NCBI GenBank assembly: GCA_016187385.1 | Contig: JACPJU010000001.1 | Location: forward strand, 401,144 to 465,143 | Source of the DNA: Candidatus Aenigmatarchaeota archaeon | Lineage (GTDB): Archaea > Aenigmatarchaeota > Aenigmatarchaeia > CG10238-14 > SCSR01 | DNA: 64,000 nt | Reading direction: 5' to 3' | Part shown: one piece after another, positions 1-64,000 of the stretch | Layout of the letters: every line of letters begins with the position of its first letter | Numbering within the stretch: position 1 is the stretch's first letter | The notes under the pieces: generated by a model | Database searches by the model: none | Told to the model about the DNA's origin: nothing | The model's input: only the letters and a program-made list of their open reading frames with translations | Translations under genes and position numbers: made by a program

Positions 1-177
1 ATTTAGCTGTTCCCTCAGATAGGTTATCCTGCTCTGCAAGAACTTGACTTCCCTAACGCTTCTCGCGAAAAACAAAGATTGCTGAGCCTCAGTTAACTGT
101 TGCTCTAAAAACATATCATGCTCTCTCAGGATTCTACCGTTTACCTTGTTGCCGTTAGTTTTAAATCCGTTTGGCAT
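1..177 (-). CDS. Partial small protein, N-terminal part only
   Basis: An open frame runs leftward from an ATG at 177 to the window edge and gives 59 residues with no stop. It begins MPNGFKTNGNKVNGRILREH and is rich in Glu, Gln, Arg and Leu, so it is probably alpha-helical or coiled-coil. It is divergent from the CCA-adding enzyme gene, with a 121-bp gap between them containing AT-rich TATA-like sequence. I do not recognise the family and the C-terminus lies outside the window. Confidence 0.55.
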   Translation of the reverse strand, partial: MPNGFKTNGNKVNGRILREHDMFLEQQLTEAQQSLFFARSVREVKFLQSRITYLREQLN

Positions 178-298
178 AGTCACTATATAGTAGTTACTGG
201 TATTTAAGCTTTGTGGTTTTTAACTATTTAAAAGTGACAAATATCTTAATCAAGCGCCCGGCGACAAGCTGATTTTAGTAGAAAACCAATTCTAGGAT

Positions 299-1726
299 AT
301 GGTAAACTATCAAACCTTGTTATCGAAGGTTTTGAAAAAGACAAAACCTAGGCAGGCAGACGAGAAGAAGCTTAACAACCTTTCAAAGAAAGCACTCGAG
401 ATTACGAGAGAAATAGTGAAGAAGTACCAAGGAAAGGCTATTCTCGCTGGAAGCATTACAAGGGGCACGTGGCTGCCGAACAAGAGGGAATTCGACATTT
501 TCATCCTGTTCCCAGAAGATCTGCCAGAAAACAAACTGGAAGAGCATGGTTTGCTGATAGGAAAACAAGTCATTAAACAACTGAAAGGAAAATCTTTCGT
601 AGAATACGCCCAGCATCCTTATGTGTCTGGTGTGGTTGATGGCGTGGACATAGATATAGTGCCTTGTTATGAAGTCGAGTCTGCGGAAAAGATAAAATCA
701 GCCGTTGACAGGACGCCTTTCCATGTCAGGTACATAGAAAAAAATCTAAGCTTGGAATTGTCAGATGACGTAAGGCTGTTGAAGCAATTTCTTACATCTA
801 ACAAGATATACGGAGCTGACGCAAAGACACAAGGATTTTCAGGGTATGTCTGCGAACTGTTGGTAATTAGATATGGTGGATTCTTGGAAGTGATTAAAGC
901 CGCAAGCAAATGGGTGCCAGGTAGTATTATTGATTTAGAAAATTATTATAAAAAAGAAGACCATCATAAACTGAGGAAAATCTTCAAAAATCAGCCTCTG
1001 ATTCTGATAGACCCTACAGATAGAAATAGAAATACCGCGTCTGCACTTTCCATCGAGAGTTTTCTCAGATTTGTAAAATTGTCTAAGGGATTCTTGGACA
1101 GACCGAATGTAAAGTACTTTTCCGAAAAGAAATTACCTTCAATAACAGGGAGAGAATTGAAACAGAAGCGATTGCAGAGAAAAACAGAATTATTGTTCAT
1201 CAAGTTCTCGCCACCTAAAGTCGTACCTGACATACTATGGCCGCAGCTCAGAAGATTTGCTGAAAGACTGCAGAGCATTCTGGAAGAGACCAAATACGAG
1301 TTCAAAGTCATGAGGAAAGATGTGTATTCAAATGAGAAAGATTTGGTTGTTGTGTTGCTTGAAATGGAGATTCCTAAATTGCCACCTATCCAGAAAAGAG
1401 TGGGACCGACTGTTTTTGCTGTAAAGGATTCCTCAAGATTTCTGGAAAAATACAAAAAACCGTTGACAGGGCCGTTTGTTGAAGAGTCGAATTGGGTAGT
1501 TGAAATCAACAGGAAATTCGTCTCATCGCATGAAAAGCTTGTGGACAGTTTGAAGAAGAGCAACGAAATTCTAAAGTCGAAAGGAATACCGAATTACATA
1601 GCGGATCAATTGTCCAAAGGATTTGAAATATTTTCTGATGACAGGAAGATATTGAAGCTGGTCAAAAGGGATAAGAACTTTGGAGTGTTCCTTAAGAAAT
1701 ACTTCGAAAAGGAAAGTCTGGTTTAA
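299..1726 (+). CDS. cca: CCA-adding enzyme (archaeal class I tRNA nucleotidyltransferase)
   Basis: 475 residues, close to the usual length of archaeal class I CCA enzymes. It adds or repairs the 3' CCA of tRNAs from CTP and ATP without a nucleic acid template. The nucleotidyltransferase signature GSITRGTWLP is at residues 51-60, followed by the acidic pair in EFDIF (Glu64, Asp66) and a third acidic site in VDIDIVP (around 117-119), matching the expected metal-binding carboxylates. The middle and C-terminal parts fit the central, tail and body domains of the family. Neither tRNA gene in this window encodes CCA, so the enzyme is needed here. RNase Z lies two genes downstream, a tRNA 3'-end maturation neighbourhood. 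The identification is firm from motif and length. Confidence 0.95.
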   Translation: MVNYQTLLSKVLKKTKPRQADEKKLNNLSKKALEITREIVKKYQGKAILAGSITRGTWLPNKREFDIFILFPEDLPENKLEEHGLLIGKQVIKQLKGKSFVEYAQHPYVSGVVDGVDIDIVPCYEVESAEKIKSAVDRTPFHVRYIEKNLSLELSDDVRLLKQFLTSNKIYGADAKTQGFSGYVCELLVIRYGGFLEVIKAASKWVPGSIIDLENYYKKEDHHKLRKIFKNQPLILIDPTDRNRNTASALSIESFLRFVKLSKGFLDRPNVKYFSEKKLPSITGRELKQKRLQRKTELLFIKFSPPKVVPDILWPQLRRFAERLQSILEETKYEFKVMRKDVYSNEKDLVVVLLEMEIPKLPPIQKRVGPTVFAVKDSSRFLEKYKKPLTGPFVEESNWVVEINRKFVSSHEKLVDSLKKSNEILKSKGIPNYIADQLSKGFEIFSDDRKILKLVKRDKNFGVFLKKYFEKESLV

Positions 1727-1751
1727 ATCTATTTAATACAAATAGATTCAT

Positions 1752-2210
1752 ATGCCAAGTATAATAGCTCTAACAGCTAGATCGCTAAGAAAATCTAACA
1801 GAAGTAGAAAAGCATTAGAATACTTAACGTCCGTTATCGATACAGAATCAGATGATATTGAAGCTAGATTTGAACTTGAACACTTACTTTATGAAGTTGG
1901 TAATATTGAAGAAGCTGTGAAGCAAAATGAAGAAATTTTAAAAAGAGATCCTAATTTCGCAGAGAGTTGGTTTAATTTGGGTTGGATATATGCTACTAGT
2001 AAGGGTAACGTTCATAAAGGTATTGAATATCTCCAAAGAGCACTAGGTATACACCCCAAAAATCCCGGTTATTTGTATACGCTTGGTTGTTTTTATCAGA
2101 TCAATGATACACGCCATGAGGCACGTGATGCTTTTACACGCTGCATTTCTAACAGTCCCGACGAACCTATTCGTAGAGATGCAGAACGTCGCTTAGCAAT
2201 GCTACAGTAG
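1752..2210 (+). CDS. Tetratricopeptide-repeat protein
   Basis: 152 residues made of about four TPR units. The pattern W-x2-LG-x2-Y is visible in AESWFNLGWIYA (about residues 70-81), and GYLYTLGCFYQ begins the next unit. TPRs are protein-protein interaction scaffolds, so the partner and process cannot be read from the sequence. There is no signal peptide or membrane segment, so it is probably cytoplasmic. A TATA-like element (ctatttaata) sits about 20 nt before the ATG, so the gene probably has its own promoter. It lies between cca and rnz, which is weak support for an RNA-related role. Confidence 0.8.
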   Translation: MPSIIALTARSLRKSNRSRKALEYLTSVIDTESDDIEARFELEHLLYEVGNIEEAVKQNEEILKRDPNFAESWFNLGWIYATSKGNVHKGIEYLQRALGIHPKNPGYLYTLGCFYQINDTRHEARDAFTRCISNSPDEPIRRDAERRLAMLQ

Positions 2211-2239
2211 TTCTTTTAATTTCTAACCCAATAATTAAT

Positions 2240-3160
2240 ATGCTTCAAATAACATTCTTGGGCACAGTATCGGGAATACCGACCAAAGACAGGAATCACT
2301 CAGCCATAGTTTTCGAGTATTACACTGACAAGAAGGAAACTTTCCTATTCGACTGCGGCGAGGGAACGCAAAAACAATTGATGATGTCTGATGTCAGTTT
2401 CATGGATATAGACAACATTTTCATAACGCACTGGCATGCAGACCATTTCGCGGGATTGATACCATTGATTCAGACGATGAGCATGGAAAAGAGAAAGAAA
2501 GAACTGACAATATTCGGTCCAGAGGCAGAAAGATTTGTAGAAGATATTATTGATCTGGGATATTTCGGTTTGAGATTTCCTGTAAATGCAGTGAATGTCC
2601 CATTCGAAGGAAGCGAAATAACAAAAATCTTCGAGGGAGAAGAATCCGAAATCCTGTCAATACCAACCCTGCATACAGTTCCTAGTGTTGCATACTGCTT
2701 CAAGGAAAAGGACAGGTGGGGCATCGATTTGGACAGATTAAAATCACTCGGTCTCAAGCGCGGAAGTTGGCTGAACAAAGTCAAGAAACATGGCGAAGGT
2801 GGGTACAAGGGACAGAAAGTCAAGATTGAAGACATAGCCGACAAAAAGGAAGGACTGAAGGCCATCTACACAGGAGACACAAAGCCGTGCGATAATGTAG
2901 TTAAACTGTCGCAAGATGCCGACTTATTAATTCATGACGGAACATTTCTCGAACTTGATGAATCTGGCGGCAAATACCATGCGGATGTCGTGGAAGCTGC
3001 AAAGAGTGCGAAAAAAGCCAATGTAAAACAGTTGATATTAACACACATTAGTCGCAGATATCAAAAAGATGATATTAAGGAAATGGAGAGCAGAGCAAAG
3101 AAAGTTTTTCCAAATACTAGTATAGCGCACGACTTTATGAAAATACAAGTGAGAAAATAG
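2240..3160 (+). CDS. rnz: Ribonuclease Z (tRNA 3' processing endonuclease)
   Basis: 306 residues, the size of the short RNase Z form. It cuts pre-tRNA just after the discriminator base so that the CCA enzyme can act. The metallo-beta-lactamase metal motif HWHADH is at residues 64-69. LFDCGEGTQ precedes it, as is typical for RNase Z, and later ligands lie in HTVPS, YTGDT and LTHIS. The N-terminal LGTVSGIPTKDRNHSA block is also family-typical. It lies downstream of cca and the TPR gene on the same strand. Another beta-lactamase-fold RNase, aCPSF1 at 24-26 kb, differs by having KH and beta-CASP regions. Confidence 0.95.
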   Translation: MLQITFLGTVSGIPTKDRNHSAIVFEYYTDKKETFLFDCGEGTQKQLMMSDVSFMDIDNIFITHWHADHFAGLIPLIQTMSMEKRKKELTIFGPEAERFVEDIIDLGYFGLRFPVNAVNVPFEGSEITKIFEGEESEILSIPTLHTVPSVAYCFKEKDRWGIDLDRLKSLGLKRGSWLNKVKKHGEGGYKGQKVKIEDIADKKEGLKAIYTGDTKPCDNVVKLSQDADLLIHDGTFLELDESGGKYHADVVEAAKSAKKANVKQLILTHISRRYQKDDIKEMESRAKKVFPNTSIAHDFMKIQVRK

Positions 3161-3168
3161 ATTGCAAG

Positions 3169-3444
3169 ATGAAACCATTTGAAATTATAGACAAATTCGA
3201 TAGGAGAATCAAACTCACAGAAGACAGAATATGGTCACATATATCTAAAAGACCTGAGATGTTGGATGCTGAAGGTCTGATAAAAATCGCTCTGAAAGAT
3301 CCCGATGAAGTAAGAGAAAGCAAGGAAGATGCTAACGCTTGGTTGTATTACAAGGTTAATCCTAAAGGCGATAAATGGAACAAATTTATAATAATGGGCA
3401 CGACCGGATTTGAACCGGCGACCGATCGATTTCTTAGCGCTTAG
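3169..3444 (+). pseudogene. C-terminally truncated PBECR-like nuclease-fold protein running into a tRNA gene
   Basis: The frame starts 9 bp after rnz and encodes 91 residues. Residues 1-75 (IKLTEDRIWSHI, PDEVRESKEDANAWLYYKV) resemble the barnase/EndoU/RelE-like PBECR type domains found in phage and toxin proteins. I expect such domains to continue with another beta-strand and an ITAY-like segment. Here the similarity stops at about position 3395, exactly the 3' end of the minus-strand tRNA-Ile. The last 16 codons (GTTGFEPATDRFLSA) are only the antisense of the tRNA T-arm and anticodon arm. I infer a truncated remnant, possibly cut by recombination at the tRNA 3' end. A functional short protein is possible but less likely. 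The family call is from memory and moderate. Confidence 0.5.
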
Positions 3445-3501
3445 CTGACATATAAGTCGATTGCTCCTTCTGGAGAGTTAACCAGGCTAAGCTACGTGCC
3501 C
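3395..3501 (-). tRNA. tRNA-Ile (anticodon UAU) with canonical intron and an enlarged D-loop
   Basis: Read on the minus strand, a 7-bp acceptor (GGGCACG/CGTGCCC), T-arm GCCGG-TTCAAAT-CCGGT, a 5-nt variable loop and discriminator A are clear. The anticodon stem is ATCGA/TCGAT. Between its arms the loop is 27 nt. A 4-bp helix CTTA/TAAG flanked by 3-nt bulges TAT and AAA is a canonical bulge-helix-bulge. It places a 20-nt intron at 3431-3450 after position 37 and leaves loop CTTATAA, anticodon TAT at 3452-3454. The D-stem GCTT/GAGC encloses 22 nt instead of about 10, so 12 extra nt (about 3467-3478) may be a second intron. Removing both gives 75 nt, a normal mature length. CCA is not encoded. Confidence 0.9.
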
Positions 3502-3546
3502 CTTACTTTATATCATTATCACGCACCAATTTATTTATTGGTAAGC

Positions 3547-4452
3547 ATGTTCGATAAGACAATCTTGATGAACAAGATTATAAATACTTTGCATGAAAAC
3601 GAATTCGAAACTTTTGTCACCCACGGTTCCTTTGACATAGTTGCCAGAAGGGAGCATCTATTTCTGATAAAAACTCTCATGAATGTCGACGCACTGGACG
3701 AGTCGCACGCGACAGACTTGCAAACCATTTCCTATTTCCTGTCGGCATACCCTTTTGTAATCTCCCAGAGAAACAACAGGGAACATCTGAATGACGCAGT
3801 TGTCTATTCAAGATTCGAATTGCCTGTAATGACGCCCCAATTGTTCAAGACAATGCTCGAGGATGAAGATATTATTGTAACATACTCGTCAAAAGGAAGG
3901 CACACGCAGGAAATCAACACATTCTCTCTGAGAGAAAAGAGAAAGGAACTGGACCTGACTCTGGAAGAGCTTGCACAGCAGGCAGGCATTTCCAAGAAAG
4001 CCATGTACGAGATAGAAAAAAGGCGGGTCAATCCCAAAAAGGAAACTGTCAGGAAACTGGAGAGGATACTTTCTGCAGAGCTCAGCCTGCCTTATGAAAT
4101 GAAGCACACGCAGGCAGTATATAGAAATCCGAGAAATCATTTCCAGAAATCCGTGAGCATGGAATTTTCCAGGATTGGAATAGACAATTCATCTGTGCAT
4201 TCATCGCCGTTTGAAATTGTGGGTAAAGAAAGCTTCTCGCTGATAACAAGCCTATCTATTGTGCCGTCGGAAGCCAAGAATGAATTGAATGAAATCAAGC
4301 AGTTGTCGAACATATTTTCTTCGAAATCGGTTCTGATCTCCAAAAGATCCTACAAGGAATCCGTTGAAGGCGTACCGATAATTTCTGAACAAGAATTAAA
4401 TCAGATCAAAGATTCTAAAGAATTGTCAAAGATTATAGACGAGAGAATCTAA
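3547..4452 (+). CDS. Archaeal HTH (XRE-type) transcriptional regulator, MJ1164-like
   Basis: 301 residues from the ATG at 3547. The longer frame starts inside the tRNA-Ile gene, so the internal start is preferred; a TATA element (actttatat) lies about 35-40 nt before it. Residues about 1-105 form an alpha/beta N-terminal domain. A helix-turn-helix follows at roughly residues 125-180 with TLEELAQQAGISKKAMYEIE, then a C-terminal alpha/beta region with VLISKRS. This is the architecture of the conserved archaeal putative HTH regulator family typified by MJ1164. Targets are unknown. The promoter-proximal position next to tRNA-Ile on the opposite strand is noted but not informative. Confidence 0.85.
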   Translation: MFDKTILMNKIINTLHENEFETFVTHGSFDIVARREHLFLIKTLMNVDALDESHATDLQTISYFLSAYPFVISQRNNREHLNDAVVYSRFELPVMTPQLFKTMLEDEDIIVTYSSKGRHTQEINTFSLREKRKELDLTLEELAQQAGISKKAMYEIEKRRVNPKKETVRKLERILSAELSLPYEMKHTQAVYRNPRNHFQKSVSMEFSRIGIDNSSVHSSPFEIVGKESFSLITSLSIVPSEAKNELNEIKQLSNIFSSKSVLISKRSYKESVEGVPIISEQELNQIKDSKELSKIIDERI

Positions 4453-4551
4453 TAGGTTCTTTAAGGAAATATACATTTTCATTACAAAAACAACAGAGCT
4501 TATAGAATGAAATCTTTAAATACATATGAAGATATATGTATATGGATATAT

Positions 4552-4860
4552 ATGCAGCAAATAAATCAACAGAAAGAAGCAAAAATTCACCTAAATGTAA
4601 CTAGAATCATTCATTCACCTACTCTTAGTACTGTCCTAATGGTTGAGGATATTTTGAGGAAACAAGATGGTCCAGTGTCTTTAGAAGGACTAAAAAGGGC
4701 TTTGCCCAAAAAAATTATGGACCAATCATTGAGAATAATACTTGCTTACTTAGAAAACAAGGGCTCAATATTAATAGGGCTAAAAGGAATAAGCTGGATA
4801 GCTAACGACAATCCAAAATTTCTTCAGATGATTAAGAAAGCAAAGGTAATTGAAGTATGA
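4552..4860 (+). CDS. Small winged-helix-like protein, paralogue of the 26.7-kb gene
   Basis: About 102 residues from the ATG at 4552; a start at 4507 would add 15 residues. The later start is preferred because cTTTAAATAc at 4512-4520 would be its TATA box. The core TVLMVEDILRKQDGPVS followed by LRIILAYLENKGSI looks like a small winged helix: helices, then a beta wing ending in a Trp-rich strand (ISWIAND). The gene at 26719-26973 has the same layout with TVLMVEDAIKRAGEYPS and LILEYLEESGKIVI, so the two are paralogues. Cytoplasmic DNA binding is inferred from the fold pattern only. It lies upstream of the RHH-PIN pair but appears to be separately transcribed. Confidence 0.75.
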   Translation: MQQINQQKEAKIHLNVTRIIHSPTLSTVLMVEDILRKQDGPVSLEGLKRALPKKIMDQSLRIILAYLENKGSILIGLKGISWIANDNPKFLQMIKKAKVIEV

Positions 4861-4914
4861 GACCAGTACGAGTAAGTTTTATATACTTATATCTTTTATA
4901 TATACTTGAGATAT

Positions 4915-5217
4915 ATGTCTAAATTAACACAAAAAATGGAAAAGACTCTTGTATTGCTGCCTAAGAAAGACGTGGATATGATAAAGCAACTAATACATGA
5001 AGGCAGATACATAACAAAGTCTGATTTCTTTAGAGCTGCGATCAAACAGCTGTTATATGGTGAAGAAAGGATGAAAAGATTCGAAGAACTTACTAAAGAA
5101 CTGCAGGAAACGGTAAGAAGGAAGGGTATAAGCAAAAAATCTCTAAATGAATCTTTAGAAAAGACTGAACAGGAAACTAGAGAAAAGATGAGAAGACTAC
5201 TAGCCGAGACTAGTTAA
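4915..5217 (+). CDS. Ribbon-helix-helix antitoxin-like protein of an RHH-PIN pair
   Basis: About 100 residues from ATG 4915 (an alternative in-frame start is 4906). The N-terminal segment KTLVLLPKKDVDMIKQLIHE, then GRYITKSDFFRAAIKQLL, is the beta-strand, helix, helix arrangement of CopG/VapB-type ribbon-helix-helix DNA-binding antitoxins. The C-terminal half is a charged helix likely to wrap the toxin. It is followed 8 bp later by a PIN-domain gene, the usual antitoxin-then-toxin order. A strongly AT-rich promoter region with TTTATATA repeats lies at 4877-4905. Autoregulation by the RHH complex is expected for such pairs but is inference here. Confidence 0.8.
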   Translation: MSKLTQKMEKTLVLLPKKDVDMIKQLIHEGRYITKSDFFRAAIKQLLYGEERMKRFEELTKELQETVRRKGISKKSLNESLEKTEQETREKMRRLLAETS

Positions 5218-5225
5218 ATAACTTT

Positions 5226-5648
5226 ATGGAAAAGCCAGAGATTCTACTAATAGACACAACAAATCTGTATTCTGGCGTCATTTATCATGGTGTTGAGCAC
5301 AAGATTCTGAAGTCTGGCAAGTTTTTGTTTCTTACAACTGATGTAAACATGGGTGAAATCGCCAGGGTGATTAAACGAAATCTGGATTGGGATGATGAAA
5401 AGATTAAGGAGTTAATTGCAAATACGCCAGTCATTACAATTCCCAGTTCGGTTTATTCTACAAAACTATTTGAAGCCAATGATTTGATAGGCAAAAGAGA
5501 TCCTAAAGATGTGCCTTTGGTGGCTTTGGCATTAAGAATAGAAAATGATGGAATATTCTCTTCTGACACAGATTTTGAAGTTGTTAAAGACAGATTTAGA
5601 ATTTGGAAAGGAAGTGAGTTGCTTAAATTTGTGGGAGAAAAAAGTTAG
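5226..5648 (+). CDS. PIN-domain ribonuclease, probable VapC-like toxin
   Basis: 140 residues, typical for a single PIN domain. The first strand ends with catalytic Asp10 (ILLIDTTNLYSG). Further acidic residues are in NMGEIARV, in RDPKDVPLVALAL and in SSDTDFE, matching the three to four carboxylates that bind Mg/Mn in PIN RNases. The layout resembles archaeal VapC-like PIN families. It follows the RHH gene by 8 bp, so the two probably form a toxin-antitoxin operon in which the PIN protein cleaves RNA when free of antitoxin. The RNA target cannot be predicted. The downstream 147 bp contain the thermosome promoter. Confidence 0.82.
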   Translation: MEKPEILLIDTTNLYSGVIYHGVEHKILKSGKFLFLTTDVNMGEIARVIKRNLDWDDEKIKELIANTPVITIPSSVYSTKLFEANDLIGKRDPKDVPLVALALRIENDGIFSSDTDFEVVKDRFRIWKGSELLKFVGEKS

Positions 5649-5742
5649 TTTACTTCGTTTATTGAGGGAAGACCCGTTACTTAACAAAATTCAATTTTCA
5701 CCTTCTAGGACCCACAGAATTAACAGAACCCTCAACCAAAAG

Positions 5743-5752
5743 ATTTAAATAT
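5743..5752 (+). promoter_or_regulatory. TATA box for the thermosome gene
   Basis: The element atttaaatat matches the archaeal box A. A transcription start about 25 nt downstream would leave a roughly 20-nt leader before the thermosome ATG at 5796. GGTGA at 5788-5792 could act as a Shine-Dalgarno element. No heat-shock regulator site was recognised. Confidence 0.6.
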
Positions 5753-5795
5753 GTGTATGTGGGTATATCTAATACTGTTTTAAAAATGGTGAATT

Positions 5796-7448
5796 ATGGT
5801 TCAAGCTATGGTCGGAAATCTGGGCGGTCAGCCGATATTGATCTTGCCGGAAGGTTCGATGAGAACTACTGGAAAGGACGCCCAGAAACAGAACATCACA
5901 GCAGCCAGGGCAGTTGCAGAAGCCGTCAGAAGCACATTGGGACCAAAAGGCATGGACAAGATGCTTGTTGATTCTATCGGAGACATTGTCATCACAAATG
6001 ACGGCGTTACAATTTTAGAGGAAATGGAAATCGAGCATCCTGCGGCAAAAATGATGGTTGAGGTCGCAAAGACACAGAACGAGGAAGTGGGCGACGGCAC
6101 AACAACAGCAGTCATAATCGCAGGAGAGCTTTTGAAGAAGGCGGAAGAACTCTTGGAGCAGGAAATCCATCCCACAGTCATAACAAAAGGCTTCAAGATA
6201 GCAAAGGACGAATCAATGAAAATTTTGGACGAGATTGGAAAGCCAGTCTCCCTGGAAGACACTGAAACCCTGAAGAAAATAGCGGTGACATCAATGTATG
6301 GAAAATCCGCTGAAAAGGCGTCCACTCATCTGGCGCAGCTGGTTGTCGATGCAATAAAAATGGTCGCCGAAAAGAAAGACGGAAAGACAATAGTCGATAC
6401 GGACAACGTTAAAAGGGAAAAAAAACACGGCGGAAGTTCTGACGAGACAGAGCTGGTAAGGGGAATTGTTATTGATAAGGAAATTGTCCATCCAGCCATG
6501 CCGAGGACAATCAACGACGCGAAGATAGCGCTTGTTGACGTGGCATTGGAAGTCAAGGAAACAGAGACTGACGCAGAAATAAGAATCACATCTCCTGAAC
6601 AGATGCAGGCATTCATTGACCAGGAACAGAAGATGCTGAGGGGAATGGTCGACAAGGTTGTCGCTTCCGGAGCCAATGTTCTTGTATGCCAGAAAGGAAT
6701 TGATGATTTGGCGCAGCACTATCTCGCGAAAAAGGGAGTCATGGCATGCAGAAGGGCGAAGAAATCCGACATGGAGGCTTTGGCAAAGGCAACCGGCGGA
6801 AGAATTGTTACAAGCCTGGAAGATCTAAGTTCTGAGGATTTGGGTTACGCAAAGACTGTGGAAGAAAGAAAGATCGCTGGAGAGTCAATGACATTTGTAA
6901 GGGACTGCAAAGATCCAAAGTCTGTGACAATTCTGGTAAGGGGAAGCACTGAACATGTTGTTGATGAATACGACAGAAGCATAGAGGATGCTGTCGGGGC
7001 TGTTGCATCTGCTTTGGAGAATGGAAAAATCGTTGCTGGCGCAGGTTCGCCTGAAGCGGAAGTGTCAAGCAGACTGAAGAAATTCGCGCAAAAATTCCCA
7101 GGAAGGGAACAGCTCGCGATAAAGGCTTTTGCCGACGCATTGGAAGTCGTGCCGAGAAGCCTTGCCGAGAATGCAGGACTTGATCCTATAGACATGCTTG
7201 TTGAATTAAGGGCAAAGCACGAAAATGGCGGTGTAATGTATGGCGTTGATTTGGTTGCCGGCAAGATTAATGACGCTTTCGCAGCCGGTGTTATCGAGCC
7301 ATTGAAAGTCAAACTGCAGGCAATAACATCTGCATCAGAAGCCGCAGAAATGATTTTGAGAATTGATGATGTGATAACAGCAGGAAAGCTGAGCAGGGGT
7401 GGTATGCCTCCGGGAATGCCACCTGGAATGGAAGGCGGCGAAGAGTAA
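5796..7448 (+). CDS. thsA: Thermosome subunit (group II chaperonin)
   Basis: 550 residues, full length for the family. Group II chaperonins form double-ring ATP-driven folding chambers in the archaeal cytosol. Conserved ATPase blocks are present: [11 protein letters not shown] (about 47-57), NDGVTI (68-73), GDGTTT (99-104). The C-terminal tail [11 protein letters not shown] is a typical Gly/Met-rich chaperonin end. The start at 5796 gives the normal N-terminal extension before [14 protein letters not shown]. Another overlapping frame at 5753 is a shadow. Only one subunit gene is in this window, so whether the ring is homo- or hetero-oligomeric cannot be told. The gene uses more GC-rich synonymous codons than its neighbours, consistent with high expression. 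Confidence 0.97.
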
Positions 7449-7522
7449 ATCCACTTTCCGTTTAACGCTTATATTTATCACAATCCTAATTAACCTTGTC
7501 AAGAACTGTAACAGGGATTAAT

Positions 7523-7726
7523 ATGCAAAGAGAATTTAATGTCATAATCGAAGAAGGAAAAGACGGTTACTTTATCTCAGAAGTAGTGGAATTGCCCGGT
7601 TGCCATACACAAGCCAAAACTTTAGACGAATTGATGAAGAGAACTAAAGAGGCTGTTTCATTATACTTGGAAGAAGAACAACCAGTTGAAGAAAAGTTTA
7701 TCGGTGTACAAAAAATAAAAGTGTAA
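7523..7726 (+). CDS. hicB: HicB-like antitoxin
   Basis: About 68 residues from the ATG at 7523; a TTG at 7496 would add nine residues. It starts MQREFNVIIEEGKDGYFISE and continues with VVELPGCHTQAKTLDEL and KEAVSLYLEE, which is the HicB partial RNase H-like fold signature (DGYF, PGC, T-x2-E, EA-x3-YL). A TATA-like cttatattta lies at about 7468-7477. The HicA gene begins 1 bp after the stop. HicB neutralises HicA and, in many systems, represses the operon. No separate DNA-binding domain is visible in this short version. Confidence 0.85.
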   Translation: MQREFNVIIEEGKDGYFISEVVELPGCHTQAKTLDELMKRTKEAVSLYLEEEQPVEEKFIGVQKIKV

Positions 7727-7727
7727 A

Positions 7728-7952
7728 ATGAAACTCCCGATTCTCAAGGCAAATGAATTAACACAAGTTCTCAAAAAAATGGGATTTGATCTAGTCAGAC
7801 AGAAGGGAAGCCACGCATTTCTCAGACATCCTGACGGCAAAACAACCGTAATTCCCGTTCACCCTACAGAAGAAATAGATAGAGGTTTGTTAAACAAAAT
7901 AATCAAGAAAGACCTGAAAATCAACAGAGATGAGTTTACGAGATATTTATAG
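7728..7952 (+). CDS. hicA: HicA-like mRNA interferase toxin (YcfA family)
   Basis: 74 residues, normal for HicA. The dsRBD-like fold signature is clear: LKKMGFDLVRQKGSHAFL with the catalytic His of GSH at about residue 27, then VIPVHPTEEIDRGLLNKI. HicA toxins cleave mRNA independently of ribosomes and are held inactive by HicB, encoded immediately upstream with a 1-bp gap. The order antitoxin then toxin is reversed relative to many bacterial hicAB loci but is common in archaea. This is the second toxin-antitoxin pair within 3 kb. Confidence 0.88.
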   Translation: MKLPILKANELTQVLKKMGFDLVRQKGSHAFLRHPDGKTTVIPVHPTEEIDRGLLNKIIKKDLKINRDEFTRYL

Positions 7953-7972
7953 ACGCGTGAAAACAGCTTATC

Positions 7973-7983
7973 TTTTTATATAA
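7973..7983 (+). promoter_or_regulatory. TATA box upstream of the pilus gene cluster
   Basis: ttttatataaa lies about 25-30 nt before the ATG at 8005, the normal spacing for a leaderless archaeal transcript. It probably drives the coiled-coil gene and possibly the following pilus operon. Confidence 0.55.
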
Positions 7984-8004
7984 ACCATCCCCAATTAATA
8001 TTAG

Positions 8005-8466
8005 ATGCCAGCCGACAAAGACGAATACGAATTAATTCCTCTTACGCCTCTCAGGAGATTAGAGAAAAGAATGGAAAAGGTAGAGTCTACTGCCCCCGGA
8101 ATAGACGTGAGCGAGTTCTTCAGGGAACTGATTTCCATAATAAAAATGAATCAGGAGATTGTAGATCAGTTGGCCAAGTCAAGTGATGCTCTTAGAATAG
8201 AACTGGCAAAACTGCCCGCAAAGCTCGATTCCGTGATAATGAATCTCAATGAACTGATAGACTACATAAAAGAAGGTAGCGAGGAAGGGCCGAGAGCCGT
8301 AGCAGTTGATTCCAAGCCGATGTCAGACAAGATAGAACAATTGATCGAGACCAACAAGAAGATCATAGAGACAAACGAGAATGTCCTCACACTCATGGAA
8401 TCACTCGAAAAAAGATACAAGCCTCTGCCTCCGAGACCGCCAATTCTGAGACCCTTAACAAGATAA
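8005..8466 (+). CDS. Predicted coiled-coil protein upstream of the pilus operon
   Basis: 153 residues with no signal peptide or membrane segment. Residues about 15-150 are strongly helical with heptad-like spacing (LRRLEKRMEKVES, IIKMNQEIVDQLAKSSDALR, KIIETNENVLTLMESLEKR) and the C-terminus is proline-rich (PLPPRPPILRPL). It precedes the first pilin-like gene by 22 bp on the same strand, which suggests an accessory role in the pilus system, for example a cytoplasmic scaffold. I do not recognise a named family, so function is inferred from position only. Confidence 0.7.
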   Translation: MPADKDEYELIPLTPLRRLEKRMEKVESTAPGIDVSEFFRELISIIKMNQEIVDQLAKSSDALRIELAKLPAKLDSVIMNLNELIDYIKEGSEEGPRAVAVDSKPMSDKIEQLIETNKKIIETNENVLTLMESLEKRYKPLPPRPPILRPLTR

Positions 8467-8488
8467 AAAAGGGAATACAAATCATATT

Positions 8489-9151
8489 ATGAAAAAGGCT
8501 GTGTCGGAAATCATTGCAGCTGTTTTGATTGTTACCATTACAATAGGTTTGACATCCACAGCCTACATCTGGGGCAAGCCACTGATAGAAAAAAGGCAGG
8601 AAGCCACGACAACTGAAAGGGTTTACAACAAACTTTCCCAGACCAATGAAAATTCCCTGTCGAAAACAATAGAAGATGTCGCGAACAACAGAGGGATAAA
8701 AACTTTTACAATCGATGCAGACGGCATATGGACACTAGACGAAACGAATGATTATATCACATTCAGCTTCCCAAGCAAGACTTCAAACATAGCAGTGACA
8801 ACAACTCCAATTTCATTCACGGCTGGCGTGCAGTGCGTTATTGATGGAGGCAAGATAGTCCCTTCTCCAGTTAATGGCACATCGGGCCAGGACAGTCCGT
8901 CTGTGGTCTGCGCGAAAGCTGTCAGACAGGGGGATGTCTTTGTCATAACTTATACAATCATATTCAGGGAAATCTACAACAATCCATTCAGTCAAACAGC
9001 AAGCGGCTTCAAGATAGACCTGGTGAAAGACCCGACAGGATTGACAACATCCAGCGGCAGGACAGTGAAGATTTCTTACGGAGATACAACACAAGAAGTC
9101 ATAGGAGGCAAAACATTAATTAAGAGACAAGTGAAAATTCTACTTATATGA
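8489..9151 (+). CDS. Type IV pilin-like protein with class III signal peptide
   Basis: 220 residues. The N-terminus MKKAVSEIIAAVLIVTITIG is a short positively charged head, a likely cleavage site around Ala4, and a hydrophobic helix, as in archaeal type IV pilins processed by a PibD/EppA-type peptidase. The rest is beta-rich with many Thr, Ser and Asn, suited to an extracellular pilin head. Its ATG is 22 bp after the coiled-coil gene and its stop overlaps the next start (ATGA). It is probably a major or minor pilin; which one cannot be told without expression data. Confidence 0.82.
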   Translation: MKKAVSEIIAAVLIVTITIGLTSTAYIWGKPLIEKRQEATTTERVYNKLSQTNENSLSKTIEDVANNRGIKTFTIDADGIWTLDETNDYITFSFPSKTSNIAVTTTPISFTAGVQCVIDGGKIVPSPVNGTSGQDSPSVVCAKAVRQGDVFVITYTIIFREIYNNPFSQTASGFKIDLVKDPTGLTTSSGRTVKISYGDTTQEVIGGKTLIKRQVKILLI

Positions 9152-9567
9152 AAGCCCAATCTTTGATAATCCAGTTCATTATTTTCTTTACCATAAGCCT
9201 ATCTGTATTTTTCATGGTCGGCAATCTCTTCAGATACCAGTATGATTTGATCAGGCGGGATGTTCTACAGTCAAGTTCAGAATTGACAGCCGAATACTTG
9301 TCTGCTGTGGCGATAAAAGCTGTCGACACATGCAAATCCTGCGACAATGTCAGCATAACTTTGAACGTCAAGCCTTCTGCAGGATACAATCCGACCATTC
9401 GGTTGGACGATGGAATATTAGTAAAGATAGAACCAGAGAACAAGATTGTCCAATCGTCCATCCACAATCTGAAAGATTCAATCAGATTCCAAACAAACGA
9501 TGTTTCTTCGGTGCAACCTATAACTTTAACTTATGAGAGAGAAAACAATATATTGGGGATTGAATGA
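9148..9567 (+). CDS. Minor pilin-like membrane-anchored protein
   Basis: 139 residues. MKAQSLIIQFIIFFTISLSV is a class III-type start with KAQ before a hydrophobic helix of about 20 residues. A soluble region follows with one Cys pair (TCKSC, about residues 58-62). Start and stop both overlap neighbours by ATGA, so it is translated as part of the pilus operon. Role as a minor pilin or initiation subunit is inferred from the N-terminus and location. Confidence 0.75.
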   Translation: MKAQSLIIQFIIFFTISLSVFFMVGNLFRYQYDLIRRDVLQSSSELTAEYLSAVAIKAVDTCKSCDNVSITLNVKPSAGYNPTIRLDDGILVKIEPENKIVQSSIHNLKDSIRFQTNDVSSVQPITLTYERENNILGIE

Positions 9568-11300
9568 AATTTTCTCGGTCTGCTCTGCTGCGGAAAATGA
9601 TTGCAGGTCAAAAAATTCTTGCGCAAAAGTCACAGCAATTATCGCAAGGACAATTCCCGATTCAGCAAGTGCAGATAACCGCGCCACCTCAACTTCAAGC
9701 CCAACGAGAAGAATCTATAAAACCGCAGATCGCAGAAAAAGTCGAAGGATTCGAAATACCATCATGTAGACCCAAGGCCAAGATGGAAACAGAATCTCAT
9801 GAAAAGGTCATTGCGCCATTGACTTATCCGCTGATTCCAAAATCGCCCGCAAAGGACGAGCCTGTTTTTGCTTATGCCAAAATCTTCTGGGACGCCGCCA
9901 ACAACAAATACATCTACGAGCTAGTTGAACCGCAAATGTCTGAAAAACTGAAAGACACCAACATAAAAGTGAAGGAAATGCTCGAGCAGAGACTGGATGT
10001 TGACTTCAGCAAATTGAAAAAAATAGAAGTGAAGAAATATCTGAACGATAATGTTGACAAGGTGTTGAATTATTTCAATCTGATTCTGAACGACGCCGAG
10101 AAGACAATACTGAAATACTACATAGAACGGGATTTCACCGCGCTCGGAATCATGGAACCTTTGATGCAGGACCCGAACATAGAAGACATCAGTTGCGACG
10201 GGGTAAACATACCCGTGTTTGTCTTCCACAGAAATTCAAAGGTCAGTTCTGTTGCAACGAATATAAAATTCGACACCGATGAAGAATTGGATTCTTTTGT
10301 CATACGTCTTGCGCAGTTGTGCGGGAAATCGATTTCAGTCGCGCAGCCATTGCTTGACGGAAGCCTTCCGGACGGTTCGAGAGTGCAGGCTACACTGGGA
10401 ACCGACATTGCAAGAAGAGGGAGCAATTTTACGATCAGAAAATTCACAGAAGAACCATTGACGCCTACAAATATTCTGAATTACGGAACATCAGATCCAG
10501 GCATGCTCGCTTATTTGTGGTACGCTGTCGATTATGGCAGAAGCATTCTTGTATCCGGCGGAACAGCATCGGGAAAGACATCCATGCTTAATGTTCTTTC
10601 ACTTTTCATAAGACCGGACAAAAAAATTGTCAGCATAGAAGATACCGCAGAACTGAGACTTCCTCATCCACATTGGGTTCCCATGGTCGCGAGAACCAGC
10701 ATAAGTGTAGAAGGTTCGAAGGAAGTTGATTTGTTTGAGCTGCTCAAAGAAAGCTTGAGGCAGAGACCAGACAACATAATTGTCGGCGAAGTAAGGGGAA
10801 AGGAGGCTTATGTGTTGTTCCAGCAAATGGCCACAGGTCATCCGTCCCTTGCAACAATACATGCAGAAAACATAGGCAGACTCATGGACAGATTGACAAC
10901 ACAACCTATCTCATTACCGGCATCGCTTCTCAGCAGCCTTGATATTGTTGTGTTCCAGGCGAAAATGAGATACCGGGACAAATTTGTCAGGCGCGTTGTC
11001 GAAATTGTTGAGATAGTTGGTGTAGATCCAAAAACAAATTTGCCGATAATAAACCAGGTGTACAAATGGAATCCCCTCAAGGACACATTCGACATCACGA
11101 GCAAGTCTCTTGTGCTGAAGAAAATATCAGAATACAACGGCCTCACAGAAAAACAGATAAGAGACGACATACAGAAAAGAATCAAGATACTGGAATGGAT
11201 GGACGAGAACAAAATTCTGGACTATAGGATGTTCCACAAGCTGTTTTCTATTTACTACAGCGACCCCAATAGATTAATGTCTGCAGTAGGTGCAGTATAG
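9564..11300 (+). CDS. Type II/IV secretion system (pilus assembly) ATPase, GspE/TadA/VirB11 superfamily
   Basis: 578 residues. It would power pilus polymerisation at the cytoplasmic face of the membrane. Residues 1-80 are low-complexity and Gln/Pro-rich. The C-terminal ATPase has Walker A GGTASGKTS (about 332-340), the Asp box IVSIEDTAELRLPH (about 353-366) and VGEVRGKEA (about 411-419), followed by a His box TGHPSLATIHAEN. These motifs are diagnostic for this superfamily. It precedes two TadC-like membrane proteins, the normal ATPase-platform gene order. The lack of FlaF/G/H/X-like genes argues against an archaellum and for a type IV pilus or adhesion system. Confidence 0.93.
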   Translation: MKFSRSALLRKMIAGQKILAQKSQQLSQGQFPIQQVQITAPPQLQAQREESIKPQIAEKVEGFEIPSCRPKAKMETESHEKVIAPLTYPLIPKSPAKDEPVFAYAKIFWDAANNKYIYELVEPQMSEKLKDTNIKVKEMLEQRLDVDFSKLKKIEVKKYLNDNVDKVLNYFNLILNDAEKTILKYYIERDFTALGIMEPLMQDPNIEDISCDGVNIPVFVFHRNSKVSSVATNIKFDTDEELDSFVIRLAQLCGKSISVAQPLLDGSLPDGSRVQATLGTDIARRGSNFTIRKFTEEPLTPTNILNYGTSDPGMLAYLWYAVDYGRSILVSGGTASGKTSMLNVLSLFIRPDKKIVSIEDTAELRLPHPHWVPMVARTSISVEGSKEVDLFELLKESLRQRPDNIIVGEVRGKEAYVLFQQMATGHPSLATIHAENIGRLMDRLTTQPISLPASLLSSLDIVVFQAKMRYRDKFVRRVVEIVEIVGVDPKTNLPIINQVYKWNPLKDTFDITSKSLVLKKISEYNGLTEKQIRDDIQKRIKILEWMDENKILDYRMFHKLFSIYYSDPNRLMSAVGAV

Positions 11301-12169
11301 TGGATTTTTACACAAAATTCTCATTCCGTTTTTTCGGTGGACTGAGCGATGATTTAGCCGTTTTCTTCCCCGATCTGGCAGACGATTTAAAGAAGGCCGG
11401 GCTGAGCATTTCAAACAAAGAATACATAAGCCTGGGTGCGATGAGTTCTTTCTTATTTCTCCTCATGGAACTCCCAATAGTATCTTTCATTTTCGGATTC
11501 GTGTTCAAAGGAGTGCTCATAAGCCTGATAACATCCATTACAACTTCGGTGCTCCTGGCGCTATTGGTATTTTACCTGTTCACGCAATATCCGAAAACAG
11601 TTGTCCACGACAAGGAAAAAAGAATCGATTCTGTGCTTCCGTTTGCTTCATTGTTTCTTTCGACGATAGCGGGCACAAAGCTTCCTTTGGACCAGATTTT
11701 CAAAGTCTTCGGCAGATACAGCAAATACGGCGAGATAACAAACCAGATGCAGCTTTTGAATAAAGACATCGACCTTTTCGGCATGGACATTCACACTGCT
11801 CTGGAAAGGGCTGTCAACAGGTCGCCTTCAAAGAAATTGAAGGAAATGCTGTGGGGCATTCTGTCCACCTCAACCTCTGGCGGCGATGTCAGCACTTATC
11901 TGCGCGAGAAGGGTCTTGGCCAGATGGAAGATTACAAGAGAACGCTGAATGACTTTTCAAAAAAACTTACGCTCTTCATCGAAATCTATCTCACTGCGAT
12001 TGTTGTCGGTGCGATATTCTTCATCATAATGACATCGATATTCTCGGGAATTTCCGGAGTGGGAGGCAACATAATCCTATTGCAGTCCCTGATACTTTTC
12101 CTGTTTTTGCCAGTCATTTCTATAGTGTTCATGATTTTGATAAAGGTTTCATCGCCCACAGGTGATTGA
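11300..12169 (+). CDS. Pilus assembly platform membrane protein, TadC/FlaJ-like (first)
   Basis: 289 residues starting at a GTG whose first base is the last base of the ATPase TAG stop. Hydrophobic segments lie at about residues 43-93 and again at about 225-285, with a cytoplasmic helical domain between them (SVLPFASLFLSTIAGTKLP, and a TSTSGGDVSTYLREK segment). This is the GspF/TadC fold of pilus platform proteins. The conserved SGG-like element matches type II secretion F domains. It would sit in the membrane and couple ATPase motion to pilin polymerisation, probably with the second copy next door. Confidence 0.88.
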   Translation: MDFYTKFSFRFFGGLSDDLAVFFPDLADDLKKAGLSISNKEYISLGAMSSFLFLLMELPIVSFIFGFVFKGVLISLITSITTSVLLALLVFYLFTQYPKTVVHDKEKRIDSVLPFASLFLSTIAGTKLPLDQIFKVFGRYSKYGEITNQMQLLNKDIDLFGMDIHTALERAVNRSPSKKLKEMLWGILSTSTSGGDVSTYLREKGLGQMEDYKRTLNDFSKKLTLFIEIYLTAIVVGAIFFIIMTSIFSGISGVGGNIILLQSLILFLFLPVISIVFMILIKVSSPTGD

Positions 12170-13105
12170 GTGAAAAAGAAAATGAACGTAAACCAGACAT
12201 TGATGATAACGATCGGGATATCCGCAGTTCTTGTAGCCGTAGGCATAATAACAGCCGATACGGGAATCGTCGGCAACGCGATAATATTGTCCGCTTTCAT
12301 AATATCAAGCCCCATACTTTTCGTCCGCTACAAAAAATTCAGGGAGTTCAAGGAAATGGAAGAGAAATTCCCAGTGTTCCTGCGGGATTTGATTGAATCC
12401 TTGAGAGCAGGGCTTCCACTTCACAAAGCCATCCTGAGCGCGAACAAAATAAGTTACGGCAGCCTTTCGAATGAAGTCAAGAAAATGTCTAGCCAGATAA
12501 GCTGGAACATGCCTGTCGACAAAGTTCTGGGGCAATTCGCGGATAGGGTAAAGTCGAGCAAAAAGCTGAACTCAGGAGTCCAGGTCATCCGCGAGTCTTA
12601 TTTGTCAGGCGGAAATGTAGTCTCGACAATGGATTCTATCGCAACATCGCACATAGCTTTGTTGGATGCCGAGAAAGAAAGATCTTCCGCATTGGGCCAG
12701 TATGTGATCGTCATGTATGCCATATCCCTCATAGTCATTGCTATCGTAGTGGGAATAAACAAGATAATGGTTCCTATATTTTCCCTGTCGCAGCAGAGCG
12801 GTTTCGCCGAATCGGGTTTCGCCATTTCAAATCCGTGCAATGCATGCACAGGCATAGAATGCGGCGTGTGCGCAGGTTACGATCTAACAGCCCATGTATT
12901 TAAGATTGACCCGCAAAGTCCATCAGCGTATTATACATCCCTGTTTTTCTTCATGAGTATAATCCAATCGATATTCTCAGGACTGGTCGCGGGACAGATA
13001 AGCGAAGGCTCTCTTGTTGCTGGATTCAGGCATAGTCTGATTCTGGCAAGCATCACGTTCGGCACTTTCAGCATCTTGGTGAGGGTGGGTCTTCTTGGCG
13101 CATAA
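12170..13105 (+). CDS. Pilus assembly platform membrane protein, TadC/FlaJ-like (second)
   Basis: 311 residues from a GTG directly abutting the preceding stop. Two hydrophobic segments near residues 12-50 and several at about 180-205 and 255-310 flank a cytoplasmic type II secretion F-like domain (LRDLIESLRAGLPLHKAI, then SYLSGGNVVSTMDSIA). An insertion before the last helices contains four Cys (NPCNACTGIECGVCAGY, around 223-239), which may form disulfides or bind metal on the outer face. This Cys cluster is not a usual part of the family. The tandem arrangement with the first TadC-like gene suggests a heterodimeric platform. Confidence 0.87.
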   Translation: MKKKMNVNQTLMITIGISAVLVAVGIITADTGIVGNAIILSAFIISSPILFVRYKKFREFKEMEEKFPVFLRDLIESLRAGLPLHKAILSANKISYGSLSNEVKKMSSQISWNMPVDKVLGQFADRVKSSKKLNSGVQVIRESYLSGGNVVSTMDSIATSHIALLDAEKERSSALGQYVIVMYAISLIVIAIVVGINKIMVPIFSLSQQSGFAESGFAISNPCNACTGIECGVCAGYDLTAHVFKIDPQSPSAYYTSLFFFMSIIQSIFSGLVAGQISEGSLVAGFRHSLILASITFGTFSILVRVGLLGA

Positions 13106-13598
13106 AAAGGCCCAGCTTTCCGCAGGCTTTTACACTGCCATGATAGTCTTCATAGGTTTTGTCGGTTACATAACATTCCAACTATTCCAGACAGTTCCAA
13201 CAACAATCAACGCAGTAAGATCAGAAAACATGAGAATCGAGGCATATCAGATTTCAGAATTGCTGGTGAACGATGTTGGTGAACCGAATGATTGGGAGAC
13301 CAAACAATTGTCTCAAATAGAAAGGATAGGATTGTCAGACGCGACTCAAAATAAAACCAATTATTTATCTACTGGGAAAATAAACCAATTGCAGACCATA
13401 TGCAACAATAATTACAATGATTTGAAGCGATTGCTCGACATCGATAATGAGATATCAATAGAATTCATCGACCACGCGACAGACACAGGATGGGTGTGCA
13501 ACCCAAATACGCAGCAGAACAGTTTCAGATTCAATCGAATAGTGTCGGTTGACGGAACTTCTTCCGCAGAACTAATAATTGAGATGTGGAGACAATGA
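13095..13598 (+). CDS. Pilin-like protein with class III signal peptide
   Basis: 167 residues from a TTG that overlaps the preceding gene by 11 bp. The N-terminus MAHKKAQLSAGFYTAMIVFI has a basic head, a KKAQ processing-like site and a hydrophobic helix. The following region is polar with two Cys. The stop overlaps the next ATG (ATGA). It is probably a minor pilin. The TTG start is chosen because it is the only start that keeps the basic head and the processing motif. Confidence 0.72.
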   Translation: MAHKKAQLSAGFYTAMIVFIGFVGYITFQLFQTVPTTINAVRSENMRIEAYQISELLVNDVGEPNDWETKQLSQIERIGLSDATQNKTNYLSTGKINQLQTICNNNYNDLKRLLDIDNEISIEFIDHATDTGWVCNPNTQQNSFRFNRIVSVDGTSSAELIIEMWRQ

Positions 13599-14953
13599 AA
13601 GGACAGGTTCCTATTGTGGAAGTAATAATCTCAATCATAATCGCATTTGTAGCGTTCAATATCCTGTTCACCGGCGGACAATACCAGACAAAATGGAATG
13701 ACGCTACATCGTTATTGCACGGCAGGGACATTCTGACAACCGCTGACAGGTTGGGTCAATTGCACAATTATGCTTTCTCCGAAACCAGTTTCAATTCATT
13801 CATCGGGGAGATGGACGTATCCAAAGATGTTCTCATAAAACTGGAAACACAGGGAACTTTAAAAAGTACAATGTATATTGCGTGCGATTGCACAAGTGAA
13901 CAACTAGCATATCTTCAAAATGTTCTTGGCGACGTGAAGCTCAACAACAGGCAAGTTAATGTTAATATCTGCAGTACAACATTGCCGGCTATAAACAGTT
14001 GCGGTTCGGGTACGCAATATCCCGATGTTCTTGTCATATGGGGCTATAGGGATCTTACATCATACATAAGCGTTCTTTCGGATTTCATCAGCAACGGCAA
14101 CAGTGCTGTGGAGATAGCCGATGTGCCGCATACTAAAGTCAACAATCTCGGAAATGACGAGGACGAGGGACAGAAAAGAATCTTCGGGACGATTTACATA
14201 GCCGAAGGCAATTTTCCAAACAATCAGGATGAATTCATAGCTCCAACAAATGCCCAGCAACTGACTTTCAAATCCTACAGATGGTTCTATCATCTGCCTT
14301 ATCTTCTGACAGGAACGAGTGATGCTGTTTCATTTCAAATGGAGTCTGGATCTACTGTAACATGCAATGGCAAGACAGGCAATTTAAAATTCAGGGACAA
14401 CAGTTACCAATTCTGGATTTGCAGCGACAGCAAAGCCTACTTTGACACGACCACACCTCAAAACAACAAAGCTGACGTATCAGTCTCAGAAGGGGAAAGA
14501 TTTTCAATATCATCATCGAACTTTCTGTTGAGTTACGTTGAATTACCAAACAAGATAAGAATAACATTCAAGCCTGATTACCAATACAATGATTTCATAG
14601 TCAAGGACAACGGACACAACAAGCTGGCGTTGGCATCGCCGGACAACAAGAGCAAGACATTGCTTTCAATGGGCTTCTGGGATAATGAAGAACAAAAGCC
14701 GATTGCAGCCGTGATATTCAACGGCACGGAAAACGGAAAGTCTGTATGGATAGCGGATTTTTCACGAGATGGTTTGAGTGCAACAGGCGATGACCACAAA
14801 CAATTGTTATCCTCACTAATTTTGTCAATCGCAAGCAAGAAAAGCACAGTGCAGTCAATTTTATCCGGTCAGATTACTTCCTACATAAATGTTGTGAGCA
14901 AAGACATGATGGAAGTATATAGGGTCGACCTTGCGATTGGAAAACCGTTCTAG
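13595..14953 (+). CDS. Large pilin-like surface protein of the pilus operon
   Basis: 452 residues from the ATG at 13595, which overlaps the upstream TGA; a GTG at 13586 is less likely. MKGQVPIVEVIISIIIAFVA is a class III signal with KG before Gln, then a hydrophobic helix. The long extracellular part has scattered Cys (CDC, NSC, TCNGKTG, WICSD) and beta-rich stretches. VLVIWGYRDL and SVWIADFSRDGLS hint at an alpha/beta module resembling a von Willebrand or glutamine-amidotransferase-like fold, but I cannot assign it. It may be the tip or adhesive pilin of the system. It is the last gene of the overlapping operon. Confidence 0.75.
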   Translation: MKGQVPIVEVIISIIIAFVAFNILFTGGQYQTKWNDATSLLHGRDILTTADRLGQLHNYAFSETSFNSFIGEMDVSKDVLIKLETQGTLKSTMYIACDCTSEQLAYLQNVLGDVKLNNRQVNVNICSTTLPAINSCGSGTQYPDVLVIWGYRDLTSYISVLSDFISNGNSAVEIADVPHTKVNNLGNDEDEGQKRIFGTIYIAEGNFPNNQDEFIAPTNAQQLTFKSYRWFYHLPYLLTGTSDAVSFQMESGSTVTCNGKTGNLKFRDNSYQFWICSDSKAYFDTTTPQNNKADVSVSEGERFSISSSNFLLSYVELPNKIRITFKPDYQYNDFIVKDNGHNKLALASPDNKSKTLLSMGFWDNEEQKPIAAVIFNGTENGKSVWIADFSRDGLSATGDDHKQLLSSLILSIASKKSTVQSILSGQITSYINVVSKDMMEVYRVDLAIGKPF

Positions 14954-14974
14954 AATTAATCTGATTTTAGCCAG

Positions 14975-15187
14975 CTACGGAGGTATAGGCGGAATTTCTT
15001 CTGGTGCATTTTGAATGGGTGCGGTAATTTGTATAATATCATTTAATGGCGATTCTCTGTTTAAAACTAGAAACCATACAACTGCCAGCAAGATAATAAC
15101 GACAACACCAATTAAAATATACATCCGTGTTCTGCTCTTTTTCTTTTCTTTATCACCCCATTTCTCCTTCAATTCGTTGTATTCCAT
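14975..15187 (-). CDS. Small single-span membrane protein
   Basis: 70 residues. A charged N-terminal head (ELKEKWGDKEKKKSRTR) precedes one hydrophobic helix (YILIGVVVIILLAVVWFLV, about 23-41), and the C-terminus is acidic and proline-rich (APEEIPPIPP). The positive-inside rule places the N-terminus in the cytoplasm. It is divergent from the giant surface protein, with only 28 bp between the starts, so the two share a promoter region rich in TATATA. It may be a small partner of the pilus or surface protein; the role is unknown. Confidence 0.7.
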   Translation of the reverse strand: MEYNELKEKWGDKEKKKSRTRMYILIGVVVIILLAVVWFLVLNRESPLNDIIQITAPIQNAPEEIPPIPP

Positions 15188-15215
15188 ATATATATCATTC
15201 GCGAAATAATAATAT

Positions 15216-18200
15216 ATGAGTTACTGGCGGTACTTCGTAATATTCTTTTTACTCGGAATTGTCTTGAACATAACTACGGTCCATGCATCAATTTTCGACA
15301 ACTTCTTCTTCGGTAGCATAATTGATCTCCTCAAACTCACAGGATATGCTGTCGCGCCCACAGACACAGTCTCATACTACAAATTCGACGAATCATCTGG
15401 TACAACAGCTTCAGATTCATCCGGCGCCAACACAGGAACTTTAATCGGCGGTCCATCCTGGACAGCAGGCAGAGTCAACAATGCATTGAACTTCGACGGA
15501 ATAAATGATCATGTATCAATCCCGGATTCTTCTGCATTGGACATCGCCACCAGCATGACAATCACAGCTTGGATAAAAGCATCCGATTGTTCCGGCAGAA
15601 AGGAAATAGTGCAGAAAAATAGCGCTTACGGCCTGAAGCTGGAGAACTGCAAGCTGGTAGGATACTTCTGGGGCTCGTCTGAACCTGCAAGCGCATCCAC
15701 ACTCCAAGCCAACACATGGTATCACATAGCCTACACATATGACGGCACATCAAGAAAATACTACATTAATGGTCAGCTGGACAGCTCCCACTCAACCACA
15801 GGCTCTATCCCAGCAAGCAATCTCAATCTCTGGATTGCACGCGGCTGGTCTGGCGCATACTTCAACGGCATCATAGACGAGGTGAAGATATACAACCGTG
15901 CATTATCTGCAACAGAAATCACAGACGAATACAACTCAGCACCAACACTTCCAGATTATGATGCCCAGTTCATCTCCCAGTCAGTTCCTTCCTCACTCTG
16001 CACCAGCCAGAAATCAACAGTCAACATAACAATGAAGAACACAGGCAACAATACATGGACATCATCAGACAACATTAGATTAGGATCGCAAAATCCTCAA
16101 GACAATACAGTCTGGGGTACACATCGAGTCTTCCTGAACAATACCGATTCGATAAAAACAAACGAGCAGAAGACATTCACGTTCGAGATGACATCCCCAT
16201 CCACAGCAGGCACTTACAACTCCCAGTGGAAGATGCTCAAGGAATTGGTGAAATGGTTCGGTGAGAATTCTACCAACGTGGCAATAGCTGTTCAACAGTG
16301 CCCATCACAACAACCAGACCTAATCATTACAGATATAATATTCACTCCCCTTTCTCCTACAGCAACAGACACAGTGACAATAAACATAACAGTGAAGAAC
16401 ACAGGCATTGCTACAACATCAGCATCTAATTTATCAGTAACTGGCGCAGGAACTTCTTGGAGCCTAACAACCAACATCCTGCCATCAGATTCTAATCAGA
16501 CTCTCCAGATAACTACTAGCTTATCTTCAGGCACACACACTTTCACAGCCAGAGCAGATGCTGACAACGTTATAACAGAATCAAACGAAACAAACAATGA
16601 GCTGACAAAGACTCTAACAGTGTCACCGTCAACTACCCAGACAGGCAACCTGTCCACCGCTTCAACTCCAACAAACGCAAACGTCTATGTCAACAACACA
16701 TACCGTGGCACAACACCAATAAACATCTCATTATCTGCAGGCATTTATGCGGTAAATCTGACAAAATCCGGCTATCTTAATTATACAACCACAGTAACCA
16801 TAGCAGCAGGAGAAACAAGAAATTTAATAGCGGCATTAACACCAAGTGGAACAGCAGAACCTCTAACTGATACTTCTCCTCCTGTCAGATCCAACGGCTC
16901 GCCAACAGGCATGATAACTGTCAATACTTCCACCTTGTCTCTAACTACCAATGAGCTGTCTATATGCAGATACTCTACTGCAGCTGGCGCATCCTACAAT
17001 TCAATGACATCACCTACAGCTCTGAACACAACCCATTCATGGCAATTGTCAAATCTCCCTGATGGAGAAAAGAATTACTACATCCGCTGCAATGACACAG
17101 CAGGCAATGCGAATACTGATGATTACAGGATAACATTCACAGTGAATACAAGTACACAACTTACAGTTGCACCAGCCTTGTCATCAACAGATTTACTAGA
17201 CATCGCCCTACAGCTTGAGACATTAAAAACAAAATTCAGCCAATTGAAAGATTCTACATTGGCATTGGTTGATTACTATGATTCTACAGGCGACACACAA
17301 AACAAAAACAAATTCACAGAAATCGTCGGAATGCTTGGAACAGTCATAAATGAGGTGACTGACATATCGCAGAAAATCAACAGGAATGTAGACAATCCTG
17401 ATGCTATTAAAGACGAACTAAAAGATGACGTCCAAGATTTGAAAGAATTTAACAAAGAGATTGTAAGAAGGATAACCACTTCCCCGTCGGTGGCATCAGC
17501 TGAAACAAGTCCGCCTTTAGCGAATGTGGAAACATCTCAACAAAAACCCGATTTGATAGTCGAGGACATTTCCTTCGTGCAAACGAGAACTATAGGAAAT
17601 TGGAGACAAGTTAATGTTACTTTGAAAATTAAAAACATTGGAAACACAGATTTCCAGACTATCTTTCTGAATAGCTTTTACATAGAATATACTCCTATTG
17701 GGCATTCTGGTTCAGAATATGGGTCTAGAAAAGTGCTTGTCAATCACAATGGGGAGTCTATTCCTGTTAGCGGTGTTATGGAAGTGCAATTAGGTACTAT
17801 ATGGTTGGAGTCTTCTATAGAGAGAGTGAGATTCCTAATCAATTCAGGATATCCTAACGTACCTCGTGGGGAAGAGTCCAACTATGAAAATAATGCTTAT
17901 GTATTAGAAACTCAATTCAATCCAAACGAATTTATTCTGGGAATCATCTCTGATCCCCCAACTGCAAAAATCTACATCAACAATACTTACAAAGGCACAA
18001 CGCCTTCAAATATCGTGCAGTCTTTCAGGCCGTACTCGATTGAAGTCACAAAAATGGGTTATGAGAATTACACTGAAAGTTTTCAAGAAGCTACAGACGT
18101 CTCAATAAGACTAATTTCTAAGTATGAAGAATATTGTCCATATGGGTTTGTGGCAGGTTGCCAAACACCAAATGTTTTAAAATTATTTGGACAAAAGAGC

Positions 18201-21200
18201 ATCAAAGAGACTAGTACACTTAAAACAACAGCAAATGGAATATTTCATGCCTCTGGTGTAGTAGTGGACAAAAACAGTACACCAAATAAAGTTTATGTTT
18301 TCGACACAGGCAACAACAGGATACTAGGATTTAATGGTATTGGTTATTGTACCAACGACCGCAGTAAATCATGCACAATCGATTCTGATTGTGGTTCTAG
18401 TTCTTGCTATATTAATGGCACTAAACCTGCTGATATGGTAATCGGCCAGTCAGACTTTGAAAGTGGAGCTTGTAACCGAGACAACAATTTTGGAATAAAT
18501 AAAGCTCCAGCTGCAGATACACTCTGTCTAATAGGATACCCGTACATAACAAATCTTGGGGAGTATTGGATGAGGGCCAATTTTGATGTCGATGGACAAG
18601 GCAACCTATATTTAGTAGATGTTTGGAATAACAGAGTTCTAAAATACAACCAACCATTCAGTAGCGACAAATCTAATGGTAAAGGCGATGCAATTGCAGA
18701 TTATGTTTGGGGACAGGATGATTTCAATTCCAATGGAATAAATCGAGGTACGTCAGGATATTATAATTATGCCAGTACCCCCAGACCCGATGATAGTTCG
18801 TTATGGACAAGCTTTGGATTCAGAACTTCAGATCATGTGTCGGCCAGAGGAGTTTCTTTTGATTCGAAAGGAAATCTTTGGGTTGCTGATACATTCAATC
18901 ATAGAATTTTGCGATTCCAACCAAATTCCAAGCAGGCTGATTTGGTATTGGGTCAACCTGACTTTACTTCGAATATAAACGGTTGCCATCTTGGACAGTA
19001 TGGTAATGAGACTATAATAGCCCCTCTTGATAGAATGTGTACACCCACATTAGCAAGATTTGATCCAGGATCGGGTGAATTATATGTTCTTGATGAACAT
19101 AGTCGTGGCTTTAGAGCTCGGATACTCGTCTTTAAACCACCATTCACTAATGGTATGTCAGCTTACAAAGTAATAGCTCCTGAGTATGAGAATGCACCAG
19201 GTTACAATAGACAATTCATAAATTCTGAAGGACAATTTGTTTTTTCAGCAACCGGTTTTATTTTTAACACGTATAAACAAGGGGATTACGCAACGGGTAG
19301 GTTATGGGTAAACTTATATGGGACAGCACGCACTGTCCTTATAGACGATAATGGAAACATAACCAAAGTCATTGGCACGCCAGGAAAGTATTATGTAGGA
19401 GGAGAGCGTGTTTCTCCTAGTGCATGTAGCAGTAACTCACCTTTTGCGAGTAGTAATGTATGGACACCAGATGGCGGAACTCTTGATTTGTGGACACCTG
19501 GCGGTTCAATCGGTATCGACAGTGCTAACAATATCTACCTTGCTGATGAGACGCCTCATAGAATTATGAGATACGCACTTCCTTATGAGCCGTATAAAAT
19601 AAATGATATAACCTGTCTGCCTTCACCAAATGGTGGTCTCTTCCCGGCAACTAGACCTCCAGGTCCGCATATGAATGTTCCAAGCAACGAGTCTTTTGGC
19701 TCAGGCGTTGGTCTAGCAGTTTTTGAAAACCAGCTTATTATACAAGATGCCGGTTTCAAGGTATTCAACGACTATCTTAATAAACCTATCGGTGCATCAC
19801 CTGATATCATTGTTTCTTCGGCAAGCACTTCGCGCGAGTTAATCAGCGATGCAATAGACGACTCGAATAGATTATGGGCTTTTGATGTACAAGGTAAAAT
19901 ACGTGTTTATCAACTACCTTTTCAAGTTGGAAGCGAAAATCGTCCACTAGTAGATTCTGTCAGATTGTATTGGGAAGATACAGGAAATGAAATAAATTAT
20001 CATCTTCTTGATAATGCCATAGCGTTCGATAAAATTAATAAGAAGATTTATGTGGTCGACGGCCCCCACCATAGAATTCTGCGTGTAAGCAACTACAATG
20101 ACCTCTTCGATAACAACCCGAATAATAACAAGCTCTTTGTCGACATGGTGATCGGTCAGCCTGATAAAGAACACGTCGGATGTAATTACGATCAGTTGGG
20201 TGCACATTTTGCATCGGATGTAAGGGTTCCACCAACCGCCAGTAGCTTATGTAAACCTCACCAAGTAAAATTTGACAAACTGGGAAATCTGTATGTGGTC
20301 GAGAACAATTACGAATGTCAAGGCAATGATCGCATTACAGTATTTATGGCAGATGATCTGAAAAATGCTCAAGGTCTATTCCCGAATCTGCAAGCTAAGA
20401 AAGCATTTGTAGGAGGACTTACTTCAATTGGTCCTTGTGCCCCTGGCACAATAGGCGGACCAGGCTCGCCTGTAAGCATTGCTTTTAACAGTAAAAATCA
20501 GATGGTGGTAGGCAACGACGGATACTACGGCGACTCTCAAACAAGACACGTAAGACAGCTTTGGTTCTATGCCGATCCTTTAAACAGACAAATACCTGAT
20601 GATTATATTCCTCTACCGTTAGGTGCAGCAGGTGAAATTGCTTTTGATTCGCAAGATAATTTAATTGTCCAAGATCACACATGGAGCAAGGTTTGGATTA
20701 TAAACTTGGAGAAGGATCCTCTATGGTTAAAAAACAATGTCACAATTTTCATAGATAGTGACGCGCGGTTCACAAGTTCAAGATATGTTACACCGACGTT
20801 ATCCTGCTCAGGTATAACAGACTGCTCAGAGGTACAATTTTCCAATGACGGTATTACATATTCAACACCCGAAGCATATGCTACAACAAAATCATGGACA
20901 TTGTCATCTGGGGACGGCACAAAGACAGTATATGCAAAATTCAAAGATAGTGCGGGGAATCTGATGTCTGTGCCTGTTGTTGATACAATAACTCTAGATA
21001 CGATACCGCCAGAAAGGAGCAATGCTCAGCCAACAGGAACAATAGCCTCGCTCCCTCCACTTGCGGTAACAACAAATGAGAATGCAACATGCAGGTATTC
21101 AACAACCGCAGGAACTGCTTACAATTCAATGACATCAGATACAACATCCTCAGGTACATTCCATTCATGGTCTTTATCACGCCTTACAGACGATGTGTAT

Positions 21201-22814
21201 AATTACTATGTGAAATGCAGGGATAGAGCAGGTAATGTTAACACAGATGATTATGTTATAACATTTACTCTAGCAACTGCCCAAGCAGGTAGTTTACGTA
21301 TAAGTATAGTTTCTGCTGGAGGTGATACTATGGGTGCAGACATTTATGTAGACAATGTCTGGAAAGGATTTGGCACTGGACAGACTACGACACTTCCAGC
21401 AGGACAGTATAAAGTCAAGATTACCAAAGAAAGCTATGTGGACTACATCGAAACTGTCAATGTTGTTGCTGGACAAACCACTACTGTCAGAGCAGTACTT
21501 GTGCCTGGAATCGATCAAACCATAACATTAGCTCAAGGCTGGAAGCTTATCGGCCTTAATGTATCCAAGCCTTCCAGTTATACAGCAGAAGATTTCCTCA
21601 GAGAACTTGATTCTTCATTCACAGCTAGCCAACAATGCACATCTCAAAACAAAGTCGCACAAATTGTCAGATGGGACAGTTCCCGTGGAAGATACGTAAC
21701 TCATTATATAGGCTCAGACGCAAACAACTTCCCCATAGCTTTAGGCGAAGGATACTTTATCAAAGGCAACTGTGCAGGAACAGCCACAATTACAGGAGAA
21801 CCTAACTCTCTATCTTCCATAACAATCTCAAGAGAACGGTCTATGATATCACTACCAACAGTACCTTCCAGTATATCCACAGCTGAAGATTTGCTGCAAT
21901 CCATGCAATCGCAGGGAATCGATGTAAGAGAAATTACTCAATGGTTCGGTGGAAGCTACAGAGTTCATTATATAGACTCGGATGCGAACAATTTTCCCAT
22001 ACAATCAGGCGAAGGATACTTCATCCGCAATTATGGCGATGCAAAGACATTCTTGATTCCTACTCCAGTCAGAAGCAATGGCCAACCAACAGGAACAATA
22101 ACCACAACTTCTCCTACGTTCTCTCTAACAACAGACGAATCTACTACATGTAGATATTCGACAACATCAGGTGCGTCTTACAATTCCATGACTCAAATGT
22201 CGACAACTGGAGGCACATCACATTCTCAGTCATTATCAGAATTGTCAAATGACGTGCATAATTATTATATAAAGTGCAGGGACTCTTCTGGCAATACAAA
22301 TACGGATGACTATACAATATCATTCACTGTCGACATCCATAAAAGGGTTTTCATCACGAGCATCGCGTACAACGGTAATATGGGTGGCTTGGATGGTGGC
22401 GACCAGAAATGCCAGTCACTAGCCGGCACAGCTAATCTTGGCGGTGAATGGAAAGCTTGGCTAAGTAACGGTACAATTTCAGCATCTTCTCGCCTTACTC
22501 ACAGTAATGATAATTACAAGCTCTTAACTGGAACGAAAGTTGCTGATGATTGGAGTGATTTGACTGACGGTAGTCTGGATGCAGCCATAAATGTTGACCA
22601 GAGTGGGAACACGCAAGCGAATAAAAACGTTTGGACAGCTACCGGTTATAATGGTGAAAGAGGCACCAGCGGTATCCAATGTGAAAACTGGAGTAATGGT
22701 GCTGGGACTGTGTTAGGTTTGGTTGGTAATAGCGACAATACTAATTTAGATTGGACACAAAAAACAGCGAGATCATGCTCTCAGACTTCTCATTTATACT
22801 GTTTCGAACAATAA
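15216..22814 (+). CDS. Giant secreted modular surface protein (LamG, CARDB, PEGA, NHL, FN3-like, DUF1554)
   Basis: 2532 residues. A signal peptide covers about 1-25. Modules in order: LamG-like lectin fold (51-242); NBR1-type Ig-like domain (248-365); CARDB (367-472); PEGA (475-545, VYVNNTYRGTTP); FN3-like (553-645); helical region (650-760); second CARDB (775-905); second PEGA (908-968); long NHL-type beta-propeller region (about 985-1835, LWVADTFNHRILRF); two FN3-like units (1840-2022); third PEGA (2026-2100); a tandem pair with SDANNFPI and GEGYFI (2100-2280); FN3-like (2285-2372); C-terminal DUF1554 (2373-2532), a C-type-lectin-like fold domain. It lies just after the pilus operon. Adhesion or host/cell contact is inferred. 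The DUF1554 domain is shared with the protein at 59414. Confidence 0.9.
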   Translation: MSYWRYFVIFFLLGIVLNITTVHASIFDNFFFGSIIDLLKLTGYAVAPTDTVSYYKFDESSGTTASDSSGANTGTLIGGPSWTAGRVNNALNFDGINDHVSIPDSSALDIATSMTITAWIKASDCSGRKEIVQKNSAYGLKLENCKLVGYFWGSSEPASASTLQANTWYHIAYTYDGTSRKYYINGQLDSSHSTTGSIPASNLNLWIARGWSGAYFNGIIDEVKIYNRALSATEITDEYNSAPTLPDYDAQFISQSVPSSLCTSQKSTVNITMKNTGNNTWTSSDNIRLGSQNPQDNTVWGTHRVFLNNTDSIKTNEQKTFTFEMTSPSTAGTYNSQWKMLKELVKWFGENSTNVAIAVQQCPSQQPDLIITDIIFTPLSPTATDTVTINITVKNTGIATTSASNLSVTGAGTSWSLTTNILPSDSNQTLQITTSLSSGTHTFTARADADNVITESNETNNELTKTLTVSPSTTQTGNLSTASTPTNANVYVNNTYRGTTPINISLSAGIYAVNLTKSGYLNYTTTVTIAAGETRNLIAALTPSGTAEPLTDTSPPVRSNGSPTGMITVNTSTLSLTTNELSICRYSTAAGASYNSMTSPTALNTTHSWQLSNLPDGEKNYYIRCNDTAGNANTDDYRITFTVNTSTQLTVAPALSSTDLLDIALQLETLKTKFSQLKDSTLALVDYYDSTGDTQNKNKFTEIVGMLGTVINEVTDISQKINRNVDNPDAIKDELKDDVQDLKEFNKEIVRRITTSPSVASAETSPPLANVETSQQKPDLIVEDISFVQTRTIGNWRQVNVTLKIKNIGNTDFQTIFLNSFYIEYTPIGHSGSEYGSRKVLVNHNGESIPVSGVMEVQLGTIWLESSIERVRFLINSGYPNVPRGEESNYENNAYVLETQFNPNEFILGIISDPPTAKIYINNTYKGTTPSNIVQSFRPYSIEVTKMGYENYTESFQEATDVSIRLISKYEEYCPYGFVAGCQTPNVLKLFGQKSIKETSTLKTTANGIFHASGVVVDKNSTPNKVYVFDTGNNRILGFNGIGYCTNDRSKSCTIDSDCGSSSCYINGTKPADMVIGQSDFESGACNRDNNFGINKAPAADTLCLIGYPYITNLGEYWMRANFDVDGQGNLYLVDVWNNRVLKYNQPFSSDKSNGKGDAIADYVWGQDDFNSNGINRGTSGYYNYASTPRPDDSSLWTSFGFRTSDHVSARGVSFDSKGNLWVADTFNHRILRFQPNSKQADLVLGQPDFTSNINGCHLGQYGNETIIAPLDRMCTPTLARFDPGSGELYVLDEHSRGFRARILVFKPPFTNGMSAYKVIAPEYENAPGYNRQFINSEGQFVFSATGFIFNTYKQGDYATGRLWVNLYGTARTVLIDDNGNITKVIGTPGKYYVGGERVSPSACSSNSPFASSNVWTPDGGTLDLWTPGGSIGIDSANNIYLADETPHRIMRYALPYEPYKINDITCLPSPNGGLFPATRPPGPHMNVPSNESFGSGVGLAVFENQLIIQDAGFKVFNDYLNKPIGASPDIIVSSASTSRELISDAIDDSNRLWAFDVQGKIRVYQLPFQVGSENRPLVDSVRLYWEDTGNEINYHLLDNAIAFDKINKKIYVVDGPHHRILRVSNYNDLFDNNPNNNKLFVDMVIGQPDKEHVGCNYDQLGAHFASDVRVPPTASSLCKPHQVKFDKLGNLYVVENNYECQGNDRITVFMADDLKNAQGLFPNLQAKKAFVGGLTSIGPCAPGTIGGPGSPVSIAFNSKNQMVVGNDGYYGDSQTRHVRQLWFYADPLNRQIPDDYIPLPLGAAGEIAFDSQDNLIVQDHTWSKVWIINLEKDPLWLKNNVTIFIDSDARFTSSRYVTPTLSCSGITDCSEVQFSNDGITYSTPEAYATTKSWTLSSGDGTKTVYAKFKDSAGNLMSVPVVDTITLDTIPPERSNAQPTGTIASLPPLAVTTNENATCRYSTTAGTAYNSMTSDTTSSGTFHSWSLSRLTDDVYNYYVKCRDRAGNVNTDDYVITFTLATAQAGSLRISIVSAGGDTMGADIYVDNVWKGFGTGQTTTLPAGQYKVKITKESYVDYIETVNVVAGQTTTVRAVLVPGIDQTITLAQGWKLIGLNVSKPSSYTAEDFLRELDSSFTASQQCTSQNKVAQIVRWDSSRGRYVTHYIGSDANNFPIALGEGYFIKGNCAGTATITGEPNSLSSITISRERSMISLPTVPSSISTAEDLLQSMQSQGIDVREITQWFGGSYRVHYIDSDANNFPIQSGEGYFIRNYGDAKTFLIPTPVRSNGQPTGTITTTSPTFSLTTDESTTCRYSTTSGASYNSMTQMSTTGGTSHSQSLSELSNDVHNYYIKCRDSSGNTNTDDYTISFTVDIHKRVFITSIAYNGNMGGLDGGDQKCQSLAGTANLGGEWKAWLSNGTISASSRLTHSNDNYKLLTGTKVADDWSDLTDGSLDAAINVDQSGNTQANKNVWTATGYNGERGTSGIQCENWSNGAGTVLGLVGNSDNTNLDWTQKTARSCSQTSHLYCFEQ

Positions 22815-22847
22815 TATGATTTTATGTACAAATACGAATCTAATCAT

Positions 22848-22946
22848 ATGAAAATGAAAGCCCTGACTGAAATACAATTCACATTTGTCGCAGCTCTGAT
22901 AATGATCCTGATAATAGTAGGCATATTGATGTACATCTCAAAATAA
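22848..22946 (+). CDS. Tiny single-helix membrane peptide (32 residues)
   Basis: A short frame MKMKALTEIQFTFVAALIMI continues as a hydrophobic helix and ends YISK. It has a basic head, a TEIQF pattern resembling the start of pilin-type helices, and one membrane span. The stop TAA is directly followed by the GTG start of the next gene, which supports translation as a coupled pair. Function unknown. Its pilin-like N-terminus and position after the giant surface gene suggest a membrane component of the surface apparatus. Confidence 0.55.
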   Translation: MKMKALTEIQFTFVAALIMILIIVGILMYISK

Positions 22947-23213
22947 GTGAAAAACATGTCTCCACACAGAATATCATCCGTATCCAAAGGTGCATCAGAA
23001 TTCGCAACATGGGGAATAGCTATGTTGCTATTGCTGGCTGTAGTTTTGTTTCTGTTCAATACGATTGTTTTGAAAGGACAGCTTCCATTCGGCAAATCCA
23101 ATGAAGCTAAAGTAACCTCACCAACAGAAGCATCGCAGAAAACTTCTGAAATAGGCAAAGACCTGCAGGATGTCAGTTCTGCTATAGAAAACATCGAGAG
23201 AAGATTGGGATGA
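22947..23213 (+). CDS. Small membrane protein with one helix and a coiled tail
   Basis: 88 residues starting at a GTG directly after the stop of the 32-residue peptide. SEFATWGIAMLLLLAVVLFL forms one membrane span at about residues 18-41, preceded by a basic, Ser-rich head. The C-terminal tail (SQKTSEIGKDLQDVSSAIEN) is helical with heptad spacing. It resembles small accessory proteins next to pilus systems but belongs to no family I can name. A start at the internal ATG 22956 is also possible. Confidence 0.65.
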   Translation: MKNMSPHRISSVSKGASEFATWGIAMLLLLAVVLFLFNTIVLKGQLPFGKSNEAKVTSPTEASQKTSEIGKDLQDVSSAIENIERRLG

Positions 23214-23234
23214 TATTAGAAAACCATGAAGAAT

Positions 23235-24062
23235 TCATCGAGGTTTTAGTTCATATGGGTTTAAAAATACGCCTCTGTCGAGAAGCTGTCGTATAAACTG
23301 CCCTTCAGGATCAGGACTTCTGGCCTCTTTTACTAGTCTGTCATAAATTAACCTCTGGTAAGCACGATAAACAGCGTTATAAACATCTTGACTAACATTA
23401 AAGTCACCTTTCCTTAGAACAGAATACTTGAAGCATAATGCCTCTTCTACAGTATCTTCATTTTCAGGAGATAAGACATTATACGGATCTAAATTGCTAG
23501 AAAGATTTAAATGACAAGATTCATGGTCCAACATCCAACGAAGGTCTTCATCAGTATCAACAAAGGGTGGTATTTCGTAGACAAATACATTCTTTGAACC
23601 GTCTAATCCCATATGTGTAACAATAGAAGAATGTGGAACATATAGTCCTCCTTCACCTTTTCCATGATATATCCTTAGATTCTCAATAACTTGTCTCGTT
23701 TCTTCTATCCTTCTTTTTACGAAATCTTCTTTTTCGGGATGTCGAGCAAGCTGATCTTCCCAGAATTCTATACTCTTCATTGCACCTGGATCATATACGA
23801 CTTGACCGTATAATAACGAAGTCTTATCGCCATAAAGTATGTTATTAAGATACGCTTGTACAAATTCTGGATCAGAGCTTCTTTTGGCGTTTTCTAAAGT
23901 TAGTTCTGCCTGTTTATAGACAGGTTCTAGCTTTCTGTCACTAACTATTCCACTAATAGCTATGCCACCTGCTGCTATCATTAAACCTATCTTTATGAAT
24001 TCTTCTCGAGTCAATGTTCTTTTTTTGGTTTTAGGTAATTTACCAGCTCTTCGTTTGGACAT
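23235..24062 (-). CDS. Putative membrane-anchored zinc metallopeptidase (HExxH)
   Basis: 275 residues. The N-terminus has a basic head (KRRAGKLPKTKKRTLTRE), then a hydrophobic segment (IGLMIAAGGIAISGI, about 27-41); the sequence TREEFIKIG recalls a Tat-type arrangement but lacks the twin arginine. The C-terminal half contains DHESCHLN (about 179-186), an HExxH motif (HESCH), and an acidic NEDTVEEALC segment about 20 residues later that could give a gluzincin-type third ligand. I infer an extracytoplasmic or membrane-tethered protease. The overall family is not recognised. It is separated by 74 bp from aCPSF1 on the same strand. Confidence 0.6.
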   Translation of the reverse strand: MSKRRAGKLPKTKKRTLTREEFIKIGLMIAAGGIAISGIVSDRKLEPVYKQAELTLENAKRSSDPEFVQAYLNNILYGDKTSLLYGQVVYDPGAMKSIEFWEDQLARHPEKEDFVKRRIEETRQVIENLRIYHGKGEGGLYVPHSSIVTHMGLDGSKNVFVYEIPPFVDTDEDLRWMLDHESCHLNLSSNLDPYNVLSPENEDTVEEALCFKYSVLRKGDFNVSQDVYNAVYRAYQRLIYDRLVKEARSPDPEGQFIRQLLDRGVFLNPYELKPR

Positions 24063-24136
24063 ACAAACAATAGAAAATGATAACTTTATTAATTCTTGCT
24101 ATTGTCGATTTTCTAAATCAGACAAAAACACGATAT

Positions 24137-26005
24137 TTATTTCAATCTCAACGATTCAAGATTCCTCGGAGCGTCAGCCTCCACCCTGAAAATCCTGTTC
24201 ATCGCTCTTGCAAGTTCCTGAGTTTTAATGGACTCTCCGTGCACGCAGACAACTTTGTCTGGTTTCGATGACAGTCTGCCGACAAATCCCAATAATTGAT
24301 TGCGATCACTATGACCGCTCAAACCCTCTATGGTTTCAATCTGCATCTTCAATTCCAGCGACGACATCCTACCGCCCTCGCCCTTGAAAGGAACTTCCTT
24401 CCAACCTTTCTGAATCCTTCTTCCCATTGTTCCTTCTCCCTGATAACCAACAAAAAGCAGTGTACTGTTCGGATCTTCGGCGAGATGCTGCAAATGACTT
24501 AACGCAGGTCCGCCCATCAACATTCCGCTCGTTGAAACTATTACACAAGGCTTGTCTTCCCACGCCTTTTCCCTTTCTGACTGAGACGCTATTCTTTTGA
24601 ACATGGGATTGAGAAACGGATTCTTTCCCTGGAATATCTCCTTCTGTATGTTCCTTCCGAGATATTCAGGATAGGCAGTGAATATACCATTCGCATCCAG
24701 TATCATCCCATCAAGATAAACAGTGTGTTCAAAATTGTTTTCTGCAAGTATGGCCATGACTTCCTGCGCCCTTTCAACAGCAAAGCTCGGAATCAATACA
24801 ATACCATTCCTTTCCATGGTTTTGTTGACAACATCAACCAATTGCTTCTCTGTAAAGGCCCTGTTAGGCTGAATATCATTAGGTCCGCCATAAGTGGATT
24901 CAATCACTAAAGTCTCCACCCTTTGGAAATCGGTGAATGCCGGATCAAGCAGTGTTGTCCTGCCAAATTTTTGATCGAGAGCATAAACGATGTTGTGCAT
25001 TCCTTCTCCGACATGAAGATGAACCAAAGAACTTCCCAGTATATGGCCCGCATTCTGAAATGTTATCCTGACATCTGGCGCGACATCAGACACCTCGCCA
25101 TAATCCAAAGTGATTGCATGTTTGACAGCTTCCTTTATCCCGCGCACAGTAAACAAAGGAGATGTCGTGCTTTTTTGCATCACATCAACATAATCAAACC
25201 ATAGCAGGGTTGCGAGATCAAGCGTAGGCGTTGTTATGTACAATGGACCGTCAAAGCCATATTCATACAGCATGGGCACAGCACCTATGTGATCCAAGTG
25301 CGAATGCGAAACAACGATAGCGTCCAATTCATTGTAATCGAATTCCTTTGTGCCGAAAATCGGTATTGCCTCCGCATTCACGGCGCCAGCCTTCACGCCG
25401 CAGTCGATCAAAACTTTTGATTTCATCGTCTCAAGCAGGACAGAACTCCTTCCGACTTCCCTCCATCCGCCGAGACCGATCATCCTTATCCAATCGCGGT
25501 TGGATTTTCTCTCGCTGAAAATCAATTCCCCGACCTTGTTCAGGAATTCTTTTCTGAACTTCACTTCAGCATGTATGACTTTTCTAATGCTGTCCACGAT
25601 GTCCGACTTTATAGCAGGAACCCTTTCTATCTTTGGTATCCAGAATGTTTCAGATCGGATAGAGCGGAAAGTCTCCCCGCCTTTGCCGATAACAAGCCCC
25701 GGCTTCTCCGCAGCTATTACAACAATGCTCCGCTCGGGTTCGAAATAAACATCCTTTACTTTCGCATCTTCAGGCACGAGTTCCTTTATCTTCTCCTTTG
25801 TAAAGTCCTGATCCATCACAATATTTTTCTCGGGCCTGACTTCTATCCTCTTCTTTATCTTGCCAACAACCTCCCTGATCGTCTCTTCATGGTCTTTGAA
25901 AAATGCGCGGTCCTTGGTGTAAACAATCAGTTCCGAGCCTTCCAATTCAATCCTGCTTATGACATCCTCTGGCAAGAGAGATTTTACTTTATCCAGAATT
26001 TCCAT
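24137..26005 (-). CDS. aCPSF1, KH-domain beta-CASP ribonuclease
   Basis: 622 residues, near the usual 630-640. aCPSF1 is the archaeal relative of eukaryotic CPSF73; it cleaves RNA 3' ends, has 5'-3' exonuclease activity and acts in transcription termination. Two KH-type RNA-binding domains occupy about residues 1-150 (GLVIGKGGETFRSI is the KH loop). The metallo-beta-lactamase motif HSHLDH is at about 235-240, with GLGGWREVGRSS before it. The beta-CASP block (FAVERAQEVM, STSGMLMGGPA) and C-terminal GLSGHSDRNQL follow. Identity is firm. It is followed at 3' by the metallopeptidase gene and preceded by the proteasome gene on the same strand. Confidence 0.96.
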   Translation of the reverse strand: MEILDKVKSLLPEDVISRIELEGSELIVYTKDRAFFKDHEETIREVVGKIKKRIEVRPEKNIVMDQDFTKEKIKELVPEDAKVKDVYFEPERSIVVIAAEKPGLVIGKGGETFRSIRSETFWIPKIERVPAIKSDIVDSIRKVIHAEVKFRKEFLNKVGELIFSERKSNRDWIRMIGLGGWREVGRSSVLLETMKSKVLIDCGVKAGAVNAEAIPIFGTKEFDYNELDAIVVSHSHLDHIGAVPMLYEYGFDGPLYITTPTLDLATLLWFDYVDVMQKSTTSPLFTVRGIKEAVKHAITLDYGEVSDVAPDVRITFQNAGHILGSSLVHLHVGEGMHNIVYALDQKFGRTTLLDPAFTDFQRVETLVIESTYGGPNDIQPNRAFTEKQLVDVVNKTMERNGIVLIPSFAVERAQEVMAILAENNFEHTVYLDGMILDANGIFTAYPEYLGRNIQKEIFQGKNPFLNPMFKRIASQSEREKAWEDKPCVIVSTSGMLMGGPALSHLQHLAEDPNSTLLFVGYQGEGTMGRRIQKGWKEVPFKGEGGRMSSLELKMQIETIEGLSGHSDRNQLLGFVGRLSSKPDKVVCVHGESIKTQELARAMNRIFRVEADAPRNLESLRLK

Positions 26006-26034
26006 CTTGAATCACATTAAAGAAAAACGAAAAT

Positions 26035-26685
26035 TTACTTTCCAATCTTGTCTATGTCGTGCCTTGTTATCTTTACGCCATCCTTTGTCATCATCGCTAT
26101 GTCTATCGCCTTGCCGCCAGATCCAATGTCCCTTTCTATCGCGGATTTAATTGCTCGCATTGCCAGCTTCGCCCCTTCCTCAAGGCTCAAACCTTCCTTA
26201 TAACTGTCTTCCAGAACGCCCAAAGCCATCGGAGAGCCAGAGCCAGTAGAAAAGAATTTCCTTTCTTCCTCCACAGAACCCAACGGATCCAAATCGTAAA
26301 TGTGCGGTCCTGCGGAATCATAACCAGCCACAATCAGCTGTACATAATAAGGATAAAACTTGCTTCCCTGCAAAATGTTTGAAAGCAGTGTTGCTGCTCC
26401 AATGACAGAAGCCTTTCTTTGGTTTTCAATCGAGAACAGCTTCAGTTCAGCCTTCAGGTATCTCGCCAAAGCCTGAGCATCCCCAGAAGCGCCTGCTATG
26501 GTCATGGCTATGTGGTCGTCCAGTTGCATTATCTTCTCAGATTCCTTGCTCGCAATCAAATATCCTAGCGTAGACTTGGATTCAGCAGCCAATAATGCGC
26601 CATCCTTGCATACCATTCCAACTGTTGTTGTACCAGTTTTCTTTACCTGTGCTAATTTGCCCAGTTCTTCTTTCAAAGGCGTCAC
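26035..26685 (-). CDS. psmB: Proteasome beta subunit
   Basis: 216 residues from a GTG at 26685. The N-terminal nucleophile of the 20S core is Thr19 after the processing site KKTG-TTTVG, so an 18-residue propeptide is removed on assembly. Other active-site residues of the family are seen in AAESKSTLG (the Glu/Asp17 and Lys33 region) and in GTGSGSPMALG. It degrades unfolded proteins with the alpha subunit, which is not in this window. It is 29 bp upstream of aCPSF1 on the same strand, a pairing often seen in archaeal genomes with exosome and proteasome genes near each other. Identity is firm. Confidence 0.96.
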   Translation of the reverse strand: MTPLKEELGKLAQVKKTGTTTVGMVCKDGALLAAESKSTLGYLIASKESEKIMQLDDHIAMTIAGASGDAQALARYLKAELKLFSIENQRKASVIGAATLLSNILQGSKFYPYYVQLIVAGYDSAGPHIYDLDPLGSVEEERKFFSTGSGSPMALGVLEDSYKEGLSLEEGAKLAMRAIKSAIERDIGSGGKAIDIAMMTKDGVKITRHDIDKIGK

Positions 26686-26718
26686 AAGAATCAGTTAATT
26701 TCTATTATTTTGTTATGC

Positions 26719-26973
26719 TTAAAAAGATTGCGGTTTCAAATATTTTTCTACAAGCTTTGGGTTCCAAATCCAGATTACTCTCCCTTCTCTAATTACAATT
26801 TTTCCGGATTCTTCCAGATATTCAAGAATCAAGTTGAAAGTCTGATACATGACTTTCTTCCTTAGCGACAGCCAGAGTTGCCTTTTTGAAGGATATTCCC
26901 CCGCTCTTTTGATAGCATCCTCTACCATTAGGACTGTATCCAGCCGTGGGTAATGTAAAAGTTGATTTTTCAT
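26719..26973 (-). CDS. Small winged-helix-like protein, paralogue of the 4.55-kb gene
   Basis: 84 residues. TVLMVEDAIKRAGEYPSKRQ, then LILEYLEESGKIVI and VIWIWNP, match the layout of the protein at 4552-4860 almost motif for motif, including the TVLMVED core and the Trp-containing wing strand. It is likely a small winged-helix DNA-binding protein. The promoter is very AT-rich (TATATATATTTATATAATATG before the start). It lies between proS and the proteasome gene but probably has its own transcript. Confidence 0.75.
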   Translation of the reverse strand: MKNQLLHYPRLDTVLMVEDAIKRAGEYPSKRQLWLSLRKKVMYQTFNLILEYLEESGKIVIREGRVIWIWNPKLVEKYLKPQSF

Positions 26974-27011
26974 ATTATATAAATATATATAATACTATTT
27001 AAAGCTTACTT

Positions 27012-28454
27012 TCAATAAGCTTTCGCAAAATAAACGACTTCTTTCCCAGTCCTGTTGCAGTAAACACACTTGGAAACCTTGTTATCCTTCTTGAACGGTA
27101 TTATCCTTATAGTGGCTCCAGTCTCGTTCTTTACCTGTTCTTCACAATGGTTTTCTCCGCACCATGAAGCTTTCGCAAATCCGCCTTTACTTTCTAAAAC
27201 TTTTTTGAACTCTTCGTAGTCTTTTACAAGAGTTATTCTATCCTGAAGGTTTTTTCTTGCTTTATTGTAAAGGTTCACCTGCATTGAATCCAAAGACGCG
27301 GAAACTTTTTTCATCAAATCACTTTCTTTCACTATCAATTTCTCATTGGTGTCTCTTCTGACCAGAACCATTTGTTTATTCTTAATATCTCTCGGGCCGA
27401 TCTCAATCCTCAATGGTATGCCCTTCAATTCCCATTCGTTGAATTTCCATCCTGGCGTGTAGCCTTCTCTGTTGTCTATGAACACGCTGAAATCTTTTTC
27501 CAATTTCTCTTTGGCATCTTCAGCCTTTTTCATCACAGCTTTCTTCTCGCTGCTTTTATAATATATAGGCACAACAACAATCTGGTTTGGTGCAATCCTT
27601 GGGGGCATCACGAGTCCCTTATCGTCACCATGAATCATTATCAAACCTCCAAGTAATCGTGTGGATATTCCCCATGATGTAGTCCATACATTCTGTTCTT
27701 TACCATTTTTGTCCAAGAATTTTATTTCAAACGGTTTTGAGAAATTCTGTCCCAAGTTATGCGATGTTCCCAACTGCAGAGCCTTGCCATCAGGCATCAT
27801 ACCTTCCAATGTTGTCGTGTACAATGCGCCAGCAAACTTTTCCAACTCACTTTTCCTACCAATGATAACAGGAACAGCAAGATAATTCTCAATCAAATCA
27901 TGGTATTCCTTCAAAATCATCATAACTTCCTTGTCCGCATCTTCCTTTGTCTCGTGTGCCGTATGCCCTTCCTGCCAGAGAAATTCGCTTGTCCTGACAA
28001 AAGGTTTCGTTGATTTTATTTCCGCTCTGAGAATATTGCACCATTGATTGACCAATACAGGCAAATCCCTCCAGCTTCTTATCCAGCGTGAGAAGAAATG
28101 GTAAATTATTGTTTCAGATGTAGGCCTTATTCCTAGTCTTTCCCCCAGCTTGTTATCTCCCGAATGCGTGACCCAGAACACCTCAGGAACAAAGCCCTGA
28201 AAATGTTCCGCTTCTTTTTTGAAAAAGCTTTCAGGAATCAACGAAGGAAAGTAGACATTCTTGTGACCAGTCTTTTTTATCTTCTCGTCAAAGATTCTCT
28301 GTATCTTCTCCCAAATGCCGAATGAAGTCTCCTTGAACGCTATAGTACCTTGCACAGGCCCATAATCAGCCATCTCCGACTTGGTCACAACCTGCGTATA
28401 CCACTCGGAAAAATTCTCAGACTTCTTTACTGTGATTCCTTCTTGCTCAGCCAT
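27012..28454 (-). CDS. proS: Prolyl-tRNA synthetase, archaeal/eukaryotic type
   Basis: 480 residues from the ATG at 28454, right for the archaeal type without the editing insertion. Class II motifs are clear: motif 2 region RPTSETIIYHFFSRWIRSW with LRAEIKSTKPFVRTSEF, motif 3 region STRLLGGLIMIHGDDKGL. A C-terminal zinc-type extension has CGENHCEEQ and CVYCNRTG. The enzyme charges tRNA-Pro in the cytoplasm. The reading frame before 28454 uses a TTG and ATA and is unlikely. Identity is firm. Confidence 0.96.
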   Translation of the reverse strand: MAEQEGITVKKSENFSEWYTQVVTKSEMADYGPVQGTIAFKETSFGIWEKIQRIFDEKIKKTGHKNVYFPSLIPESFFKKEAEHFQGFVPEVFWVTHSGDNKLGERLGIRPTSETIIYHFFSRWIRSWRDLPVLVNQWCNILRAEIKSTKPFVRTSEFLWQEGHTAHETKEDADKEVMMILKEYHDLIENYLAVPVIIGRKSELEKFAGALYTTTLEGMMPDGKALQLGTSHNLGQNFSKPFEIKFLDKNGKEQNVWTTSWGISTRLLGGLIMIHGDDKGLVMPPRIAPNQIVVVPIYYKSSEKKAVMKKAEDAKEKLEKDFSVFIDNREGYTPGWKFNEWELKGIPLRIEIGPRDIKNKQMVLVRRDTNEKLIVKESDLMKKVSASLDSMQVNLYNKARKNLQDRITLVKDYEEFKKVLESKGGFAKASWCGENHCEEQVKNETGATIRIIPFKKDNKVSKCVYCNRTGKEVVYFAKAY

Positions 28455-28474
28455 TATCAATTATATCTTGGCTA

Positions 28475-28810
28475 TCATTCAAATAGTTTTAATTGTTTAG
28501 AATCTAGGCATGCATAACAAGGGGTAAACTTCAGCGCGTTTCCTGCTTCGTTCGATTTTGGGACATAAAAATTGGGCAGTGTTGATTGGACAAATTCCAC
28601 TGGTGTTACATTCACATCCCCGCTGAAGTATACATTGTTCCCATAGCCATAAGGACCGCGCAAACTCTTAGCTTTTAAAAATTGTATTCTACCATTTGGC
28701 GCCACATCCTCCACCCACCCGATACGGAGGTATTCCCCGCCGTTAGAGTCTCTGAAAAGATCATGTCCATTCAATTCATTAACCTTTCTGATGGTACCGG
28801 GAGATATCAT
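28475..28810 (-). CDS. Small hypothetical protein
   Basis: 111 residues from the ATG at 28810. The sequence (MISPGTIRKVNELNGHDLFR, NNVYFSGDVNVTPVEFVQST, FTPCYACLDSKQ) is globular without a signal peptide or membrane span. A C-terminal CYAC pair may bind a metal. The GYLRIGWVEDV and GNNVYFSGDV strands hint at a small beta-barrel. It is 20 bp upstream of proS, on the same strand. No family recognised. Confidence 0.6.
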   Translation of the reverse strand: MISPGTIRKVNELNGHDLFRDSNGGEYLRIGWVEDVAPNGRIQFLKAKSLRGPYGYGNNVYFSGDVNVTPVEFVQSTLPNFYVPKSNEAGNALKFTPCYACLDSKQLKLFE

Positions 28811-28854
28811 CCAAACAAAAATCAAATGGGTTTTTGACCTTAAAAAGTTTCACA

Positions 28855-28866
28855 GTTAAATAAATT
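28855..28866 (+). promoter_or_regulatory. TATA box for mre11-rad50
   Basis: gttaaataaattta is an archaeal box A about 20-30 nt before the mre11 ATG at 28885. The two genes are 1 bp apart, so this promoter probably serves both. Confidence 0.5.
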
Positions 28867-28884
28867 TAGCTACAGTAAAGTAGT

Positions 28885-30117
28885 ATGAAAATCTCTGTTT
28901 TGTCAGATTTGCACTTTGGACATGGTTATAATTCTGAATTGGAAAACGACTCTTTCGACAATGGGGAAGAAGCGGTGGAAAAGTCGCTCGATTCCGATTT
29001 GATAATATTGGCAGGCGACGTGTTCGATATCCGCGCGCCAAAAACCCCGACATGGGGCAGGGCATTGAAAATCCTGTCGAAACCGCTGCTGAAAGACAAC
29101 CCAGGCATCAAGCTCGTCGAAACCGACAAACAACTGAAGGAAATATCACAAAGGACATTGAACCATATACCTCTCATAGCTATACACGGAAACCACGAGA
29201 GACTGACCAAAGGAGAAGTCAATACAGTAGAAGCTTTGGAAAATGCGGGTCTTGTTATCTATCTGCATTTGAATAAAATAACTTTTGAAAAGGACGGGAA
29301 GAAAGTCGCTATCCATGCGATGTCGTCTGTCCCAGACAGGTATGCTAAGGAGGTCATGGACAAATGGGATCCCAAACCTGTGCAAGGTTGCGTCAACATT
29401 CTGGTAATCCATCAAGGAATTGACCCTTATGTCTTTTCACCGATAGAATCACCAACTCTGAGTGTGTCCAATCTGCCGAGAGGATTTGACATTATAATTA
29501 ATGGTCACTTGCACGGCAACACATTGGAAAAGATAGACGACACAATTCTCATGATGCCGGGTAGCACAGTCGTGACTCAGATGGAAAAATCAGAAGCAGG
29601 CAATGACAAAGTCATAGGACAGATAACAATCGACAATACTGTTAATGCGCAGCTTGTCCCTCTTCAGACAGCAAGAAAATTCTATTACGAAGATATAGAG
29701 CTGGACAATACAAACATAAGGGAGCAGGTTGAAAGAAAAATAAACCAGATACTGTATTCCACAGACCACCAGAAGAAGCCCTTGATAAAACTGAAAATCC
29801 GCGGAAAAAACATGAATGTCATTGACAGTGATTTGAGAGTCATAGAGAAAAAATATTTCGACAGGGCGATTCTGATATTGGTTAAAGACATAGAATCCGA
29901 TGAACTGTCCCAAAAGACAGAATTTCTTAGGAATCTCAGGCAACAAAAAATATCCGTGGAAGACATGGGCTTGACTATTCTGAAAAGCAATCTCGACAGC
30001 CTTGATTACGATTCCAATTTCGATTATGATACGATGTTCAAACTATTAAGCGATGACCAGGTTGAAAACGCATTCAACATACTGACCGGCGACCAAACGA
30101 CTTTGAGCAAGTGGTGA
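28885..30117 (+). CDS. mre11: Mre11 DNA double-strand break repair nuclease
   Basis: 410 residues, typical for archaeal Mre11. It is a manganese phosphoesterase with 3'-5' exonuclease and endonuclease activity that processes DNA ends together with Rad50. Phosphoesterase motifs are in order: DLHFGH (8-13), GDVFD (about 46-50), GNHE (about 95-98), VIHQG, and INGHLHGN. The C-terminal part contains the Rad50-binding region. The stop is 1 bp before the rad50 start, so they are one operon. NurA is not next to them, which differs from the herA-mre11-rad50-nurA clusters of many archaea. Confidence 0.95.
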   Translation: MKISVLSDLHFGHGYNSELENDSFDNGEEAVEKSLDSDLIILAGDVFDIRAPKTPTWGRALKILSKPLLKDNPGIKLVETDKQLKEISQRTLNHIPLIAIHGNHERLTKGEVNTVEALENAGLVIYLHLNKITFEKDGKKVAIHAMSSVPDRYAKEVMDKWDPKPVQGCVNILVIHQGIDPYVFSPIESPTLSVSNLPRGFDIIINGHLHGNTLEKIDDTILMMPGSTVVTQMEKSEAGNDKVIGQITIDNTVNAQLVPLQTARKFYYEDIELDNTNIREQVERKINQILYSTDHQKKPLIKLKIRGKNMNVIDSDLRVIEKKYFDRAILILVKDIESDELSQKTEFLRNLRQQKISVEDMGLTILKSNLDSLDYDSNFDYDTMFKLLSDDQVENAFNILTGDQTTLSKW

Positions 30118-30118
30118 A

Positions 30119-32482
30119 ATGATAACAAATGTAAAACTAAAAAACTGGCGCTCGCATGCGAGTTCAGAATTGAATTTCAACAAAGGAACAAATGCTTTGG
30201 TAGGCCACATAGGCAGCGGCAAGACTACAATTTTGGACTCTATATGTTTCGCGTTTTTCGGGACATTTCCAAACCTGCAAGCTAGAAAATTAAAACTCGA
30301 AGACCTTATCATGAACAAGCCTTCGATAAAAGACATGGCTGAGGTGGAGGTTTCTTTCCAAGTGGATGACAAAACATATTCTGTAAAACGGATAATAGAA
30401 AAACGAAAAGGAACTACATACTCCGAAATCAGGGAGAACAACAAACTTGTAGAAGCACCAAGTCCGCAACGCGTGACTGAGATTGTAGAAAAAATCCTCA
30501 AGGTTGATTACGAGCTATTCAGCAAGGCGATCTATTCAGAGCAGAACGCGCTCGACTACTTTCTGACAATCCCGAAGGGCCAAAGAATGAGGAAGATAGA
30601 TGAGCTGTTGATGATAGACAAATTCGAGAGGGCAAGAGCAAATGCGACAACACTAGTCAATAGAGTCGTTGAAAGAAAGTCTGCAAAGCAGAGCATGGTT
30701 GACCAAAGTGATATGGGCGAATTGGAAACAATCGTGAACGATCTCAAATCCCAGCTTGACAACATACTGTCTGAGAAAGTGCAACTTGAAAACGAGAATT
30801 CTGAGACGACCAGGAAAAGAGCTTTCTTGGAAAAAGAATTGAAGGAACTTTACAAACTTTTGGAAAATTTTGAAGCTCTTAAAAGAGACGAGAAGGGAAT
30901 AACAAGCGCTATGCAAGAAATTTCTGACGTTGTATCGAAACTCGAAGGAACACTGGCGAATATAGACAAGGATTCACTGAGAGAGAACATCTCAGCTTCC
31001 ACTAGACTGGTGGACGAGTTGACTAATTTGTTGAATGAAAAGAACAACGATTACCAGAAATTCCTGAGCCAATATTCCAGATCAAAAACAGAACACGAGC
31101 TTTACAAAAAAGAGCTGAACAAGCTTAATGATCAGTTCGAAGAGATGGTAGAGCTCCAGAAAGAAGCAGAAAGATTGAAGAAAAGAACAGGCAAAGATTC
31201 CGACAACGAGATAGACAAAAAGAAAATCTTGGTTGAAGAATATATCGGAAAACTGGAATCCATCAAAATCAGAATGAATGATTTGGTTGATGTCATCGAT
31301 CAATTGTCATCTGTGAAGGCAAAATGCCCGATATGTGAGTCGAAGCTGACAGAGGAAAAAAAGATTGTCCTGATAAAGCAGAAACAAAAGGAAATACACG
31401 ATCTTAACGAAGATTTGGAAAGATTTTCAAGGCAGAAGCAGATAGCGGAAGAAGACCTGAGGAATATAGAACGTTCAATCAACAAATTGAAAGAACTGGT
31501 CATTGTCACGAAGAACTTTGAGGAAATCAAAAGCAACCGGGAAGAAGTGCAGAATATTCTGAAAGTTCTGATAGAGAATACATCAAGTTACGAAAAGGAA
31601 CTTATCAAAATCAAAAAGGAATTGTCTGACGTACAGGGAAAGATAAATACAGTCCAGGATGACAATCAGAAGTTCGAGATTATGCTCCTGCACATGAGGA
31701 ATTATGAAGCAAGCAAAGTACGAATAGAAGAGTTGAACAGCCAGAGAAACAGGATTCTTGCGCACTTGCAGGAAGCCGACCGATTAATCGCGGGAAGGAA
31801 CATACAGATGATCGAAAATGAATTGAGACATGCGGTAGGCAGAGAAAGAGAAGTGTCTGCGAAAATTACGGCTTTGGATAAACTTGTTTCTGAGAGAGAA
31901 AGCCGGTTGAAAGAATTAGAAACATCACTGTCAGTCGGAAAGCGTGAAAAGGAAGAAATCAAAAAACTGGATCATACGATTTTGCAACTTAAAATTTTCG
32001 GCAAGGCCCTCGAAGAGACACAAATTCAATTGAGGCAGGAATTCATAATCTCTGTCAACGCCGCCATGAATCGATTGTGGGAAACATTGTACCCTTATCA
32101 AGATTTTTCCGGCATCAGACTTAATGTGGAAGAAGGCGATTATGTTTTGCAACTTCAATCGAGAAACGAATGGGTCAATGTCGAAGGTATAGCATCCGGT
32201 GGAGAAAGGAGTATTGCGGCATTGACTCTGAGGATTGCATTTTCACTTGTATTGGCTCCGCAATTGCGTTGGTTATTCTTAGATGAGCCCACCCAAAATT
32301 TGGATACGGCTTCGGTTAATGTGCTGGCCAATACTTTGCGGGATAGAATAGGAGAATTCATTGACCAATGCTTTCTTATTACCCATCAAAGTGAGTTAGA
32401 AGATGCAGTCACTGGCAATGCTTACAGATTGGAAAGAGACAAAGCAAACGATGGTTATACGCAAATCATTCAATTGAACTAA
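30119..32482 (+). CDS. rad50: Rad50 ATPase
   Basis: 787 residues, on the short side of archaeal Rad50 (often 850-900), so the coiled coil is shorter. Walker A GHIGSGKTT is at about 29-37. The two coiled-coil arms flank a zinc hook CPICESKL at about 403-410. The ABC signature ASGGERSIAALTLR is at about 692, and Walker B LRWLFLDEPTQNLD follows. With Mre11 it tethers and processes broken DNA ends. Its TAA stop is immediately followed on the next base by the reverse stop of herA, so the two genes end back to back with no gap. Confidence 0.95.
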   Translation: MITNVKLKNWRSHASSELNFNKGTNALVGHIGSGKTTILDSICFAFFGTFPNLQARKLKLEDLIMNKPSIKDMAEVEVSFQVDDKTYSVKRIIEKRKGTTYSEIRENNKLVEAPSPQRVTEIVEKILKVDYELFSKAIYSEQNALDYFLTIPKGQRMRKIDELLMIDKFERARANATTLVNRVVERKSAKQSMVDQSDMGELETIVNDLKSQLDNILSEKVQLENENSETTRKRAFLEKELKELYKLLENFEALKRDEKGITSAMQEISDVVSKLEGTLANIDKDSLRENISASTRLVDELTNLLNEKNNDYQKFLSQYSRSKTEHELYKKELNKLNDQFEEMVELQKEAERLKKRTGKDSDNEIDKKKILVEEYIGKLESIKIRMNDLVDVIDQLSSVKAKCPICESKLTEEKKIVLIKQKQKEIHDLNEDLERFSRQKQIAEEDLRNIERSINKLKELVIVTKNFEEIKSNREEVQNILKVLIENTSSYEKELIKIKKELSDVQGKINTVQDDNQKFEIMLLHMRNYEASKVRIEELNSQRNRILAHLQEADRLIAGRNIQMIENELRHAVGREREVSAKITALDKLVSERESRLKELETSLSVGKREKEEIKKLDHTILQLKIFGKALEETQIQLRQEFIISVNAAMNRLWETLYPYQDFSGIRLNVEEGDYVLQLQSRNEWVNVEGIASGGERSIAALTLRIAFSLVLAPQLRWLFLDEPTQNLDTASVNVLANTLRDRIGEFIDQCFLITHQSELEDAVTGNAYRLERDKANDGYTQIIQLN

Positions 32483-33988
32483 TCACATGAATGTTTCCAA
32501 ATCTTTATCATCGATTTTTGAGTTATTAAAATCCGCAATTTCATCTTCTAACCTCTTGCCTTTCTCAGATGATTTGCTTTTTCTTTCCCTTACATTGACA
32601 AGAATCGGATAATTGACAGCCTCGCCGACAATATACGCCTCGCCAACCTTCAATCCCGGTATGGAGTCCAGCACACCGCCCGTAATTCCTTCAGAACTTT
32701 CCTTAATGTGATCCAAATCATTCGGATTTGTGACGCGCATGATTATATTGGTGTTGCATTGTGATAATGCTGTCGTAGCCAATCCGGCAGGCCTTTGTGT
32801 AATCAGCACTATACAAGCATTGAATTTCCTTCCCTCTCTTGCAATCTGTTCTATTATTCTGCGTGATATTGCACTTTCGCGCTCCTCACCTTCCGGCGAA
32901 AATTGATGCGCTTCTTCTACAAACAAAACAAACGGCGATATCTTCTTCTGTCTCCTCGCTTCAAATAATTTCCATCCAAAATACGACACGATTATCTGCT
33001 TTCTTTTGATGTCGACGATATCCGACAAGTCGAAAATGCTGAGATTGCCTTGGTATGCCAAATCTTTGACAGAAGGATAATCCCTGTTTGAAAACAGTTT
33101 TGTGTATTCCAGTTCATGCAGCCATGACGCAAGCACAGATTTTGTTTTAACATCTTTGATGTCGCTGTTCAGCACGGCCTCAATAAGGTCTTGCATGTTA
33201 TATGCGGGCTTCTCTTCCCTGAGCTTCCTGAGTATTGGATTCAGTTCCCTTCTCTGCACGGCAGTTATCTTCGGCATCAATATCGATAGTTGGTATGCTG
33301 ATAATGTGTTTGTAGCGATTGTGATTTGTTCACCTTCGTAAACTTTTGTCGACTTTCTGTATTTTTCATCCGCAGCAAACCCACCGTATTCACCATGCGG
33401 GTCAATCAGAATTACGCTCGGCCTGAAATTCCTTTCCTTGTTCAAGAGTTCTTCCAACAATATCGAAACCGTATAGCTCTTTCCCGCGCCTGACATTGCA
33501 AGTATAGCAAGATGTTTCTGGAACAATCTTGTCACATTCAATTTGGCATCTACGTTATGAAACTCTATTTTGCCTATGTTCAAGCCGGAGTTTACATCCA
33601 GTCCTAGAATACTATGTAACAATTGCTCGTCAACAGGATAAACGTCATTGCCGGGTGACGGGGGAAAAGTAACGCGTCTCTGTACACCATTTGAAATCAT
33701 GCCCAAAGGAAATGCTTCAGCTATAAGATATTCCCATCTGTCAACAGGGAACTGTTCTATCAAAGGACGGCCAGAGCGTTCGAATTCGCTGACTGATTCT
33801 GCACGTTGATAGTAACGGTTTGTCTTTATTATGTCCTCGACTCTCGCAACTAGAATACCATCTTGTGTATTCAATTGGACAAACTGACCTTTTCTAACTG
33901 GTATCCCTTTGTTGTCGTTTAATACGAACCAGAATTCTTGACTGTTAGGACCCGTTTCTGATGAGATTACTGTTCCTATTTCTTTCAT
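32483..33988 (-). CDS. herA: HerA hexameric DNA helicase/translocase
   Basis: 501 residues. HerA is a bipolar hexameric ATPase of the FtsK/VirB4 superfamily that works with NurA and Mre11-Rad50 in end resection. The N-terminal HAS-type barrel has GQFVQLNTQDG. Walker A AMSGAGKSYT is at about 162-171, then LIDPHGEYGG, Walker B FVLFVEEAHQF, and LITQRPAGLATTALSQCNTN, all family hallmarks. It is convergent with rad50, with no bases between stops, and divergent from the gene at 34041, sharing a TATA region around 34011-34021. No NurA gene is visible in the window. Confidence 0.95.
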   Translation of the reverse strand: MKEIGTVISSETGPNSQEFWFVLNDNKGIPVRKGQFVQLNTQDGILVARVEDIIKTNRYYQRAESVSEFERSGRPLIEQFPVDRWEYLIAEAFPLGMISNGVQRRVTFPPSPGNDVYPVDEQLLHSILGLDVNSGLNIGKIEFHNVDAKLNVTRLFQKHLAILAMSGAGKSYTVSILLEELLNKERNFRPSVILIDPHGEYGGFAADEKYRKSTKVYEGEQITIATNTLSAYQLSILMPKITAVQRRELNPILRKLREEKPAYNMQDLIEAVLNSDIKDVKTKSVLASWLHELEYTKLFSNRDYPSVKDLAYQGNLSIFDLSDIVDIKRKQIIVSYFGWKLFEARRQKKISPFVLFVEEAHQFSPEGEERESAISRRIIEQIAREGRKFNACIVLITQRPAGLATTALSQCNTNIIMRVTNPNDLDHIKESSEGITGGVLDSIPGLKVGEAYIVGEAVNYPILVNVRERKSKSSEKGKRLEDEIADFNNSKIDDKDLETFM

Positions 33989-34010
33989 AGATTAGCATTA
34001 CTATCTTCAT

Positions 34011-34021
34011 CTTCTTATATC
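34011..34021. promoter_or_regulatory. Shared TATA element between herA and the 34041 gene
   Basis: tcttatatctg reads as a TATA-like element on both strands. It lies about 25 nt before the herA start (33988, minus) and about 20-30 nt before the ATG at 34041 (plus), so a bidirectional promoter is possible. Confidence 0.4.
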
Positions 34022-34040
34022 TGCTATTGAAAATAGATGC

Positions 34041-34322
34041 ATGAAATATTGGCGAGGTTCCTGGCTGATAGTAAAATGGCCATCAAACATTCTTACATTA
34101 GGTGCGAATCAATCCGCTGTGTGTTTAGTCGGATCATCTCGTACCAGAAAAAAAGCTTTTGAAATGATTGGTCTGGACGTTTCAAAGTACCCAAAACCAG
34201 AGATTAGAGGAATGGACGGATACTATAAATTAGAATATCCTGTTTATCATGGCGAACACACATCAGTATATCCCCTCTTTAGGCATGATACTGAGGTAGC
34301 AATGTATAGTATACCATTGTAG
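34041..34322 (+). CDS. Small hypothetical protein
   Basis: 93 residues, starts MKYWRGSWLIVKWPSNILTL. No signal peptide by clear rules and no long hydrophobic segment. The middle part KAFEMIGLDVSKYPKPEIRG and the end FRHDTEVAMYSIPL look globular. A TATA-like element precedes the start at leaderless distance, which supports it as a real gene. No family recognised. Divergent from herA. Confidence 0.55.
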   Translation: MKYWRGSWLIVKWPSNILTLGANQSAVCLVGSSRTRKKAFEMIGLDVSKYPKPEIRGMDGYYKLEYPVYHGEHTSVYPLFRHDTEVAMYSIPL

Positions 34323-34368
34323 ACAGTACAGTCTATAGTTTTAAAGTTGATTATAAAAAGATAAATGT

Positions 34369-35133
34369 ATGTCCATCAAACTACTCACCGATTATCCTAT
34401 GGTATTCGTCCCAGACAAAAAAATCCTGGTCGTTTCAGACCTCCATATAGGGATCGAATACAACTTGGCCCAGTCCGGCATCATAATTCACAAACAAATA
34501 GAAAAATTCAAAAATATAATAGACAAGGCAATCGATACAACAAAAGCAAGGACTCTAGTAATTCTAGGCGATGTGAAATACAAAGTCCCAGGTTCATCAA
34601 TACAAGAATTGAGAGACATACCAAAGTTTCTAGAATATATCTCAACTAAGGTGAAAGTGTTAATCGCAAAAGGGAATCATGACGATTATCTTGAAACATT
34701 AGTTCCATCAGGTGTAAAGCTATACAGCAGCAAAGGTTTCAAAATAGGAAAATATGGTTTCTTCCACGGTCACGCATGGCCTGGTAAAAGTTTGATGCAA
34801 TGTGACTATCTTTTCACGGGCCACATACAGCCTTCGATAGAATTCAAAGACAAACTAGGATATCGTTCTCGCCAGCAAGTATGGCTGAGAGGCAGATTAG
34901 ATAATTCCATAGTAAAGAAAAAATACAAAATCAATTCCGCAGGAAAACTAAACATAATAATTCTTCCTGCATTCAACACATTATCAGGAAGCTTGAACGT
35001 GGCGTCTGACCAAAATTTCTCAGGCCCTCTAATGACAAGCAAGGCCATGAACTTGGACAACATGCGTGCCTATCTTTTGGACGGAACTTATCTCGGCTTG
35101 CTGAAGAACGTCAAAGACAAGTTCAAAGCATGA
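34369..35133 (+). CDS. Archaeal metallophosphoesterase (SbcD-related, TIGR00024 type)
   Basis: 254 residues. Calcineurin-like phosphoesterase motifs are in order: VSDLHIG (about 23-29), LGDVKY (about 66-71), KGNHDD (about 101-106), FHGHAWPG (about 128-135) and FTGHIQPSIEF (about 146-156). This is the small archaeal family related to SbcD/Mre11; its substrate is not established, a nucleic acid or nucleotide role is assumed. TTTAAAG at about 34338 is the likely TATA box. It precedes a secreted coiled-coil protein gene, though the latter seems to have its own promoter within the end of this gene. Confidence 0.88.
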   Translation: MSIKLLTDYPMVFVPDKKILVVSDLHIGIEYNLAQSGIIIHKQIEKFKNIIDKAIDTTKARTLVILGDVKYKVPGSSIQELRDIPKFLEYISTKVKVLIAKGNHDDYLETLVPSGVKLYSSKGFKIGKYGFFHGHAWPGKSLMQCDYLFTGHIQPSIEFKDKLGYRSRQQVWLRGRLDNSIVKKKYKINSAGKLNIIILPAFNTLSGSLNVASDQNFSGPLMTSKAMNLDNMRAYLLDGTYLGLLKNVKDKFKA

Positions 35134-35168
35134 TTAAATTTATATGTCTTGACTTCTCATTTAAAATA

Positions 35169-36026
35169 ATGAGAGCACTGCTAGTAGGAATATTGAGTTT
35201 TTTGATTCTTGTTTCACCAGCGTTGGCATTGAACATTACAGTATCGGTTGACAAGTATAAAGTAATGATGGATGAGAATGTCACTTTAAGCGGAACGATA
35301 ACATTCGATAATGGCAGTGCAACAAAGTTCGAATACCGTACAGCAATAGTCGCGCCAAAAAGAGTGATTGTTTGCGATTCCAATAGAACGATGACAGCTT
35401 CAGACGGCACTTTTAATCTGACTTGTAAAATACCTACGGCTGAGGAAGCCAACAGTTTGGGAATTCCGGCAGCCTCGACACGTTCAGCAATACCATATGT
35501 AGCTGGCGTGGCTGTCAAGGATCCTGTTAAAAATGAAACCGTCAAAAAGCATGCACGAGCAGTTATAGCTGTGAATTCAGAAAAATTAAACAGACAGTTC
35601 GACAGAATTATTACTGACATAGACAATTTTGTAACCCAATCCAGAAGATTCTTGCCAGAGTGTGATGCTGTGGCAGAAAACGCTACAAGATTCAATGTCA
35701 CAGCTGTCACAACGCGATGTCTAGAAGTCCAGCAAAAGATTAATGACTTGATACTCAACTCTACTGAACTCTCCAACCAAGCCAGGCAACTGAAAGATAA
35801 CATAAGCGCAACAAGTCTGGAAGACTTTAGAAATTCGCTGAAAACATTAGCAGACAGCCAGAAAGATTTGAGAGGTGAATTGAAAGACATCAAGGACACC
35901 ATAAAGTCAGTAAAATGGGAGACTTTAAAAGAAGTCAGAAAATCAGCAAGTGAAATCAAACAAGACATAGAGAAAAAACGGGAAGAGATAAAGGAAATGA
36001 GAAAACCAAGTGGGGGTAGACGATGA
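35169..36026 (+). CDS. Secreted protein with Ig-like and coiled-coil regions
   Basis: 285 residues from the ATG at 35169, where a signal peptide begins (MRALLVGILSFLILVSPALA). The 13 codons upstream lack this shape, and a TATA-like ttaaatttatat lies about 25 nt before 35169. Residues 22-130 form a beta-rich domain with N-glycosylation sites (NITVSVDKY, ENVTLSGTI, NRTMTAS). The rest (about 140-285) is a long helical coiled coil ending in a Lys/Glu-rich tail. It overlaps the lipoprotein gene by ATGA, so the two are probably made and used together at the cell surface. Family unknown. A long antisense frame over this gene is a shadow. Confidence 0.75.
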   Translation: MRALLVGILSFLILVSPALALNITVSVDKYKVMMDENVTLSGTITFDNGSATKFEYRTAIVAPKRVIVCDSNRTMTASDGTFNLTCKIPTAEEANSLGIPAASTRSAIPYVAGVAVKDPVKNETVKKHARAVIAVNSEKLNRQFDRIITDIDNFVTQSRRFLPECDAVAENATRFNVTAVTTRCLEVQQKINDLILNSTELSNQARQLKDNISATSLEDFRNSLKTLADSQKDLRGELKDIKDTIKSVKWETLKEVRKSASEIKQDIEKKREEIKEMRKPSGGRR

Positions 36027-36220
36027 ACGGCAAACTTTTAATTATCATGTCTGTAGTAGCAATGGTATTCTTGGCAGGCTGTGCGAAAGCACCAGCTGCA
36101 GCCCCGACAATTTCCAGCGGGAACGTGGAAGAATCTTCTTCCAATGTCGAGACTACATCCAACGAGTTTGTAAATGACGCGACGCCAACTTCAGATCAAG
36201 TAGTTCCAGATTTAACTTGA
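36023..36220 (+). CDS. Small lipoprotein
   Basis: 65 residues. MNGKLLIIMSVVAMVFLAGC is a lipoprotein signal ending in the lipobox LAGC, with Cys20 as the modified residue. The mature 46 residues are Ser/Thr/Val-rich and probably unstructured. The start overlaps the stop of the secreted coiled-coil gene (ATGA). The 3' end overlaps the convergent infB gene by a few bases. It is likely a surface-exposed partner of the preceding protein; no family recognised. Confidence 0.75.
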   Translation: MNGKLLIIMSVVAMVFLAGCAKAPAAAPTISSGNVEESSSNVETTSNEFVNDATPTSDQVVPDLT

Positions 36221-37936
36221 TTCATCCAATAATTCTTTTTCGGTATCTGTCAGCTTGTCATAAACTTCTCTAAGAACTTTCAAATCGTTCTCGCCCAACG
36301 CAGAAAACAGTTTATCGCCTTCACTTATCTGCCTCCCGATTGTCACATTTTCAACGCTTACGGCAACCCTGTCGCCCCTTTTGGCTTCAGAAACAGTTTT
36401 TCCTTCAGATTGTATTTCCTTCACCTTCCCTACAAGTTTGCCATCTTGTCTTTTTAATAGAACACCAGATTTTAGATATCCTCTTGAAACTTCCACGCCA
36501 AAAACAGCGGGGTCAGACACCCTAAATACAGCTCCTTTCAAAATCTGCACTTCCACAGGTCTGTCGACAATTGACAGTTTCGCTTCAGATTCTTTCTCTT
36601 TCTTTTGTGATGACCATCCTTTGTAGCCTTCAATGAGGCGATAGATTACATCATTCTCGAAAATCATCACACCCAAATCTCTTGCGATGTATTTTATTTC
36701 ATCCGGAGTCTGGACGTCGAATGTCAGAATGACTCTCTTCAATTCATCTTGAACCGTTTGAGCTTCAATTATATCGTCCCTTGTTATCTTGCCCACTTCC
36801 GCCTTTTTGATGGGAACGTTCTCTTCTCCCAATAATTTAATCAGAGCTTCCAAACCGCCTAATGTGCTCGCTTTGATAACTATTCCGTCAATGTTCCTTT
36901 CAAACTGAATATTCTCAATTTCTTTTTGCACAAGAGACTTCGCATTTTCCAAATCGCTTTCAGATTTGACAACAACAATAGGCGAACCTGAAATCACATT
37001 TTCTAGATTCGGAGCGCTGATTCTGATACCAGTAGCAGCCACATCCTTTTCTATGTTTTCAAACTGTTTCTCTGCCCTCAATTCCTGCAATTCTCTTGGT
37101 TTCAGCAATGACCTGATTTTTGTAGATATAGGTTCTCTGCCGCCAACTACCACGAAGTTTCCTCTTTCGATAGACCCGTCATACAAAATGACATCAATAA
37201 CATTTCCAAGTCCTCTGATTTCTTTGACTTCCAATACAGTCCCCTTTCCGATTTCAGACAGTTCCAGTTTACCTTTTAGGAATCTCTGGGCGAGTCCAGA
37301 TAACATCAACAAAAGTTCAGGCAATCCTTCTCCAGTCTGTCCTGACACGGGAATTATGGCGATGTTTTTTGTGAAATCTTCTACCCTGTCAAATCTTTCA
37401 GAATCAAATCCGCGTTCTGACATCTGAACTATCAGATTGTAAATTCTGTTGTTCAATTCTTCTTTTACATCCTCCCTTTGTTTTTCGAGAGAATTCAGAA
37501 ATCCAGAACCTTTATTCTGGTACCAGCCTCTTATTTTGTCAATTTTAGTTGCGGCAACGACAAAAGGCGTCTTGTATTCCTTCAATATATTCAGAGACTC
37601 TTCAGTCTGTTCCTTGAAACCTTCGTTAATGTCGACAACAAGAATCGCAAGATCAGCAATAGCACCGCCACGTTTCCTGAGCATGACAAAGCTCGCATGT
37701 CCTGGTGAATCTATTACAAGCAATCCGGGAATTGTCAATTCGATCTTGAACTTCTGGAGCAATTCGCCGCAAATCTTTTGGATTGTCTGGGCAGGGATGT
37801 TCGTCGCGCCTATTGACTGTGTTATCGCTCCGGGTTCGTGGCTGGCGACAGCAGTACCCCTGACGGCATCCAATAAAGTTGTCTTCCCGTGATCAACATG
37901 CCCTAACACTGCAACTATGGGCTGCCTTATGCTCAT
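36212..37936 (-). CDS. infB: Translation initiation factor IF-2 (aIF5B)
   Basis: 574 residues from the ATG at 37936, the usual length for archaeal aIF5B without an N-terminal extension. G1 GHVDHGKTT is at about residues 11-19, G3 DSPGH and G4 ATKID follow, then domains II, III and IV with GDKLFSALGENDL near the C-terminus. It is a GTPase that helps join ribosomal subunits during initiation. TATA-like GTATTTAAAAAC lies about 25 nt before 37936. The 15 extra upstream codons would start in the TATA box, so they are rejected. No intein is visible. Confidence 0.95.
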   Translation of the reverse strand: MSIRQPIVAVLGHVDHGKTTLLDAVRGTAVASHEPGAITQSIGATNIPAQTIQKICGELLQKFKIELTIPGLLVIDSPGHASFVMLRKRGGAIADLAILVVDINEGFKEQTEESLNILKEYKTPFVVAATKIDKIRGWYQNKGSGFLNSLEKQREDVKEELNNRIYNLIVQMSERGFDSERFDRVEDFTKNIAIIPVSGQTGEGLPELLLMLSGLAQRFLKGKLELSEIGKGTVLEVKEIRGLGNVIDVILYDGSIERGNFVVVGGREPISTKIRSLLKPRELQELRAEKQFENIEKDVAATGIRISAPNLENVISGSPIVVVKSESDLENAKSLVQKEIENIQFERNIDGIVIKASTLGGLEALIKLLGEENVPIKKAEVGKITRDDIIEAQTVQDELKRVILTFDVQTPDEIKYIARDLGVMIFENDVIYRLIEGYKGWSSQKKEKESEAKLSIVDRPVEVQILKGAVFRVSDPAVFGVEVSRGYLKSGVLLKRQDGKLVGKVKEIQSEGKTVSEAKRGDRVAVSVENVTIGRQISEGDKLFSALGENDLKVLREVYDKLTDTEKELLDESS

Positions 37937-37957
37937 CCCAACACCTTGCCGATTGTA

Positions 37958-37968
37958 GTTTTTAAATA
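37958..37968 (-). promoter_or_regulatory. TATA box for infB
   Basis: On the minus strand this reads TATTTAAAAAC, about 25 nt before the ATG at 37936. It supports the shorter start and a nearly leaderless transcript. Confidence 0.5.
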
Positions 37969-37995
37969 CACTTATTACCATATTGTTTTATAAGC

Positions 37996-38619
37996 ATGGC
38001 AAAAAAACTGGGCATCAATCCTTGGTTCACCATGTGGTACAAGCCGCGAGAGACTATCCGCAAGATTATCAAATACGATCCTCGGTACATGGTTCTGCTT
38101 TTGGCTGCTGCAACCGGGTTTTCCTCGTTTTTAAGTTCGGCGGCACAGAAATCTATGGGCGATTATCTGACTGTGCCATTCATTTTCCTCTTGGCTCTGT
38201 CAATCGGCTCAATTTTAGGCATTGCGGGTCTTTATATTTCCGGATGGCTGATAAGATGGACCGGCAAATGGATTGGTGGCAAAGCTTCGCCATTGCACAT
38301 ACGAACTGTAATAGCATGGTCCAATGTACCAATTGTATGGGGACTGATTCTGACCATCTTCGAATTATTGATATTCGGCGAAACATTGTTTACAGGATCA
38401 ACGATGACACTCACGCTATTTATTTTTGTCTTCGGTGCAATTGAATTGGCCTTGGGAATTTGGGCATTTGTCATACTTCTGAGATCTTTGGGAGAAGTGC
38501 AGAAATTCTCCGCATGGAAGGCTCTTCTGAATGTATTCTTGAGCGCGTTGATAATCGTTCTTCCGATAATGATAATATCGGCATTGGGGCTATTGTACAT
38601 AGCAGGTTCTATATACTAA
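37996..38619 (+). CDS. Yip1-domain integral membrane protein
   Basis: 207 residues with five hydrophobic segments: about 30-50, 62-84, 113-131, 140-165 and 180-203. The N-terminal NPWFTMWYKPRETIRKI and the later VIAWSNVPIVWGL are typical of the Yip1 domain family of archaea and bacteria. The molecular role of prokaryotic members is not settled; a membrane-organisation role is assumed. It is divergent from infB and is followed by small hypothetical genes on the same strand. Confidence 0.85.
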   Translation: MAKKLGINPWFTMWYKPRETIRKIIKYDPRYMVLLLAAATGFSSFLSSAAQKSMGDYLTVPFIFLLALSIGSILGIAGLYISGWLIRWTGKWIGGKASPLHIRTVIAWSNVPIVWGLILTIFELLIFGETLFTGSTMTLTLFIFVFGAIELALGIWAFVILLRSLGEVQKFSAWKALLNVFLSALIIVLPIMIISALGLLYIAGSIY

Positions 38620-38655
38620 AATACTTTCCCAACCCATTTAATATCAAGTGGGTTT

Positions 38656-39090
38656 ATGTCAATGAACATGCAAGAAATAACGCCTCTCAGCTTGTGCATA
38701 GTAACACAGGATCTGATTGACGGGAAAAGATTCCAGCAGAACTTCTGCGATAATGTGATTCTCAGGAACAGGGATGTATCTTTAGAGACTAAACTGATAC
38801 CGATAAAGAGGGAATTGAATTCCGTAACTTACCAAGGCAAGTACCTGGACGGCCACAAGCTGGCAATCATAAGCAACGTAGACAAAATAATCGGACTAGT
38901 GACCAGATATTCCGAGATTGACATGAATCTGGTGCAATCGATAATCTACAATGGCAAGATAATTATCAACAAAGTTTTGAATGCAGATTCGTTTGACAAA
39001 ATAACTGAGTTAGAGTCCGTTTTCAAGTCGAAAATAACCCTGCCTGTTTACGACCTTTACATAAGACACTCGAAAAAATTGAAAATGTAG
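38656..39090 (+). CDS. Hypothetical protein, roadblock-like length
   Basis: Up to 144 residues; possible starts are 38656, 38662 and 38668. The TATA-like tttaatat at 38637-38644 would best fit 38662 or 38668. The sequence (KLAIISNVDKIIGLVTRYSE, IIYNGKIIINKVLNADSFDK) is an alpha/beta mix with no membrane segment. The C-terminal tail is basic (RHSKKLKM). It lies 5 bp before a 54-residue helical protein, so they may be a pair. No family recognised. Confidence 0.65.
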   Translation: MSMNMQEITPLSLCIVTQDLIDGKRFQQNFCDNVILRNRDVSLETKLIPIKRELNSVTYQGKYLDGHKLAIISNVDKIIGLVTRYSEIDMNLVQSIIYNGKIIINKVLNADSFDKITELESVFKSKITLPVYDLYIRHSKKLKM

Positions 39091-39095
39091 ATGGT

Positions 39096-39260
39096 ATGCT
39101 GAAAGAAGACATAGACAAGGAACTTGAAAGGTTGAAGATGAAAAAAGTAGAGCTTGTCAACAGGATAAACATAACTAACTTCTTTGACGAAAAGGAAGAA
39201 TACGCAGAGGAATTGGAGCTAATTCAGAAGCAGATAAACATACTGGAAAAAATGAAATGA
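39096..39260 (+). CDS. Small helical protein (54 residues)
   Basis: The frame MLKEDIDKELERLKMKKVEL and onward is a highly charged two-helix hairpin, with a central NITNFFDEKEE turn. Length, charge pattern and lack of hydrophobic segment suggest a small coiled-coil protein. It starts 5 bp after the preceding gene and ends 2 bp before the reverse end of a small membrane protein gene. Function unknown; likely translationally coupled to the preceding gene. Confidence 0.6.
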   Translation: MLKEDIDKELERLKMKKVELVNRINITNFFDEKEEYAEELELIQKQINILEKMK

Positions 39261-39262
39261 CA

Positions 39263-39376
39263 TCAGTATTTCTTTCCGATGACAAGCTTGACGAGGATCA
39301 ATATGAAAATCACCACAACTATGATCCCAGCGCCTATTATCCAAGTCAGCGGATCAAGAAAATCGATGAACGCCAT
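39263..39376 (-). CDS. Tiny membrane protein (37 residues)
   Basis: Reads MAFIDFLDPLTWIIGAGIIV and on through a hydrophobic helix to KLVIGKKY. One membrane span with a basic C-terminus. Its ATG lies 1 bp after the stop of the large S-layer-like protein gene (TGATATG), so it is probably translated from the same transcript and may be a small membrane partner. Function unknown. Confidence 0.55.
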   Translation of the reverse strand: MAFIDFLDPLTWIIGAGIIVVVIFILILVKLVIGKKY

Positions 39377-39377
39377 A

Positions 39378-41744
39378 TCATCCCTTATTTACTTCTGTAT
39401 TTCCCTCTTTTTTAACTCTTAGCATCGACAACAATTTCTCTAGTTTCTCCTTAATCTTTTCTAAGAATGTCTTTGCCTTTTCTTTCCCCTTGAAAACATA
39501 TTCGCTGGTATCGTGCTTGAAACCTTCCTTTTCTGGCCAGAACAAATATGCCAGAATAGCTATGCCAAAAACAACTACAACTGCAATAACAATAATTATG
39601 ACTGTCCTAAAGCTAATCACAAATCCTTCCGGAGGTTTGGCTGATTTGAGCAGTTCCTCGGCCTCGGTCAGCGACGACTTGATGGATTCGAAGTTTTGAT
39701 ATGCCGAAAAATAGTCACCGGAATTTATCAAATCCTGGGATTGTTTTATTGTCGTCTTGATCCCGTTCAATTTTTCTTCGACATCTGTCGTGTTTATTCC
39801 CAATGCCTTGCTTTTGGTTATGGCATCTTCCAACTTTAAAACCTGCAGATTTATGAGGGCCAGTGTATCATCTATCTCCATCTTGGTCCTGTTTGATGGC
39901 AGTACCTTCAACTTGAAATTTTGTGTTGTTGTCGCGTTGGAACTGTTGACCTTGAACGTTCCGGAATATTCCTTGGTATCGACGCTGCTGCTAATGTTGA
40001 ATGTCACATCAAATGATTCCGTCACGCCTATCAATATGTGCCGGACAGACGGTTGTATGGAATACCATCCTGAGTCAATATCCAAAATCTCTAGTGAAAC
40101 ACTCTGCGCCAGATTGCCGGTATTTTTGACTTTTATCGTGGCAGTATAAGTTGTGTCCTGCGCCACTTCTATAGTCGTGGGTGGGTTGATGAATTCATAT
40201 GTCGCATTCGGACCTTTTCTTATTAACAGAGTATTTTTCACGGTGCCAGCAGTATAATTCACATTCACTGTATTGTTGCACATGTACTCATAGATGCTGC
40301 CCGCTGAGAATTTCTGCACATCAGACCCGCTTATCAATGTCCCGTTCCTGTACAAATTTGCAGTCAGTCCTGATACACCGACCGTACATGTAACATTTGT
40401 ACCGACAGGCGAATCGAGCGTCCATTGAGGCGATATGTTCAGTGTGAGTGAAGGAGTTGCCTTGTTAACGGTGAATGAACTCTGCACGGTTAGATTGAAC
40501 TTGTGGTTGTTTGTGAAATTTCCATACATCCTCCATGCGAATGTACCAGCTGGCAGGTATGTCGTATAATAAAATTGGGTTGTTGAATAATTGGACATTG
40601 TGTAATTGGTGTTTGTGCCCGACCAGTCGCCTTCTATCATGGCGCTCTGTATGCCGGGTATGCTGTCAAAAGTGAGATTAAACGATGTGGAACCATTTGA
40701 GAATGTTAGCGGCAAATTTGCCGTTGAGGTAGTGTATGAAGGTACTGTGGCAACGGAATATATAGAGGAATTGCTTGTGTAGTTCGTATTCCCCGATGTT
40801 GTTATTGAATAATTATGCAAACCTAGCGATGAAATCGTATCATTTCTTGAATATGGAATGGATGCATCGTCGGCAATAACCGACCCGTCCAACGATAAAT
40901 CAATTTTACAAGCCGACTGTTTGCAGGTTGTATCTACAGTAGCATTAACAACAGTATTATTGACCGAGGTTGTGTTGCCGTTGAGCAAACCGTTCAGGTA
41001 AACACTAATCCTATTTGTCGCCTGTGCTACCAGATAAGTCGTCTGATTTGTGGAATTGAATGTGTTGTTCGTGTCGTTTGCGTACACCCTCCAGACATAT
41101 GTGCCGGCAGACAGGTCCGAGAAATTCGCATAATACACGCTGCTTGAGTTGTTCATGGTCTCGTTGTGTATGGAGCCTGTGGTAAAATTATGTTCAAGCA
41201 AGACTTTTGATATGTCTCCATTGTCAACCCATGTGACATTGAACCAATATGACTGATTTGGAGCGTAGCTCGAGTTTGAGCTGAGCGATGTCGTGTTGCT
41301 CGAATATGTTGGATAGAGCGTGTCGAACAGAGTAAATGTTACATTGTTTGAAGAAAATGAGTTGCTGGCATCCATAGTGGATATGTTGAATCCATAGCTT
41401 CCAGTAGAAGTTGGCGTGTTAACATATACCCAAAAGTATTGCGTTGTTCCATTACCGACAATGCCGACAGAAGAAGTGTTTGTCCATGTCGGTGCAGACG
41501 ACGATGATGTGTAGAGACTTGTTGATGTCCCGTGTGCAACATACGTAAATCCAGATGGCGATGTTATGTTCAATTGTGTGATATTAACGCTCCCTGTATT
41601 CGCAACAGAAAAATTTATGATTTGCGAACTGTTGCCGACATTCCCACCTGTCGGACTTGAGCTGGCTGTGAATGTGACAGCCATGGCAATTGCCTGCAGA
41701 GAAATCAGCGATAGAATAAATACTAAAGCGAATCCCCTTCTCAT
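39378..41744 (-). CDS. Large secreted S-layer-like surface protein with C-terminal membrane anchor
   Basis: 788 residues from the ATG at 41744. Residues 1-22 are a signal peptide (RRGFALVFILSLISLQAIA). The extracellular part is dominated by Ser, Thr and Asn with dozens of N-x-S/T sequons. Repeated beta-sandwich units carry TYLVWRVYANDTNN and FAWRMYGNFTNN-type strands, so at least two copies of one module. A NEW3-like domain (TTIEVAQDTTYTATIKVKNT, about 525-625) and a helical stalk follow. One membrane span at about 720-745 is followed by a Lys-rich cytoplasmic tail. It is divergent from the subtilase gene, which contains related beta units; both may be part of the cell envelope. Confidence 0.85.
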   Translation of the reverse strand: MRRGFALVFILSLISLQAIAMAVTFTASSSPTGGNVGNSSQIINFSVANTGSVNITQLNITSPSGFTYVAHGTSTSLYTSSSSAPTWTNTSSVGIVGNGTTQYFWVYVNTPTSTGSYGFNISTMDASNSFSSNNVTFTLFDTLYPTYSSNTTSLSSNSSYAPNQSYWFNVTWVDNGDISKVLLEHNFTTGSIHNETMNNSSSVYYANFSDLSAGTYVWRVYANDTNNTFNSTNQTTYLVAQATNRISVYLNGLLNGNTTSVNNTVVNATVDTTCKQSACKIDLSLDGSVIADDASIPYSRNDTISSLGLHNYSITTSGNTNYTSNSSIYSVATVPSYTTSTANLPLTFSNGSTSFNLTFDSIPGIQSAMIEGDWSGTNTNYTMSNYSTTQFYYTTYLPAGTFAWRMYGNFTNNHKFNLTVQSSFTVNKATPSLTLNISPQWTLDSPVGTNVTCTVGVSGLTANLYRNGTLISGSDVQKFSAGSIYEYMCNNTVNVNYTAGTVKNTLLIRKGPNATYEFINPPTTIEVAQDTTYTATIKVKNTGNLAQSVSLEILDIDSGWYSIQPSVRHILIGVTESFDVTFNISSSVDTKEYSGTFKVNSSNATTTQNFKLKVLPSNRTKMEIDDTLALINLQVLKLEDAITKSKALGINTTDVEEKLNGIKTTIKQSQDLINSGDYFSAYQNFESIKSSLTEAEELLKSAKPPEGFVISFRTVIIIVIAVVVVFGIAILAYLFWPEKEGFKHDTSEYVFKGKEKAKTFLEKIKEKLEKLLSMLRVKKEGNTEVNKG

Positions 41745-41773
41745 CAAATCTCCTATACATTCTATTTAAACTT

Positions 41774-41783
41774 GCTATAAAAT
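41774..41783 (+). promoter_or_regulatory. TATA box for the candidate C/D box RNA
   Basis: gctataaaat matches box A and places a transcription start at about 41800, just where the candidate guide RNA begins. Confidence 0.45.
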
Positions 41784-41802
41784 ATTGCTTCTATAGCTCA
41801 CA

Positions 41803-41862
41803 ATTCGATGAAGACAGATGGGCGGCATGATAAAAGATGAATAGTTTGCCGAGTCCTGAGAA
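41803..41862 (+). ncRNA. Candidate C/D box guide RNA
   Basis: In the 158-bp gap between divergent surface-protein genes there is an ordered set of elements: C-like GATGA at 41807-41811, D'-like CATGA at 41826-41830, C'-like GATGA at 41836-41840 and a perfect D box CTGA at 41856-41859. Total length of about 60 nt and guide spans of 12-15 nt fit archaeal C/D sRNAs. CTTCT (41788-41792) and AGAAG (41859-41863) could close a terminal stem. The D guide (41841-41855) is complementary to ACTCGGCAAA, which I recall as a conserved 23S rRNA stretch. A TATA box lies upstream. Boxes C and D' are imperfect, so it is a candidate. Confidence 0.45.
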
Positions 41863-41905
41863 GGAGATACTATTAAGCTTTAGAGCGAAATTAAATTAAG
41901 ATTGG

Positions 41906-44900
41906 ATGAACAGAGTTTTTGTCGTTTCGGTTGTTGCAGCACTTTTGCTTACAATTTCAACAGTGGGAAGTCAGGATTATGACTGGAAACAAAAGCTGGG
42001 ATATGACCTGAGACAGATTATAGACGAAAGCAAACCTAGCACATTAAAAATACTGCAATCTGGCACGGAAAGGCAAGTGGATGTTATTGTCCTGACAAAA
42101 GACGTCTCAGTCAAAAATTCAGTTGCGATCGAAAGAGAATTTTCCATTATACAAGGATTTTCGGCAAAGCTCAGTTTAACCGAGATAGAAAACCTAGCCG
42201 AAAATCCCAACGTTGAGAAAATAACTTTGAATCATGTATTTACCGCCAAAAGGGCAGGCAGCACGCCTGTTATGAGAACAGATTTTGCAAGCGAGACATT
42301 CAACATAAACGGAACCAATGTAAACATTTCAATAATAGACAGCGGAGTTTTCAACCATACAGAATTCCAGTCTCCCAACAGGATAATTCTCCAAAAATGT
42401 TTTATATCAGACATCAGAGTTCAATGTCCTCCAAATAATTCCACCACGAGTTCCAATGCTACAGATGATAATGGTCATGGGACTCATGTGACTGGCATAG
42501 CCGCCGGAGAAGGTGGTTCGTTAGGCAACGGCTCGGCAAGGAATGCCAATATATTCGCTGTAAAGGCGTTGGATAGCTCAGGTTCAGGTTCTGAAAGCGA
42601 TATAATAAGTGCGGTAGAGTGGTCTGTAAACAATCGCGCCAATGTTATTTCAATGAGTCTGGGCATGACTATAACAAATTGTTATGATTCTGTTTTGTCC
42701 GATGCTGTTGACAATGCCACGTCCAATGGTGTCTTGGTTGTTGTTGCCGCTGGAAATTCTGGACCATCTTCCAATACCATAGACGCACCAGGATGTGCTA
42801 AAAAAGCTCTCACGGTGGGTGCGGTAAACAAGTCTGATAAAATAACATCGTACAGCTCTCGAGGTTCGACTGGTAGTAACAGGACCAAACCTGATTTGGT
42901 CGCGATAGGTGGTAATGATACGATAAATCATTGTAGCAATATTACAACAAGCGGCGTGTTGTCCACGTACTTGGACAATGATTATGCATGTGCAAAAGGA
43001 ACGTCAATGGCAACACCTTTCGTTTCTGGCATAGCCGCGCTGCTATACGAACAATATAACAGAACTTTCGGTTATTATCCAAATTCGAATTTGGTCAAGG
43101 CGGTTCTTATGACAGCCGTGAACACAACAGGAATGCAGGCCGACGGCTACACACAAAGAAATAATGTCTATGGCTCGGGCAGGATAGACGCGTATGAAGC
43201 GATTAGGATAATGAACTTCACAAGAAACGGCACGATCTCACAGAACGAAACAAAGACATATTACATAAACGTGACAAGCACCAGCGCTAAAGTCACATTA
43301 TACTGGCCGGAGAATTCTTCGGTGAATAACAATCTCGATTTGATTGTCGGCAATTCTACATTGAACTACAGTTACGCTACTGGCACGAATGATAATGTAG
43401 AGCAGGTGTTCATTTACAATTCAACCAGCGGACTGTGGAAGATATATGTGAACGGCACAACTGTATCAAATCCTCAGGCATTCTATCTTGTATCAGACAC
43501 ATCCTTTTCAGATTTCATAACAATTCAATCTCCGTTGAACCAGACTTACACCACAGGCAGTCTGCATTTCAACATGACCGTGACAAAACCAGTTTCAAAT
43601 GCTACAGTATCGATTGATAATGTAAATCACACTTTAACCAACGACACATTATTCCATTATTATAACCTTACAGTGCCGCTTCTTTCCGAAGGTTTTCATA
43701 ATGCGACATTCTACATCAATGACAGCAATGTTTTCATGATAAACACCACATATTTCACAGTTGAATATCTTAGTCCAACGTATCTTGTGAACGGCACAAA
43801 CTCCACAATAGTAATCGGAAAATTCAATTCCATCCTCTTGTTCGCAAATTGGACTGATCTCGAAGGACTGGGATATGCATGGCTTTGGACGAATGAAACT
43901 GGTGGAAACGGGATAAATTACACAAGTGGAACTTACAACTCACCTATTAATATCAACTTGACTTTCGGCGAGACATGGAGCAATTTCACATGGAGCAACA
44001 CCTCGGTTAACTTGGGTGATATCATATCATGGAAAATCTACGCCAATGACACATCCGGCAAGGAGAATTCAACTGTAGAATCCATATTTACAATCGATAA
44101 TTTCACTCCCACATTCAACAACACCAAGAATACTTCAGCGGTATATAACGAAAGTTTTCAAGCCAACAGTTCGTTCTATGATAATGGTTCAATACATACA
44201 GTTCTATTCGAATCCAATTTCTCAGGTTCTTTGACAAACTATACGGTAGCAAATTCAGGAAGCGAATATTATTTCACAGTGGGATATGGCAACCAGACCG
44301 TCAACAAGTTTGTTGTATACAGATGGCATGTGAACGACACATCCGGATTGTACAATTCCACTGAACAATTCAATTACACAGTAGGCAAAGCGGCAACATC
44401 CGTAAGATTGTTTTTGAATGGAACAGAAGGCAACAAAAATTATCAGAAAGGTTCTATTGCAAATATCACAGCAACAGTGAATATAACAGGAAAGAACGTT
44501 ACAATTGTTTCAAACTTTACAGGTTCGGATATTCTCGCTAACGGCACAACACCGCAGCAAAACACAACAAACACGTCGAACCTCAATATAAGCGTGTATA
44601 ACATTACGGCATACTTTTCGGCTGATGAGAACTATACAGCAAGTTCTGTGACATATTACCTCTCCGTTTTGAAGCCCGATGGCGAATCTTGTTCTGCAGC
44701 TAGTGAATGTTTTGGTGGTTATTGTAATTCCGGTGCATGTGCAAGTTCATCACCACCTTCACCATCATCTTCAAGTTCATCGTCCGGTTCGTCATCTTCA
44801 TCCGGCTCATCATCGCCGCCTCCGTCAGCGTCACCCATTCCTACACCAACACCATCTCCAATTACAGGACAGGCTGTAAAAGTAACGCTAAATGACGAAA

Positions 44901-45493
44901 AGACTAGCATAAACATACCTTCTATACCGCCCAACACTGTGAAAGAAATTCCTGTAAGCGACGATTACATAATACAGAAAATTTCGATAACATCATCAGG
45001 CACAATCACAAACGCGGAAATTAAAATTGAGAAAGTGTCTTTACCGTCTGATATAGTTCCACCCGTTGGTGACGTGTTCGAATACATCAAGTTTGACGAA
45101 ACAAACATTACGAACAGTCAGATAGCATCTGTCAACATTTCGTTCAAGGTAAGCAAAGCATGGCTGTCTCAAAACAACATGAGCGAATCGTCTGTGCATC
45201 TCGCGAGATATACAATACAATGGGACTTGCTGAACACCACTAAGACTGGTGAAACACAGGATGATATTACATATACGGCAACCTCTCCAGGTCTTTCCAT
45301 ATTTTCCATAGTGGGCATGCCTTCTGAAGAAGTAGGTGGAAACAACGAAGCTCAGACTTCCCAGACCGGTTTGTTTGCACTCACCAAAAACAATTCGATT
45401 GTTCTTTTAATTATCGCACTTTCAATAGTGGCGGTTGTTTCATATGTGATTACAAAGCGGGCGGGTATTCGTCTTCCGCTTGGCCGGTCTTGA
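41906..45493 (+). CDS. Secreted subtilisin-family protease with PGF-pre-PGF-like region and membrane anchor
   Basis: 1195 residues. Signal peptide about 1-22, then an I9-like propeptide (to about 115). The S8 catalytic triad is present: Asp in IIDSGV (about 144), His in NGHGTHV (about 190), Ser in GTSMATP (about 368). Beta-sandwich domains with many N-glycosylation sequons fill about 430-920. A Cys-rich CSAASECFGGYC segment and a Ser/Pro linker (950-985) lead to a PGF-pre-PGF-like domain (about 990-1155, KVSKAWLSQNNMSE, SPGLSIFSIVG), then a C-terminal membrane span with basic end. It probably matures envelope proteins or attacks extracellular protein. The end overlaps the convergent gene by 44 bp. 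Confidence 0.92.
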   Translation: MNRVFVVSVVAALLLTISTVGSQDYDWKQKLGYDLRQIIDESKPSTLKILQSGTERQVDVIVLTKDVSVKNSVAIEREFSIIQGFSAKLSLTEIENLAENPNVEKITLNHVFTAKRAGSTPVMRTDFASETFNINGTNVNISIIDSGVFNHTEFQSPNRIILQKCFISDIRVQCPPNNSTTSSNATDDNGHGTHVTGIAAGEGGSLGNGSARNANIFAVKALDSSGSGSESDIISAVEWSVNNRANVISMSLGMTITNCYDSVLSDAVDNATSNGVLVVVAAGNSGPSSNTIDAPGCAKKALTVGAVNKSDKITSYSSRGSTGSNRTKPDLVAIGGNDTINHCSNITTSGVLSTYLDNDYACAKGTSMATPFVSGIAALLYEQYNRTFGYYPNSNLVKAVLMTAVNTTGMQADGYTQRNNVYGSGRIDAYEAIRIMNFTRNGTISQNETKTYYINVTSTSAKVTLYWPENSSVNNNLDLIVGNSTLNYSYATGTNDNVEQVFIYNSTSGLWKIYVNGTTVSNPQAFYLVSDTSFSDFITIQSPLNQTYTTGSLHFNMTVTKPVSNATVSIDNVNHTLTNDTLFHYYNLTVPLLSEGFHNATFYINDSNVFMINTTYFTVEYLSPTYLVNGTNSTIVIGKFNSILLFANWTDLEGLGYAWLWTNETGGNGINYTSGTYNSPININLTFGETWSNFTWSNTSVNLGDIISWKIYANDTSGKENSTVESIFTIDNFTPTFNNTKNTSAVYNESFQANSSFYDNGSIHTVLFESNFSGSLTNYTVANSGSEYYFTVGYGNQTVNKFVVYRWHVNDTSGLYNSTEQFNYTVGKAATSVRLFLNGTEGNKNYQKGSIANITATVNITGKNVTIVSNFTGSDILANGTTPQQNTTNTSNLNISVYNITAYFSADENYTASSVTYYLSVLKPDGESCSAASECFGGYCNSGACASSSPPSPSSSSSSSGSSSSSGSSSPPPSASPIPTPTPSPITGQAVKVTLNDEKTSINIPSIPPNTVKEIPVSDDYIIQKISITSSGTITNAEIKIEKVSLPSDIVPPVGDVFEYIKFDETNITNSQIASVNISFKVSKAWLSQNNMSESSVHLARYTIQWDLLNTTKTGETQDDITYTATSPGLSIFSIVGMPSEEVGGNNEAQTSQTGLFALTKNNSIVLLIIALSIVAVVSYVITKRAGIRLPLGRS

Positions 45494-45929
45494 TTTTTAT
45501 CTTTTCAAAGTTGCCTTTCCAGTCCAGTTCGAAAGTCACTACCTCTTTCGTTTGGAGAGTGTCCTTATTGTTCAGGATTTCCACTTGTCTGCCATCCACA
45601 TATGCTGTAAAGTTGGACACTTCAAACTGGCCAGTGTTTGCCACAGTCACCAGTAAGTTGCCATTTGACGCTTTTGAAAAGCCCAGTATGTCGATGCTGT
45701 GCAATGTGTCTTTTATCACTGCGATGGCGTCGCCGGTCGGTATTTCAGGAATGAACTGTCCTATTACAGGAACAGTCTTCAAATCAGGAAACGAACCCAT
45801 GATGAAATAGCTGGATAAAAGTATGCCAAGCACAAGAACCACGCCGAGTGTGATATTGCCGAGCATTCTCAGCATCACAAAGACTACTACAGCCAGCAAT
45901 GCTATACCAAAAAATAATTCCAATACCAT
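45450..45929 (-). CDS. Membrane protein with CARDB-like extracytoplasmic domain
   Basis: 159 residues. Two hydrophobic segments at about 1-22 and 25-46 (FFGIALLAVVVFVML, GVVLVLGILLSSYFI) lead to a beta-rich domain (NLLVTVANTGQFEVSNFTAY, VVTFELDWKG) that resembles CARDB/Ig-like carrier domains. TATA-like CTTTTAAAATTTG is about 20-25 nt before the start at 45929. It is convergent with, and overlaps, the subtilase gene by 44 bp, so both products may be surface partners, though expression is probably antagonistic at the overlap. Confidence 0.75.
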   Translation of the reverse strand: MVLELFFGIALLAVVVFVMLRMLGNITLGVVLVLGILLSSYFIMGSFPDLKTVPVIGQFIPEIPTGDAIAVIKDTLHSIDILGFSKASNGNLLVTVANTGQFEVSNFTAYVDGRQVEILNNKDTLQTKEVVTFELDWKGNFEKIKIKTGQAEDEYPPAL

Positions 45930-46058
45930 GAAAATAGTTTGTTTTCAAATTTTAAAAGAGTAAGCAATCTAAGCTTGTTTAAATAATACTTTTATTTCTT
46001 AAGTTTTTAAACAGAAATTTGGCTAATCTTTAAAAGTATAAAGTATCAGTTTTAGTTA

Positions 46059-46610
46059 ATGAATTTACCTGAACTATCAGATCAAATTACAAAGGATTTT
46101 CAAGATATAGGAAAATCGGCGAGAAGCCTCATAAAAGTCTTTATTTGTGGGAGTTATTTGGGAGAGGATAAAAAACCTCTTATAGAACTGCGTGACGAGT
46201 TAAGAACTGAAGAAGAGTTCAAAATATCAGGAGTTTTTCTCATGGAGGACATAGAAACTGAAAATGAAATGAAGTTTCACCACAAATTTGAGTTAATATG
46301 GGTTGAAATCACAAAAGGTGATAATTATCCATTATCTATTATTTATGCAGGAGAAACTTCCTCCTCAAGTATGGGTTTGAACGCTGAAATTCAGGCGGTT
46401 GTTACAGACTCGAACAAGAAGCCACACACTCACCTAATTCGCCACGAAAATGCTGGTCTTGTTCATCATGCAGACGAGATTATCAATTGTCACCATGTAG
46501 GAAATACAGACGAATTTAAGAAAATCGCGAAAGATATCGTAAGAGCAAAGCTCAAAGAGATTGAATCATTCTTGATGTATGAGAGAGGCAGGAAAGATGG
46601 AAAAAGATAG
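46059..46610 (+). CDS. TIR / nucleoside-deoxyribosyltransferase-like protein of unknown role
   Basis: 183 residues. KVFICGSYLGEDKKPLIELR (about 26-45) is a first beta-strand and helix like those of nucleoside 2-deoxyribosyltransferases and TIR-like proteins. VFLMEDIETENEM then gives the second strand. A strand-turn with SSSSMGLNAEIQAVV (about 101-115) sits where these folds carry the Glu-containing helix (GLNAE). Later HTHLIRHENAGLVHHADEI is His-rich. The fold is inferred from pattern, not established. Its end overlaps the following winged-helix gene, which suggests a two-gene module. TTTAAAAG at 46028-46036 is a likely TATA box. Confidence 0.55.
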   Translation: MNLPELSDQITKDFQDIGKSARSLIKVFICGSYLGEDKKPLIELRDELRTEEEFKISGVFLMEDIETENEMKFHHKFELIWVEITKGDNYPLSIIYAGETSSSSMGLNAEIQAVVTDSNKKPHTHLIRHENAGLVHHADEIINCHHVGNTDEFKKIAKDIVRAKLKEIESFLMYERGRKDGKR

Positions 46611-46980
46611 ATTTATGTTACAAAATAGAACTAATATTATGTCACAAGATAATATTTTTTCCAAAATAGAAAATTTTGATAAGATTGTCACCGACAGGAA
46701 TTCGATGACTATTTTCTTGACTGTTGCCAAAAAGAAACTTGTATACATAGAAGAATTAGAACAAGATACAAAATTGAGTTTAAAAGATATAGTCATTTCT
46801 CTTGATAAATTAGAACAAGGGGATTTTGTAAAGAGAAACCCCAACCCATCATCGCACAAATACATATTAGGATTTAACGGTCAGTTATTTGCAGAACAGC
46901 TTAGGAATTCTTATCCCGAAGTTAAAAATCTTTTAGGGAATGAAAAAATAATTCAGCCATTAAAAGGACAAATCGATTAA
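46597..46980 (+). CDS. Winged-helix DNA-binding protein paired with the TIR-like gene
   Basis: About 127 residues from ATG 46597; an in-frame start at 46579 is also possible. The central part (TVAKKKLVYIEELEQDTKLS, KDIVISLDKLEQGDFVKRNP, SHKYILGFNGQLF) is a classic winged helix: three helices followed by a two-strand wing. It overlaps the preceding gene by about 14 bp, so the two are translated together. It may regulate the pair. The pairing of a TIR/deoxyribosyltransferase-like protein with a regulator recalls defence or toxin-type modules, but this is speculation. Confidence 0.65.
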   Translation: MEKDRFMLQNRTNIMSQDNIFSKIENFDKIVTDRNSMTIFLTVAKKKLVYIEELEQDTKLSLKDIVISLDKLEQGDFVKRNPNPSSHKYILGFNGQLFAEQLRNSYPEVKNLLGNEKIIQPLKGQID

Positions 46981-47047
46981 AAAGGACTTTTTATCGGATG
47001 GAAAATAGTTAAATAGATTTATCACTAATAAAAATGTGTCGATAGTA

Positions 47048-47080
47048 GTCCCATTAGGAATTTGACTTCTCGAATGGGAC
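47048..47080. other. Perfect 8-bp stem-loop between convergent genes
   Basis: GTCCCATT (47048-47055) and AATGGGAC (47073-47080) form an uninterrupted 8-bp stem with a 17-nt loop. It is in the 126-bp gap between the winged-helix gene and the convergent 107-residue gene. A box A-like ttaaatagattt at about 47010 would start a transcript close to 47036. It may be a small RNA (an H/ACA-like hairpin followed by ACA at about 47091 was considered) or a structured terminator. No T-run follows it. Confidence 0.4.
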
Positions 47081-47106
47081 CCCCGCAGGACAGGCATAGA
47101 AAAAAT

Positions 47107-47430
47107 TCATCCAGGGAAACCCGCATCACCAGAGTATCTGTTTGTGACGGATGAAATGCAGTATGAGTTCAATAAAGGCATAAATATCTTCCCGCAATAT
47201 CCCGTATCGTTCCTATATAATGCCTCGCTGGAATAGCACCGGTCCCTTTCATAACTGGGAAGACTTTCGCATGCATCTACATAAAAGGGATCTTTCTGGG
47301 AATCTCCTATCGGCATCAAAGCCAGTGCCGCTATAATGGCCATCCCTATTGGAATGCCTATCGCTATCCCGTATAGAGTTTTTTTATTGCTTTTGTCTAC
47401 TTTCTTCCCTCTTGTTATTCTTATGTCCAT
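47107..47430 (-). CDS. Small membrane-anchored Cys-rich protein
   Basis: 107 residues. A basic head (RITRGKKVDKSNKK) and a hydrophobic segment (YGIAIGIPIGMAIIAALAL, about 20-38) form a signal anchor. The external part has five Cys (CESLPSYERDRCYSSEA, YCGKIF, YCISSV), spaced like small disulfide-bonded repeats. Many archaeal surface proteins carry such C-x8-11-C motifs. It is 32 bp downstream of the bactofilin-like lipoprotein gene on the same strand, so they may be co-transcribed. Family unknown. Confidence 0.65.
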   Translation of the reverse strand: MDIRITRGKKVDKSNKKTLYGIAIGIPIGMAIIAALALMPIGDSQKDPFYVDACESLPSYERDRCYSSEALYRNDTGYCGKIFMPLLNSYCISSVTNRYSGDAGFPG

Positions 47431-47462
47431 AATTAGTTTATGCTTTAGTTTTATTAAATTGC

Positions 47463-47918
47463 TTATTTGGAGTTTCGGGTTGTGGTTTTAGTTATATGTT
47501 CATTTGTTTGTTCCTGACCAGTTCGAACTATTGCGCTGGAGTCAATAAACGTGTCGCCAGATTTCGTAATAACATTTCCAACTACTATGCCAGTTATGTT
47601 TACCAATCCACCATCATTAGTAATATCTCCAGTCATCACACCTGAAATATAGAGAGTTCCCTGTGGGTCAACATCTACGTTGCCATTTAGAATTCCAGAT
47701 AAATAGAAAACTCCGTTTTGTTTAACTTCAACATTGCCTGTCAGTATACCACTTAAGTATAGGGTTTCCTGTACAACATAGTCACCTTCAATGACATTCG
47801 AAATAGTTCCATTCAAACTCGGTGATTTTATACTCGTTTCTGATTGTTCATAATTAGTTGACGTACACCCAGCCAAAAAAACAACTCCGGCTGAGAGTAT
47901 AATTAAATAGATTTTCAT
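47463..47918 (-). CDS. Bactofilin-like (polymer-forming cytoskeletal) lipoprotein
   Basis: 151 residues. MKIYLIILSAGVVFLAGC is a lipoprotein signal with lipobox LAGC (Cys18). The body is a regular repeat of short beta-strands: LYLSGILTGNVEV, FYLSGILNGNVDV, LYISGVMTGDITN, VNITGIVVGNVIT, spaced about 17 residues apart. This is the right-handed beta-helix pattern of bactofilins, which polymerise into filaments. A bactofilin-like domain attached to a lipobox would be an external, membrane-tethered version. The tail is Thr/Lys-rich. Confidence 0.75.
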   Translation of the reverse strand: MKIYLIILSAGVVFLAGCTSTNYEQSETSIKSPSLNGTISNVIEGDYVVQETLYLSGILTGNVEVKQNGVFYLSGILNGNVDVDPQGTLYISGVMTGDITNDGGLVNITGIVVGNVITKSGDTFIDSSAIVRTGQEQTNEHITKTTTRNSK

Positions 47919-48162
47919 ATTTTCACTTATTTCACAACAGACTTAAAAACATCGTACCTTGCCATGTATGACTTAATTCTGGGGATGTCCCGATAATGAG
48001 TGAACGCAAAAGAGCTCAAATCCAGATCATGAACGTGTCACAGTTTAGGTTAGGTAGTGAGCGCCTCGCCATTACAATCAGAAAATTCACGGGCTGAAGA
48101 TTCTGCCGTACCTCGAAGCTAAATCGTAACAAAATAAATAGTCAGATCACAAATCTGTGATA
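47919..48162. other. Largest intergenic region, with a strong hairpin; possible structured RNA
   Basis: 244 bp with no credible frame on either strand, unusual in this compact segment. At about 48053-48074, GTAGTG-A-GCG then CCT then CGC-CATTAC forms a 9-bp stem with one bulge and one G-T pair. CAGAA (48080-48084) and TTCTG lie about 17 nt apart further on, and GGG-GATGT-CCC is at about 47979-47990. CTTAAAAAC at about 47941 could be a promoter on the plus strand and CTATTTATTTTG one on the minus strand. I did not recognise RNase P or SRP RNA motifs. It may encode an unidentified RNA or be a decayed gene. Confidence 0.35.
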
Positions 48163-48843
48163 ATGAGATATAGATATTTTACGGCAACACTTATCTATTG
48201 GTATGCTAAGGAAACCCCCAAGATTAGTAAGCCAATAGATATTTTGAATTCACCGGAGTTTCGAAGAGTGGTGGGTAACAAGACTATACAAAGCATTGAT
48301 TTCAAAATTGATACCTCGTTAACAACAAATCAAAGTATTGGAGTAATAACTAATGTATCTAACTTAGGACCTACAGTCTTTGCGCTCATAAAAACAGAAG
48401 ATGGGGCATTCACAGTAAGATTGAAAGGTCGTATTGATGGCTCGCACCTTCTAAAGGAGACTCAAAAACGAACTCTTCATTTGAACATCGATATAGATAT
48501 ACAAGACGATCAAGTTAGTAAAAACAAAGCGAGACTTCAAAGAGATGACCACTTACGCCTTGAAAACAATGGAGTCACAATCCCGGTTTCCGTCCGATAT
48601 AACTTCAATATCCCTGGTAGAATCTTCGGAAGTGGGTTAGTGTTTCTACCAAATGAGATAGATATCGAGTATCATACTACGCTTGAAAATTTTCTTGAAA
48701 CAACTAAAACGGGTAATACATCATCAAATTACGAAGCTGCACTAGATGATGTCGGTCAACTTTATTCCCAGTACTGGAGCGAAAGAAGAAACAAATTCAC
48801 GAAAGGACTGGAAACTAGGATCGATAAATGGTTCAAATCCTAA
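48163..48843 (+). CDS. Hypothetical protein of the accessory stretch
   Basis: 226 residues from the ATG at 48163; two codons upstream (GTG, ATA) are also open. There is no signal peptide or membrane span. The middle has alternating beta-strand pattern (FTVRLKGRIDGSHLL, TLHLNIDIDIQDD, VTIPVSVRYNFNIPG), and the C-terminus is helical and basic. I do not recognise a family. It lies between the large intergenic region and tRNA-Arg, and its stop sits inside a hairpin (48831-48854). Its composition differs from the housekeeping genes around it. Confidence 0.6.
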   Translation: MRYRYFTATLIYWYAKETPKISKPIDILNSPEFRRVVGNKTIQSIDFKIDTSLTTNQSIGVITNVSNLGPTVFALIKTEDGAFTVRLKGRIDGSHLLKETQKRTLHLNIDIDIQDDQVSKNKARLQRDDHLRLENNGVTIPVSVRYNFNIPGRIFGSGLVFLPNEIDIEYHTTLENFLETTKTGNTSSNYEAALDDVGQLYSQYWSERRNKFTKGLETRIDKWFKS

Positions 48844-48854
48844 GAGGTTTGAAC
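48831..48854 (+). terminator. Stem-loop spanning the stop of the 48163 gene
   Basis: GTTCAAA-T-CC, loop TAAGA, GG-TTTGAAC forms a 9-bp stem with one bulged T; the TAA stop is in the loop. It may protect or end the transcript ahead of the convergent tRNA gene. No T-run follows, so intrinsic termination of the bacterial kind is not implied. Confidence 0.35.
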
Positions 48855-48974
48855 CTGCAGGTATGTTACCGCAAAGAGATTCGCTAAAACAGCTGGAATA
48901 AAGTGAATAGAATTTAACCTGATATGCCATTTTCTTGAATCTTATATGCCATGTGGGACTTGACAAAAAGGATA

Positions 48975-49061
48975 TGCCCCCGATGGGATTTGAACCCACA
49001 ACTTCTTCCTTGATCCATACATAGGACGGAAGCACTCTAGTCCAAGTTGAGTTACGGAGGC
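48975..49061 (-). tRNA. tRNA-Arg (anticodon CCU) with an 11-nt intron
   Basis: On the minus strand: acceptor GCCTCCG/CGGGGGC with one T-G pair, D-arm ACTC/GAGT, anticodon stem CTTCC/GGAAG, variable loop AAGTT, T-arm GTGGG-TTCAAAT-CCCAT, discriminator A, no encoded CCA. The anticodon loop is 18 nt. GTCC pairs with GGAT (4 bp, one G-T), flanked by bulges TAT and CAA, a minimal bulge-helix-bulge. Cutting within the bulges removes 49011-49021 (11 nt) and leaves loop GTCCTAA with anticodon CCT at 49023-49025. Mature length is 76 nt. Position 32 as G is slightly unusual. CCU reads AGG codons. Confidence 0.92.
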
Positions 49062-49122
49062 TCAGATTGATAATCTAAATTGGGATTTAAATAATTAACT
49101 TATAATTCATTTTATCGGTGTT

Positions 49123-50187
49123 ATGTTGTACGACGCTATAATTGTTGGTGGGGCACTATCTGGCAGCAGGACAGGTGAACTGCTCGCTAGAAAAGGAAAG
49201 AATGTACTACTGATAGAAGAACACTCGAATATAGGAATCCCATGCAAGTGCACAGGTCTTGTGAGCTGGAGAACTCCTGAAATGGTTGATCTGCCGAAAG
49301 AACTGATTGTCAACAAGCTCGATAAAGGAAAATTCTATTCGCCTGACGGGACTTCTTTCGAATTGAAGTCCAAGAAAACGGCTTATGTCTTGGACAGGAC
49401 AGGACTGGATAGATTCTTGTTTAATGAAGCAGTGAAATCTGGTGTTGATACTATAACAGAGAGATTCGAGTCATTCAAACGCAATAATGATCATCTTGAA
49501 GTCAAAACCAACAAAGAGATTTACCAAACTAAGGTTCTAATAGGTGCGGATGGTGCTAATTCTCTAGTTGCACAGAATGCCGGATTGGAGATGCCTAAAG
49601 ATATTTTTGTCGGTCTACAAACGACAGCTTCAGGGAATTTCGAGCAGTTTGCAGAGCTATGGTTCGGCAAGAATACAGCTCCTAATTTCTTCGCGTGGGT
49701 CGTTCCCGAGAATGAAGAATTAGCTAGAATAGGCATAGCGACACCGACAAGCCCAAAGCCTTATTATGAAAGATTCCTGGAAACAAGATTACAGCATAAC
49801 GGGCTGAAGCCTGATGTAGCGGGTATTATAAGATCTGGTATCATGAAAGATACTGTTGCAGATAATGTCTTGTTAGTGGGGGATGCCGCATGTCAAGTCA
49901 AACCATTTTCCGGGGGAGGAATTACATACGGATTAGTTGCAGCTCAAGTCTGTGCTGATGCTGTTGGACAAGCTTTCGAAGAAAACAGATTCGATTATCA
50001 GTTTTTCAAACGAAATTACGATTTGGAATGGAAGAAGATTCTAGTTCCTGGAATAAAGAAAGGGATGATGATGAGAAAAATGTTGTACCTTTTTCCGGAT
50101 CCTCAAATTAATCTTATGTTCAAGATGGTTAAACTGTTCGGGCGTAAGGCTTTGAATAGTTTGGATTTTGATTTATTGTCTGGATAA
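49123..50187 (+). CDS. Geranylgeranyl reductase family flavoprotein
   Basis: 354 residues. The N-terminal FAD site IIVGGALSGSRTGELLARKG (about 6-25) is a Rossmann dinucleotide fold, followed by LIEEHSNIGIPCKCTGLVS with the conserved PCKCTG element of the archaeal digeranylgeranylglycerophospholipid reductase family. LLVGDAACQVKPFSGGGI (about 247-264) is the second FAD motif, typical of the family. Such enzymes saturate isoprenoid chains of archaeal membrane lipids. The substrate here could be lipid or another isoprenoid. Its 3' end overlaps the convergent 85-residue gene by 15 bp. Confidence 0.9.
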   Translation: MLYDAIIVGGALSGSRTGELLARKGKNVLLIEEHSNIGIPCKCTGLVSWRTPEMVDLPKELIVNKLDKGKFYSPDGTSFELKSKKTAYVLDRTGLDRFLFNEAVKSGVDTITERFESFKRNNDHLEVKTNKEIYQTKVLIGADGANSLVAQNAGLEMPKDIFVGLQTTASGNFEQFAELWFGKNTAPNFFAWVVPENEELARIGIATPTSPKPYYERFLETRLQHNGLKPDVAGIIRSGIMKDTVADNVLLVGDAACQVKPFSGGGITYGLVAAQVCADAVGQAFEENRFDYQFFKRNYDLEWKKILVPGIKKGMMMRKMLYLFPDPQINLMFKMVKLFGRKALNSLDFDLLSG

Positions 50188-50427
50188 TTGACTAAGTTCC
50201 CTTCCAACTTCTACTAAATATTCTTCCCATATTGCTTTCATGCGACCGCCTAAACCTTTGTAAATTTGAGGAAATATAAGATATCCCAGATCATCGGAGA
50301 TTTCTCTTGCCATGTCGCCAGCCTCTAAATAGCAACCAATGGCTTTGGCTTCATCACCGAACTTTTCATAATTTCTAGCATCTTCTATTAACTTAAAAGC
50401 CGGTCTTATTTCGTCTGAATCCGTCAT
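50173..50427 (-). CDS. Small helical protein (MIT/TPR-like)
   Basis: 84 residues from the ATG at 50427. The pattern LIEDARNYEKFGDEAKAIGCYLEAGDMA is a helix pair like one MIT or TPR unit, followed by a helical tail. No membrane segment. A TATA-like TTTATAAATC at 50449-50458 is at leaderless distance. It is convergent with, and overlaps, the geranylgeranyl reductase gene by 15 bp. It could be an adaptor protein; function not recognised. Confidence 0.6.
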   Translation of the reverse strand: MTDSDEIRPAFKLIEDARNYEKFGDEAKAIGCYLEAGDMAREISDDLGYLIFPQIYKGLGGRMKAIWEEYLVEVGRELSQLSRQ

Positions 50428-50448
50428 AACCAAATTATGAAAAGCTAG

Positions 50449-50458
50449 ATTTATAAAT
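50449..50458 (-). promoter_or_regulatory. TATA box for the small helical protein
   Basis: Minus-strand ATTTATAAAT centred about 26 nt before the ATG at 50427. It overlaps the end of the PINA gene, so the small gene probably has its own promoter. Confidence 0.45.
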
Positions 50459-52262
50459 AGGTTTTGACCTTCTTCTTTCCGACAAGACCTCTCAAGATTT
50501 CCTTCCCGATATCAGAATCCTTTGTTATCTTTATGCTTCCCTTCTTTCCTATGGTCGCGGAAAACAAAAACTTGTCTTCTACAAAAACACTAGCGGCCTT
50601 GCCAATCAAATTCCTGTTGAAAATAAACTCGAAACTGTTCCCTTTCTCAACCAGTTCAAACTGTATTTCATTGCCAAGCACGCCTGTCCTCGGCTCGACA
50701 TCTATGTGTATTCCCAATCTGTCCTCCAGCGCATTTATGTTAACACCTTCCCTTCCAATCAACCTTGCGATGACATCATTATCAACGCGAACAACGGCCT
50801 TGTTATCAGATACCAATTCAACCTGTGCGTCAGGATCAAACCTCCTTATGTCCTGAAGTATTCTTTCGCCAGCCAATTTCTTCAGCGGCGATACTGTTGT
50901 GGATTCCTTCACAGGGACAATGACATTCTCTTCGCCGAACGTGTATATTTCATATTCCAGATTCCCAGTCTCAAAATCTCTTACCTCCACCAAAGGCCGA
51001 GCCAAGTCAGCTTCTATCATTCCACTGGGAACCTTGACAGTCAACTCCAAGTCATAAACTTTCTTGACTTCACCGTCCTTGACAAAAATCACAGTATCAA
51101 TTATATGCGGGATAACACCAAGCTCAACCCTTCCGATAAATCTCTGAATAGCGTTAATCGCATCACTTGCATGAACGACGCCTATCATTCCCACGCCAGC
51201 CAGTCTCAAGTCGGAAAATATTTCAAAATCCCTGGTCTTTCTAACTTCGTCAAACGCGGAATAATCCGGCCTGACTAAAAGCAGTATATCCGCAGTTTTT
51301 TCAAAATCGCCTTCCAATGGAGCATATTGTGTAACTTCAGGCGGGACTTGCAAATCTCGCGGAGATTCCAATGTCTTAACTATCTTTCCCTGCTTTTGAT
51401 AGAATTCAACCATTGATGCGCATAGGGTCGATTTACCTGAACCCGGCGGACCTGCAATTACGATTCCTTCAGCACCTTCTTTCATTCTCCTCATTAATTT
51501 CTCAGAAAACTTGTAATCGTCTAAAGCAAGTTTAACTACAGGTCTGACAATGGTGACTTCCATCCCGTCTGAAAATGGTGGTCGGGCAATAGATATCCTA
51601 TAATTTCCCAATTGAATGACTGTTGCTCCAGTGCGAACAATTTCAAATGATCCCTCTTCACTGACCCTTGCCGCTTCTGATATCTCGCGGATAATTTCTT
51701 CAATTTCTTTCCGTGTTAAAGGATGATCACTTAATTTCATCAATTCAAATTTTCCAGGTTTTCCTCTTTTAGCCATCGGCAGAACGTCTTCCTTCAAATG
51801 CAATGATAATGTGTCAGGTGTAAAGAATTCTTCGAACTTCAACCCCTCGATCTTTGTTTCCGCTGGAATATGTTGAACATCAACACCCTCGGCTTCTCCT
51901 ACTAGTGCCTGGACATAATCTGCTGTATACAGAACAGCTCCTTCCGTTTTCGCAACATCCCGAATAAGCGCGTCCATCCTTCCCGACTTGGCCAGCTTGA
52001 TGTCGTCTATGGAAGGCCTATCACCCGAAAATCTTAATTTCATTCCCTTCTTTTCGCACAACTCGCGCAATATTTTCAATTCGGCAAGCCCAACAAATCC
52101 AGGTTCCCTTCCTTTGGATGCCTGCGCCTGTAGTTCATCAAGAACAGCATAAGGTATGATGATTTCTGCATTTTTCAGTTCATCATTCTTCAGCATCTCC
52201 GATATCTTGCCGTCGACAATTATGCTCGTGTCCAAACAGATTTTTTGTGTTTTTCCTTTCAT
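50451..52262 (-). CDS. PINA, PIN-domain ATPase with KH domain
   Basis: 603 residues. Order of domains: PIN (1-140; catalytic acids in LDTSIIVDGK, PYAVLDEL, RMDALIRDVAK and YTADYVQA), a VirB11/GspE-type ATPase (about 225-450; Walker A IAGPPGSGKST at about 272-282), and a KH domain (about 490-540; VIARLIGREGVNINAL) with a C-terminal tail. This is the archaeal PINA architecture. PINA homologues form hexamers and act on branched DNA such as Holliday junctions together with Hjc. It is divergent from the PH-domain gene. The family assignment is firm from domain order. Confidence 0.92.
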   Translation of the reverse strand: MKGKTQKICLDTSIIVDGKISEMLKNDELKNAEIIIPYAVLDELQAQASKGREPGFVGLAELKILRELCEKKGMKLRFSGDRPSIDDIKLAKSGRMDALIRDVAKTEGAVLYTADYVQALVGEAEGVDVQHIPAETKIEGLKFEEFFTPDTLSLHLKEDVLPMAKRGKPGKFELMKLSDHPLTRKEIEEIIREISEAARVSEEGSFEIVRTGATVIQLGNYRISIARPPFSDGMEVTIVRPVVKLALDDYKFSEKLMRRMKEGAEGIVIAGPPGSGKSTLCASMVEFYQKQGKIVKTLESPRDLQVPPEVTQYAPLEGDFEKTADILLLVRPDYSAFDEVRKTRDFEIFSDLRLAGVGMIGVVHASDAINAIQRFIGRVELGVIPHIIDTVIFVKDGEVKKVYDLELTVKVPSGMIEADLARPLVEVRDFETGNLEYEIYTFGEENVIVPVKESTTVSPLKKLAGERILQDIRRFDPDAQVELVSDNKAVVRVDNDVIARLIGREGVNINALEDRLGIHIDVEPRTGVLGNEIQFELVEKGNSFEFIFNRNLIGKAASVFVEDKFLFSATIGKKGSIKITKDSDIGKEILRGLVGKKKVKTYL

Positions 52263-52321
52263 TCAACTTCCTTTTCTTGTTCTATCTTAGGTTATTTATT
52301 GAGATTTATAAAATAATAGTT

Positions 52322-52843
52322 ATGGCTGTTGATTATCTTATCTGGATAATAGGAATAGGAACCGCTCTTGAAGCCATAACCCTCTTGACATATGTCATAC
52401 TCCACGGACAGGTAACAAGGTTCGAGAATGTAAAAGGGAAAATACTGCATACGGCAAAGAGGGCAAGGAGGTCTTATGTGGTCTATTATGTGATGATTTT
52501 GATTTTTGGTTTTCTTGCGTACTTTTCTTATTCAGAGCCAAGGGCTGCTTTGATTTATGTCGCAATTATATCATTCACTATACTGGAGATAGTCCACGAC
52601 AGTGCAAGGATAGTGCTGACTGACAGGCAGATTGTGATATCAAAAGGATTCATCGTTAGGAAGATTGCCTTGTTTTATTACAAGGACATCTCGTATGTGG
52701 AAGTCAACGAAACATTTGGTGGAAGATTGCTAGGTTATGGCGACATCAAGATTTCTCTAATAGACAGGGAATTCACATTCGAGAAGATAGGGAACCCGCT
52801 GAAGATAAAGGATATAATAGAGACGCAAAAATTAGCCATGTAA
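52322..52843 (+). CDS. Bacterial PH domain (bPH2/YdbS-like) membrane protein
   Basis: 173 residues from the ATG at 52322; the longer frame has an improbable hydrophobic N-terminus that overlaps the divergent PINA gene. Hydrophobic segments lie at about 5-27, 56-72 and 76-95. The C-terminal part (RIVLTDRQIVISKGFIVRKI, YKDISYVEVNETFGGRLLGY, GDIKISLIDRE) is a DUF304/bPH2 fold. Such proteins sit in the membrane with the PH-like domain facing the cytoplasm; their function is poorly defined. Convergent with hisS, 12 bp apart. Confidence 0.85.
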   Translation: MAVDYLIWIIGIGTALEAITLLTYVILHGQVTRFENVKGKILHTAKRARRSYVVYYVMILIFGFLAYFSYSEPRAALIYVAIISFTILEIVHDSARIVLTDRQIVISKGFIVRKIALFYYKDISYVEVNETFGGRLLGYGDIKISLIDREFTFEKIGNPLKIKDIIETQKLAM

Positions 52844-52855
52844 CAACGAACTGTT

Positions 52856-54205
52856 TCACCCGTCTTCTTCGCGATCCAGTTTATCTAGAGCTTTTTGGGT
52901 ATTTATTTTCCATCCCTTTAGAGAACCTAAAATATCTTTGGTGACATTTGTTTTCTCCATTTTAAGTAATTGTGATATAATATTTTTTAATGCCAGATTT
53001 CTTTGTTTACCGGTTTTCATGTCTTTCAGCTTGAATGTCTTTTTCTTAGCCTCATCCCTGCCGACTATTACCACATAAGGAATCTGCGAATTGCTTGCAT
53101 ATTCCAATTGTTTGCCGAAACTCCTACCCATCAAATCCATTTGCGAATTTATCCCGTTCTTCCTCAATTGCTGAACTATTTTTACAGCATCGTCAATCAC
53201 ATTGTTGTCGACATTCGCTACAAAAACTTTTGTGTTGGTCTTCTCGGTTTTGGACATCTTGTTTTCTTTCATGACTTCCAGGATTCTATCCAAACCAAGC
53301 GAGATTCCAGTTGCAGGCAGGTCCTGTCCACCTATGTTCTTGATTAAATTGTCATATCTTCCACCCCCGCCGCAGCTGACTTTGGCGCCGAGATTGACCT
53401 CGAAAACAACAGAGGTGTAATATTCAAGTCCGCGAACGAGTGAGATATCGAATTTCAATTTTTTATCAATGCCTAGTTTCTTTGCCAGACTAAAGAATTC
53501 GATCAATTCCTTCTTCCCTTCATTGTCTGGTACGTCCTTAAGATTCTCGGTTTTCAAGATTTTCAGAATGTTTTTCGGCTCAAGGTTTTTCTTTTTGAGT
53601 TCCTCTTCTACACCTTCCAAACCTATCTTATCCAGCTTGTCTATAGTCCTGAAAACTTCTATTAGTTCATCCTTTTTAACAATCCTTTCAAACTCATTCT
53701 GGAGCAATTTTCTGCTGTTGACTCGGATGAAATAATTTTTGAATCCCAGACTGTCTAGAATTTCGCACACAGCAGACACGCATTCGACATCCGACAACAT
53801 GTTGTTGCTTCCTATAACATCTATATCAGCCTGCCAGAATTCCCTGAACCGTAAGAATGCTGGATTGTCGTATCTCCAGACCTTGTCTATCGCGTATCTT
53901 TTGAACGGTTTTGGTAGAGAAGTAGAAGAAACAACTCTTGCCAACGGCATTGTTAAATCGAATCTCAATCCCAGTTCACGATCTGACTTGTCCTTGAAAT
54001 AATAAATTTCATCCTTAACAGCTTCGCCCAACCCACCTTTCGCTGACAATAATTCAAAACTTTCAAACGCGGGAGTAATCAGAGGTTCAAAGCCGTATTT
54101 CTCAAAGACAGTTCTACATATTTCTATTATTTTATGTAGCTTGTTCGCATCTTCCGGCAACAAGTCTCTAGTGCCTTTCGGCGGTTGGAATTTCATAGAC
54201 ACCAT
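52856..54205 (-). CDS. hisS: Histidyl-tRNA synthetase
   Basis: 449 residues, normal length. Class II motifs: motif 1 region PPKGTRDLLPED and PLITPAFESFELL, motif 2 LRFDLTMPLARVV and YAIDKVWRYDNPAFLRFREF, HisA signature LVRGLEYYTSVVFEV (about 258-272), motif 3 TGISLGLDRIL. The C-terminal anticodon-binding domain follows. Starts at 54205 or 54196 are both possible; the first overlaps the upstream M20 peptidase gene by 13 bp, which suggests coupled translation. Identity is firm. Confidence 0.95.
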   Translation of the reverse strand: MVSMKFQPPKGTRDLLPEDANKLHKIIEICRTVFEKYGFEPLITPAFESFELLSAKGGLGEAVKDEIYYFKDKSDRELGLRFDLTMPLARVVSSTSLPKPFKRYAIDKVWRYDNPAFLRFREFWQADIDVIGSNNMLSDVECVSAVCEILDSLGFKNYFIRVNSRKLLQNEFERIVKKDELIEVFRTIDKLDKIGLEGVEEELKKKNLEPKNILKILKTENLKDVPDNEGKKELIEFFSLAKKLGIDKKLKFDISLVRGLEYYTSVVFEVNLGAKVSCGGGGRYDNLIKNIGGQDLPATGISLGLDRILEVMKENKMSKTEKTNTKVFVANVDNNVIDDAVKIVQQLRKNGINSQMDLMGRSFGKQLEYASNSQIPYVVIVGRDEAKKKTFKLKDMKTGKQRNLALKNIISQLLKMEKTNVTKDILGSLKGWKINTQKALDKLDREEDG

Positions 54206-55290
54206 TTTTTAATTGCATTTTCAAGAATATACCGCACTTTTTTCAAGGTCGGAATTTTCACATATTCGTTGGTCGTATGAGCACTGTAATTCCCGATACC
54301 GAGAGTAACGCATTCAATGCCGAGTTTCCTGTAGTACAATTCCATCTCTGTGTATCCTGACATCTTCCCTATCTTTAGATTACTTGCTTTTAGGATTTTT
54401 ACAATTTCAGAGTTCTCAGATATCTTGACAGCCTGTCTAGGCTCATGGTCGAATTCTATTTTTCCATCCAGTTTCAGTCTTTTCAGAATATCTTTTATCT
54501 GACCTATCGCATATGCGGGCGTTTCTCCGTAAGTCAGTCTCCTGTCCAATCCCACAGCACAGTAATCTGGAACTATATTGACTTTAGTTCCGCCTGATAT
54601 TGTACCTACATTAAAAGTACCTCTACCCAAGAGCGTGTCCTTTTTTACAGTCAGTTTATCTGTCAAGCGATTTATTTCTTCAACAAATTTCGTGGCTTTG
54701 GTTATAGCGTTTACACCTTTCTCAGGATGTGACCCATGAGCGGCTTTGCCTTTAAAAATAACTTTCAGGCGGATTACACCTTTTTGGGCAATTGTAAGCT
54801 CCAAGTCCCCGTCCGCCACTATTCCATATTTCACGTCTTTAAACACTTCTCTTCTGTTTTCAATCAGGTAATTGGAACCTTTGAACCCAACTTCTTCGTC
54901 TCCGACTATAGCTACCACTAATTTTCTTCTGAATTGGGATTTAGCTGAATTTTTTAAAGCGGATAAAATAGTAGCGACATTGCCCTTGCTGTCACATGTT
55001 CCCCTTCCATATATTTTATTGCCTACAATCTTACCGGAAAACGGGTCGTATTTCCAGTCGTCGATTTTTCCCGTTGGTACTGTATCCATATGGGAATTCA
55101 TCATCAATCCATTACTCTCTCCAAGAGAAGCCACGACATCAAATCTACCCTTATCATATTCAATTAATTCTACAGGGATTTTCAAACTGTCCAAGAAATC
55201 GTAAACATACTTGGCGACCTCTTTCTCATTGCCCGGTGGGTTTTCGGAATTTATCCTGACCAGTTCTTGTGTTAGTTGAACTTCATCCAT
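54193..55290 (-). CDS. M20-family metallopeptidase (ArgE/DapE-like)
   Basis: 365 residues. Zinc-dependent amidohydrolases of this family remove acyl or peptide groups. Metal-site motifs: MMNSHMDTVPTG (about 60-71), YGRGTCDSKG (about 93-102), VGDEEVGF (about 128-135) with the catalytic Glu pair, and GIGNYSAHTTNEYV near the C-terminus. The dimerisation domain is between. The true substrate (N-acetyl-amino acid, succinyl-diaminopimelate or dipeptide) cannot be read from the sequence. It overlaps hisS and is 4 bp after the DUF917 gene, an operon. Confidence 0.9.
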   Translation of the reverse strand: MDEVQLTQELVRINSENPPGNEKEVAKYVYDFLDSLKIPVELIEYDKGRFDVVASLGESNGLMMNSHMDTVPTGKIDDWKYDPFSGKIVGNKIYGRGTCDSKGNVATILSALKNSAKSQFRRKLVVAIVGDEEVGFKGSNYLIENRREVFKDVKYGIVADGDLELTIAQKGVIRLKVIFKGKAAHGSHPEKGVNAITKATKFVEEINRLTDKLTVKKDTLLGRGTFNVGTISGGTKVNIVPDYCAVGLDRRLTYGETPAYAIGQIKDILKRLKLDGKIEFDHEPRQAVKISENSEIVKILKASNLKIGKMSGYTEMELYYRKLGIECVTLGIGNYSAHTTNEYVKIPTLKKVRYILENAIKKWCL

Positions 55291-55294
55291 AAAA

Positions 55295-56341
55295 TCACTT
55301 GCTATTAAATTTTATTGGTGTATAATCGATATTAAATCCGAATATCCTAGGATTGAAGATTTTTATACCTTCTTTAGAACTCCAAATTTCATCTGCAGGC
55401 ATTCCGATTACTGAAACTTCCATTCCAACTTTCAAATCTCTGTTATAAATGCCATTATACTCAGGATCAGTTATAGTGATAAGGTCTGGGCATGTGACAT
55501 AAGGTTTACCATTAATCCAAGATACGAGGTTTTCATTCTTGAACCAAATTTCCAGTTCTGAGTTAGTAAATTCATCTTTACCGTCTATTTCGATATCTCC
55601 GATTAGAAAACCGCCTTTGTTTTCTTTGTTTATTTTCCTTAAAATTCCCTTAAAAATTATTTTACCTCCATACTTTTCAAAGAACTCTCTTAAGTTCTTA
55701 TTCTTAATATAATTTCCAAGCTCAATCGATTTTGTCAAACTGTTTTTAACTAAAAAATTCTTTACATTTCCGGTTTCCATTGGATAGCCTACAGCATAAG
55801 CATAGCCTCCAGAAACAGTTGCAAACGTCCTCGAAATCTTTTCTATTCTAGTCCAATCGTCAATATTTTTCAGAATAATCATGTCATTATCACTATTAAC
55901 TAGAATCATCGGAGTCCTTTTTATTTTCCCAATAGTTATTGTTTCGAGATAAACCTCGGGCGCGGATCTCCCACCCACGATATCGGCATCTACAATAGGA
56001 AGATCAAATTCAGATGCATAGTTCAGAGCTTCAAATACAGCACCAGGTCCTATTTCTACAGGTATAATAGCATCCATCTTACCGACAATTTTTTCTAATT
56101 CATCCTTAGCAACAAAAATGGTATTAGGCGTCTTTTCTTCAGATGCACTGCTACCTATCATAAAAACCGTGAAAATTTTGGAATTTTCTGCTAGTTCATC
56201 TAAATTTATCATTCGAACTTTACTTTTTGACAGTTTTTCCAGATACTTTCTCGCCTTATTTGGATCCCCACCACCACCGCATCCTAGGATTTTCGATCCG
56301 ATCAGCAGGTTTTCATAATCTTCTGAATTTAATAGTCTCAT
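55295..56341 (-). CDS. DUF917 family protein
   Basis: 348 residues from the ATG at 56341. LGCGGGGDPNKARKYLE (about 20-36) is the distinctive N-terminal glycine-rich motif of DUF917, then PVEIGPGAVFEALNYA and LPIVDADIVGGRSAPEVYL are the conserved active-site-like blocks. DUF917 proteins are related to hydantoinase/ketohydantoin-type enzymes, but the substrate here is unknown. It overlaps the upstream gene's stop (TGATG), and lies 4 bp from the M20 peptidase gene. The pair may hydrolyse an amide or peptide-like compound in sequence, which is an inference from context. Confidence 0.88.
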   Translation of the reverse strand: MRLLNSEDYENLLIGSKILGCGGGGDPNKARKYLEKLSKSKVRMINLDELAENSKIFTVFMIGSSASEEKTPNTIFVAKDELEKIVGKMDAIIPVEIGPGAVFEALNYASEFDLPIVDADIVGGRSAPEVYLETITIGKIKRTPMILVNSDNDMIILKNIDDWTRIEKISRTFATVSGGYAYAVGYPMETGNVKNFLVKNSLTKSIELGNYIKNKNLREFFEKYGGKIIFKGILRKINKENKGGFLIGDIEIDGKDEFTNSELEIWFKNENLVSWINGKPYVTCPDLITITDPEYNGIYNRDLKVGMEVSVIGMPADEIWSSKEGIKIFNPRIFGFNIDYTPIKFNSK

Positions 56342-56345
56342 CAAA

Positions 56346-57530
56346 TCACCTTATAAAACTCAATCTAGAATACAAATCTTCAATTTGAGATGACAACTCC
56401 TCTAAAGGAGCGATAATTTTTCCACCAAACTTATTTTTTACTCTAGAAGATTCTGCTATACACCCGATTAATCCATTTCCTTTCCCTTTTCTAGCATTCT
56501 TATACTCTTTTTCAATTTCGGCAACATCTCTAATTAATTGTCGTGAATCTTCAAATGGAAACAACAGATTAACAGATTCTTTTACTATTGGATTTTGGTT
56601 TAGAGGAAATGGTTGATTAAACCCTCTTTGAACACTGTCGACAAGTTTCTTTTTTGCATTTGCTTGGTTAACCGATTCTGTATATGGTGTTTGTCTGGCA
56701 AAAGTTTGTCCATCTAAACTGATCATAGGGACAAATCCAGCAGTTTGAAAGCGAGAATTCTTACCATACCCCCATGGATTATCCTCTAGAAATTCGTCTA
56801 TACCATAATATCCATTCCTGCTAGGTAATGCGACTTCTAAAAAGTGTTGGAATGGTTCGCAACATAAGACATTTTCATCCTGTAAATACCCTGCTCGTTT
56901 CAATAAAGCAGGCCACAAATATGTATACATCATGTTGATTTTGCTTTTTTCAGCCCTCAGAATTTTCTGGTTTCCTACTTCACCAGCAAGTCTAACAACA
57001 TATTCTTGTAATAAGTCATCTATGTCACTAGTGTAAACGGGGACAAACTTTATGCTTCTTCCTGTAGAAAGCGATAGCCATTTCTTAACTATTTCTGAAG
57101 ACCTTTCACTAACATCTCTAAAAACTTTTGCCAGTTCTCCTTGACTTAATCCTAATTGATTAGATATTAAACTTGCAAAAAAACTATCTTCAAAAACACA
57201 AAGATATGTGTCAGATGTGGTTGGGCCTATGGAATCTACTATTTGATCTAGTCGTGGCAAATTCCTAGACCATCGGGCTATGTCCTGAGGTTTAGTGATC
57301 TTTAAACCGTCTGGCAAAGTACCTTTCATTAGGTAATTGAGATCTCCAGAGTATACTACGCATAATCCACCAATTGTTGTATTTGGGGTACTACCATTCC
57401 TTCTTGTGAACAATGTCTTGTATAGAGAGGATCCCAAATAATCGTCTCTAAGATCACCCTGTTTACCAGGAATTCCCTCAGATTCGGTTTTCCAACTTTC
57501 AAGTCTTTCTCTATACAGAATTGGTGCCAA
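56346..57530 (-). CDS. Hypothetical protein of 394 residues
   Basis: 394 residues from a TTG at 57530; no in-frame ATG exists before the upstream stop, so TTG is the best start. There is no signal peptide or membrane span. The middle has LCVFEDSFFASLISNQLGLS, then KFVPVYTSDIDDLLQEYVVR, an alternating alpha/beta pattern like a Rossmann fold, followed by MMYTYLWPALLKRAGYL and VLCCEPFQHFLEVAL. This loosely recalls class I tRNA synthetase or cyclodipeptide synthase folds, but without HIGH or KMSKS motifs I do not claim it. The TGA stop overlaps the DUF917 start (TGATG). A perfect palindrome lies upstream (57547-57560). Confidence 0.65.
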   Translation of the reverse strand: MAPILYRERLESWKTESEGIPGKQGDLRDDYLGSSLYKTLFTRRNGSTPNTTIGGLCVVYSGDLNYLMKGTLPDGLKITKPQDIARWSRNLPRLDQIVDSIGPTTSDTYLCVFEDSFFASLISNQLGLSQGELAKVFRDVSERSSEIVKKWLSLSTGRSIKFVPVYTSDIDDLLQEYVVRLAGEVGNQKILRAEKSKINMMYTYLWPALLKRAGYLQDENVLCCEPFQHFLEVALPSRNGYYGIDEFLEDNPWGYGKNSRFQTAGFVPMISLDGQTFARQTPYTESVNQANAKKKLVDSVQRGFNQPFPLNQNPIVKESVNLLFPFEDSRQLIRDVAEIEKEYKNARKGKGNGLIGCIAESSRVKNKFGGKIIAPLEELSSQIEDLYSRLSFIR

Positions 57531-57546
57531 TACATCATTCTGCCAT

Positions 57547-57560
57547 GTGAACTAGTTCAC
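57547..57560. promoter_or_regulatory. Perfect 14-bp palindrome, candidate operator
   Basis: GTGAACTAGTTCAC is a perfect inverted repeat located 17-30 bp before the TTG start at 57530. A looser version with the same half-sites (GTGAA-N6-TTCAC) overlaps the start of the AbrB-like gene at 58096-58111. Both could be sites for that regulator. Confidence 0.45.
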
Positions 57561-57563
57561 CAG

Positions 57564-57866
57564 TCATTGACTCACCTCAAAATAACCACATCTGTTCAAA
57601 TGACCTTTTACGGTATCACCTACTTTATATCTATCCTCATAAGCCCCGTCAAAGAATAAAGTTTCGTCGTCTAAAGTGTATCTTGTAAAATACACCGACT
57701 GTCCAGGACCACCATAGCTATTATACCTCTTTTCTACTATGATGCCTGTTTTTTCAGTTTTTGGGTTTTGTGAGCAATAGCAAGTATCATAGATAGCTAT
57801 ACCTCCAGATGCCAATGCTAGAGCCGCCAGATATATTGAACATATCATATCCTGTATTCTATTCAT
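57564..57866 (-). CDS. Small membrane-anchored protein
   Basis: 100 residues from the ATG at 57866. AAGGTGATGAT just before it contains a Shine-Dalgarno-like GGTGAT and a TATA-like ATTTAAATAT lies about 27 nt upstream, so the longer frame is rejected. MICSIYLAALALASGGIAIY is a membrane segment (about 7-26). The outer part has Cys (DTCYCSQNP, NRCGYF) and beta-strands (TGIIVEKRY, VYFTRYTLDDETLFFDG). No family recognised. It lies between the AbrB-like gene and the 394-residue gene, all on the minus strand. Confidence 0.65.
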   Translation of the reverse strand: MNRIQDMICSIYLAALALASGGIAIYDTCYCSQNPKTEKTGIIVEKRYNSYGGPGQSVYFTRYTLDDETLFFDGAYEDRYKVGDTVKGHLNRCGYFEVSQ

Positions 57867-57870
57867 ATCA

Positions 57871-58104
57871 TCACCTTGAAGGGGTTCGGCGATATTTAAA
57901 TTGTGACTTGACTTCTCTTTGGCTGAGAGCTTTAGTCGTAAAAGATAACTGTGCATTAACAGGAACCAAAACTATCTTCTTGCCTTTAACTTCGAAAGAA
58001 ACAGCACTACCTTCCATTAGCCTTAACTTATACCTCAGACCAACAGGAATTGAGACCCTGCCTTTGGAATCTATCCTAGAAATAGCACTGATGCCGTGAA
58101 CCAC
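57871..58104 (-). CDS. AbrB/MazE-type swapped-hairpin DNA-binding protein
   Basis: 77 residues from a GTG. ISRIDSKGRVSIPVGLRYKL (about 8-27) is the AbrB/SpoVT/MazE signature, followed by GSAVSFEVKGKKIVLVPV, completing the swapped-hairpin beta-barrel. The C-terminal tail is basic. Such proteins are antitoxins or transition regulators. No toxin gene is adjacent; the next gene is the small membrane protein. A palindromic GTGAA-N6-TTCAC overlaps its start, consistent with self-regulation. Upstream, ATG at about 58137 opens a 21-codon frame that overlaps the start in another frame. Confidence 0.75.
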   Translation of the reverse strand: MVHGISAISRIDSKGRVSIPVGLRYKLRLMEGSAVSFEVKGKKIVLVPVNAQLSFTTKALSQREVKSQFKYRRTPSR

Positions 58105-58111
58105 TTTTCAC
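58096..58111. promoter_or_regulatory. Inverted repeat at the AbrB-like gene start, candidate autoregulatory site
   Basis: GTGAA-CCACTT-TTCAC shares both half-sites with the palindrome at 57547-57560 but with a 6-bp spacer instead of 4. It covers the GTG start of the AbrB-like gene, so binding would block transcription or translation start. Confidence 0.35.
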
Positions 58112-58213
58112 TTTTATGAAGACGTTCCCCTCTCATTTCGTTCACCTTGATATCAGATAATAGTTTAACTTTAAATACGCGAAGGTGGGAAAACTGGCTG
58201 TGGGTAGTTGCCT

Positions 58214-58630
58214 TTAATATACAGATGTTACCAATGATTTGTTTTTAACCCTTTTAACAAAATTAGTTCCTACCTCAATACCATAAGGTACAATGTAACC
58301 TAATGTATCCACCACCCCCAACCAAGGATTACCAAAAATCTCATAAGAAATTAACCAGTAGGCGGGTTGCAGTGTTAAAAATCTCATCGCATGCATCAAA
58401 GGGACTGCACAACCGTCAGTAAGTGCCATTGTGACAACATCGCTTGGCTGAGAGTTTATTGGTGCTTCGTAATGAGATGGTGATGTATGAAATCTTCGCC
58501 GTGAGGCTTGCTCTGTTAAAGAACTTAAGGTTGAACCTACCCCCGGAAGGAGGTAAGGTACAAGTGAAAGTGGTGAATCAATAATCCCCCCAATTTCATA
58601 TAACCTTTCTTTTACCCTTTCTAAATTCAT
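58214..58630 (-). CDS. Hypothetical protein with hydrophobic segments
   Basis: 138 residues from the ATG at 58630, preceded by AT-rich TTTAATAGTTTATTG at about 25-30 nt. Hydrophobic patches (LSLVPYLLPGVGSTLSSL at about 22-39, LTLQPAYWLISYEIFG at about 85-100, VVDTLGYIVPYGIEVG at about 105-120) suggest membrane association without clear spans. The C-terminus is basic. No family recognised. It is 110 bp upstream of the AbrB-like gene. Confidence 0.6.
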   Translation of the reverse strand: MNLERVKERLYEIGGIIDSPLSLVPYLLPGVGSTLSSLTEQASRRRFHTSPSHYEAPINSQPSDVVTMALTDGCAVPLMHAMRFLTLQPAYWLISYEIFGNPWLGVVDTLGYIVPYGIEVGTNFVKRVKNKSLVTSVY

Positions 58631-58720
58631 AATAGATAGTGTATACAATAAACTATTAAAAACTTTCTACCAATCGTAAATTTCTGCAAAAACAACCTTT
58701 GATACCGAACGTGGAAAAAC

Positions 58721-59311
58721 TTAAGTTCTTCGAGGAGCGGCTATCCTTAATATGTAATTGTAAGGTACAGTAGGATCCCCTGAAAATAAAATATTTCCGG
58801 CATTTAACGCTATCACATCAGCCAGAAAATAGTTTCTCTCGGCTAGCTCACTTTGTATTATAGCTTCTCGTGGTCTTCTATCTTCGGCTTCCTCAAATTC
58901 ATATGGATAAAGATAGACATATCGGAAAGAGCCTAATGGAAAAGCAGGTTGAAATTCAATTCTCGTTAACAATTTCTCAGCATCATATGAGGCTCTTGGT
59001 ATGTGAAATTTTTGAGTAGCTATATACACCATTTCGCATCTTCCACGTTCTTTATCTAAAGGAGGCAATATATCATCTCTCAAATGAGATATATTCTCCC
59101 CAGTTGTTCTTGATTTCTTTTCAGTTCTTATACAGCGTTCCGGGATTCCTAATCCAACGGCAAGATGCGCTAAATCATCGGCTTCGTATTTGCCAGTGGT
59201 TATAACTATCCCGATTTTATTTTCTTAATAATCTTGCGAGACCCTTTCGACTCTCCACAATCCCAAATCTTTGGGACTTGCTCCAAGTGCAATTCCAGCT
59301 CTATACGGCAT
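58721..59311 (-). pseudogene. DUF218 (YdcF/ElyC-like) gene interrupted by one TAA codon
   Basis: One frame runs from ATG 59311 to the stop at 58721-58723, broken only by a TAA at 59225-59227 (codon 29). Before it: MPYRAGIALGASPKDLG and LWRVERVSQDY. After it: KIGIVITTGKYEADDLAHLA, VGLGIPERCIRTEKKSRTTG, IATQKFHIPRASYDAEKLL. These match DUF218 blocks: VVLGA at the first strand, IIVSGG, the ExxSxxTxEN block, and the F-H-x-x-RA motif. An intact protein would have about 196 residues. A TATA box (TTTTAAATCC) lies about 26 nt before the ATG. Either a recent nonsense mutation or a sequence error; a downstream TTG restart at 59083 would lack the N-terminal strands. Confidence 0.65.
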
Positions 59312-59413
59312 AATTCTAAGATGTCATTTAAGGATTTAAAACCGCATGAAAGAGTTGCTGAACTTCATTACTAACTAATTAAAAGGAGGAAAACCATATA
59401 GTAAAAAGGGAGT

Positions 59414-60982
59414 ATGGCTAACAAAGGAAGTCAGCGGGAATTCAGGCCTTGGATAACACTAGCCGCTTTAATTGCTGTAACGTTAAGCGTTTCCATTTAT
59501 TTCTTTTTCCTTGGTGGCCAATTAATACCACCCGAACAACCACCGAATGTAACCCAACCACCTCAACCACCAGGACAGCCTCCAACACAACCACCAGGAG
59601 GTCAACCATCTCAACCACCGCCAGTCGGAGGAGCACCGCCTGAAGAACCACCAAAAAAGATACCAAGTCCGATTGAACTCTTATCAAGAATCATTTCCAT
59701 GGGTTCGATACTCAAGACAGGCATGGTTGTAGGCACGCAGGGCCAGAGCATTCTGTTCCAAGATTCTGCAGGCAAAAATTTAATGATTATTGATAATTCA
59801 GGCAATGTTACAATAGATCAAAACAATCTAGCACCTACATTATTTGTAGACGCAGACAAAAACAGAACAGGTATAGGCACTTCAAATCCTCGGGCAAGGT
59901 TAGAGATTGTAAACAAGCTGGCAAGTGAGCGTATTGGTGGTACTGAATATCCTATCTATGACTTAAGATTAACAGCAACCTCCTCAGATCATCCATCAGT
60001 AATTGAATTTAATGACATTAATGATCCTTTCCCCCCCGGATTTATCGAGTATTATCACTCTCTGGATATGATGCGATTTTTTGTAGATAGTGATTATGCA
60101 ATGGTTTTAGCGAATTCTACTTTTGGAAGATCATCTGTTGTTATAGGAGCAGTAAGGATTCCTGAAGCTAATTTGCAAGTATATGGTAACATTAGCATAG
60201 TAAATGCTATGGGAGGAGATAGCTTTGTGGTTAATGACCAATCCTATGAATCTGGGGACCAATTAGTACATGATCCTACACCATTTGTTATTGACAAGGA
60301 TGGCAATGTTGGCATAGGTATAGGTACTCCTAAATCAAAACTGCAAGTGACGGGAAACTATATCCAAATACCTACGAGGAGCAACTTACCTGTAGGCACA
60401 GATTGTGATGTAGCTGATGAAGAGGGACGAGTGGTTTTTGATACAACAAATGATAACCTCTATATTTGTTCGGGTGTGTCTGGATGGCGCGAAGTTGTAA
60501 CTACAACGTATAAAAGAGTTTTCATCACAAGTACTGGCTACAATGGCACTCTCGGAGGTCTAAGTGGTGCCGACCAGAAATGTCAATCATTAGCTAATGC
60601 AGCTAATCTAGGCGGAACTTGGAAGGCTTGGCTAAGCGATCGGACAACTGCCGCAACTTCACGATTGACTCATTTCAACAATCCTTACAAATTATTAGAC
60701 GGCAAGAAAATAGCAGATAGTTGGAATGATTTAACAGACGGCTCTATAGCAAATGCTATAAATTTGGACGAAAAGACAGCAACTCAAACAAACAAGTTAG
60801 TTTGGACAAGTACAAGTTTCAATGGTTCTATTCCATATTCTCCAACTAATCGTTGTGAAGACTGGACACTAAACTCAGCTTTTGGTGATGTAGGTAGTAA
60901 TTCCCGTACTGATTCGGGTTGGACAAATCAGGGGATGCACGAATGTACTAACATCAATCATTTGTACTGCTTTGAACAATAA
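59414..60982 (+). CDS. Surface protein with proline-rich stalk, fibre-like repeats and C-terminal DUF1554 domain
   Basis: 522 residues. A basic head and one membrane span (WITLAALIAVTLSVSIYFFF, about 13-32) form a signal anchor, then a Pro/Gln stalk (about 38-85). Residues 110-350 contain tail-fibre-like units (LFVDADKNRTGIGTSNPRAR, VIDKDGNVGIGIGTPKSKLQ), a pattern known from phage fibre and S74-type proteins, with no chaperone domain seen. Residues about 370-522 are a DUF1554 domain (KRVFITSTGYNGTLGGLSGA, GGTWKAWLSD, HLYCFEQ), nearly the same as the end of the giant protein at 15216. GGAGG at about 59386-59390 lies too far from the ATG to be a clear SD. Adhesion role inferred. Confidence 0.85.
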   Translation: MANKGSQREFRPWITLAALIAVTLSVSIYFFFLGGQLIPPEQPPNVTQPPQPPGQPPTQPPGGQPSQPPPVGGAPPEEPPKKIPSPIELLSRIISMGSILKTGMVVGTQGQSILFQDSAGKNLMIIDNSGNVTIDQNNLAPTLFVDADKNRTGIGTSNPRARLEIVNKLASERIGGTEYPIYDLRLTATSSDHPSVIEFNDINDPFPPGFIEYYHSLDMMRFFVDSDYAMVLANSTFGRSSVVIGAVRIPEANLQVYGNISIVNAMGGDSFVVNDQSYESGDQLVHDPTPFVIDKDGNVGIGIGTPKSKLQVTGNYIQIPTRSNLPVGTDCDVADEEGRVVFDTTNDNLYICSGVSGWREVVTTTYKRVFITSTGYNGTLGGLSGADQKCQSLANAANLGGTWKAWLSDRTTAATSRLTHFNNPYKLLDGKKIADSWNDLTDGSIANAINLDEKTATQTNKLVWTSTSFNGSIPYSPTNRCEDWTLNSAFGDVGSNSRTDSGWTNQGMHECTNINHLYCFEQ

Positions 60983-60988
60983 AGTCAA

Positions 60989-61249
60989 TCAGTTAAACTT
61001 TCTGAAAATAAAATACCCAGCCAATATGACAGCCATCAAAACCAGTGAAAACCACGGCGAATAGCCGTAAACAAAATATCCTGTAATGTCTCCCACGGCT
61101 GTATTCGACAGAGGTATGATAACATCTTTGTTTATCACATTATACAGACCGTTCACATAATAGAAATTTACAGCATTCAACGCTACAGATAGAACAATCA
61201 AAAATTTCCAGAATCCGAATTCATCTTTGGTTTTCGCTTTTCTTTTCAT
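60989..61249 (-). CDS. Small two-span membrane protein
   Basis: 86 residues from the ATG at 61249, which overlaps the aMBF1 stop (TGATG). Two hydrophobic helices at about 14-34 (FWKFLIVLSVALNAVNFYYV) and 64-83 (FSLVLMAVILAGYFIF) flank an external loop. The N-terminus is basic (KRKAKTKDE). It is co-transcribed with aMBF1 but no functional link is known. Family unknown. Confidence 0.7.
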   Translation of the reverse strand: MKRKAKTKDEFGFWKFLIVLSVALNAVNFYYVNGLYNVINKDVIIPLSNTAVGDITGYFVYGYSPWFSLVLMAVILAGYFIFRKFN

Positions 61250-61698
61250 CAAGATACCTCTACAATGTCGCCCACGGTTAGGTCAATCCTTTTCTTTCCT
61301 CTCTGCGGCACAAAACCATCATACTTTTCAGTCAGCTTGATATTCAATAAATTCTCCATTCTTTTAATTAAATCTTCGTCAGGCTTCATTATTTCATCTT
61401 CTATCCTTTTCATCACAGATTCCTTCTCCTTGATGTTTTGCGCAAAGTCGTATCTTGACAGTCCCTTGTCTTTTCTCGCTTTGATTATAATCTTGCCGTA
61501 CTCTGGTACCAATTCCAAATTCAATTCGTCAGGCTCGGAAAAAATAATTGGTTTTTTGATTGGAGCATAAATCTGCGGAACATCAACTTTGGTGCCGAAT
61601 CTCGTGCATCTTTCGCAAACTTCGACAATAGCACCTTCAACTTTTGCATGATTCAATTTAGGATAATCCTTACCGCACGTCAAACATTCTGGCGTAAT
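61249..61698 (-). CDS. Archaeal MBF1-like protein (zinc ribbon + HTH)
   Basis: About 150 residues if started at the ATT at 61698. An N-terminal zinc ribbon (ECLTCGK and VCERCTRFG) precedes an XRE-type helix-turn-helix (ARKDKGLSRYDFAQNIKEKE). This is the architecture of aMBF1, related to the eukaryotic coactivator and linked in archaea to ribosomes and translation. A TTG start at 61683 would remove the first Cys of the ribbon, so an upstream non-ATG start is preferred. TATA-like elements at 61725-61748 support this. The HTH is degenerate relative to typical aMBF1. Divergent from the citramalate synthase gene. Confidence 0.82.
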   Translation of the reverse strand: MTPECLTCGKDYPKLNHAKVEGAIVEVCERCTRFGTKVDVPQIYAPIKKPIIFSEPDELNLELVPEYGKIIIKARKDKGLSRYDFAQNIKEKESVMKRIEDEIMKPDEDLIKRMENLLNIKLTEKYDGFVPQRGKKRIDLTVGDIVEVS

Positions 61699-61750
61699 AT
61701 CATCTCTTACCCGTTCCTTACTGAATCTTTATAAACTTTGCTTTATAAAA

Positions 61751-61767
61751 ACATTGTTATGCAATGT
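61751..61767. promoter_or_regulatory. Inverted repeat between aMBF1 and citramalate synthase genes
   Basis: ACATTG-TTATG-CAATGT is a perfect 6-bp inverted repeat with a 5-bp spacer, directly next to the TATA region of the aMBF1 gene and about 80 bp before the synthase start. It looks like a dimeric regulator site, possibly responding to branched-chain amino acids; this is a guess from the neighbours. Confidence 0.35.
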
Positions 61768-61843
61768 GGTTTACGGATTGCACTCTAATTCTATTCCCTT
61801 ATATAGATTTAAATTTCTGAAAAGAGGTGTCAGCTGATGACAG

Positions 61844-63403
61844 GTGAATACCGGATTGGACTTGACAAAAGTACATCTTTATGATACTACCCTAAGAGAC
61901 GGAGCTCAAACATCTTATCTTAATCTCAGTCTAGAAGGGAAGTTAGGTATCACCAAGTTATTAACAGAATTAGGCATACCTTATATCGAAGGCGGTTTTG
62001 TAGGTTCGAATCCCAGAGATATGACATACTTCCAGAAAGTAAGAGAACTCGAATTAGATACAAAAATAACTACAAGGATAGCCGCGTTTGGAATGACGAG
62101 CCGGACAGAAAACATCGAGAGCAATATGCAACCGTTTCTTCAAACGAATGCAGATATTTATACAGTTGTCGGCAAAACTCACAGAGGACAAGTAAAAACT
62201 GTTCTTAGATATCATGATCCAAAAGGATACTTGAGAATAATTGAAGATTCTGTTGCGTATCTGAAATCGCAGGGAAGACCTGTATTTTTTGACGCTGAGC
62301 ACTCTTTTGACGGTTACAAATTGGACCCTGACTATACTTTAGCTTCACTGGAGGCTGCAAAAAGAGGAGAGGCAGACATACTTATTTTATGCGACACCAA
62401 TGGCGGCAATCTCCCGACAGATATATATGACATAACATCCCAAATAGTCAGAGAATTTGGAATGCCGATAGGAATACATTGCCATGATGATAGAGGATAC
62501 GGAATAGCTAATTCAATGGCTGGTGTCAAGGCGGGCGCTATACAAGTTCAAGGTACTATGAATGGTCTGGGAGAGAGAGTCGGAAATGCTAATCTTACAA
62601 CACTTCTTGTTGAGTTATACCGAGAAGGGTATCCTGTGATAACGGAATCTAATCTTAGGAAGCTAACGCGAATTGCACGTGAAGTAGGAAGACTGACAGG
62701 AAGGAGAGTATCTCCCAATGCTCCATATGTTGGTGAGATGGCGTTCAGTCACGCAGCTGGTATGCATTCAGACGCTATGATAAAAGATCCTACAGCATAT
62801 GAGCACATAAGTCCTGAAACGGTCGGTAACAAACGATACTTTCCTCTTTCAGAACAATCAGGAAAAGCTGCCGTAAGATGGTGGACTGATAAATATGGTT
62901 TCAAACTTTCAGACGAACAGCTACAAACAACAATGAATGAAGTTAATACACTGCAGAATTTTGGAGAAGCCCAAACATATCTTCTGTTACATAGAGTTTC
63001 AAGAGACGAGGAAATGCCATTTGAACTCTTGGACTGTCGAACAACTACCATTCACACTTCTGATCCACCAGCCGACGTAAAAGAAGCCACCGTAAAAGTT
63101 ATGATAAACGGGAACTGTGAGCATGAAGTTGCGGATGGCGATGGTCCTGTGAATGCTTTAGACTTGGCGATGAGAAAAGCGTTAAGAAAATATTATCCTA
63201 AAATTGAACAAGTCGAGCTAATAGATTATTGGGTTGACTTACCATCCGGAGAGAAGGGTACCCAAGCTAGGGTTGATGTTTCTATAACATTCAAGAACGA
63301 TGGAGAAGAATTTACTTCCAGATCTAGTGGCACAGATATAATAGAGGCTAGTAGACGAGCGCTAGAAGACGGATATAAATTCTATTTATTAAAAGAGAAA
63401 TAA
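61844..63403 (+). CDS. cimA: Citramalate synthase (CimA, TIGR00977-like) / 2-isopropylmalate synthase family
   Basis: 519 residues from a GTG. The DRE-TIM metallolyase motif YDTTLRDGAQ is at about 13-22. HCHDDRGYGIANSMAGVKAG (about 214-233) and the metal-binding GIHCHDD are present, with the NGLGERVGNANL block. The C-terminal LeuA-type regulatory dimer domain spans about 410-519. The N-terminal FVGSNPRDMTYF and length match the citramalate synthases that condense pyruvate and acetyl-CoA toward isoleucine, rather than LeuA. GAGGTG at about 61824 is a possible SD. IleRS follows 26 bp later on the same strand. The precise substrate still needs testing. Confidence 0.85.
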   Translation: MNTGLDLTKVHLYDTTLRDGAQTSYLNLSLEGKLGITKLLTELGIPYIEGGFVGSNPRDMTYFQKVRELELDTKITTRIAAFGMTSRTENIESNMQPFLQTNADIYTVVGKTHRGQVKTVLRYHDPKGYLRIIEDSVAYLKSQGRPVFFDAEHSFDGYKLDPDYTLASLEAAKRGEADILILCDTNGGNLPTDIYDITSQIVREFGMPIGIHCHDDRGYGIANSMAGVKAGAIQVQGTMNGLGERVGNANLTTLLVELYREGYPVITESNLRKLTRIAREVGRLTGRRVSPNAPYVGEMAFSHAAGMHSDAMIKDPTAYEHISPETVGNKRYFPLSEQSGKAAVRWWTDKYGFKLSDEQLQTTMNEVNTLQNFGEAQTYLLLHRVSRDEEMPFELLDCRTTTIHTSDPPADVKEATVKVMINGNCEHEVADGDGPVNALDLAMRKALRKYYPKIEQVELIDYWVDLPSGEKGTQARVDVSITFKNDGEEFTSRSSGTDIIEASRRALEDGYKFYLLKEK

Positions 63404-63429
63404 AAGTTAGATTTACTCATTTGATCAAT

Positions 63430-64000
63430 ATGATAAAAGAAGTCAAGGGTCACTACAATCCGAAGGAACTTGAACAGAGAATTAGAGAATACTGGGAATC
63501 AAACAAAATCCCGACTAAACTAACGAAGTTCGACTCCAAAAAAAAGAAATTCTATCTCCTAGATGGTCCGCCTTATGCGAATGCAGATCCACATGTGGGT
63601 CATGTAAAGACAACAACATTGAAAGACATATGGAGCAAGTTCAAGCTTCTGCAAGGCTTCAGTTCATGGTTCCAGCCGGGATTCGATATGCATGGCCTGC
63701 CGATTGAGAACATGGTCGAAAAGAAACTCGGAATAAAAGCCAAGCAGGACATCGAAATGATGGGTGTCGAAAAATTTATTAATGAATGCAGGAAGTTCGC
63801 CACAGGGAATGAACAGAATTGGCTTGAGATGTACAGAAAATTAGGTGCGTGGCGAGGTTACATAGATCCTTACATAACATTTGAAAATTATTACATTGAA
63901 TCTGGATGGTGGACTGTCAAGCAAATGTTTGAAAAGGGAATGCTCGTCCCTGGCGAGAAATCTATTTACTGGTGCCCTCATTGTGAGACGGCTCTGGCAG
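63430..64000 (+). CDS. ileS: Isoleucyl-tRNA synthetase, 5' part (cut by the window edge)
   Basis: The frame opens at ATG 63430 and stays open for 190 codons to the end. The class I signature HIGH appears as HVGH (about residues 55-58) after FYLLDGPPYANADP, and GFDMHGLPIEN follows, both typical of IleRS and relatives of the Ile/Val/Leu group. WCPHCETALA at the end begins the zinc-binding insertion. The distance from citramalate synthase is 26 bp. IleRS is favoured over ValRS or LeuRS by GFDMHGLPIE-type motif and the DGPPYAN start, with moderate certainty because the end is missing. Confidence 0.85.
   Translation, partial: MIKEVKGHYNPKELEQRIREYWESNKIPTKLTKFDSKKKKFYLLDGPPYANADPHVGHVKTTTLKDIWSKFKLLQGFSSWFQPGFDMHGLPIENMVEKKLGIKAKQDIEMMGVEKFINECRKFATGNEQNWLEMYRKLGAWRGYIDPYITFENYYIESGWWTVKQMFEKGMLVPGEKSIYWCPHCETALA

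Follow-up and report, generated by a model that had tools for sequence, protein, structure and literature searches.

A stretch of 64,000 nt of archaeal DNA (the window) encodes on its minus strand an isoleucine tRNA whose anticodon, UAU, is specified by the genome itself. This tRNA-Ile(UAU) would read AUA in place of tRNA-Ile2(CAU) and TiaS, its precursor would harbour two introns of the bulge-helix-bulge (BHB) type, and the intron at position 37/38 could fold onto the exons, a reading to which we assign a probability of about 0.88. On sequence evidence, the replacement of TiaS and tRNA-Ile2 by a two-intron tRNA-Ile(UAU) is well supported: by the tRNA and both intron positions, by an assembly in which neither TiaS nor a third CAU tRNA is found, by the mutual exclusion of TiaS and UAU tRNAs, and by two covarying intron-exon helices termed P1 and P2. 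The pairing of the 37/38 intron with the exons and the wide recurrence of UAU beyond two published archaea appear to be new.

According to the proposed mechanism, the 37/38 intron would fold onto the exons prior to splicing, with P2 around the anticodon and P1 on the D-stem. The splicing endonuclease EndA would remove the BHB-type introns at 20a/21 and 37/38, and the tRNA, presumably charged with isoleucine, would read AUA as isoleucine.

The tRNA gene, its introns and the splicing endonuclease

The precursor gene comprises 107 nt (3395-3501, minus strand, 5' end at 3501; C2:404538-404644) and matches the Rfam tRNA model RF00005 at exactly 3501-3395 with 49.8 bits (gathering score 29). Orthologues are found in 30 other genomes. 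The host is an archaeon of the Aenigmatarchaeota (DPANN) with an 876-kb genome assembled in 3 contigs and 91% complete. A protein encoded beside the tRNA is 65% identical to one in JACPAE010000001.1 (Candidatus Aenigmatarchaeota), where the tRNA-Ile(UAU) gene lies at the equivalent place; this record is identical in sequence to genome G003. Upstream, two genes for tRNA 3'-end maturation adjoin the tRNA gene, namely those of the CCA-adding enzyme (299-1726, plus strand) and RNase Z (2240-3160, plus strand). The C-terminal MGTTGFEPATD of a 91-aa open reading frame on the plus strand (3169-3444; no Pfam match) is read antisense to the tRNA T-arm, and the 3' part of this frame is not genuine coding sequence.

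Splicing out both introns joins exon 1 (nt 1-20a; 3480-3501), exon 2 (nt 21-37; 3451-3467) and exon 3 (nt 38-73; 3395-3430), all on the minus strand, into a good, complete cloverleaf of 75 nt. The anticodon TAT (3452-3454) lies in a CTTATA loop that is invariant across 25 aligned spliced orthologues, and the closest tRNA within the genome is tRNA-Ile(GAU) (score 0.75), indicating an Ile-type body. The only tRNA called by ARAGORN in the window, an “Ile(tat)” at 48975-49061 (minus strand), is a tRNA-Arg(CCU) with an 11-nt intron at 37/38 and not a second UAU tRNA.

The introns were located by a solver that went through all cuts compatible with a BHB-like helix and rated each resulting tRNA, with neither site supplied. 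Its best solution is exactly the pair of cuts 3468-3479 and 3431-3450, each with a central helix of 4/4 Watson-Crick pairs. The 37/38 intron (3431-3450, minus strand) comprises 20 nt, TGTCAGCTAAGCGCTAAGAA; its TAAG (3433-3436) and the exonic CTTA (nt 32-35; 3453-3456) form a perfect 4-bp central helix with textbook 3-nt bulges at the exon-intron borders, without an inner helix. The D-loop intron (3468-3479, minus strand) comprises 12 nt, AACTCTCCAGAA, between nt 20a and 21. Here, the exon strand CTGG (3482-3485), which includes G18 and G19, pairs 4/4 with the intron strand CCAG (3470-3473), closing an 8-nt loop in place of an inner helix, and the outer side is an internal loop, as in a relaxed BHB. 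Excision yields the D-arm GCTTAGCCTGGTTGGAGCA, one base off that of the genome's intronless tRNA-Ile(GAU) and also one base off the unbroken GCTTAGTCTGGTTGGAGCA of JACPAE010000001.1; the uninterrupted D-arms of relatives read GCTTAGTCTGGTTGGAGCA or GCTTAGTCTGGTTAGAGCA. The original prediction, made from the sequence alone, had proposed a tRNA-Ile(UAU) at 3395-3501 with a canonical 20-nt intron and a second, relaxed BHB intron built on CTGG/CCAG at about 3467-3479. The gene and the canonical intron were recovered as described, and for the second intron the solver, the restored D-arm and the relatives agree on 3468-3479. Both introns are probably excised in the cell, and EndA is the likely enzyme.

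Among the 31 genomes with a resolved orthologue (JACPAE010000001.1 being represented by G003), the 37/38 intron is present in all, although in some the cuts at 37/38 and 38/39 are slides yielding the identical product. An extra intron is found at seven places, 20a/21, 22/23, 23/24, 26/27, 27/28, 29/30 or 43/44, or is missing altogether, and the tRNA-Ile(UAU) of G002 and G015 contains three introns. For G014, G015 and G032, the solver's D-arm solution was replaced by eye with the register of the relatives in later analyses. tRNA-Ile(UAU) is also a natural record of introns arising at differing positions within one isoacceptor, and this in lineages whose endonuclease belongs to the single-subunit kind, considered too strict for them.

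The 42 tRNA genes found in the host genome are rich in introns: by the solver's approximate count 8 are intronless, 22 contain one intron and 12 contain two (about 34/42 with introns), the approximation reflecting that Trp, Pro(CGG), Pro(UGG), iMet and eMet gave the solver ambiguous solutions or none. This load exceeds the published means of 0.21 introns per tRNA gene for archaea and 0.84 for Thermoproteales (PMC8450103). Two introns in one tRNA, singled out in the original prediction as notable for a compact genome, are therefore not exceptional here, since some 12 tRNAs seem to have two. The five genes on which the solver struggled seem to harbour unusual or additional introns (L021, L035, L049, L050 and L055), and those of iMet and Pro(UGG) appear to be interrupted near nt 7-10. 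The searches used did not recover tRNAs for Phe, Cys and Gly(UCC) from the 91% complete assembly; these tRNAs may lie in the missing 9%, be split or be heavily interrupted.

The genome encodes a single EndA (L040:1474-2040, minus strand), a stand-alone protein of 188 aa with N- and C-terminal domains. In all alignable EndAs of the class (L145-L160), a [KR][KR]GPK loop lengthens the stretch from the catalytic Tyr to the catalytic His by about 6 residues. The archaeal EndAs compared from outside the class have no such loop, with ARMAN-2 having extra residues at the equivalent place. Because alpha4, or single-subunit, endonucleases are reported to cut canonical BHB motifs only (PMC4033280), this basic loop near the active site is a candidate determinant of relaxed specificity. 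At the position of the ASL and CSL loops, the host EndA has about 4 extra residues (YGKPLPEEDPKR), which the other aligned class members lack; a class-wide loop of the ASL/CSL type was accordingly dismissed as the cause of relaxed splicing.

AUA decoding and the distribution of TiaS

Archaea usually read AUA with tRNA-Ile2(CAU), modified to agmatidine with the help of TiaS. In the window, AUA is the commonest isoleucine codon (659 of 1410, 47%) and occurs in 39/39 open reading frames. A profile search for TiaS (PF08489) was negative in the host genome (91% complete), as well as above the cut-off in all 57 relatives and in all 106 genomes of the phylum that are at least 80% complete, while TiaS was detected in four control archaea. 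A weak match in G028 lies below the cut-off, in a frame with two stops. A search of the host genome for CTCATA followed by a T-arm retrieved two CAU tRNAs, the initiator and one read as elongator Met, but no third; the other two matches are part of a tRNA-Tyr and noise. TiaS had been predicted to be absent, and a tiaS gene together with a tRNA-Ile2(CAU) elsewhere in the genome had been named as a finding that would weaken the case. Neither was found in the assembly, which at 91% completeness might have missed one of them when this genome is taken alone.

The distribution across 392 archaeal genomes extends this result. TiaS is found in 132 of them, a strict tRNA-Ile(UAU) pattern in 58, and both together in 0 (Fisher p=5e-12); outside the class, the pattern occurs in 0/132 genomes with TiaS versus 25/117 without (p=1e-9), both p-values being optimistic owing to the non-independence of relatives. 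The pattern has zero control matches and misses genomes with longer or other introns; in this strict form it finds no match in 202 TiaS-less genomes. In other TiaS-less families, 11 genomes have a tRNA-Ile(UAU) apparently without a 37/38 intron, and therefore the intron does not always seem to be needed. An intron-containing tRNA-Ile(UAU) is also found in a genome as large as 3.8 Mb (G313).

The open literature describes tRNA-Ile(UAU) in two archaea, Nanoarchaeum and Korarchaeum, where it is termed a species-specific gain (PMC6000648, PMC8450103), and we found no paper there on tRNA introns of Aenigmatarchaeota (subscription papers were outside the scope of the search). The original prediction named these two cases correctly, but UAU is not limited to a few unusual genomes: it recurs widely among archaea lacking TiaS (58/392 genomes). 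Agmatidine with two exceptions was formerly the settled view of archaeal AUA reading. The exclusive distribution of TiaS and UAU points to a genomic UAU tRNA as the alternative in many archaea with small genomes. How such organisms keep from misreading AUG becomes a live question again, one that the conserved P1/P2 fold renders testable.

Predicted pairing of the 37/38 intron with the exons

In the minimum-energy fold of the precursor, the 37/38 intron is paired with the exons. P2 joins the exonic GAC (nt 30-32; 3456-3458, minus strand) to GTC of the intron (i2-i4; 3447-3449), thus closing a loop around the anticodon. P1 joins GCTTAGC of the D-arm (nt 10-16; 3486-3492) to GCTAAGC of the intron (3439-3445). 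P2 is present in 38/42 sequences, with the middle pair being AU in 6, UA in 8, UG in 20 and CG in 7. When introns were reassigned among exons at random, not one of 20,000 rounds matched the pairing of the real P2. P1 involves the 5' strand of the D-stem in 21 sequences, where the pair at nt 13 is UA in 10 and CG in 9; in other sequences the intron pairs with the 3' strand of the D-stem. On a structure-blind alignment, 95.6% of the P1/P2 cells are paired versus 17-39% for slid versions, and covariation amounts to 0.272, the corresponding values being 0.137+-0.020 for shuffled and no more than 0.088 for slid versions. As judged from this covariation across relatives, the P1/P2 fold of the 37/38 intron has been conserved by evolution, and it probably forms in the cell.

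Within the host genome, P2 is found in 1/15 introns called at 37/38, that of tRNA-Ile(UAU), and is absent from the other 14. Outside the class, introns with P2 occur in six genomes (G159, G235, G254, G303, G313 and G347); P2 is not present in G174 or G331, nor, by eye, in the family of G250. With the 37/38 intron kept in place, 23/25 sequences have a P2 fold whose stability equals or exceeds that of the cloverleaf (-33.5 versus -27.3 kcal/mol in the host). Both helices compete with the D-stem, the anticodon stem and the BHB, and therefore the precursor must refold for splicing. A third helix between the D-loop GGTT and nt 27-30, seen in several folds, failed across sequences by eye.

Alternative readings and known systems

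One point against the preferred reading is the relaxed D-loop motif with its 8-nt loop, which faces an endonuclease of the single-subunit type; alpha4-type enzymes are reported to need canonical motifs (PMC4033280). If the insert were instead kept, the mature tRNA would carry an enlarged D-loop with a small hairpin, and the motif might be fortuitous, as random or shuffled 12-nt inserts produce an equal 4-bp helix with an acceptable D-arm in 1.6-3% of trials. The comparison of relatives provides stronger support for an intron than this shuffle test, and it renders retention improbable. Six relatives with an insert at 20a/21 keep CTGG/CCAG despite changes in sequence and length of the remaining insert (G025 is assigned to this site as a seventh, on a weak helix), a normal D-arm is restored every time the BHB rule is applied, the extra intron of other relatives sits elsewhere or is missing, and similar inserts interrupt many other tRNAs of the genome. 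Even less credible is the notion that TiaS and tRNA-Ile2(CAU) exist but were lost from the assembly, leaving the UAU tRNA redundant. The completeness of 91% would leave room for such a loss, but the phylum-wide lack of TiaS matches above the cut-off, the complete exclusion of TiaS and UAU in the 392 genomes and the retention of UAU orthologues across families all speak against it.

The role of P1/P2 is a more evenly balanced matter, and it lies outside the probability given above for the main reading. The fold might serve splicing only, by providing an alternative or relaxed substrate for EndA or by ordering the two excisions, with no link to decoding. We consider this a serious contender, if somewhat short of even odds, since within the P2 fold the 5' cut (A37|i1) falls in a hairpin loop, some endonucleases are known to accept relaxed motifs of the loop type (PMC12397907, PMC4033280), and the 37/38 introns of tRNA-Ile(UAU) lack the usual inner helix. 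Yet, the fold also occurs in relatives without a second intron (G024, G018, G003), P2 is missing from the other 37/38 introns cut by the same EndA, and the fold disrupts the BHB central helix. More tentatively, P1/P2 could be a cis fold of agmatidine-less archaea that presents the anticodon and is needed for the modification of U34 before splicing, such that AUA is read and AUG is not. Archaea would then have, hypothetically, their own version of the pseudouridylation that depends on the intron in eukaryotic tRNA-Ile(UAU); a role related to splicing is no less likely. That P1/P2 is no real structure, but a chance complementarity of introns of shared ancestry to the exons, seems unlikely. The intron motif is indeed common by descent, and per-sequence shuffles of P1 give moderate p-values (median 0.03, with dinucleotide shuffles often above 0.05). 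However, covariation and pairing clearly exceed their controls, both states of nt 13 occur within single families (G006 in f1, G030 in f6, G026 in f4), and nt 31 is found in three Watson-Crick types.

The closest known systems are the tRNA-Ile3(UAU) of Korarchaeum cryptofilum and Nanoarchaeum equitans, which likewise employ UAU for AUA and have no tRNA-Ile2(CAU). The Korarchaeum gene also contains an intron, and in the published cases as here, the best match within the genome is tRNA-Ile(GAU) (PMC8450103, PMC6000648). In contrast to these isolated gains, for which a D-loop intron is not mentioned, the tRNA described here is present in numerous genomes, where its gene often contains two or three introns and P1/P2 is conserved. 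In this respect it resembles the multi-intron tRNAs of Thermoproteales and ARMAN, which harbour two or three BHB introns per gene at positions such as 20/21, 22/23 and 29/30 (PMC4090602, PMC4033280). The endonucleases of those organisms are of the two-subunit or three-unit type and bear CSL or ASL loops, whereas the host has its stand-alone 188-aa EndA. The ARMAN-2 epsilon2 endonuclease also contains additional residues at the equivalent place, from its catalytic Tyr to its His (I243-E248; PMC12397907), but the EndA studied here stands alone, its [KR][KR]GPK loop is conserved, and a loop of the ASL/CSL type is not found across the class.

Eukaryotes provide further parallels. In yeast, pseudouridines 34 and 36 of tRNA-Ile(UAU) depend on its intron and are thought to bias reading towards AUA rather than AUG (PMC4090602, PMC11912914), and the tRNA-Ile(UAU) of the red alga Cyanidioschyzon merolae contains three introns, in the D-arm, anticodon and T-arm (PMC9602550). 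Yeast, S. pombe and C. merolae thus share with the present gene the isoacceptor and the 37/38 intron, and the alga also the D-arm intron (PMC4090602, PMC11912914, PMC9602550). While the eukaryotic tRNAs undergo intron-dependent modification, P1/P2 is known from archaeal sequences alone. Finally, the intron of archaeal pre-tRNA-Trp, with its box C/D guide, targets the anticodon region of the tRNA that carries it (PMC4090602), as is proposed here; yet the introns of tRNA-Ile(UAU), at 13-29 nt, are too short for a C/D RNA and would pair in cis.

What the first reader, a model, noticed from the sequence alone, without database searches (positions are those of the whole stretch)
15216..22814. 2532-residue surface protein combining lectin, PEGA, CARDB, NHL and DUF1554 modules
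A very large share of a compact genome is spent on one secreted protein, placed directly after a type IV pilus operon. The FN3-like module with CRYST and NTDDY motifs occurs three times, PEGA three times, CARDB twice. The combination suggests an adhesin or contact protein, for example for a host-dependent lifestyle.
Basis: partly seen in the sequence, partly recalled or inferred. Interest (0 to 1): 0.65.

Follow-up and report, generated by a model that had tools for sequence, protein, structure and literature searches.

The report
Mosaic archaeal surface protein, endostatin-like tip
This is a real, very large secreted protein of a tiny-genome archaeon, assembled from sugar-binding, spacer, propeller and endostatin-like modules that also occur in other genes, and inserted between two conserved genes; it is probably an attachment protein of a kind already known in these archaea, with an unusual tip.

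Summary
Window 15216-22814 is one unbroken 2532-aa ORF with a Sec-type signal peptide, LamG, NBR1-type Ig, two CARDB, three PEGA, three Big_13 modules, a large NHL propeller and a C-terminal DUF1554 domain. Three results go beyond it. (1) The gene is not part of the pilus operon: a 70-aa minus-strand ORF separates them, and in six relatives the pilus operon is followed, after 2 to ~1300 bp, by the fttA-like gene. The giant is a lineage-specific insert. (2) The propeller (aa 987-1839) is a self-contained module. The same genome has a second copy (67-70% identical) behind an N-terminal membrane anchor; a third (60%) follows a signal peptide in another Aenigmatarchaeota genome. Only 2 of 156 genomes of the phylum have it. 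(3) DUF1554 is an endostatin-fold domain (model pLDDT 91.5; TM 0.82 to endostatin; profile E 7e-12; all four endostatin cysteines kept), like the Leptospira Len proteins that bind host matrix. Best reading: a mosaic adhesin holding lectin, propeller and endostatin-like heads on Ig/PEGA spacers. Host attachment is inferred, not shown. Similar LamG and propeller-CARDB surface proteins are already reported in DPANN archaea: a new member of a known kind.

The parts
15216..22814 (+). 2532-aa mosaic secreted protein
   Evidence: single ORF; Pfam modules
15216..15287 (+). predicted Sec-type signal peptide (aa 1-24), the only TM-like stretch
   Evidence: hydropathy scan; cleavage site inferred by eye (VHA|S)
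15188..15196 (+). TATA-like ATATATATC 20-28 nt before the start codon (candidate own promoter)
   Evidence: sequence; inference only
15369..15941 (+). LamG / concanavalin A-like lectin domain (aa 52-242)
   Evidence: PF13385 E=1e-28
15987..16307 (+). NBR1-type Ig-like domain (aa ~258-364)
   Evidence: PF16158 32 bits, cut-off 28
16311..16619 (+). CARDB 1 (aa 366-468)
   Evidence: PF07705
16644..16844 (+). PEGA 1 (aa 477-543)
   Evidence: PF08308
16869..17159 (+). Big_13 (CRYST..NTDDY) copy 1 (aa 552-648)
17178..17474 (+). helical/coil-like segment (aa 655-753), weakly shared with surface proteins of other Aenigmatarchaeota
17538..17918 (+). CARDB 2 (aa ~775-901)
   Evidence: second PF07705 stretch; boundaries by eye
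17922..18119 (+). PEGA 2 (aa ~903-968)
18174..20732 (+). NHL-type beta-propeller module (aa 987-1839), shared as an exact block with an anchored paralogue in the same genome and a protein of another genome
20997..21278 (+). Big_13 copy 2 (aa 1928-2021)
21279..21491 (+). PEGA 3 (aa 2022-2092)
21495..22046 (+). tandem pair of '..GEGYFI' domains (aa 2094-2277), no Pfam name; relative in the pilin-like protein L016:4296-5426
22062..22334 (+). Big_13 copy 3 (aa 2283-2373)
22338..22811 (+). DUF1554 = endostatin-fold C-terminal domain (aa 2375-2532)
14975..15187 (-). 70-aa single-TM ORF between the pilus operon and the giant gene, opposite strand
9564..14953 (+). conserved pilus-type operon (T2SSE ATPase, two T2SSF, two pilin-like genes): left border of the variable site
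24137..26005 (-). fttA-like beta-CASP/KH gene: conserved right border of the variable site
59414..60982 (+). 522-aa N-terminally anchored protein carrying the genome's other endostatin-fold domain (56% identical)

Best explanation
A secreted mosaic adhesin of an Aenigmatarchaeota (DPANN) archaeon. Sec export places the chain outside the cell; CARDB, PEGA, NBR1-type and Big_13 modules form a disulphide-stiffened stalk that holds three possible binding heads: an N-terminal LamG lectin (glycans), a central NHL propeller and a C-terminal endostatin-fold domain, which together attach the cell to another cell or to extracellular polymers. The gene arose by fusing modules that also exist in other genes of the genome and of the phylum, and it was gained at a variable site between the pilus operon and fttA. 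Shown: the ORF, the modules, the propeller and endostatin homologies, the insert status and module reuse. Inferred: cell-surface retention, binding and partner.
For: Signal peptide and no other TM. Only extracellular or adhesive module families at significant E-values. Cys pairs in each Big_13 copy and the endostatin four-Cys pattern. The C-terminal domain models as endostatin (pLDDT 91.5, TM 0.82; profile E 7e-12) and resembles LenA/LenB, whose members bind laminin, fibronectin and factor H (PMC2063517). Propeller found behind different anchors: N-terminal TM in the paralogue, signal peptide in G080, internal in the giant. Relatives carry the modules in other combinations and none has an orthologue over the full length. 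Comparable DPANN surface proteins are read as contact proteins (PMC5498576, PMC6642349, PMC10266531).
Against: No C-terminal anchor and no LPEF-type tail, so the protein could be released rather than kept on the cell. No binding data. LamG, NHL and PEGA also occur in enzymes, S-layer-like and biofilm proteins. Single representative of this architecture; expression not known.
Confidence: 0.6

Rival explanations
1. Structural cell-envelope or matrix protein (S-layer-associated or biofilm scaffold) with no specific partner.
For: Stalk-type repeats dominate; Ser/Thr/Asn-rich with 32 N-glycosylation sequons; no C-terminal anchor; many such proteins per genome.
Against: Present at this site in only one of the genomes examined, while a structural envelope protein should be conserved; three different putative binding heads; 60% conservation of the propeller across families of the class.
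Confidence: 0.22
2. Accessory of the neighbouring type IV pilus, for example a pilus-tip adhesin co-expressed with the operon.
For: Next to a complete T2SSE/T2SSF/pilin-like operon; LamG genes linked to pilus loci are reported in Mia14 (PMC5498576); pilin-like LamG proteins exist in the genus.
Against: An opposite-strand ORF separates them; the operon occurs without it in all relatives examined; no pilin-type N terminus.
Confidence: 0.08
3. Secreted enzyme or sensor in which the NHL/SGL-like propeller is catalytic (lactonase- or lyase-like) and the other modules target it to polymer.
For: Weak SGL/gluconolactonase similarity; strong conservation of the whole propeller in three contexts.
Against: SGL score is below the Pfam cut-off; no catalytic residues identified; NHL propellers usually bind.
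Confidence: 0.1

Closest known systems
DPANN surface proteins of Mia14 (ARMAN-2-related): propeller repeats fused to CARDB, LamG expansion, some in genomic islands by pilus loci (PMC5498576)
   Same: Same ingredients (propeller, CARDB, LamG, secreted, strain-specific, pilus neighbourhood, island-like gain)
   Different: Kelch/YVTN rather than this NHL propeller; no PEGA, NBR1-type or endostatin-like modules described in the passages read; different phylum
Giant SPEARE proteins of Nanohaloarchaeota (PMC6642349, PMC10266531)
   Same: Very large secreted DPANN protein with LamG and other adhesion modules
   Different: 2532 aa, whereas most SPEARE proteins have 3300-9400; no C-terminal TM and no cytoplasmic VirB4/TraG-like ATPase domain
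Leptospira Len endostatin-like adhesins (DUF1554; PMC2063517)
   Same: C-terminal domain is homologous, same fold and cysteines; more than one copy per genome
   Different: LenA/B equivalog cut-off (300 bits) not reached (22-37 bits); here it is the tip of a mosaic protein in an archaeon; ligands unknown
NHL-repeat propellers (PF01436; PDB Pizza6, TRIM71, Thin; twin propellers of LRP6)
   Same: NHL blade motif; Foldseek matches; multi-blade tandem propeller
   Different: About 850 residues with six clear and perhaps six degenerate blades; no close relative outside Aenigmatarchaeota found here

Membership tests
NHL beta-propeller | NHL repeat profile above cut-off | tested here: met
   PF01436 48 bits vs 20; six clear blades recovered also in the G080 protein, best of 200 shuffles 3.6 bits
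NHL beta-propeller | closed propeller fold | tested here: inconclusive
   AF2 mean pLDDT 51, C-terminal half mostly 70-85; Foldseek to Pizza6 TMt ~0.7
Endostatin / DUF1554 (Len-type) | sequence profile match | tested here: met
   DUF1554 32.5 bits vs 27.5; profile vs 1koe E=7e-12
Endostatin / DUF1554 (Len-type) | endostatin fold | tested here: met
   pLDDT 91.5; TM 0.82/0.77 to 1koe; only endostatins below E=0.001. Predicted model, not solved.
Endostatin / DUF1554 (Len-type) | four cysteines at endostatin positions | tested here: met
   C2399, C2489, C2521, C2529 align with the four endostatin cysteines; the disulphides themselves are not shown
Leptospira LenA/LenB family | curated NCBIfam equivalog cut-off | tested here: not met
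   22-37 bits vs 300; distant relative, not a Len protein
Leptospira LenA/LenB family | binding to laminin, fibronectin or factor H | not testable with these tools
   needs protein
SPEARE giant proteins | C-terminal TM and cytoplasmic ATPase domain | tested here: not met
   only the N-terminal hydrophobic stretch; no ATPase family in Pfam
type IV pilus component | pilin-type N terminus or conserved operon membership | tested here: not met
   Sec-type N terminus; operon occurs without it in six relatives
Diversity-generating retroelement target (lectin-fold C terminus) | reverse transcriptase in the genome | tested here: not met
   no RVT_1 in the 91%-complete assembly
Archaeosortase-sorted surface protein | C-terminal sorting tail | tested here: not met
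   protein ends in the endostatin-like domain, although the genome has an exosortase homologue

The most novel reading that the evidence does not exclude
The ~850-residue propeller and the endostatin-fold domain are exchangeable recognition cassettes that Aenigmatarchaeota pass between surface proteins and between genomes, plugged into variable sites next to conserved genes to change the contact partner; the endostatin fold would then be a recognition module used by archaea as well as by animals and Leptospira.
Probability: 0.25. Interest if true: 0.6.

Novelty: new member of a known kind. Interest (0 to 1): 0.38.

Why it matters
How DPANN archaea choose and hold partners is largely unknown. 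This protein offers two compact, testable heads (an endostatin-fold domain predicted with high confidence and a rare conserved propeller) and shows how such proteins are made: fusion of existing modules and insertion at a variable site. It also corrects the tempting inference that the protein belongs to the pilus.

Tried and rejected
Pilus accessory: rejected as a conserved association. DGR-diversified lectin tip: no reverse transcriptase, and the two endostatin-like copies are only 61% identical in DNA. Phage or plasmid origin of the propeller: no match in phages or viral contigs; plasmid hits are remote NHL proteins. Wider spread of the propeller: two genome-contig scans gave only the Aenigmatarchaeota copy; these scans find close relatives only. 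Mobile-element signature: no direct repeats inside either flank stretch examined (14850-15300 and 22700-24250; not compared with each other). Conserved core orthologue of aa 366-970: none; only scattered module matches. Tree of endostatin-like domains: the pair in this genome is closest by identity (56%), but the grouping lacks support. The full propeller model is too poor (pLDDT 51) to count blades with certainty.

Full report
Observation. The ORF at 15216..22814 is real and unbroken. The only TM-like stretch is the N-terminal signal peptide; the chain has 34 Cys and 32 N-glycosylation sequons. The assembly is 876 kb, 91% complete. It lies in the same phylum and class as JACPRW01, titled Candidatus Aenigmatarchaeota archaeon, whose contig matches handle G080 in length and content, so the organism is an aenigmatarchaeon (DPANN).

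Locus. The upstream operon is a genuine pilus-type operon (T2SSE ATPase, two T2SSF); its last gene has a match in all 28 genomes searched. In four congeners and two other members of the family the order is pilus operon then, convergent, the fttA-like beta-CASP/KH gene; in G003 the two borders lie on different contigs, with the last pilus gene cut. The gap is 2 bp in G001 and G013, 158 bp in G015, 368 bp in G004, about 1.3 kb in G002 and about 1 kb in G003, the last with a Schlafen/AlbA_2 ORF. In the window the same site holds a 70-aa minus-strand ORF, the giant, an 88-aa ORF and a 275-aa minus-strand ORF without a Pfam match. The giant is therefore an insert in a variable site, not an operon member. 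A TATA-like ATATATATC lies 20-28 nt before its ATG, consistent with its own promoter (inference).

Propeller. Residues 987-1839 match a 1056-aa protein of the same genome (L015:2861-6031, minus) over exactly that block, 67% identical by BLASTP and 68% in DNA; that protein is an N-terminal membrane anchor plus the propeller. Among 156 genomes of the phylum only one other has it (G080, 60% identical), as signal peptide + propeller + Ig-like repeats, in a different family. Congeners lack it. Two genome-contig scans, viral contigs and phages gave nothing else. The paralogue also sits in a variable site: in G001 its flanking genes are adjacent, and in G003 a different 383-aa protein with a membrane-anchor-like N terminus is there. 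Six NHL blades are clear and up to six more degenerate; the model (mean pLDDT 51, better in the C-terminal half) matches Pizza6, LRP6 and teneurin propellers. Two six-bladed propellers in tandem is the likely but unproven reading.

Endostatin-like tip. Ten aenigmatarchaeal genomes of 156 carry DUF1554. A ten-sequence profile finds collagen XVIII and XV endostatins in the PDB (best E 7e-12), all four cysteines aligning. The AF2 model (pLDDT 91.5) matches only endostatins below E=0.001 (TM 0.82). NCBIfam links it distantly to LenA/LenB, whose Leptospira members bind laminin, fibronectin and factor H (PMC2063517). A second copy, 56% identical, tips a 522-aa protein 38 kb away in the window. I found no paper describing archaeal DUF1554 in the library; the library is incomplete.

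Mechanism. Most likely an adhesin: binding heads (LamG, propeller, endostatin-like) held out by CARDB/PEGA/Ig stalk modules. Sequence shows export and the modules; retention on the cell and the ligand are inferred. With no C-terminal anchor and no LPEF-type tail, retention would depend on an uncleaved signal anchor, envelope binding or self-assembly; release is possible.

Known context. LamG expansion, propeller-CARDB fusions and pilus-linked islands are described for the DPANN archaeon Mia14 (PMC5498576) and giant LamG-bearing proteins for Nanohaloarchaeota (PMC6642349, PMC10266531). The finding is a new member of this kind. The endostatin-like tip, the exact block reuse of the propeller and the insert status are what it adds.

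Noticed in passing
L018:5550-11066, L018:11087-11566, L019:11451-11936, L019:11962-15264, L016:5451-9389; G000:C2:~112121-112678 (L070:1121-1678): Large surface proteins of this genus end in a shared 'LPEFG(L/F)xGFxQI + TM + basic' tail, and the genome has an exosortase/archaeosortase homologue (PF09721): a candidate sorting system in Aenigmatarchaeota. The giant lacks the tail.
   Followed up: partly
L019:240-1235, L019:5423-6583, L011, L016:4296-5426: LamG or GEGYFI modules sit on short proteins with archaeal-pilin-like N termini (MKAIS.IGTVLLIAFT), that is, lectin-bearing pilin-like proteins.
   Followed up: no
window 59414-60982: 522-aa N-terminally anchored protein: proline-rich linker, tail-fibre-like repeats (weak PHROG tail fibre match) and an endostatin-fold domain.
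   Followed up: partly
L015:6196-6810: Free-standing LAGLIDADG homing-endonuclease-like ORF directly beside the propeller paralogue; LAGLIDADG-like ORFs by eye also lie about 8 kb upstream of the G080 copy.
   Followed up: no
L016:79-1188: MCM-like helicase fragment whose first ~50 residues look like the C-terminal end of an intein (..VGGVICHN|T).
   Followed up: no
window 14954-24136 and the same site in G002, G003: The site between the pilus operon and fttA holds different genes in different congeners (Schlafen/AlbA_2 ORF in G003, small ORFs in G002): an insertion-prone site.
   Followed up: partly

Follow-up and report, generated by a model that had tools for sequence, protein, structure and literature searches.

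The gene at positions 48975–49061 (minus strand) of the window, the 64,000-nt stretch of Candidatus Aenigmatarchaeota DNA analysed here, is very probably that of a tRNA-Arg(CCU) which reads AGG and carries an 11-nt micro-intron after tRNA position 37; its precursor would form a bulge-helix-loop (BHL) motif, be cut by the single splicing endonuclease (EndA) detectable in the genome and have its exons ligated. The gene, its anticodon, the presence or absence of the intron in congeners, the register of the splicing helix and the single detectable EndA can all be read from the DNA itself. The genome of the window (G000) measures 0.88 Mb in 3 contigs and is estimated to be 91% complete. The intron is well supported; it is of an ordinary kind and sits at the lower limit of size. 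What is unexpected is the enzyme that would remove it.

The gene matched RF00005 with 46.2 bits. Its acceptor stem has 7 bp, and the perfectly paired anticodon stem (CUUCC/GGAAG) and the T stem have 5 bp each. The two strands of the anticodon stem are separated by 18 nt, read as GUCCUA|UGUAUGGAUCA|A, and because this region is enclosed by a perfect 5-bp stem the intron was placed at 49011–49021 (minus strand), position 37/38 of the tRNA, as a sequence-only reading had already proposed. Removal of these 11 nt joins a 5′ exon of tRNA positions 1–37 (49022–49061, minus strand) to a 3′ exon of positions 38–73 (48975–49010, minus strand), both delimited by sequence reading and comparison with orthologues, and leaves the normal loop GUCCUAA with the anticodon CCU at 49023–49025 (minus strand). 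Sliding the intron by one base, to 49012–49022, gives an identical mature RNA. In the flanking DNA, the element ATTTAAAT (49085–49092, minus strand), lying 24–31 nt upstream of the tRNA, was picked out by eye as a putative box-A-like element. A T5 run directly downstream (48965–48969, minus strand), also read by eye, is a possible terminator.

The identity returned by ARAGORN depends on splicing: the unspliced sequence was called Ile(tat), and the spliced sequence, a cloverleaf with the anticodon CCU, was called Arg(cct). Taken by itself, the first call would make the gene an intronless or otherwise spliced tRNA-Ile(UAU), a reading that we consider scarcely tenable and rejected on the call for the spliced form; moreover, the orthologues in the congeneric genomes G002 and G004 are Arg(CCU) genes lacking the insert, and a separate tRNA-Ile(UAU) can be read at 3395–3501 (minus strand) of the window. 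The latter gene, missed by ARAGORN, displays a 20-nt intron at 37/38 and extra sequence in its D arm, for which no splicing helix emerged from a rule-based scan. The assignment to tRNA-Arg(CCU), made earlier from the letters of the window, is thus retained.

The strongest evidence for the intron came from congeners. In the Arg(CCU) genes of G002 and G004 exactly the 11 intron nucleotides are missing, and in G003 a different insert, of 13 nt, occupies the same site; the window gene therefore has what defines an archaeal 37/38 intron, an insertion after position 37 that is absent from orthologues. A homologue of the neighbouring window gene 49099–50184 lies near Arg(CCU) in G002, G003 and G004, on the same side, within less than 1 kb and with 70–75% protein identity; it adjoins the tRNA gene in G003, and one ORF intervenes in G002 and G004. 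The mature tRNAs of G000 and G002 are identical at 72 of 76 bases (hand count), and the base changes relative to congeners keep pairing, a U-A pair of the T stem in G000 being C-G in G002. The Arg(CCU) gene of G003 (L124, G003:C4) was also seen to contain a second insert in the D-arm region, with complementary GAGC/GCTC stretches noticed by eye. The presence and absence of an 11-nt intron in one gene of congeneric genomes constitutes a clean natural pair for the gain or loss of a tRNA intron at the lower size limit.

A wider survey of 145 genomes located Arg(CCU) candidates at 69 places, spread over 58 of the genomes; 47 of these places were examined. One of the 24 resulting rows (L137, from G055) was dropped as not being Arg(CCU), and long matches that failed the stem filter, such as those of G009, G010, G015, G026 and G030, were left out. 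Among the 23 clean genes, six carry a 37/38 intron (of 10, 11, 12, 13, 17 and 20 nt) and 17 carry none, proportions that do not amount to a census since the other 22 places, all of intronless length, lie outside the count. The shortest intron, TTTTTGAGAG, belongs to the Arg(CCU) gene of G028 (L033, G028:C33:1201–1284), where it forms three of the four helix pairs; G028 belongs to a different family from G000, and the same gene is intronless in G018, a congener of G028. The 12-nt intron of the G025 gene likewise forms only three of four pairs, making two such cases among the six. Across these six genes, which represent few events, tRNA base G32 occurs together with an intron U (two genes) and C32 with an intron G (four genes).

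The minimum-energy fold of the precursor contains a GUCC/GGAU helix and a 3-nt bulge (z = −2.25). According to this predicted fold, the motif consists of a 4-bp central helix, one pair of which is G-U, between GUCC at tRNA positions 32–35 (49024–49027, minus strand) and GGAU within the intron (49013–49016, minus strand; its position also agreed with the register test described below), a 3-nt bulge CA|A (49010–49012, minus strand) and a 7-nt terminal loop UAUGUAU (49017–49023, minus strand). The sequence-only reading had described a bulge-helix-bulge with two 3-nt bulges and a 4-nt loop; the helix and one bulge were recovered, and in place of the inner helix of a canonical motif (hBHBh′) there is only the 7-nt loop. 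As the inner helix is absent, the motif is a BHL, or relaxed bulge-helix-bulge, rather than the full form. Beyond the anticodon stem, the precursor would thus present the bulge and the helix, in which tRNA positions 32–35 pair with intron bases 6–9, capped by the loop. The single EndA would then cleave on either side of the helix at a distance of two nucleotides, at the 5′ splice site in the loop and the 3′ splice site in the bulge, positions that we presume from the rule for bulge-helix-bulge substrates, and ligation of the exons would produce the anticodon loop GUCCUAA; expression of the gene, like these cleavage sites and the ligation, is an expectation drawn from its sequence.

Taken alone, the helix of the Arg(CCU) gene could have arisen by chance, as the same helix appeared in 3,096 of 200,000 shuffled introns. 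We therefore examined its register, namely the pairing of tRNA positions 32–35 with intron bases −6 to −3, in 14 precursors of G000 chosen by their anticodon-stem pairing alone and blind to the helix. All four pairs were formed in 8 of the 14, whereas any one of six shifted registers gave a full helix in none or one of them; the remaining six precursors formed 3, 3, 3, 2, 2 and 1 pairs. The total of 46 out of 56 pairs, which retains two precursors (L011 and L023) probably mis-assigned by the blind rule, was reached in none of 100,000 permutations, which averaged 29.9 pairs and did not exceed 43. With the comparison of congeners as the strongest evidence, joined by the ARAGORN call on the spliced form and by the helix register, the presence of an intron beyond chance is well supported. 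These observations also bear on the notion that an 11-nt insertion, genuine or introduced during assembly, simply destroyed the gene. Such a pseudogene or assembly error would be compatible with a gene known from its sequence alone, but is very improbable: all stems are intact and the changes relative to congeners preserve their pairs, the insert obeys the splicing register of the other G000 introns, the insert that G003 bears at this site is another one, of 13 nt, and no other CCU reading was found among the 37 tRNA hits of G000, leaving aside several with complex inserts.

The preferred reading, a spliced tRNA-Arg(CCU), places the intron at an extreme of size. Archaeal tRNA introns span 11–129 nt as given in a 2014 review (PMC4090602), making 11 nt the published minimum on that account, and the earlier suggestion that the intron lies near the lower archaeal limit holds. 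The size is not unique, the intron of Lys(CUU) in G000 being equal and the 10-nt intron of the G028 Arg(CCU) gene falling one nucleotide under the published range. Extreme compaction of tRNA introns throughout the genome, as had been proposed, was an overstatement, and general compaction was rejected: the best readings for 37/38 introns in 17 genes of G000, some of them tentative, are 11, 11, 12, 12, 12, 13, 13, 13, 15, 19, 20, 32, 36, 38, 40, 43 and 45 nt. Those of Ala(GGC) and Asn(GUU) measure 12 nt, and those of Glu, Lys(UUU) and Tyr 40, 43 and 45 nt.

Introns outside position 37/38 were also encountered. The tRNA-Val(GAC) gene (L022, G000:C2:682602–682703) appears to contain two introns, one of 15 nt at 37/38 and one of 16 nt in the D loop; once the 16 D-loop nucleotides are taken out, its 5′ part closely matches sister tRNA-Val genes, so that a non-canonical D-loop intron in this gene is well supported. 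In a rule-based scan for D-arm introns, the Val(GAC) gene was convincing, a Pro gene (L062) was a candidate and L063 gave poor candidates only, and none was detected in L014, L017 or L066.

We then turned to the enzyme. The profiles PF01974 and PF02778 and a beta-subunit profile each retrieved a single EndA from G000 (L059, G000:C2:204838–205377), an alpha-type protein of 188 aa that comprises a single N domain and a single C domain. Its predicted monomer structure (mean pLDDT 89.7) most resembled the M. jannaschii enzyme (Z 21.8), tied with that of S. tokodaii (Z 21.2). Eleven relatives in named genomes all derive from Candidatus Aenigmatarchaeota metagenome-assembled genomes, the three closest (82–85% identical) being from groundwater, which points to this DPANN phylum for G000 as well. 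The protein has the make-up of an alpha4 EndA, in which one kind of subunit, of ~180 aa, holds both the N and the C domain; no second subunit gene was found in this assembly, which is not closed. It is not of the epsilon2 type, a three-unit chain of ~395 aa with a Tyr-Lys loop and the catalytic lysine. According to reviews (PMC8707768, PMC4033280, PMC6379350), BHL motifs are left uncut by homotetrameric EndA such as that of M. jannaschii and are processed by the heterotetrameric and epsilon2 forms; on the homodimeric form these sources differ, PMC4033280 describing it as strict and PMC8707768 and PMC6379350 as able to process BHL. The surprise is therefore that the only EndA found in G000 appears to be alpha-type and homotetramer-sized, yet the intron it would have to remove is a BHL.

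One way out would be a different EndA, made of two kinds of subunit or of epsilon2 type, that removes the intron but whose gene is missing from the assembly. With an estimated 91% of the genome represented in 3 contigs this is conceivable, and relatives such as G018 and G028 do encode an epsilon2-like EndA, and G040, G047 and G053 adjacent alpha and beta genes; however, we regard it as improbable. Of the 16 genomes of the family, 15 each gave a single EndA match above the cut-off and G004 (73% complete) gave none, and the beta-subunit profile, built partly from the controls G040 and G053, yielded two genes in each of these controls and only the one EndA in each of G000–G003. In other families (L160–L171), epsilon2-like EndA of ~400 aa were observed, many with a GVYK stretch resembling the Tyr-Lys loop of ARMAN-2, and both EndA types are present in G024, G026, G038 and G051.

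Removal by the single alpha-type enzyme, which we favour, raises the question of its active site. The EndA of G000 keeps the catalytic tyrosine and histidine and has alanine at the site of the catalytic lysine, where seven solved EndA sequences, aligned residue by residue, all have lysine. In an alignment of 28 sequences (A1) the tyrosine and histidine are invariant (28/28 each) and the lysine site is occupied by Ala (25), Thr (2) or Ser (1), leaving the Tyr/His/Lys triad of alpha4-type enzymes incomplete in all 28. Between the tyrosine and the histidine lies an insert in which Gly127 and Lys129 are each found in 28/28 and Lys125 in 26/28 (Arg in 2); Lys136 is Lys in 26 and Arg in 2. A wider table of 60 matched ORFs, three of which were set aside as beta subunits, gave the same picture: each of the 47 alpha-type EndA combines the Gly-x-Lys loop with Ala (40), Thr (5) or Ser (2) at the lysine site, in contrast to the 10 epsilon2-like chains, all of which keep the lysine and lack the loop. 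Of the 47, 42 were recognised by a scripted rule; the rule missed three in which Lys125 differs (G008, G013, G015), and G010 and G042 were added after reading by eye. Counted among them are the alpha genes from three alpha-beta pairs, one unit (the second) of a chain of 372 aa (G044) and a partial ORF of 126 aa (G026), and G024, G026, G038 and G051 are counted in both groups. EndA from outside the phylum were compared through solved structures only.

Since G000 has many tRNAs with introns and no other EndA was found in it, the enzyme is presumably functional, and if it works without the canonical lysine another group must do its job. We infer that Lys129 is the best candidate for replacing it, with Lys136 second. 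A broader proposal, which we hold tentatively and with slightly more doubt than belief, is that the catalytic lysine has been relocated in the alpha-type EndA of Aenigmatarchaeota, the canonical residue having been lost (to Ala, Thr or Ser) and replaced by the invariant lysine of the inserted Gly-x-Lys loop, and that where it is the sole EndA it would act as a homo-oligomer cutting both BHL and D-loop introns, permitting micro-introns of ~11 nt. If true, this would be an exception to the rule that homotetrameric EndA are strict. The enzyme that would remove the intron makes it possible to examine directly how splicing endonucleases can trade a catalytic residue and relax their substrate rules. 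In titles and abstract openings, with subscription journals mostly outside the coverage, we found nothing on point about tRNA introns or EndA in DPANN/Aenigmatarchaeota, or about a change of the catalytic lysine in archaeal EndA.

A second feature of the G000-family enzymes, the LPEE loop, was also considered. Full-length tRNA hits of 70–76 nt, counted by hand, number 8/37 in G000, 8/36 in G003, 23/40 in G020 and 13/35 in G025, which over these four genomes only is suggestive of more introns where EndA has the loop. The loop as sole determinant of relaxed introns was not supported, since G025 (L092) lacks it and yet has its 12-nt Arg(CCU) intron.

Compared with known systems, the intron shares with archaeal 37/38 BHL introns, a motif described in PMC8707768 and PMC6379350, its position, its 4-bp central helix, its 3-nt bulge and the lack of an inner helix, and its size matches the minimum published for archaeal tRNA introns in the review cited above; it differs from known BHL introns in its Aenigmatarchaeota host, whose genome shows one alpha-type EndA and no other. 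That EndA is like the alpha4 enzyme of M. jannaschii (1a79) in its one-unit architecture, in its catalytic Tyr and His and, as modelled, in its fold (rmsd 2.4 over 169 aligned residues, with S. tokodaii 2cv8 the tied match). Unlike 1a79, it has Ala for the catalytic Lys, six extra Lys-rich residues between Tyr and His, and an N-domain loop longer by four residues. With the ARMAN-2 epsilon2 EndA (4fz2, 9w2k) it shares a lysine-bearing loop, which in ARMAN-2 lies near the active site and is held to relax specificity in the accounts of PMC12397907 and PMC6379350, and in both proteins a 14-residue stretch follows YG. The ARMAN-2 enzyme is, unlike that of G000, a three-unit chain of ~395 aa that keeps its catalytic K282, a residue we matched to the catalytic lysine site by hand on the alignment; its replacement by alanine abolished cleavage, as reported in PMC12397907, and alanine is the natural residue in the EndA of G000.
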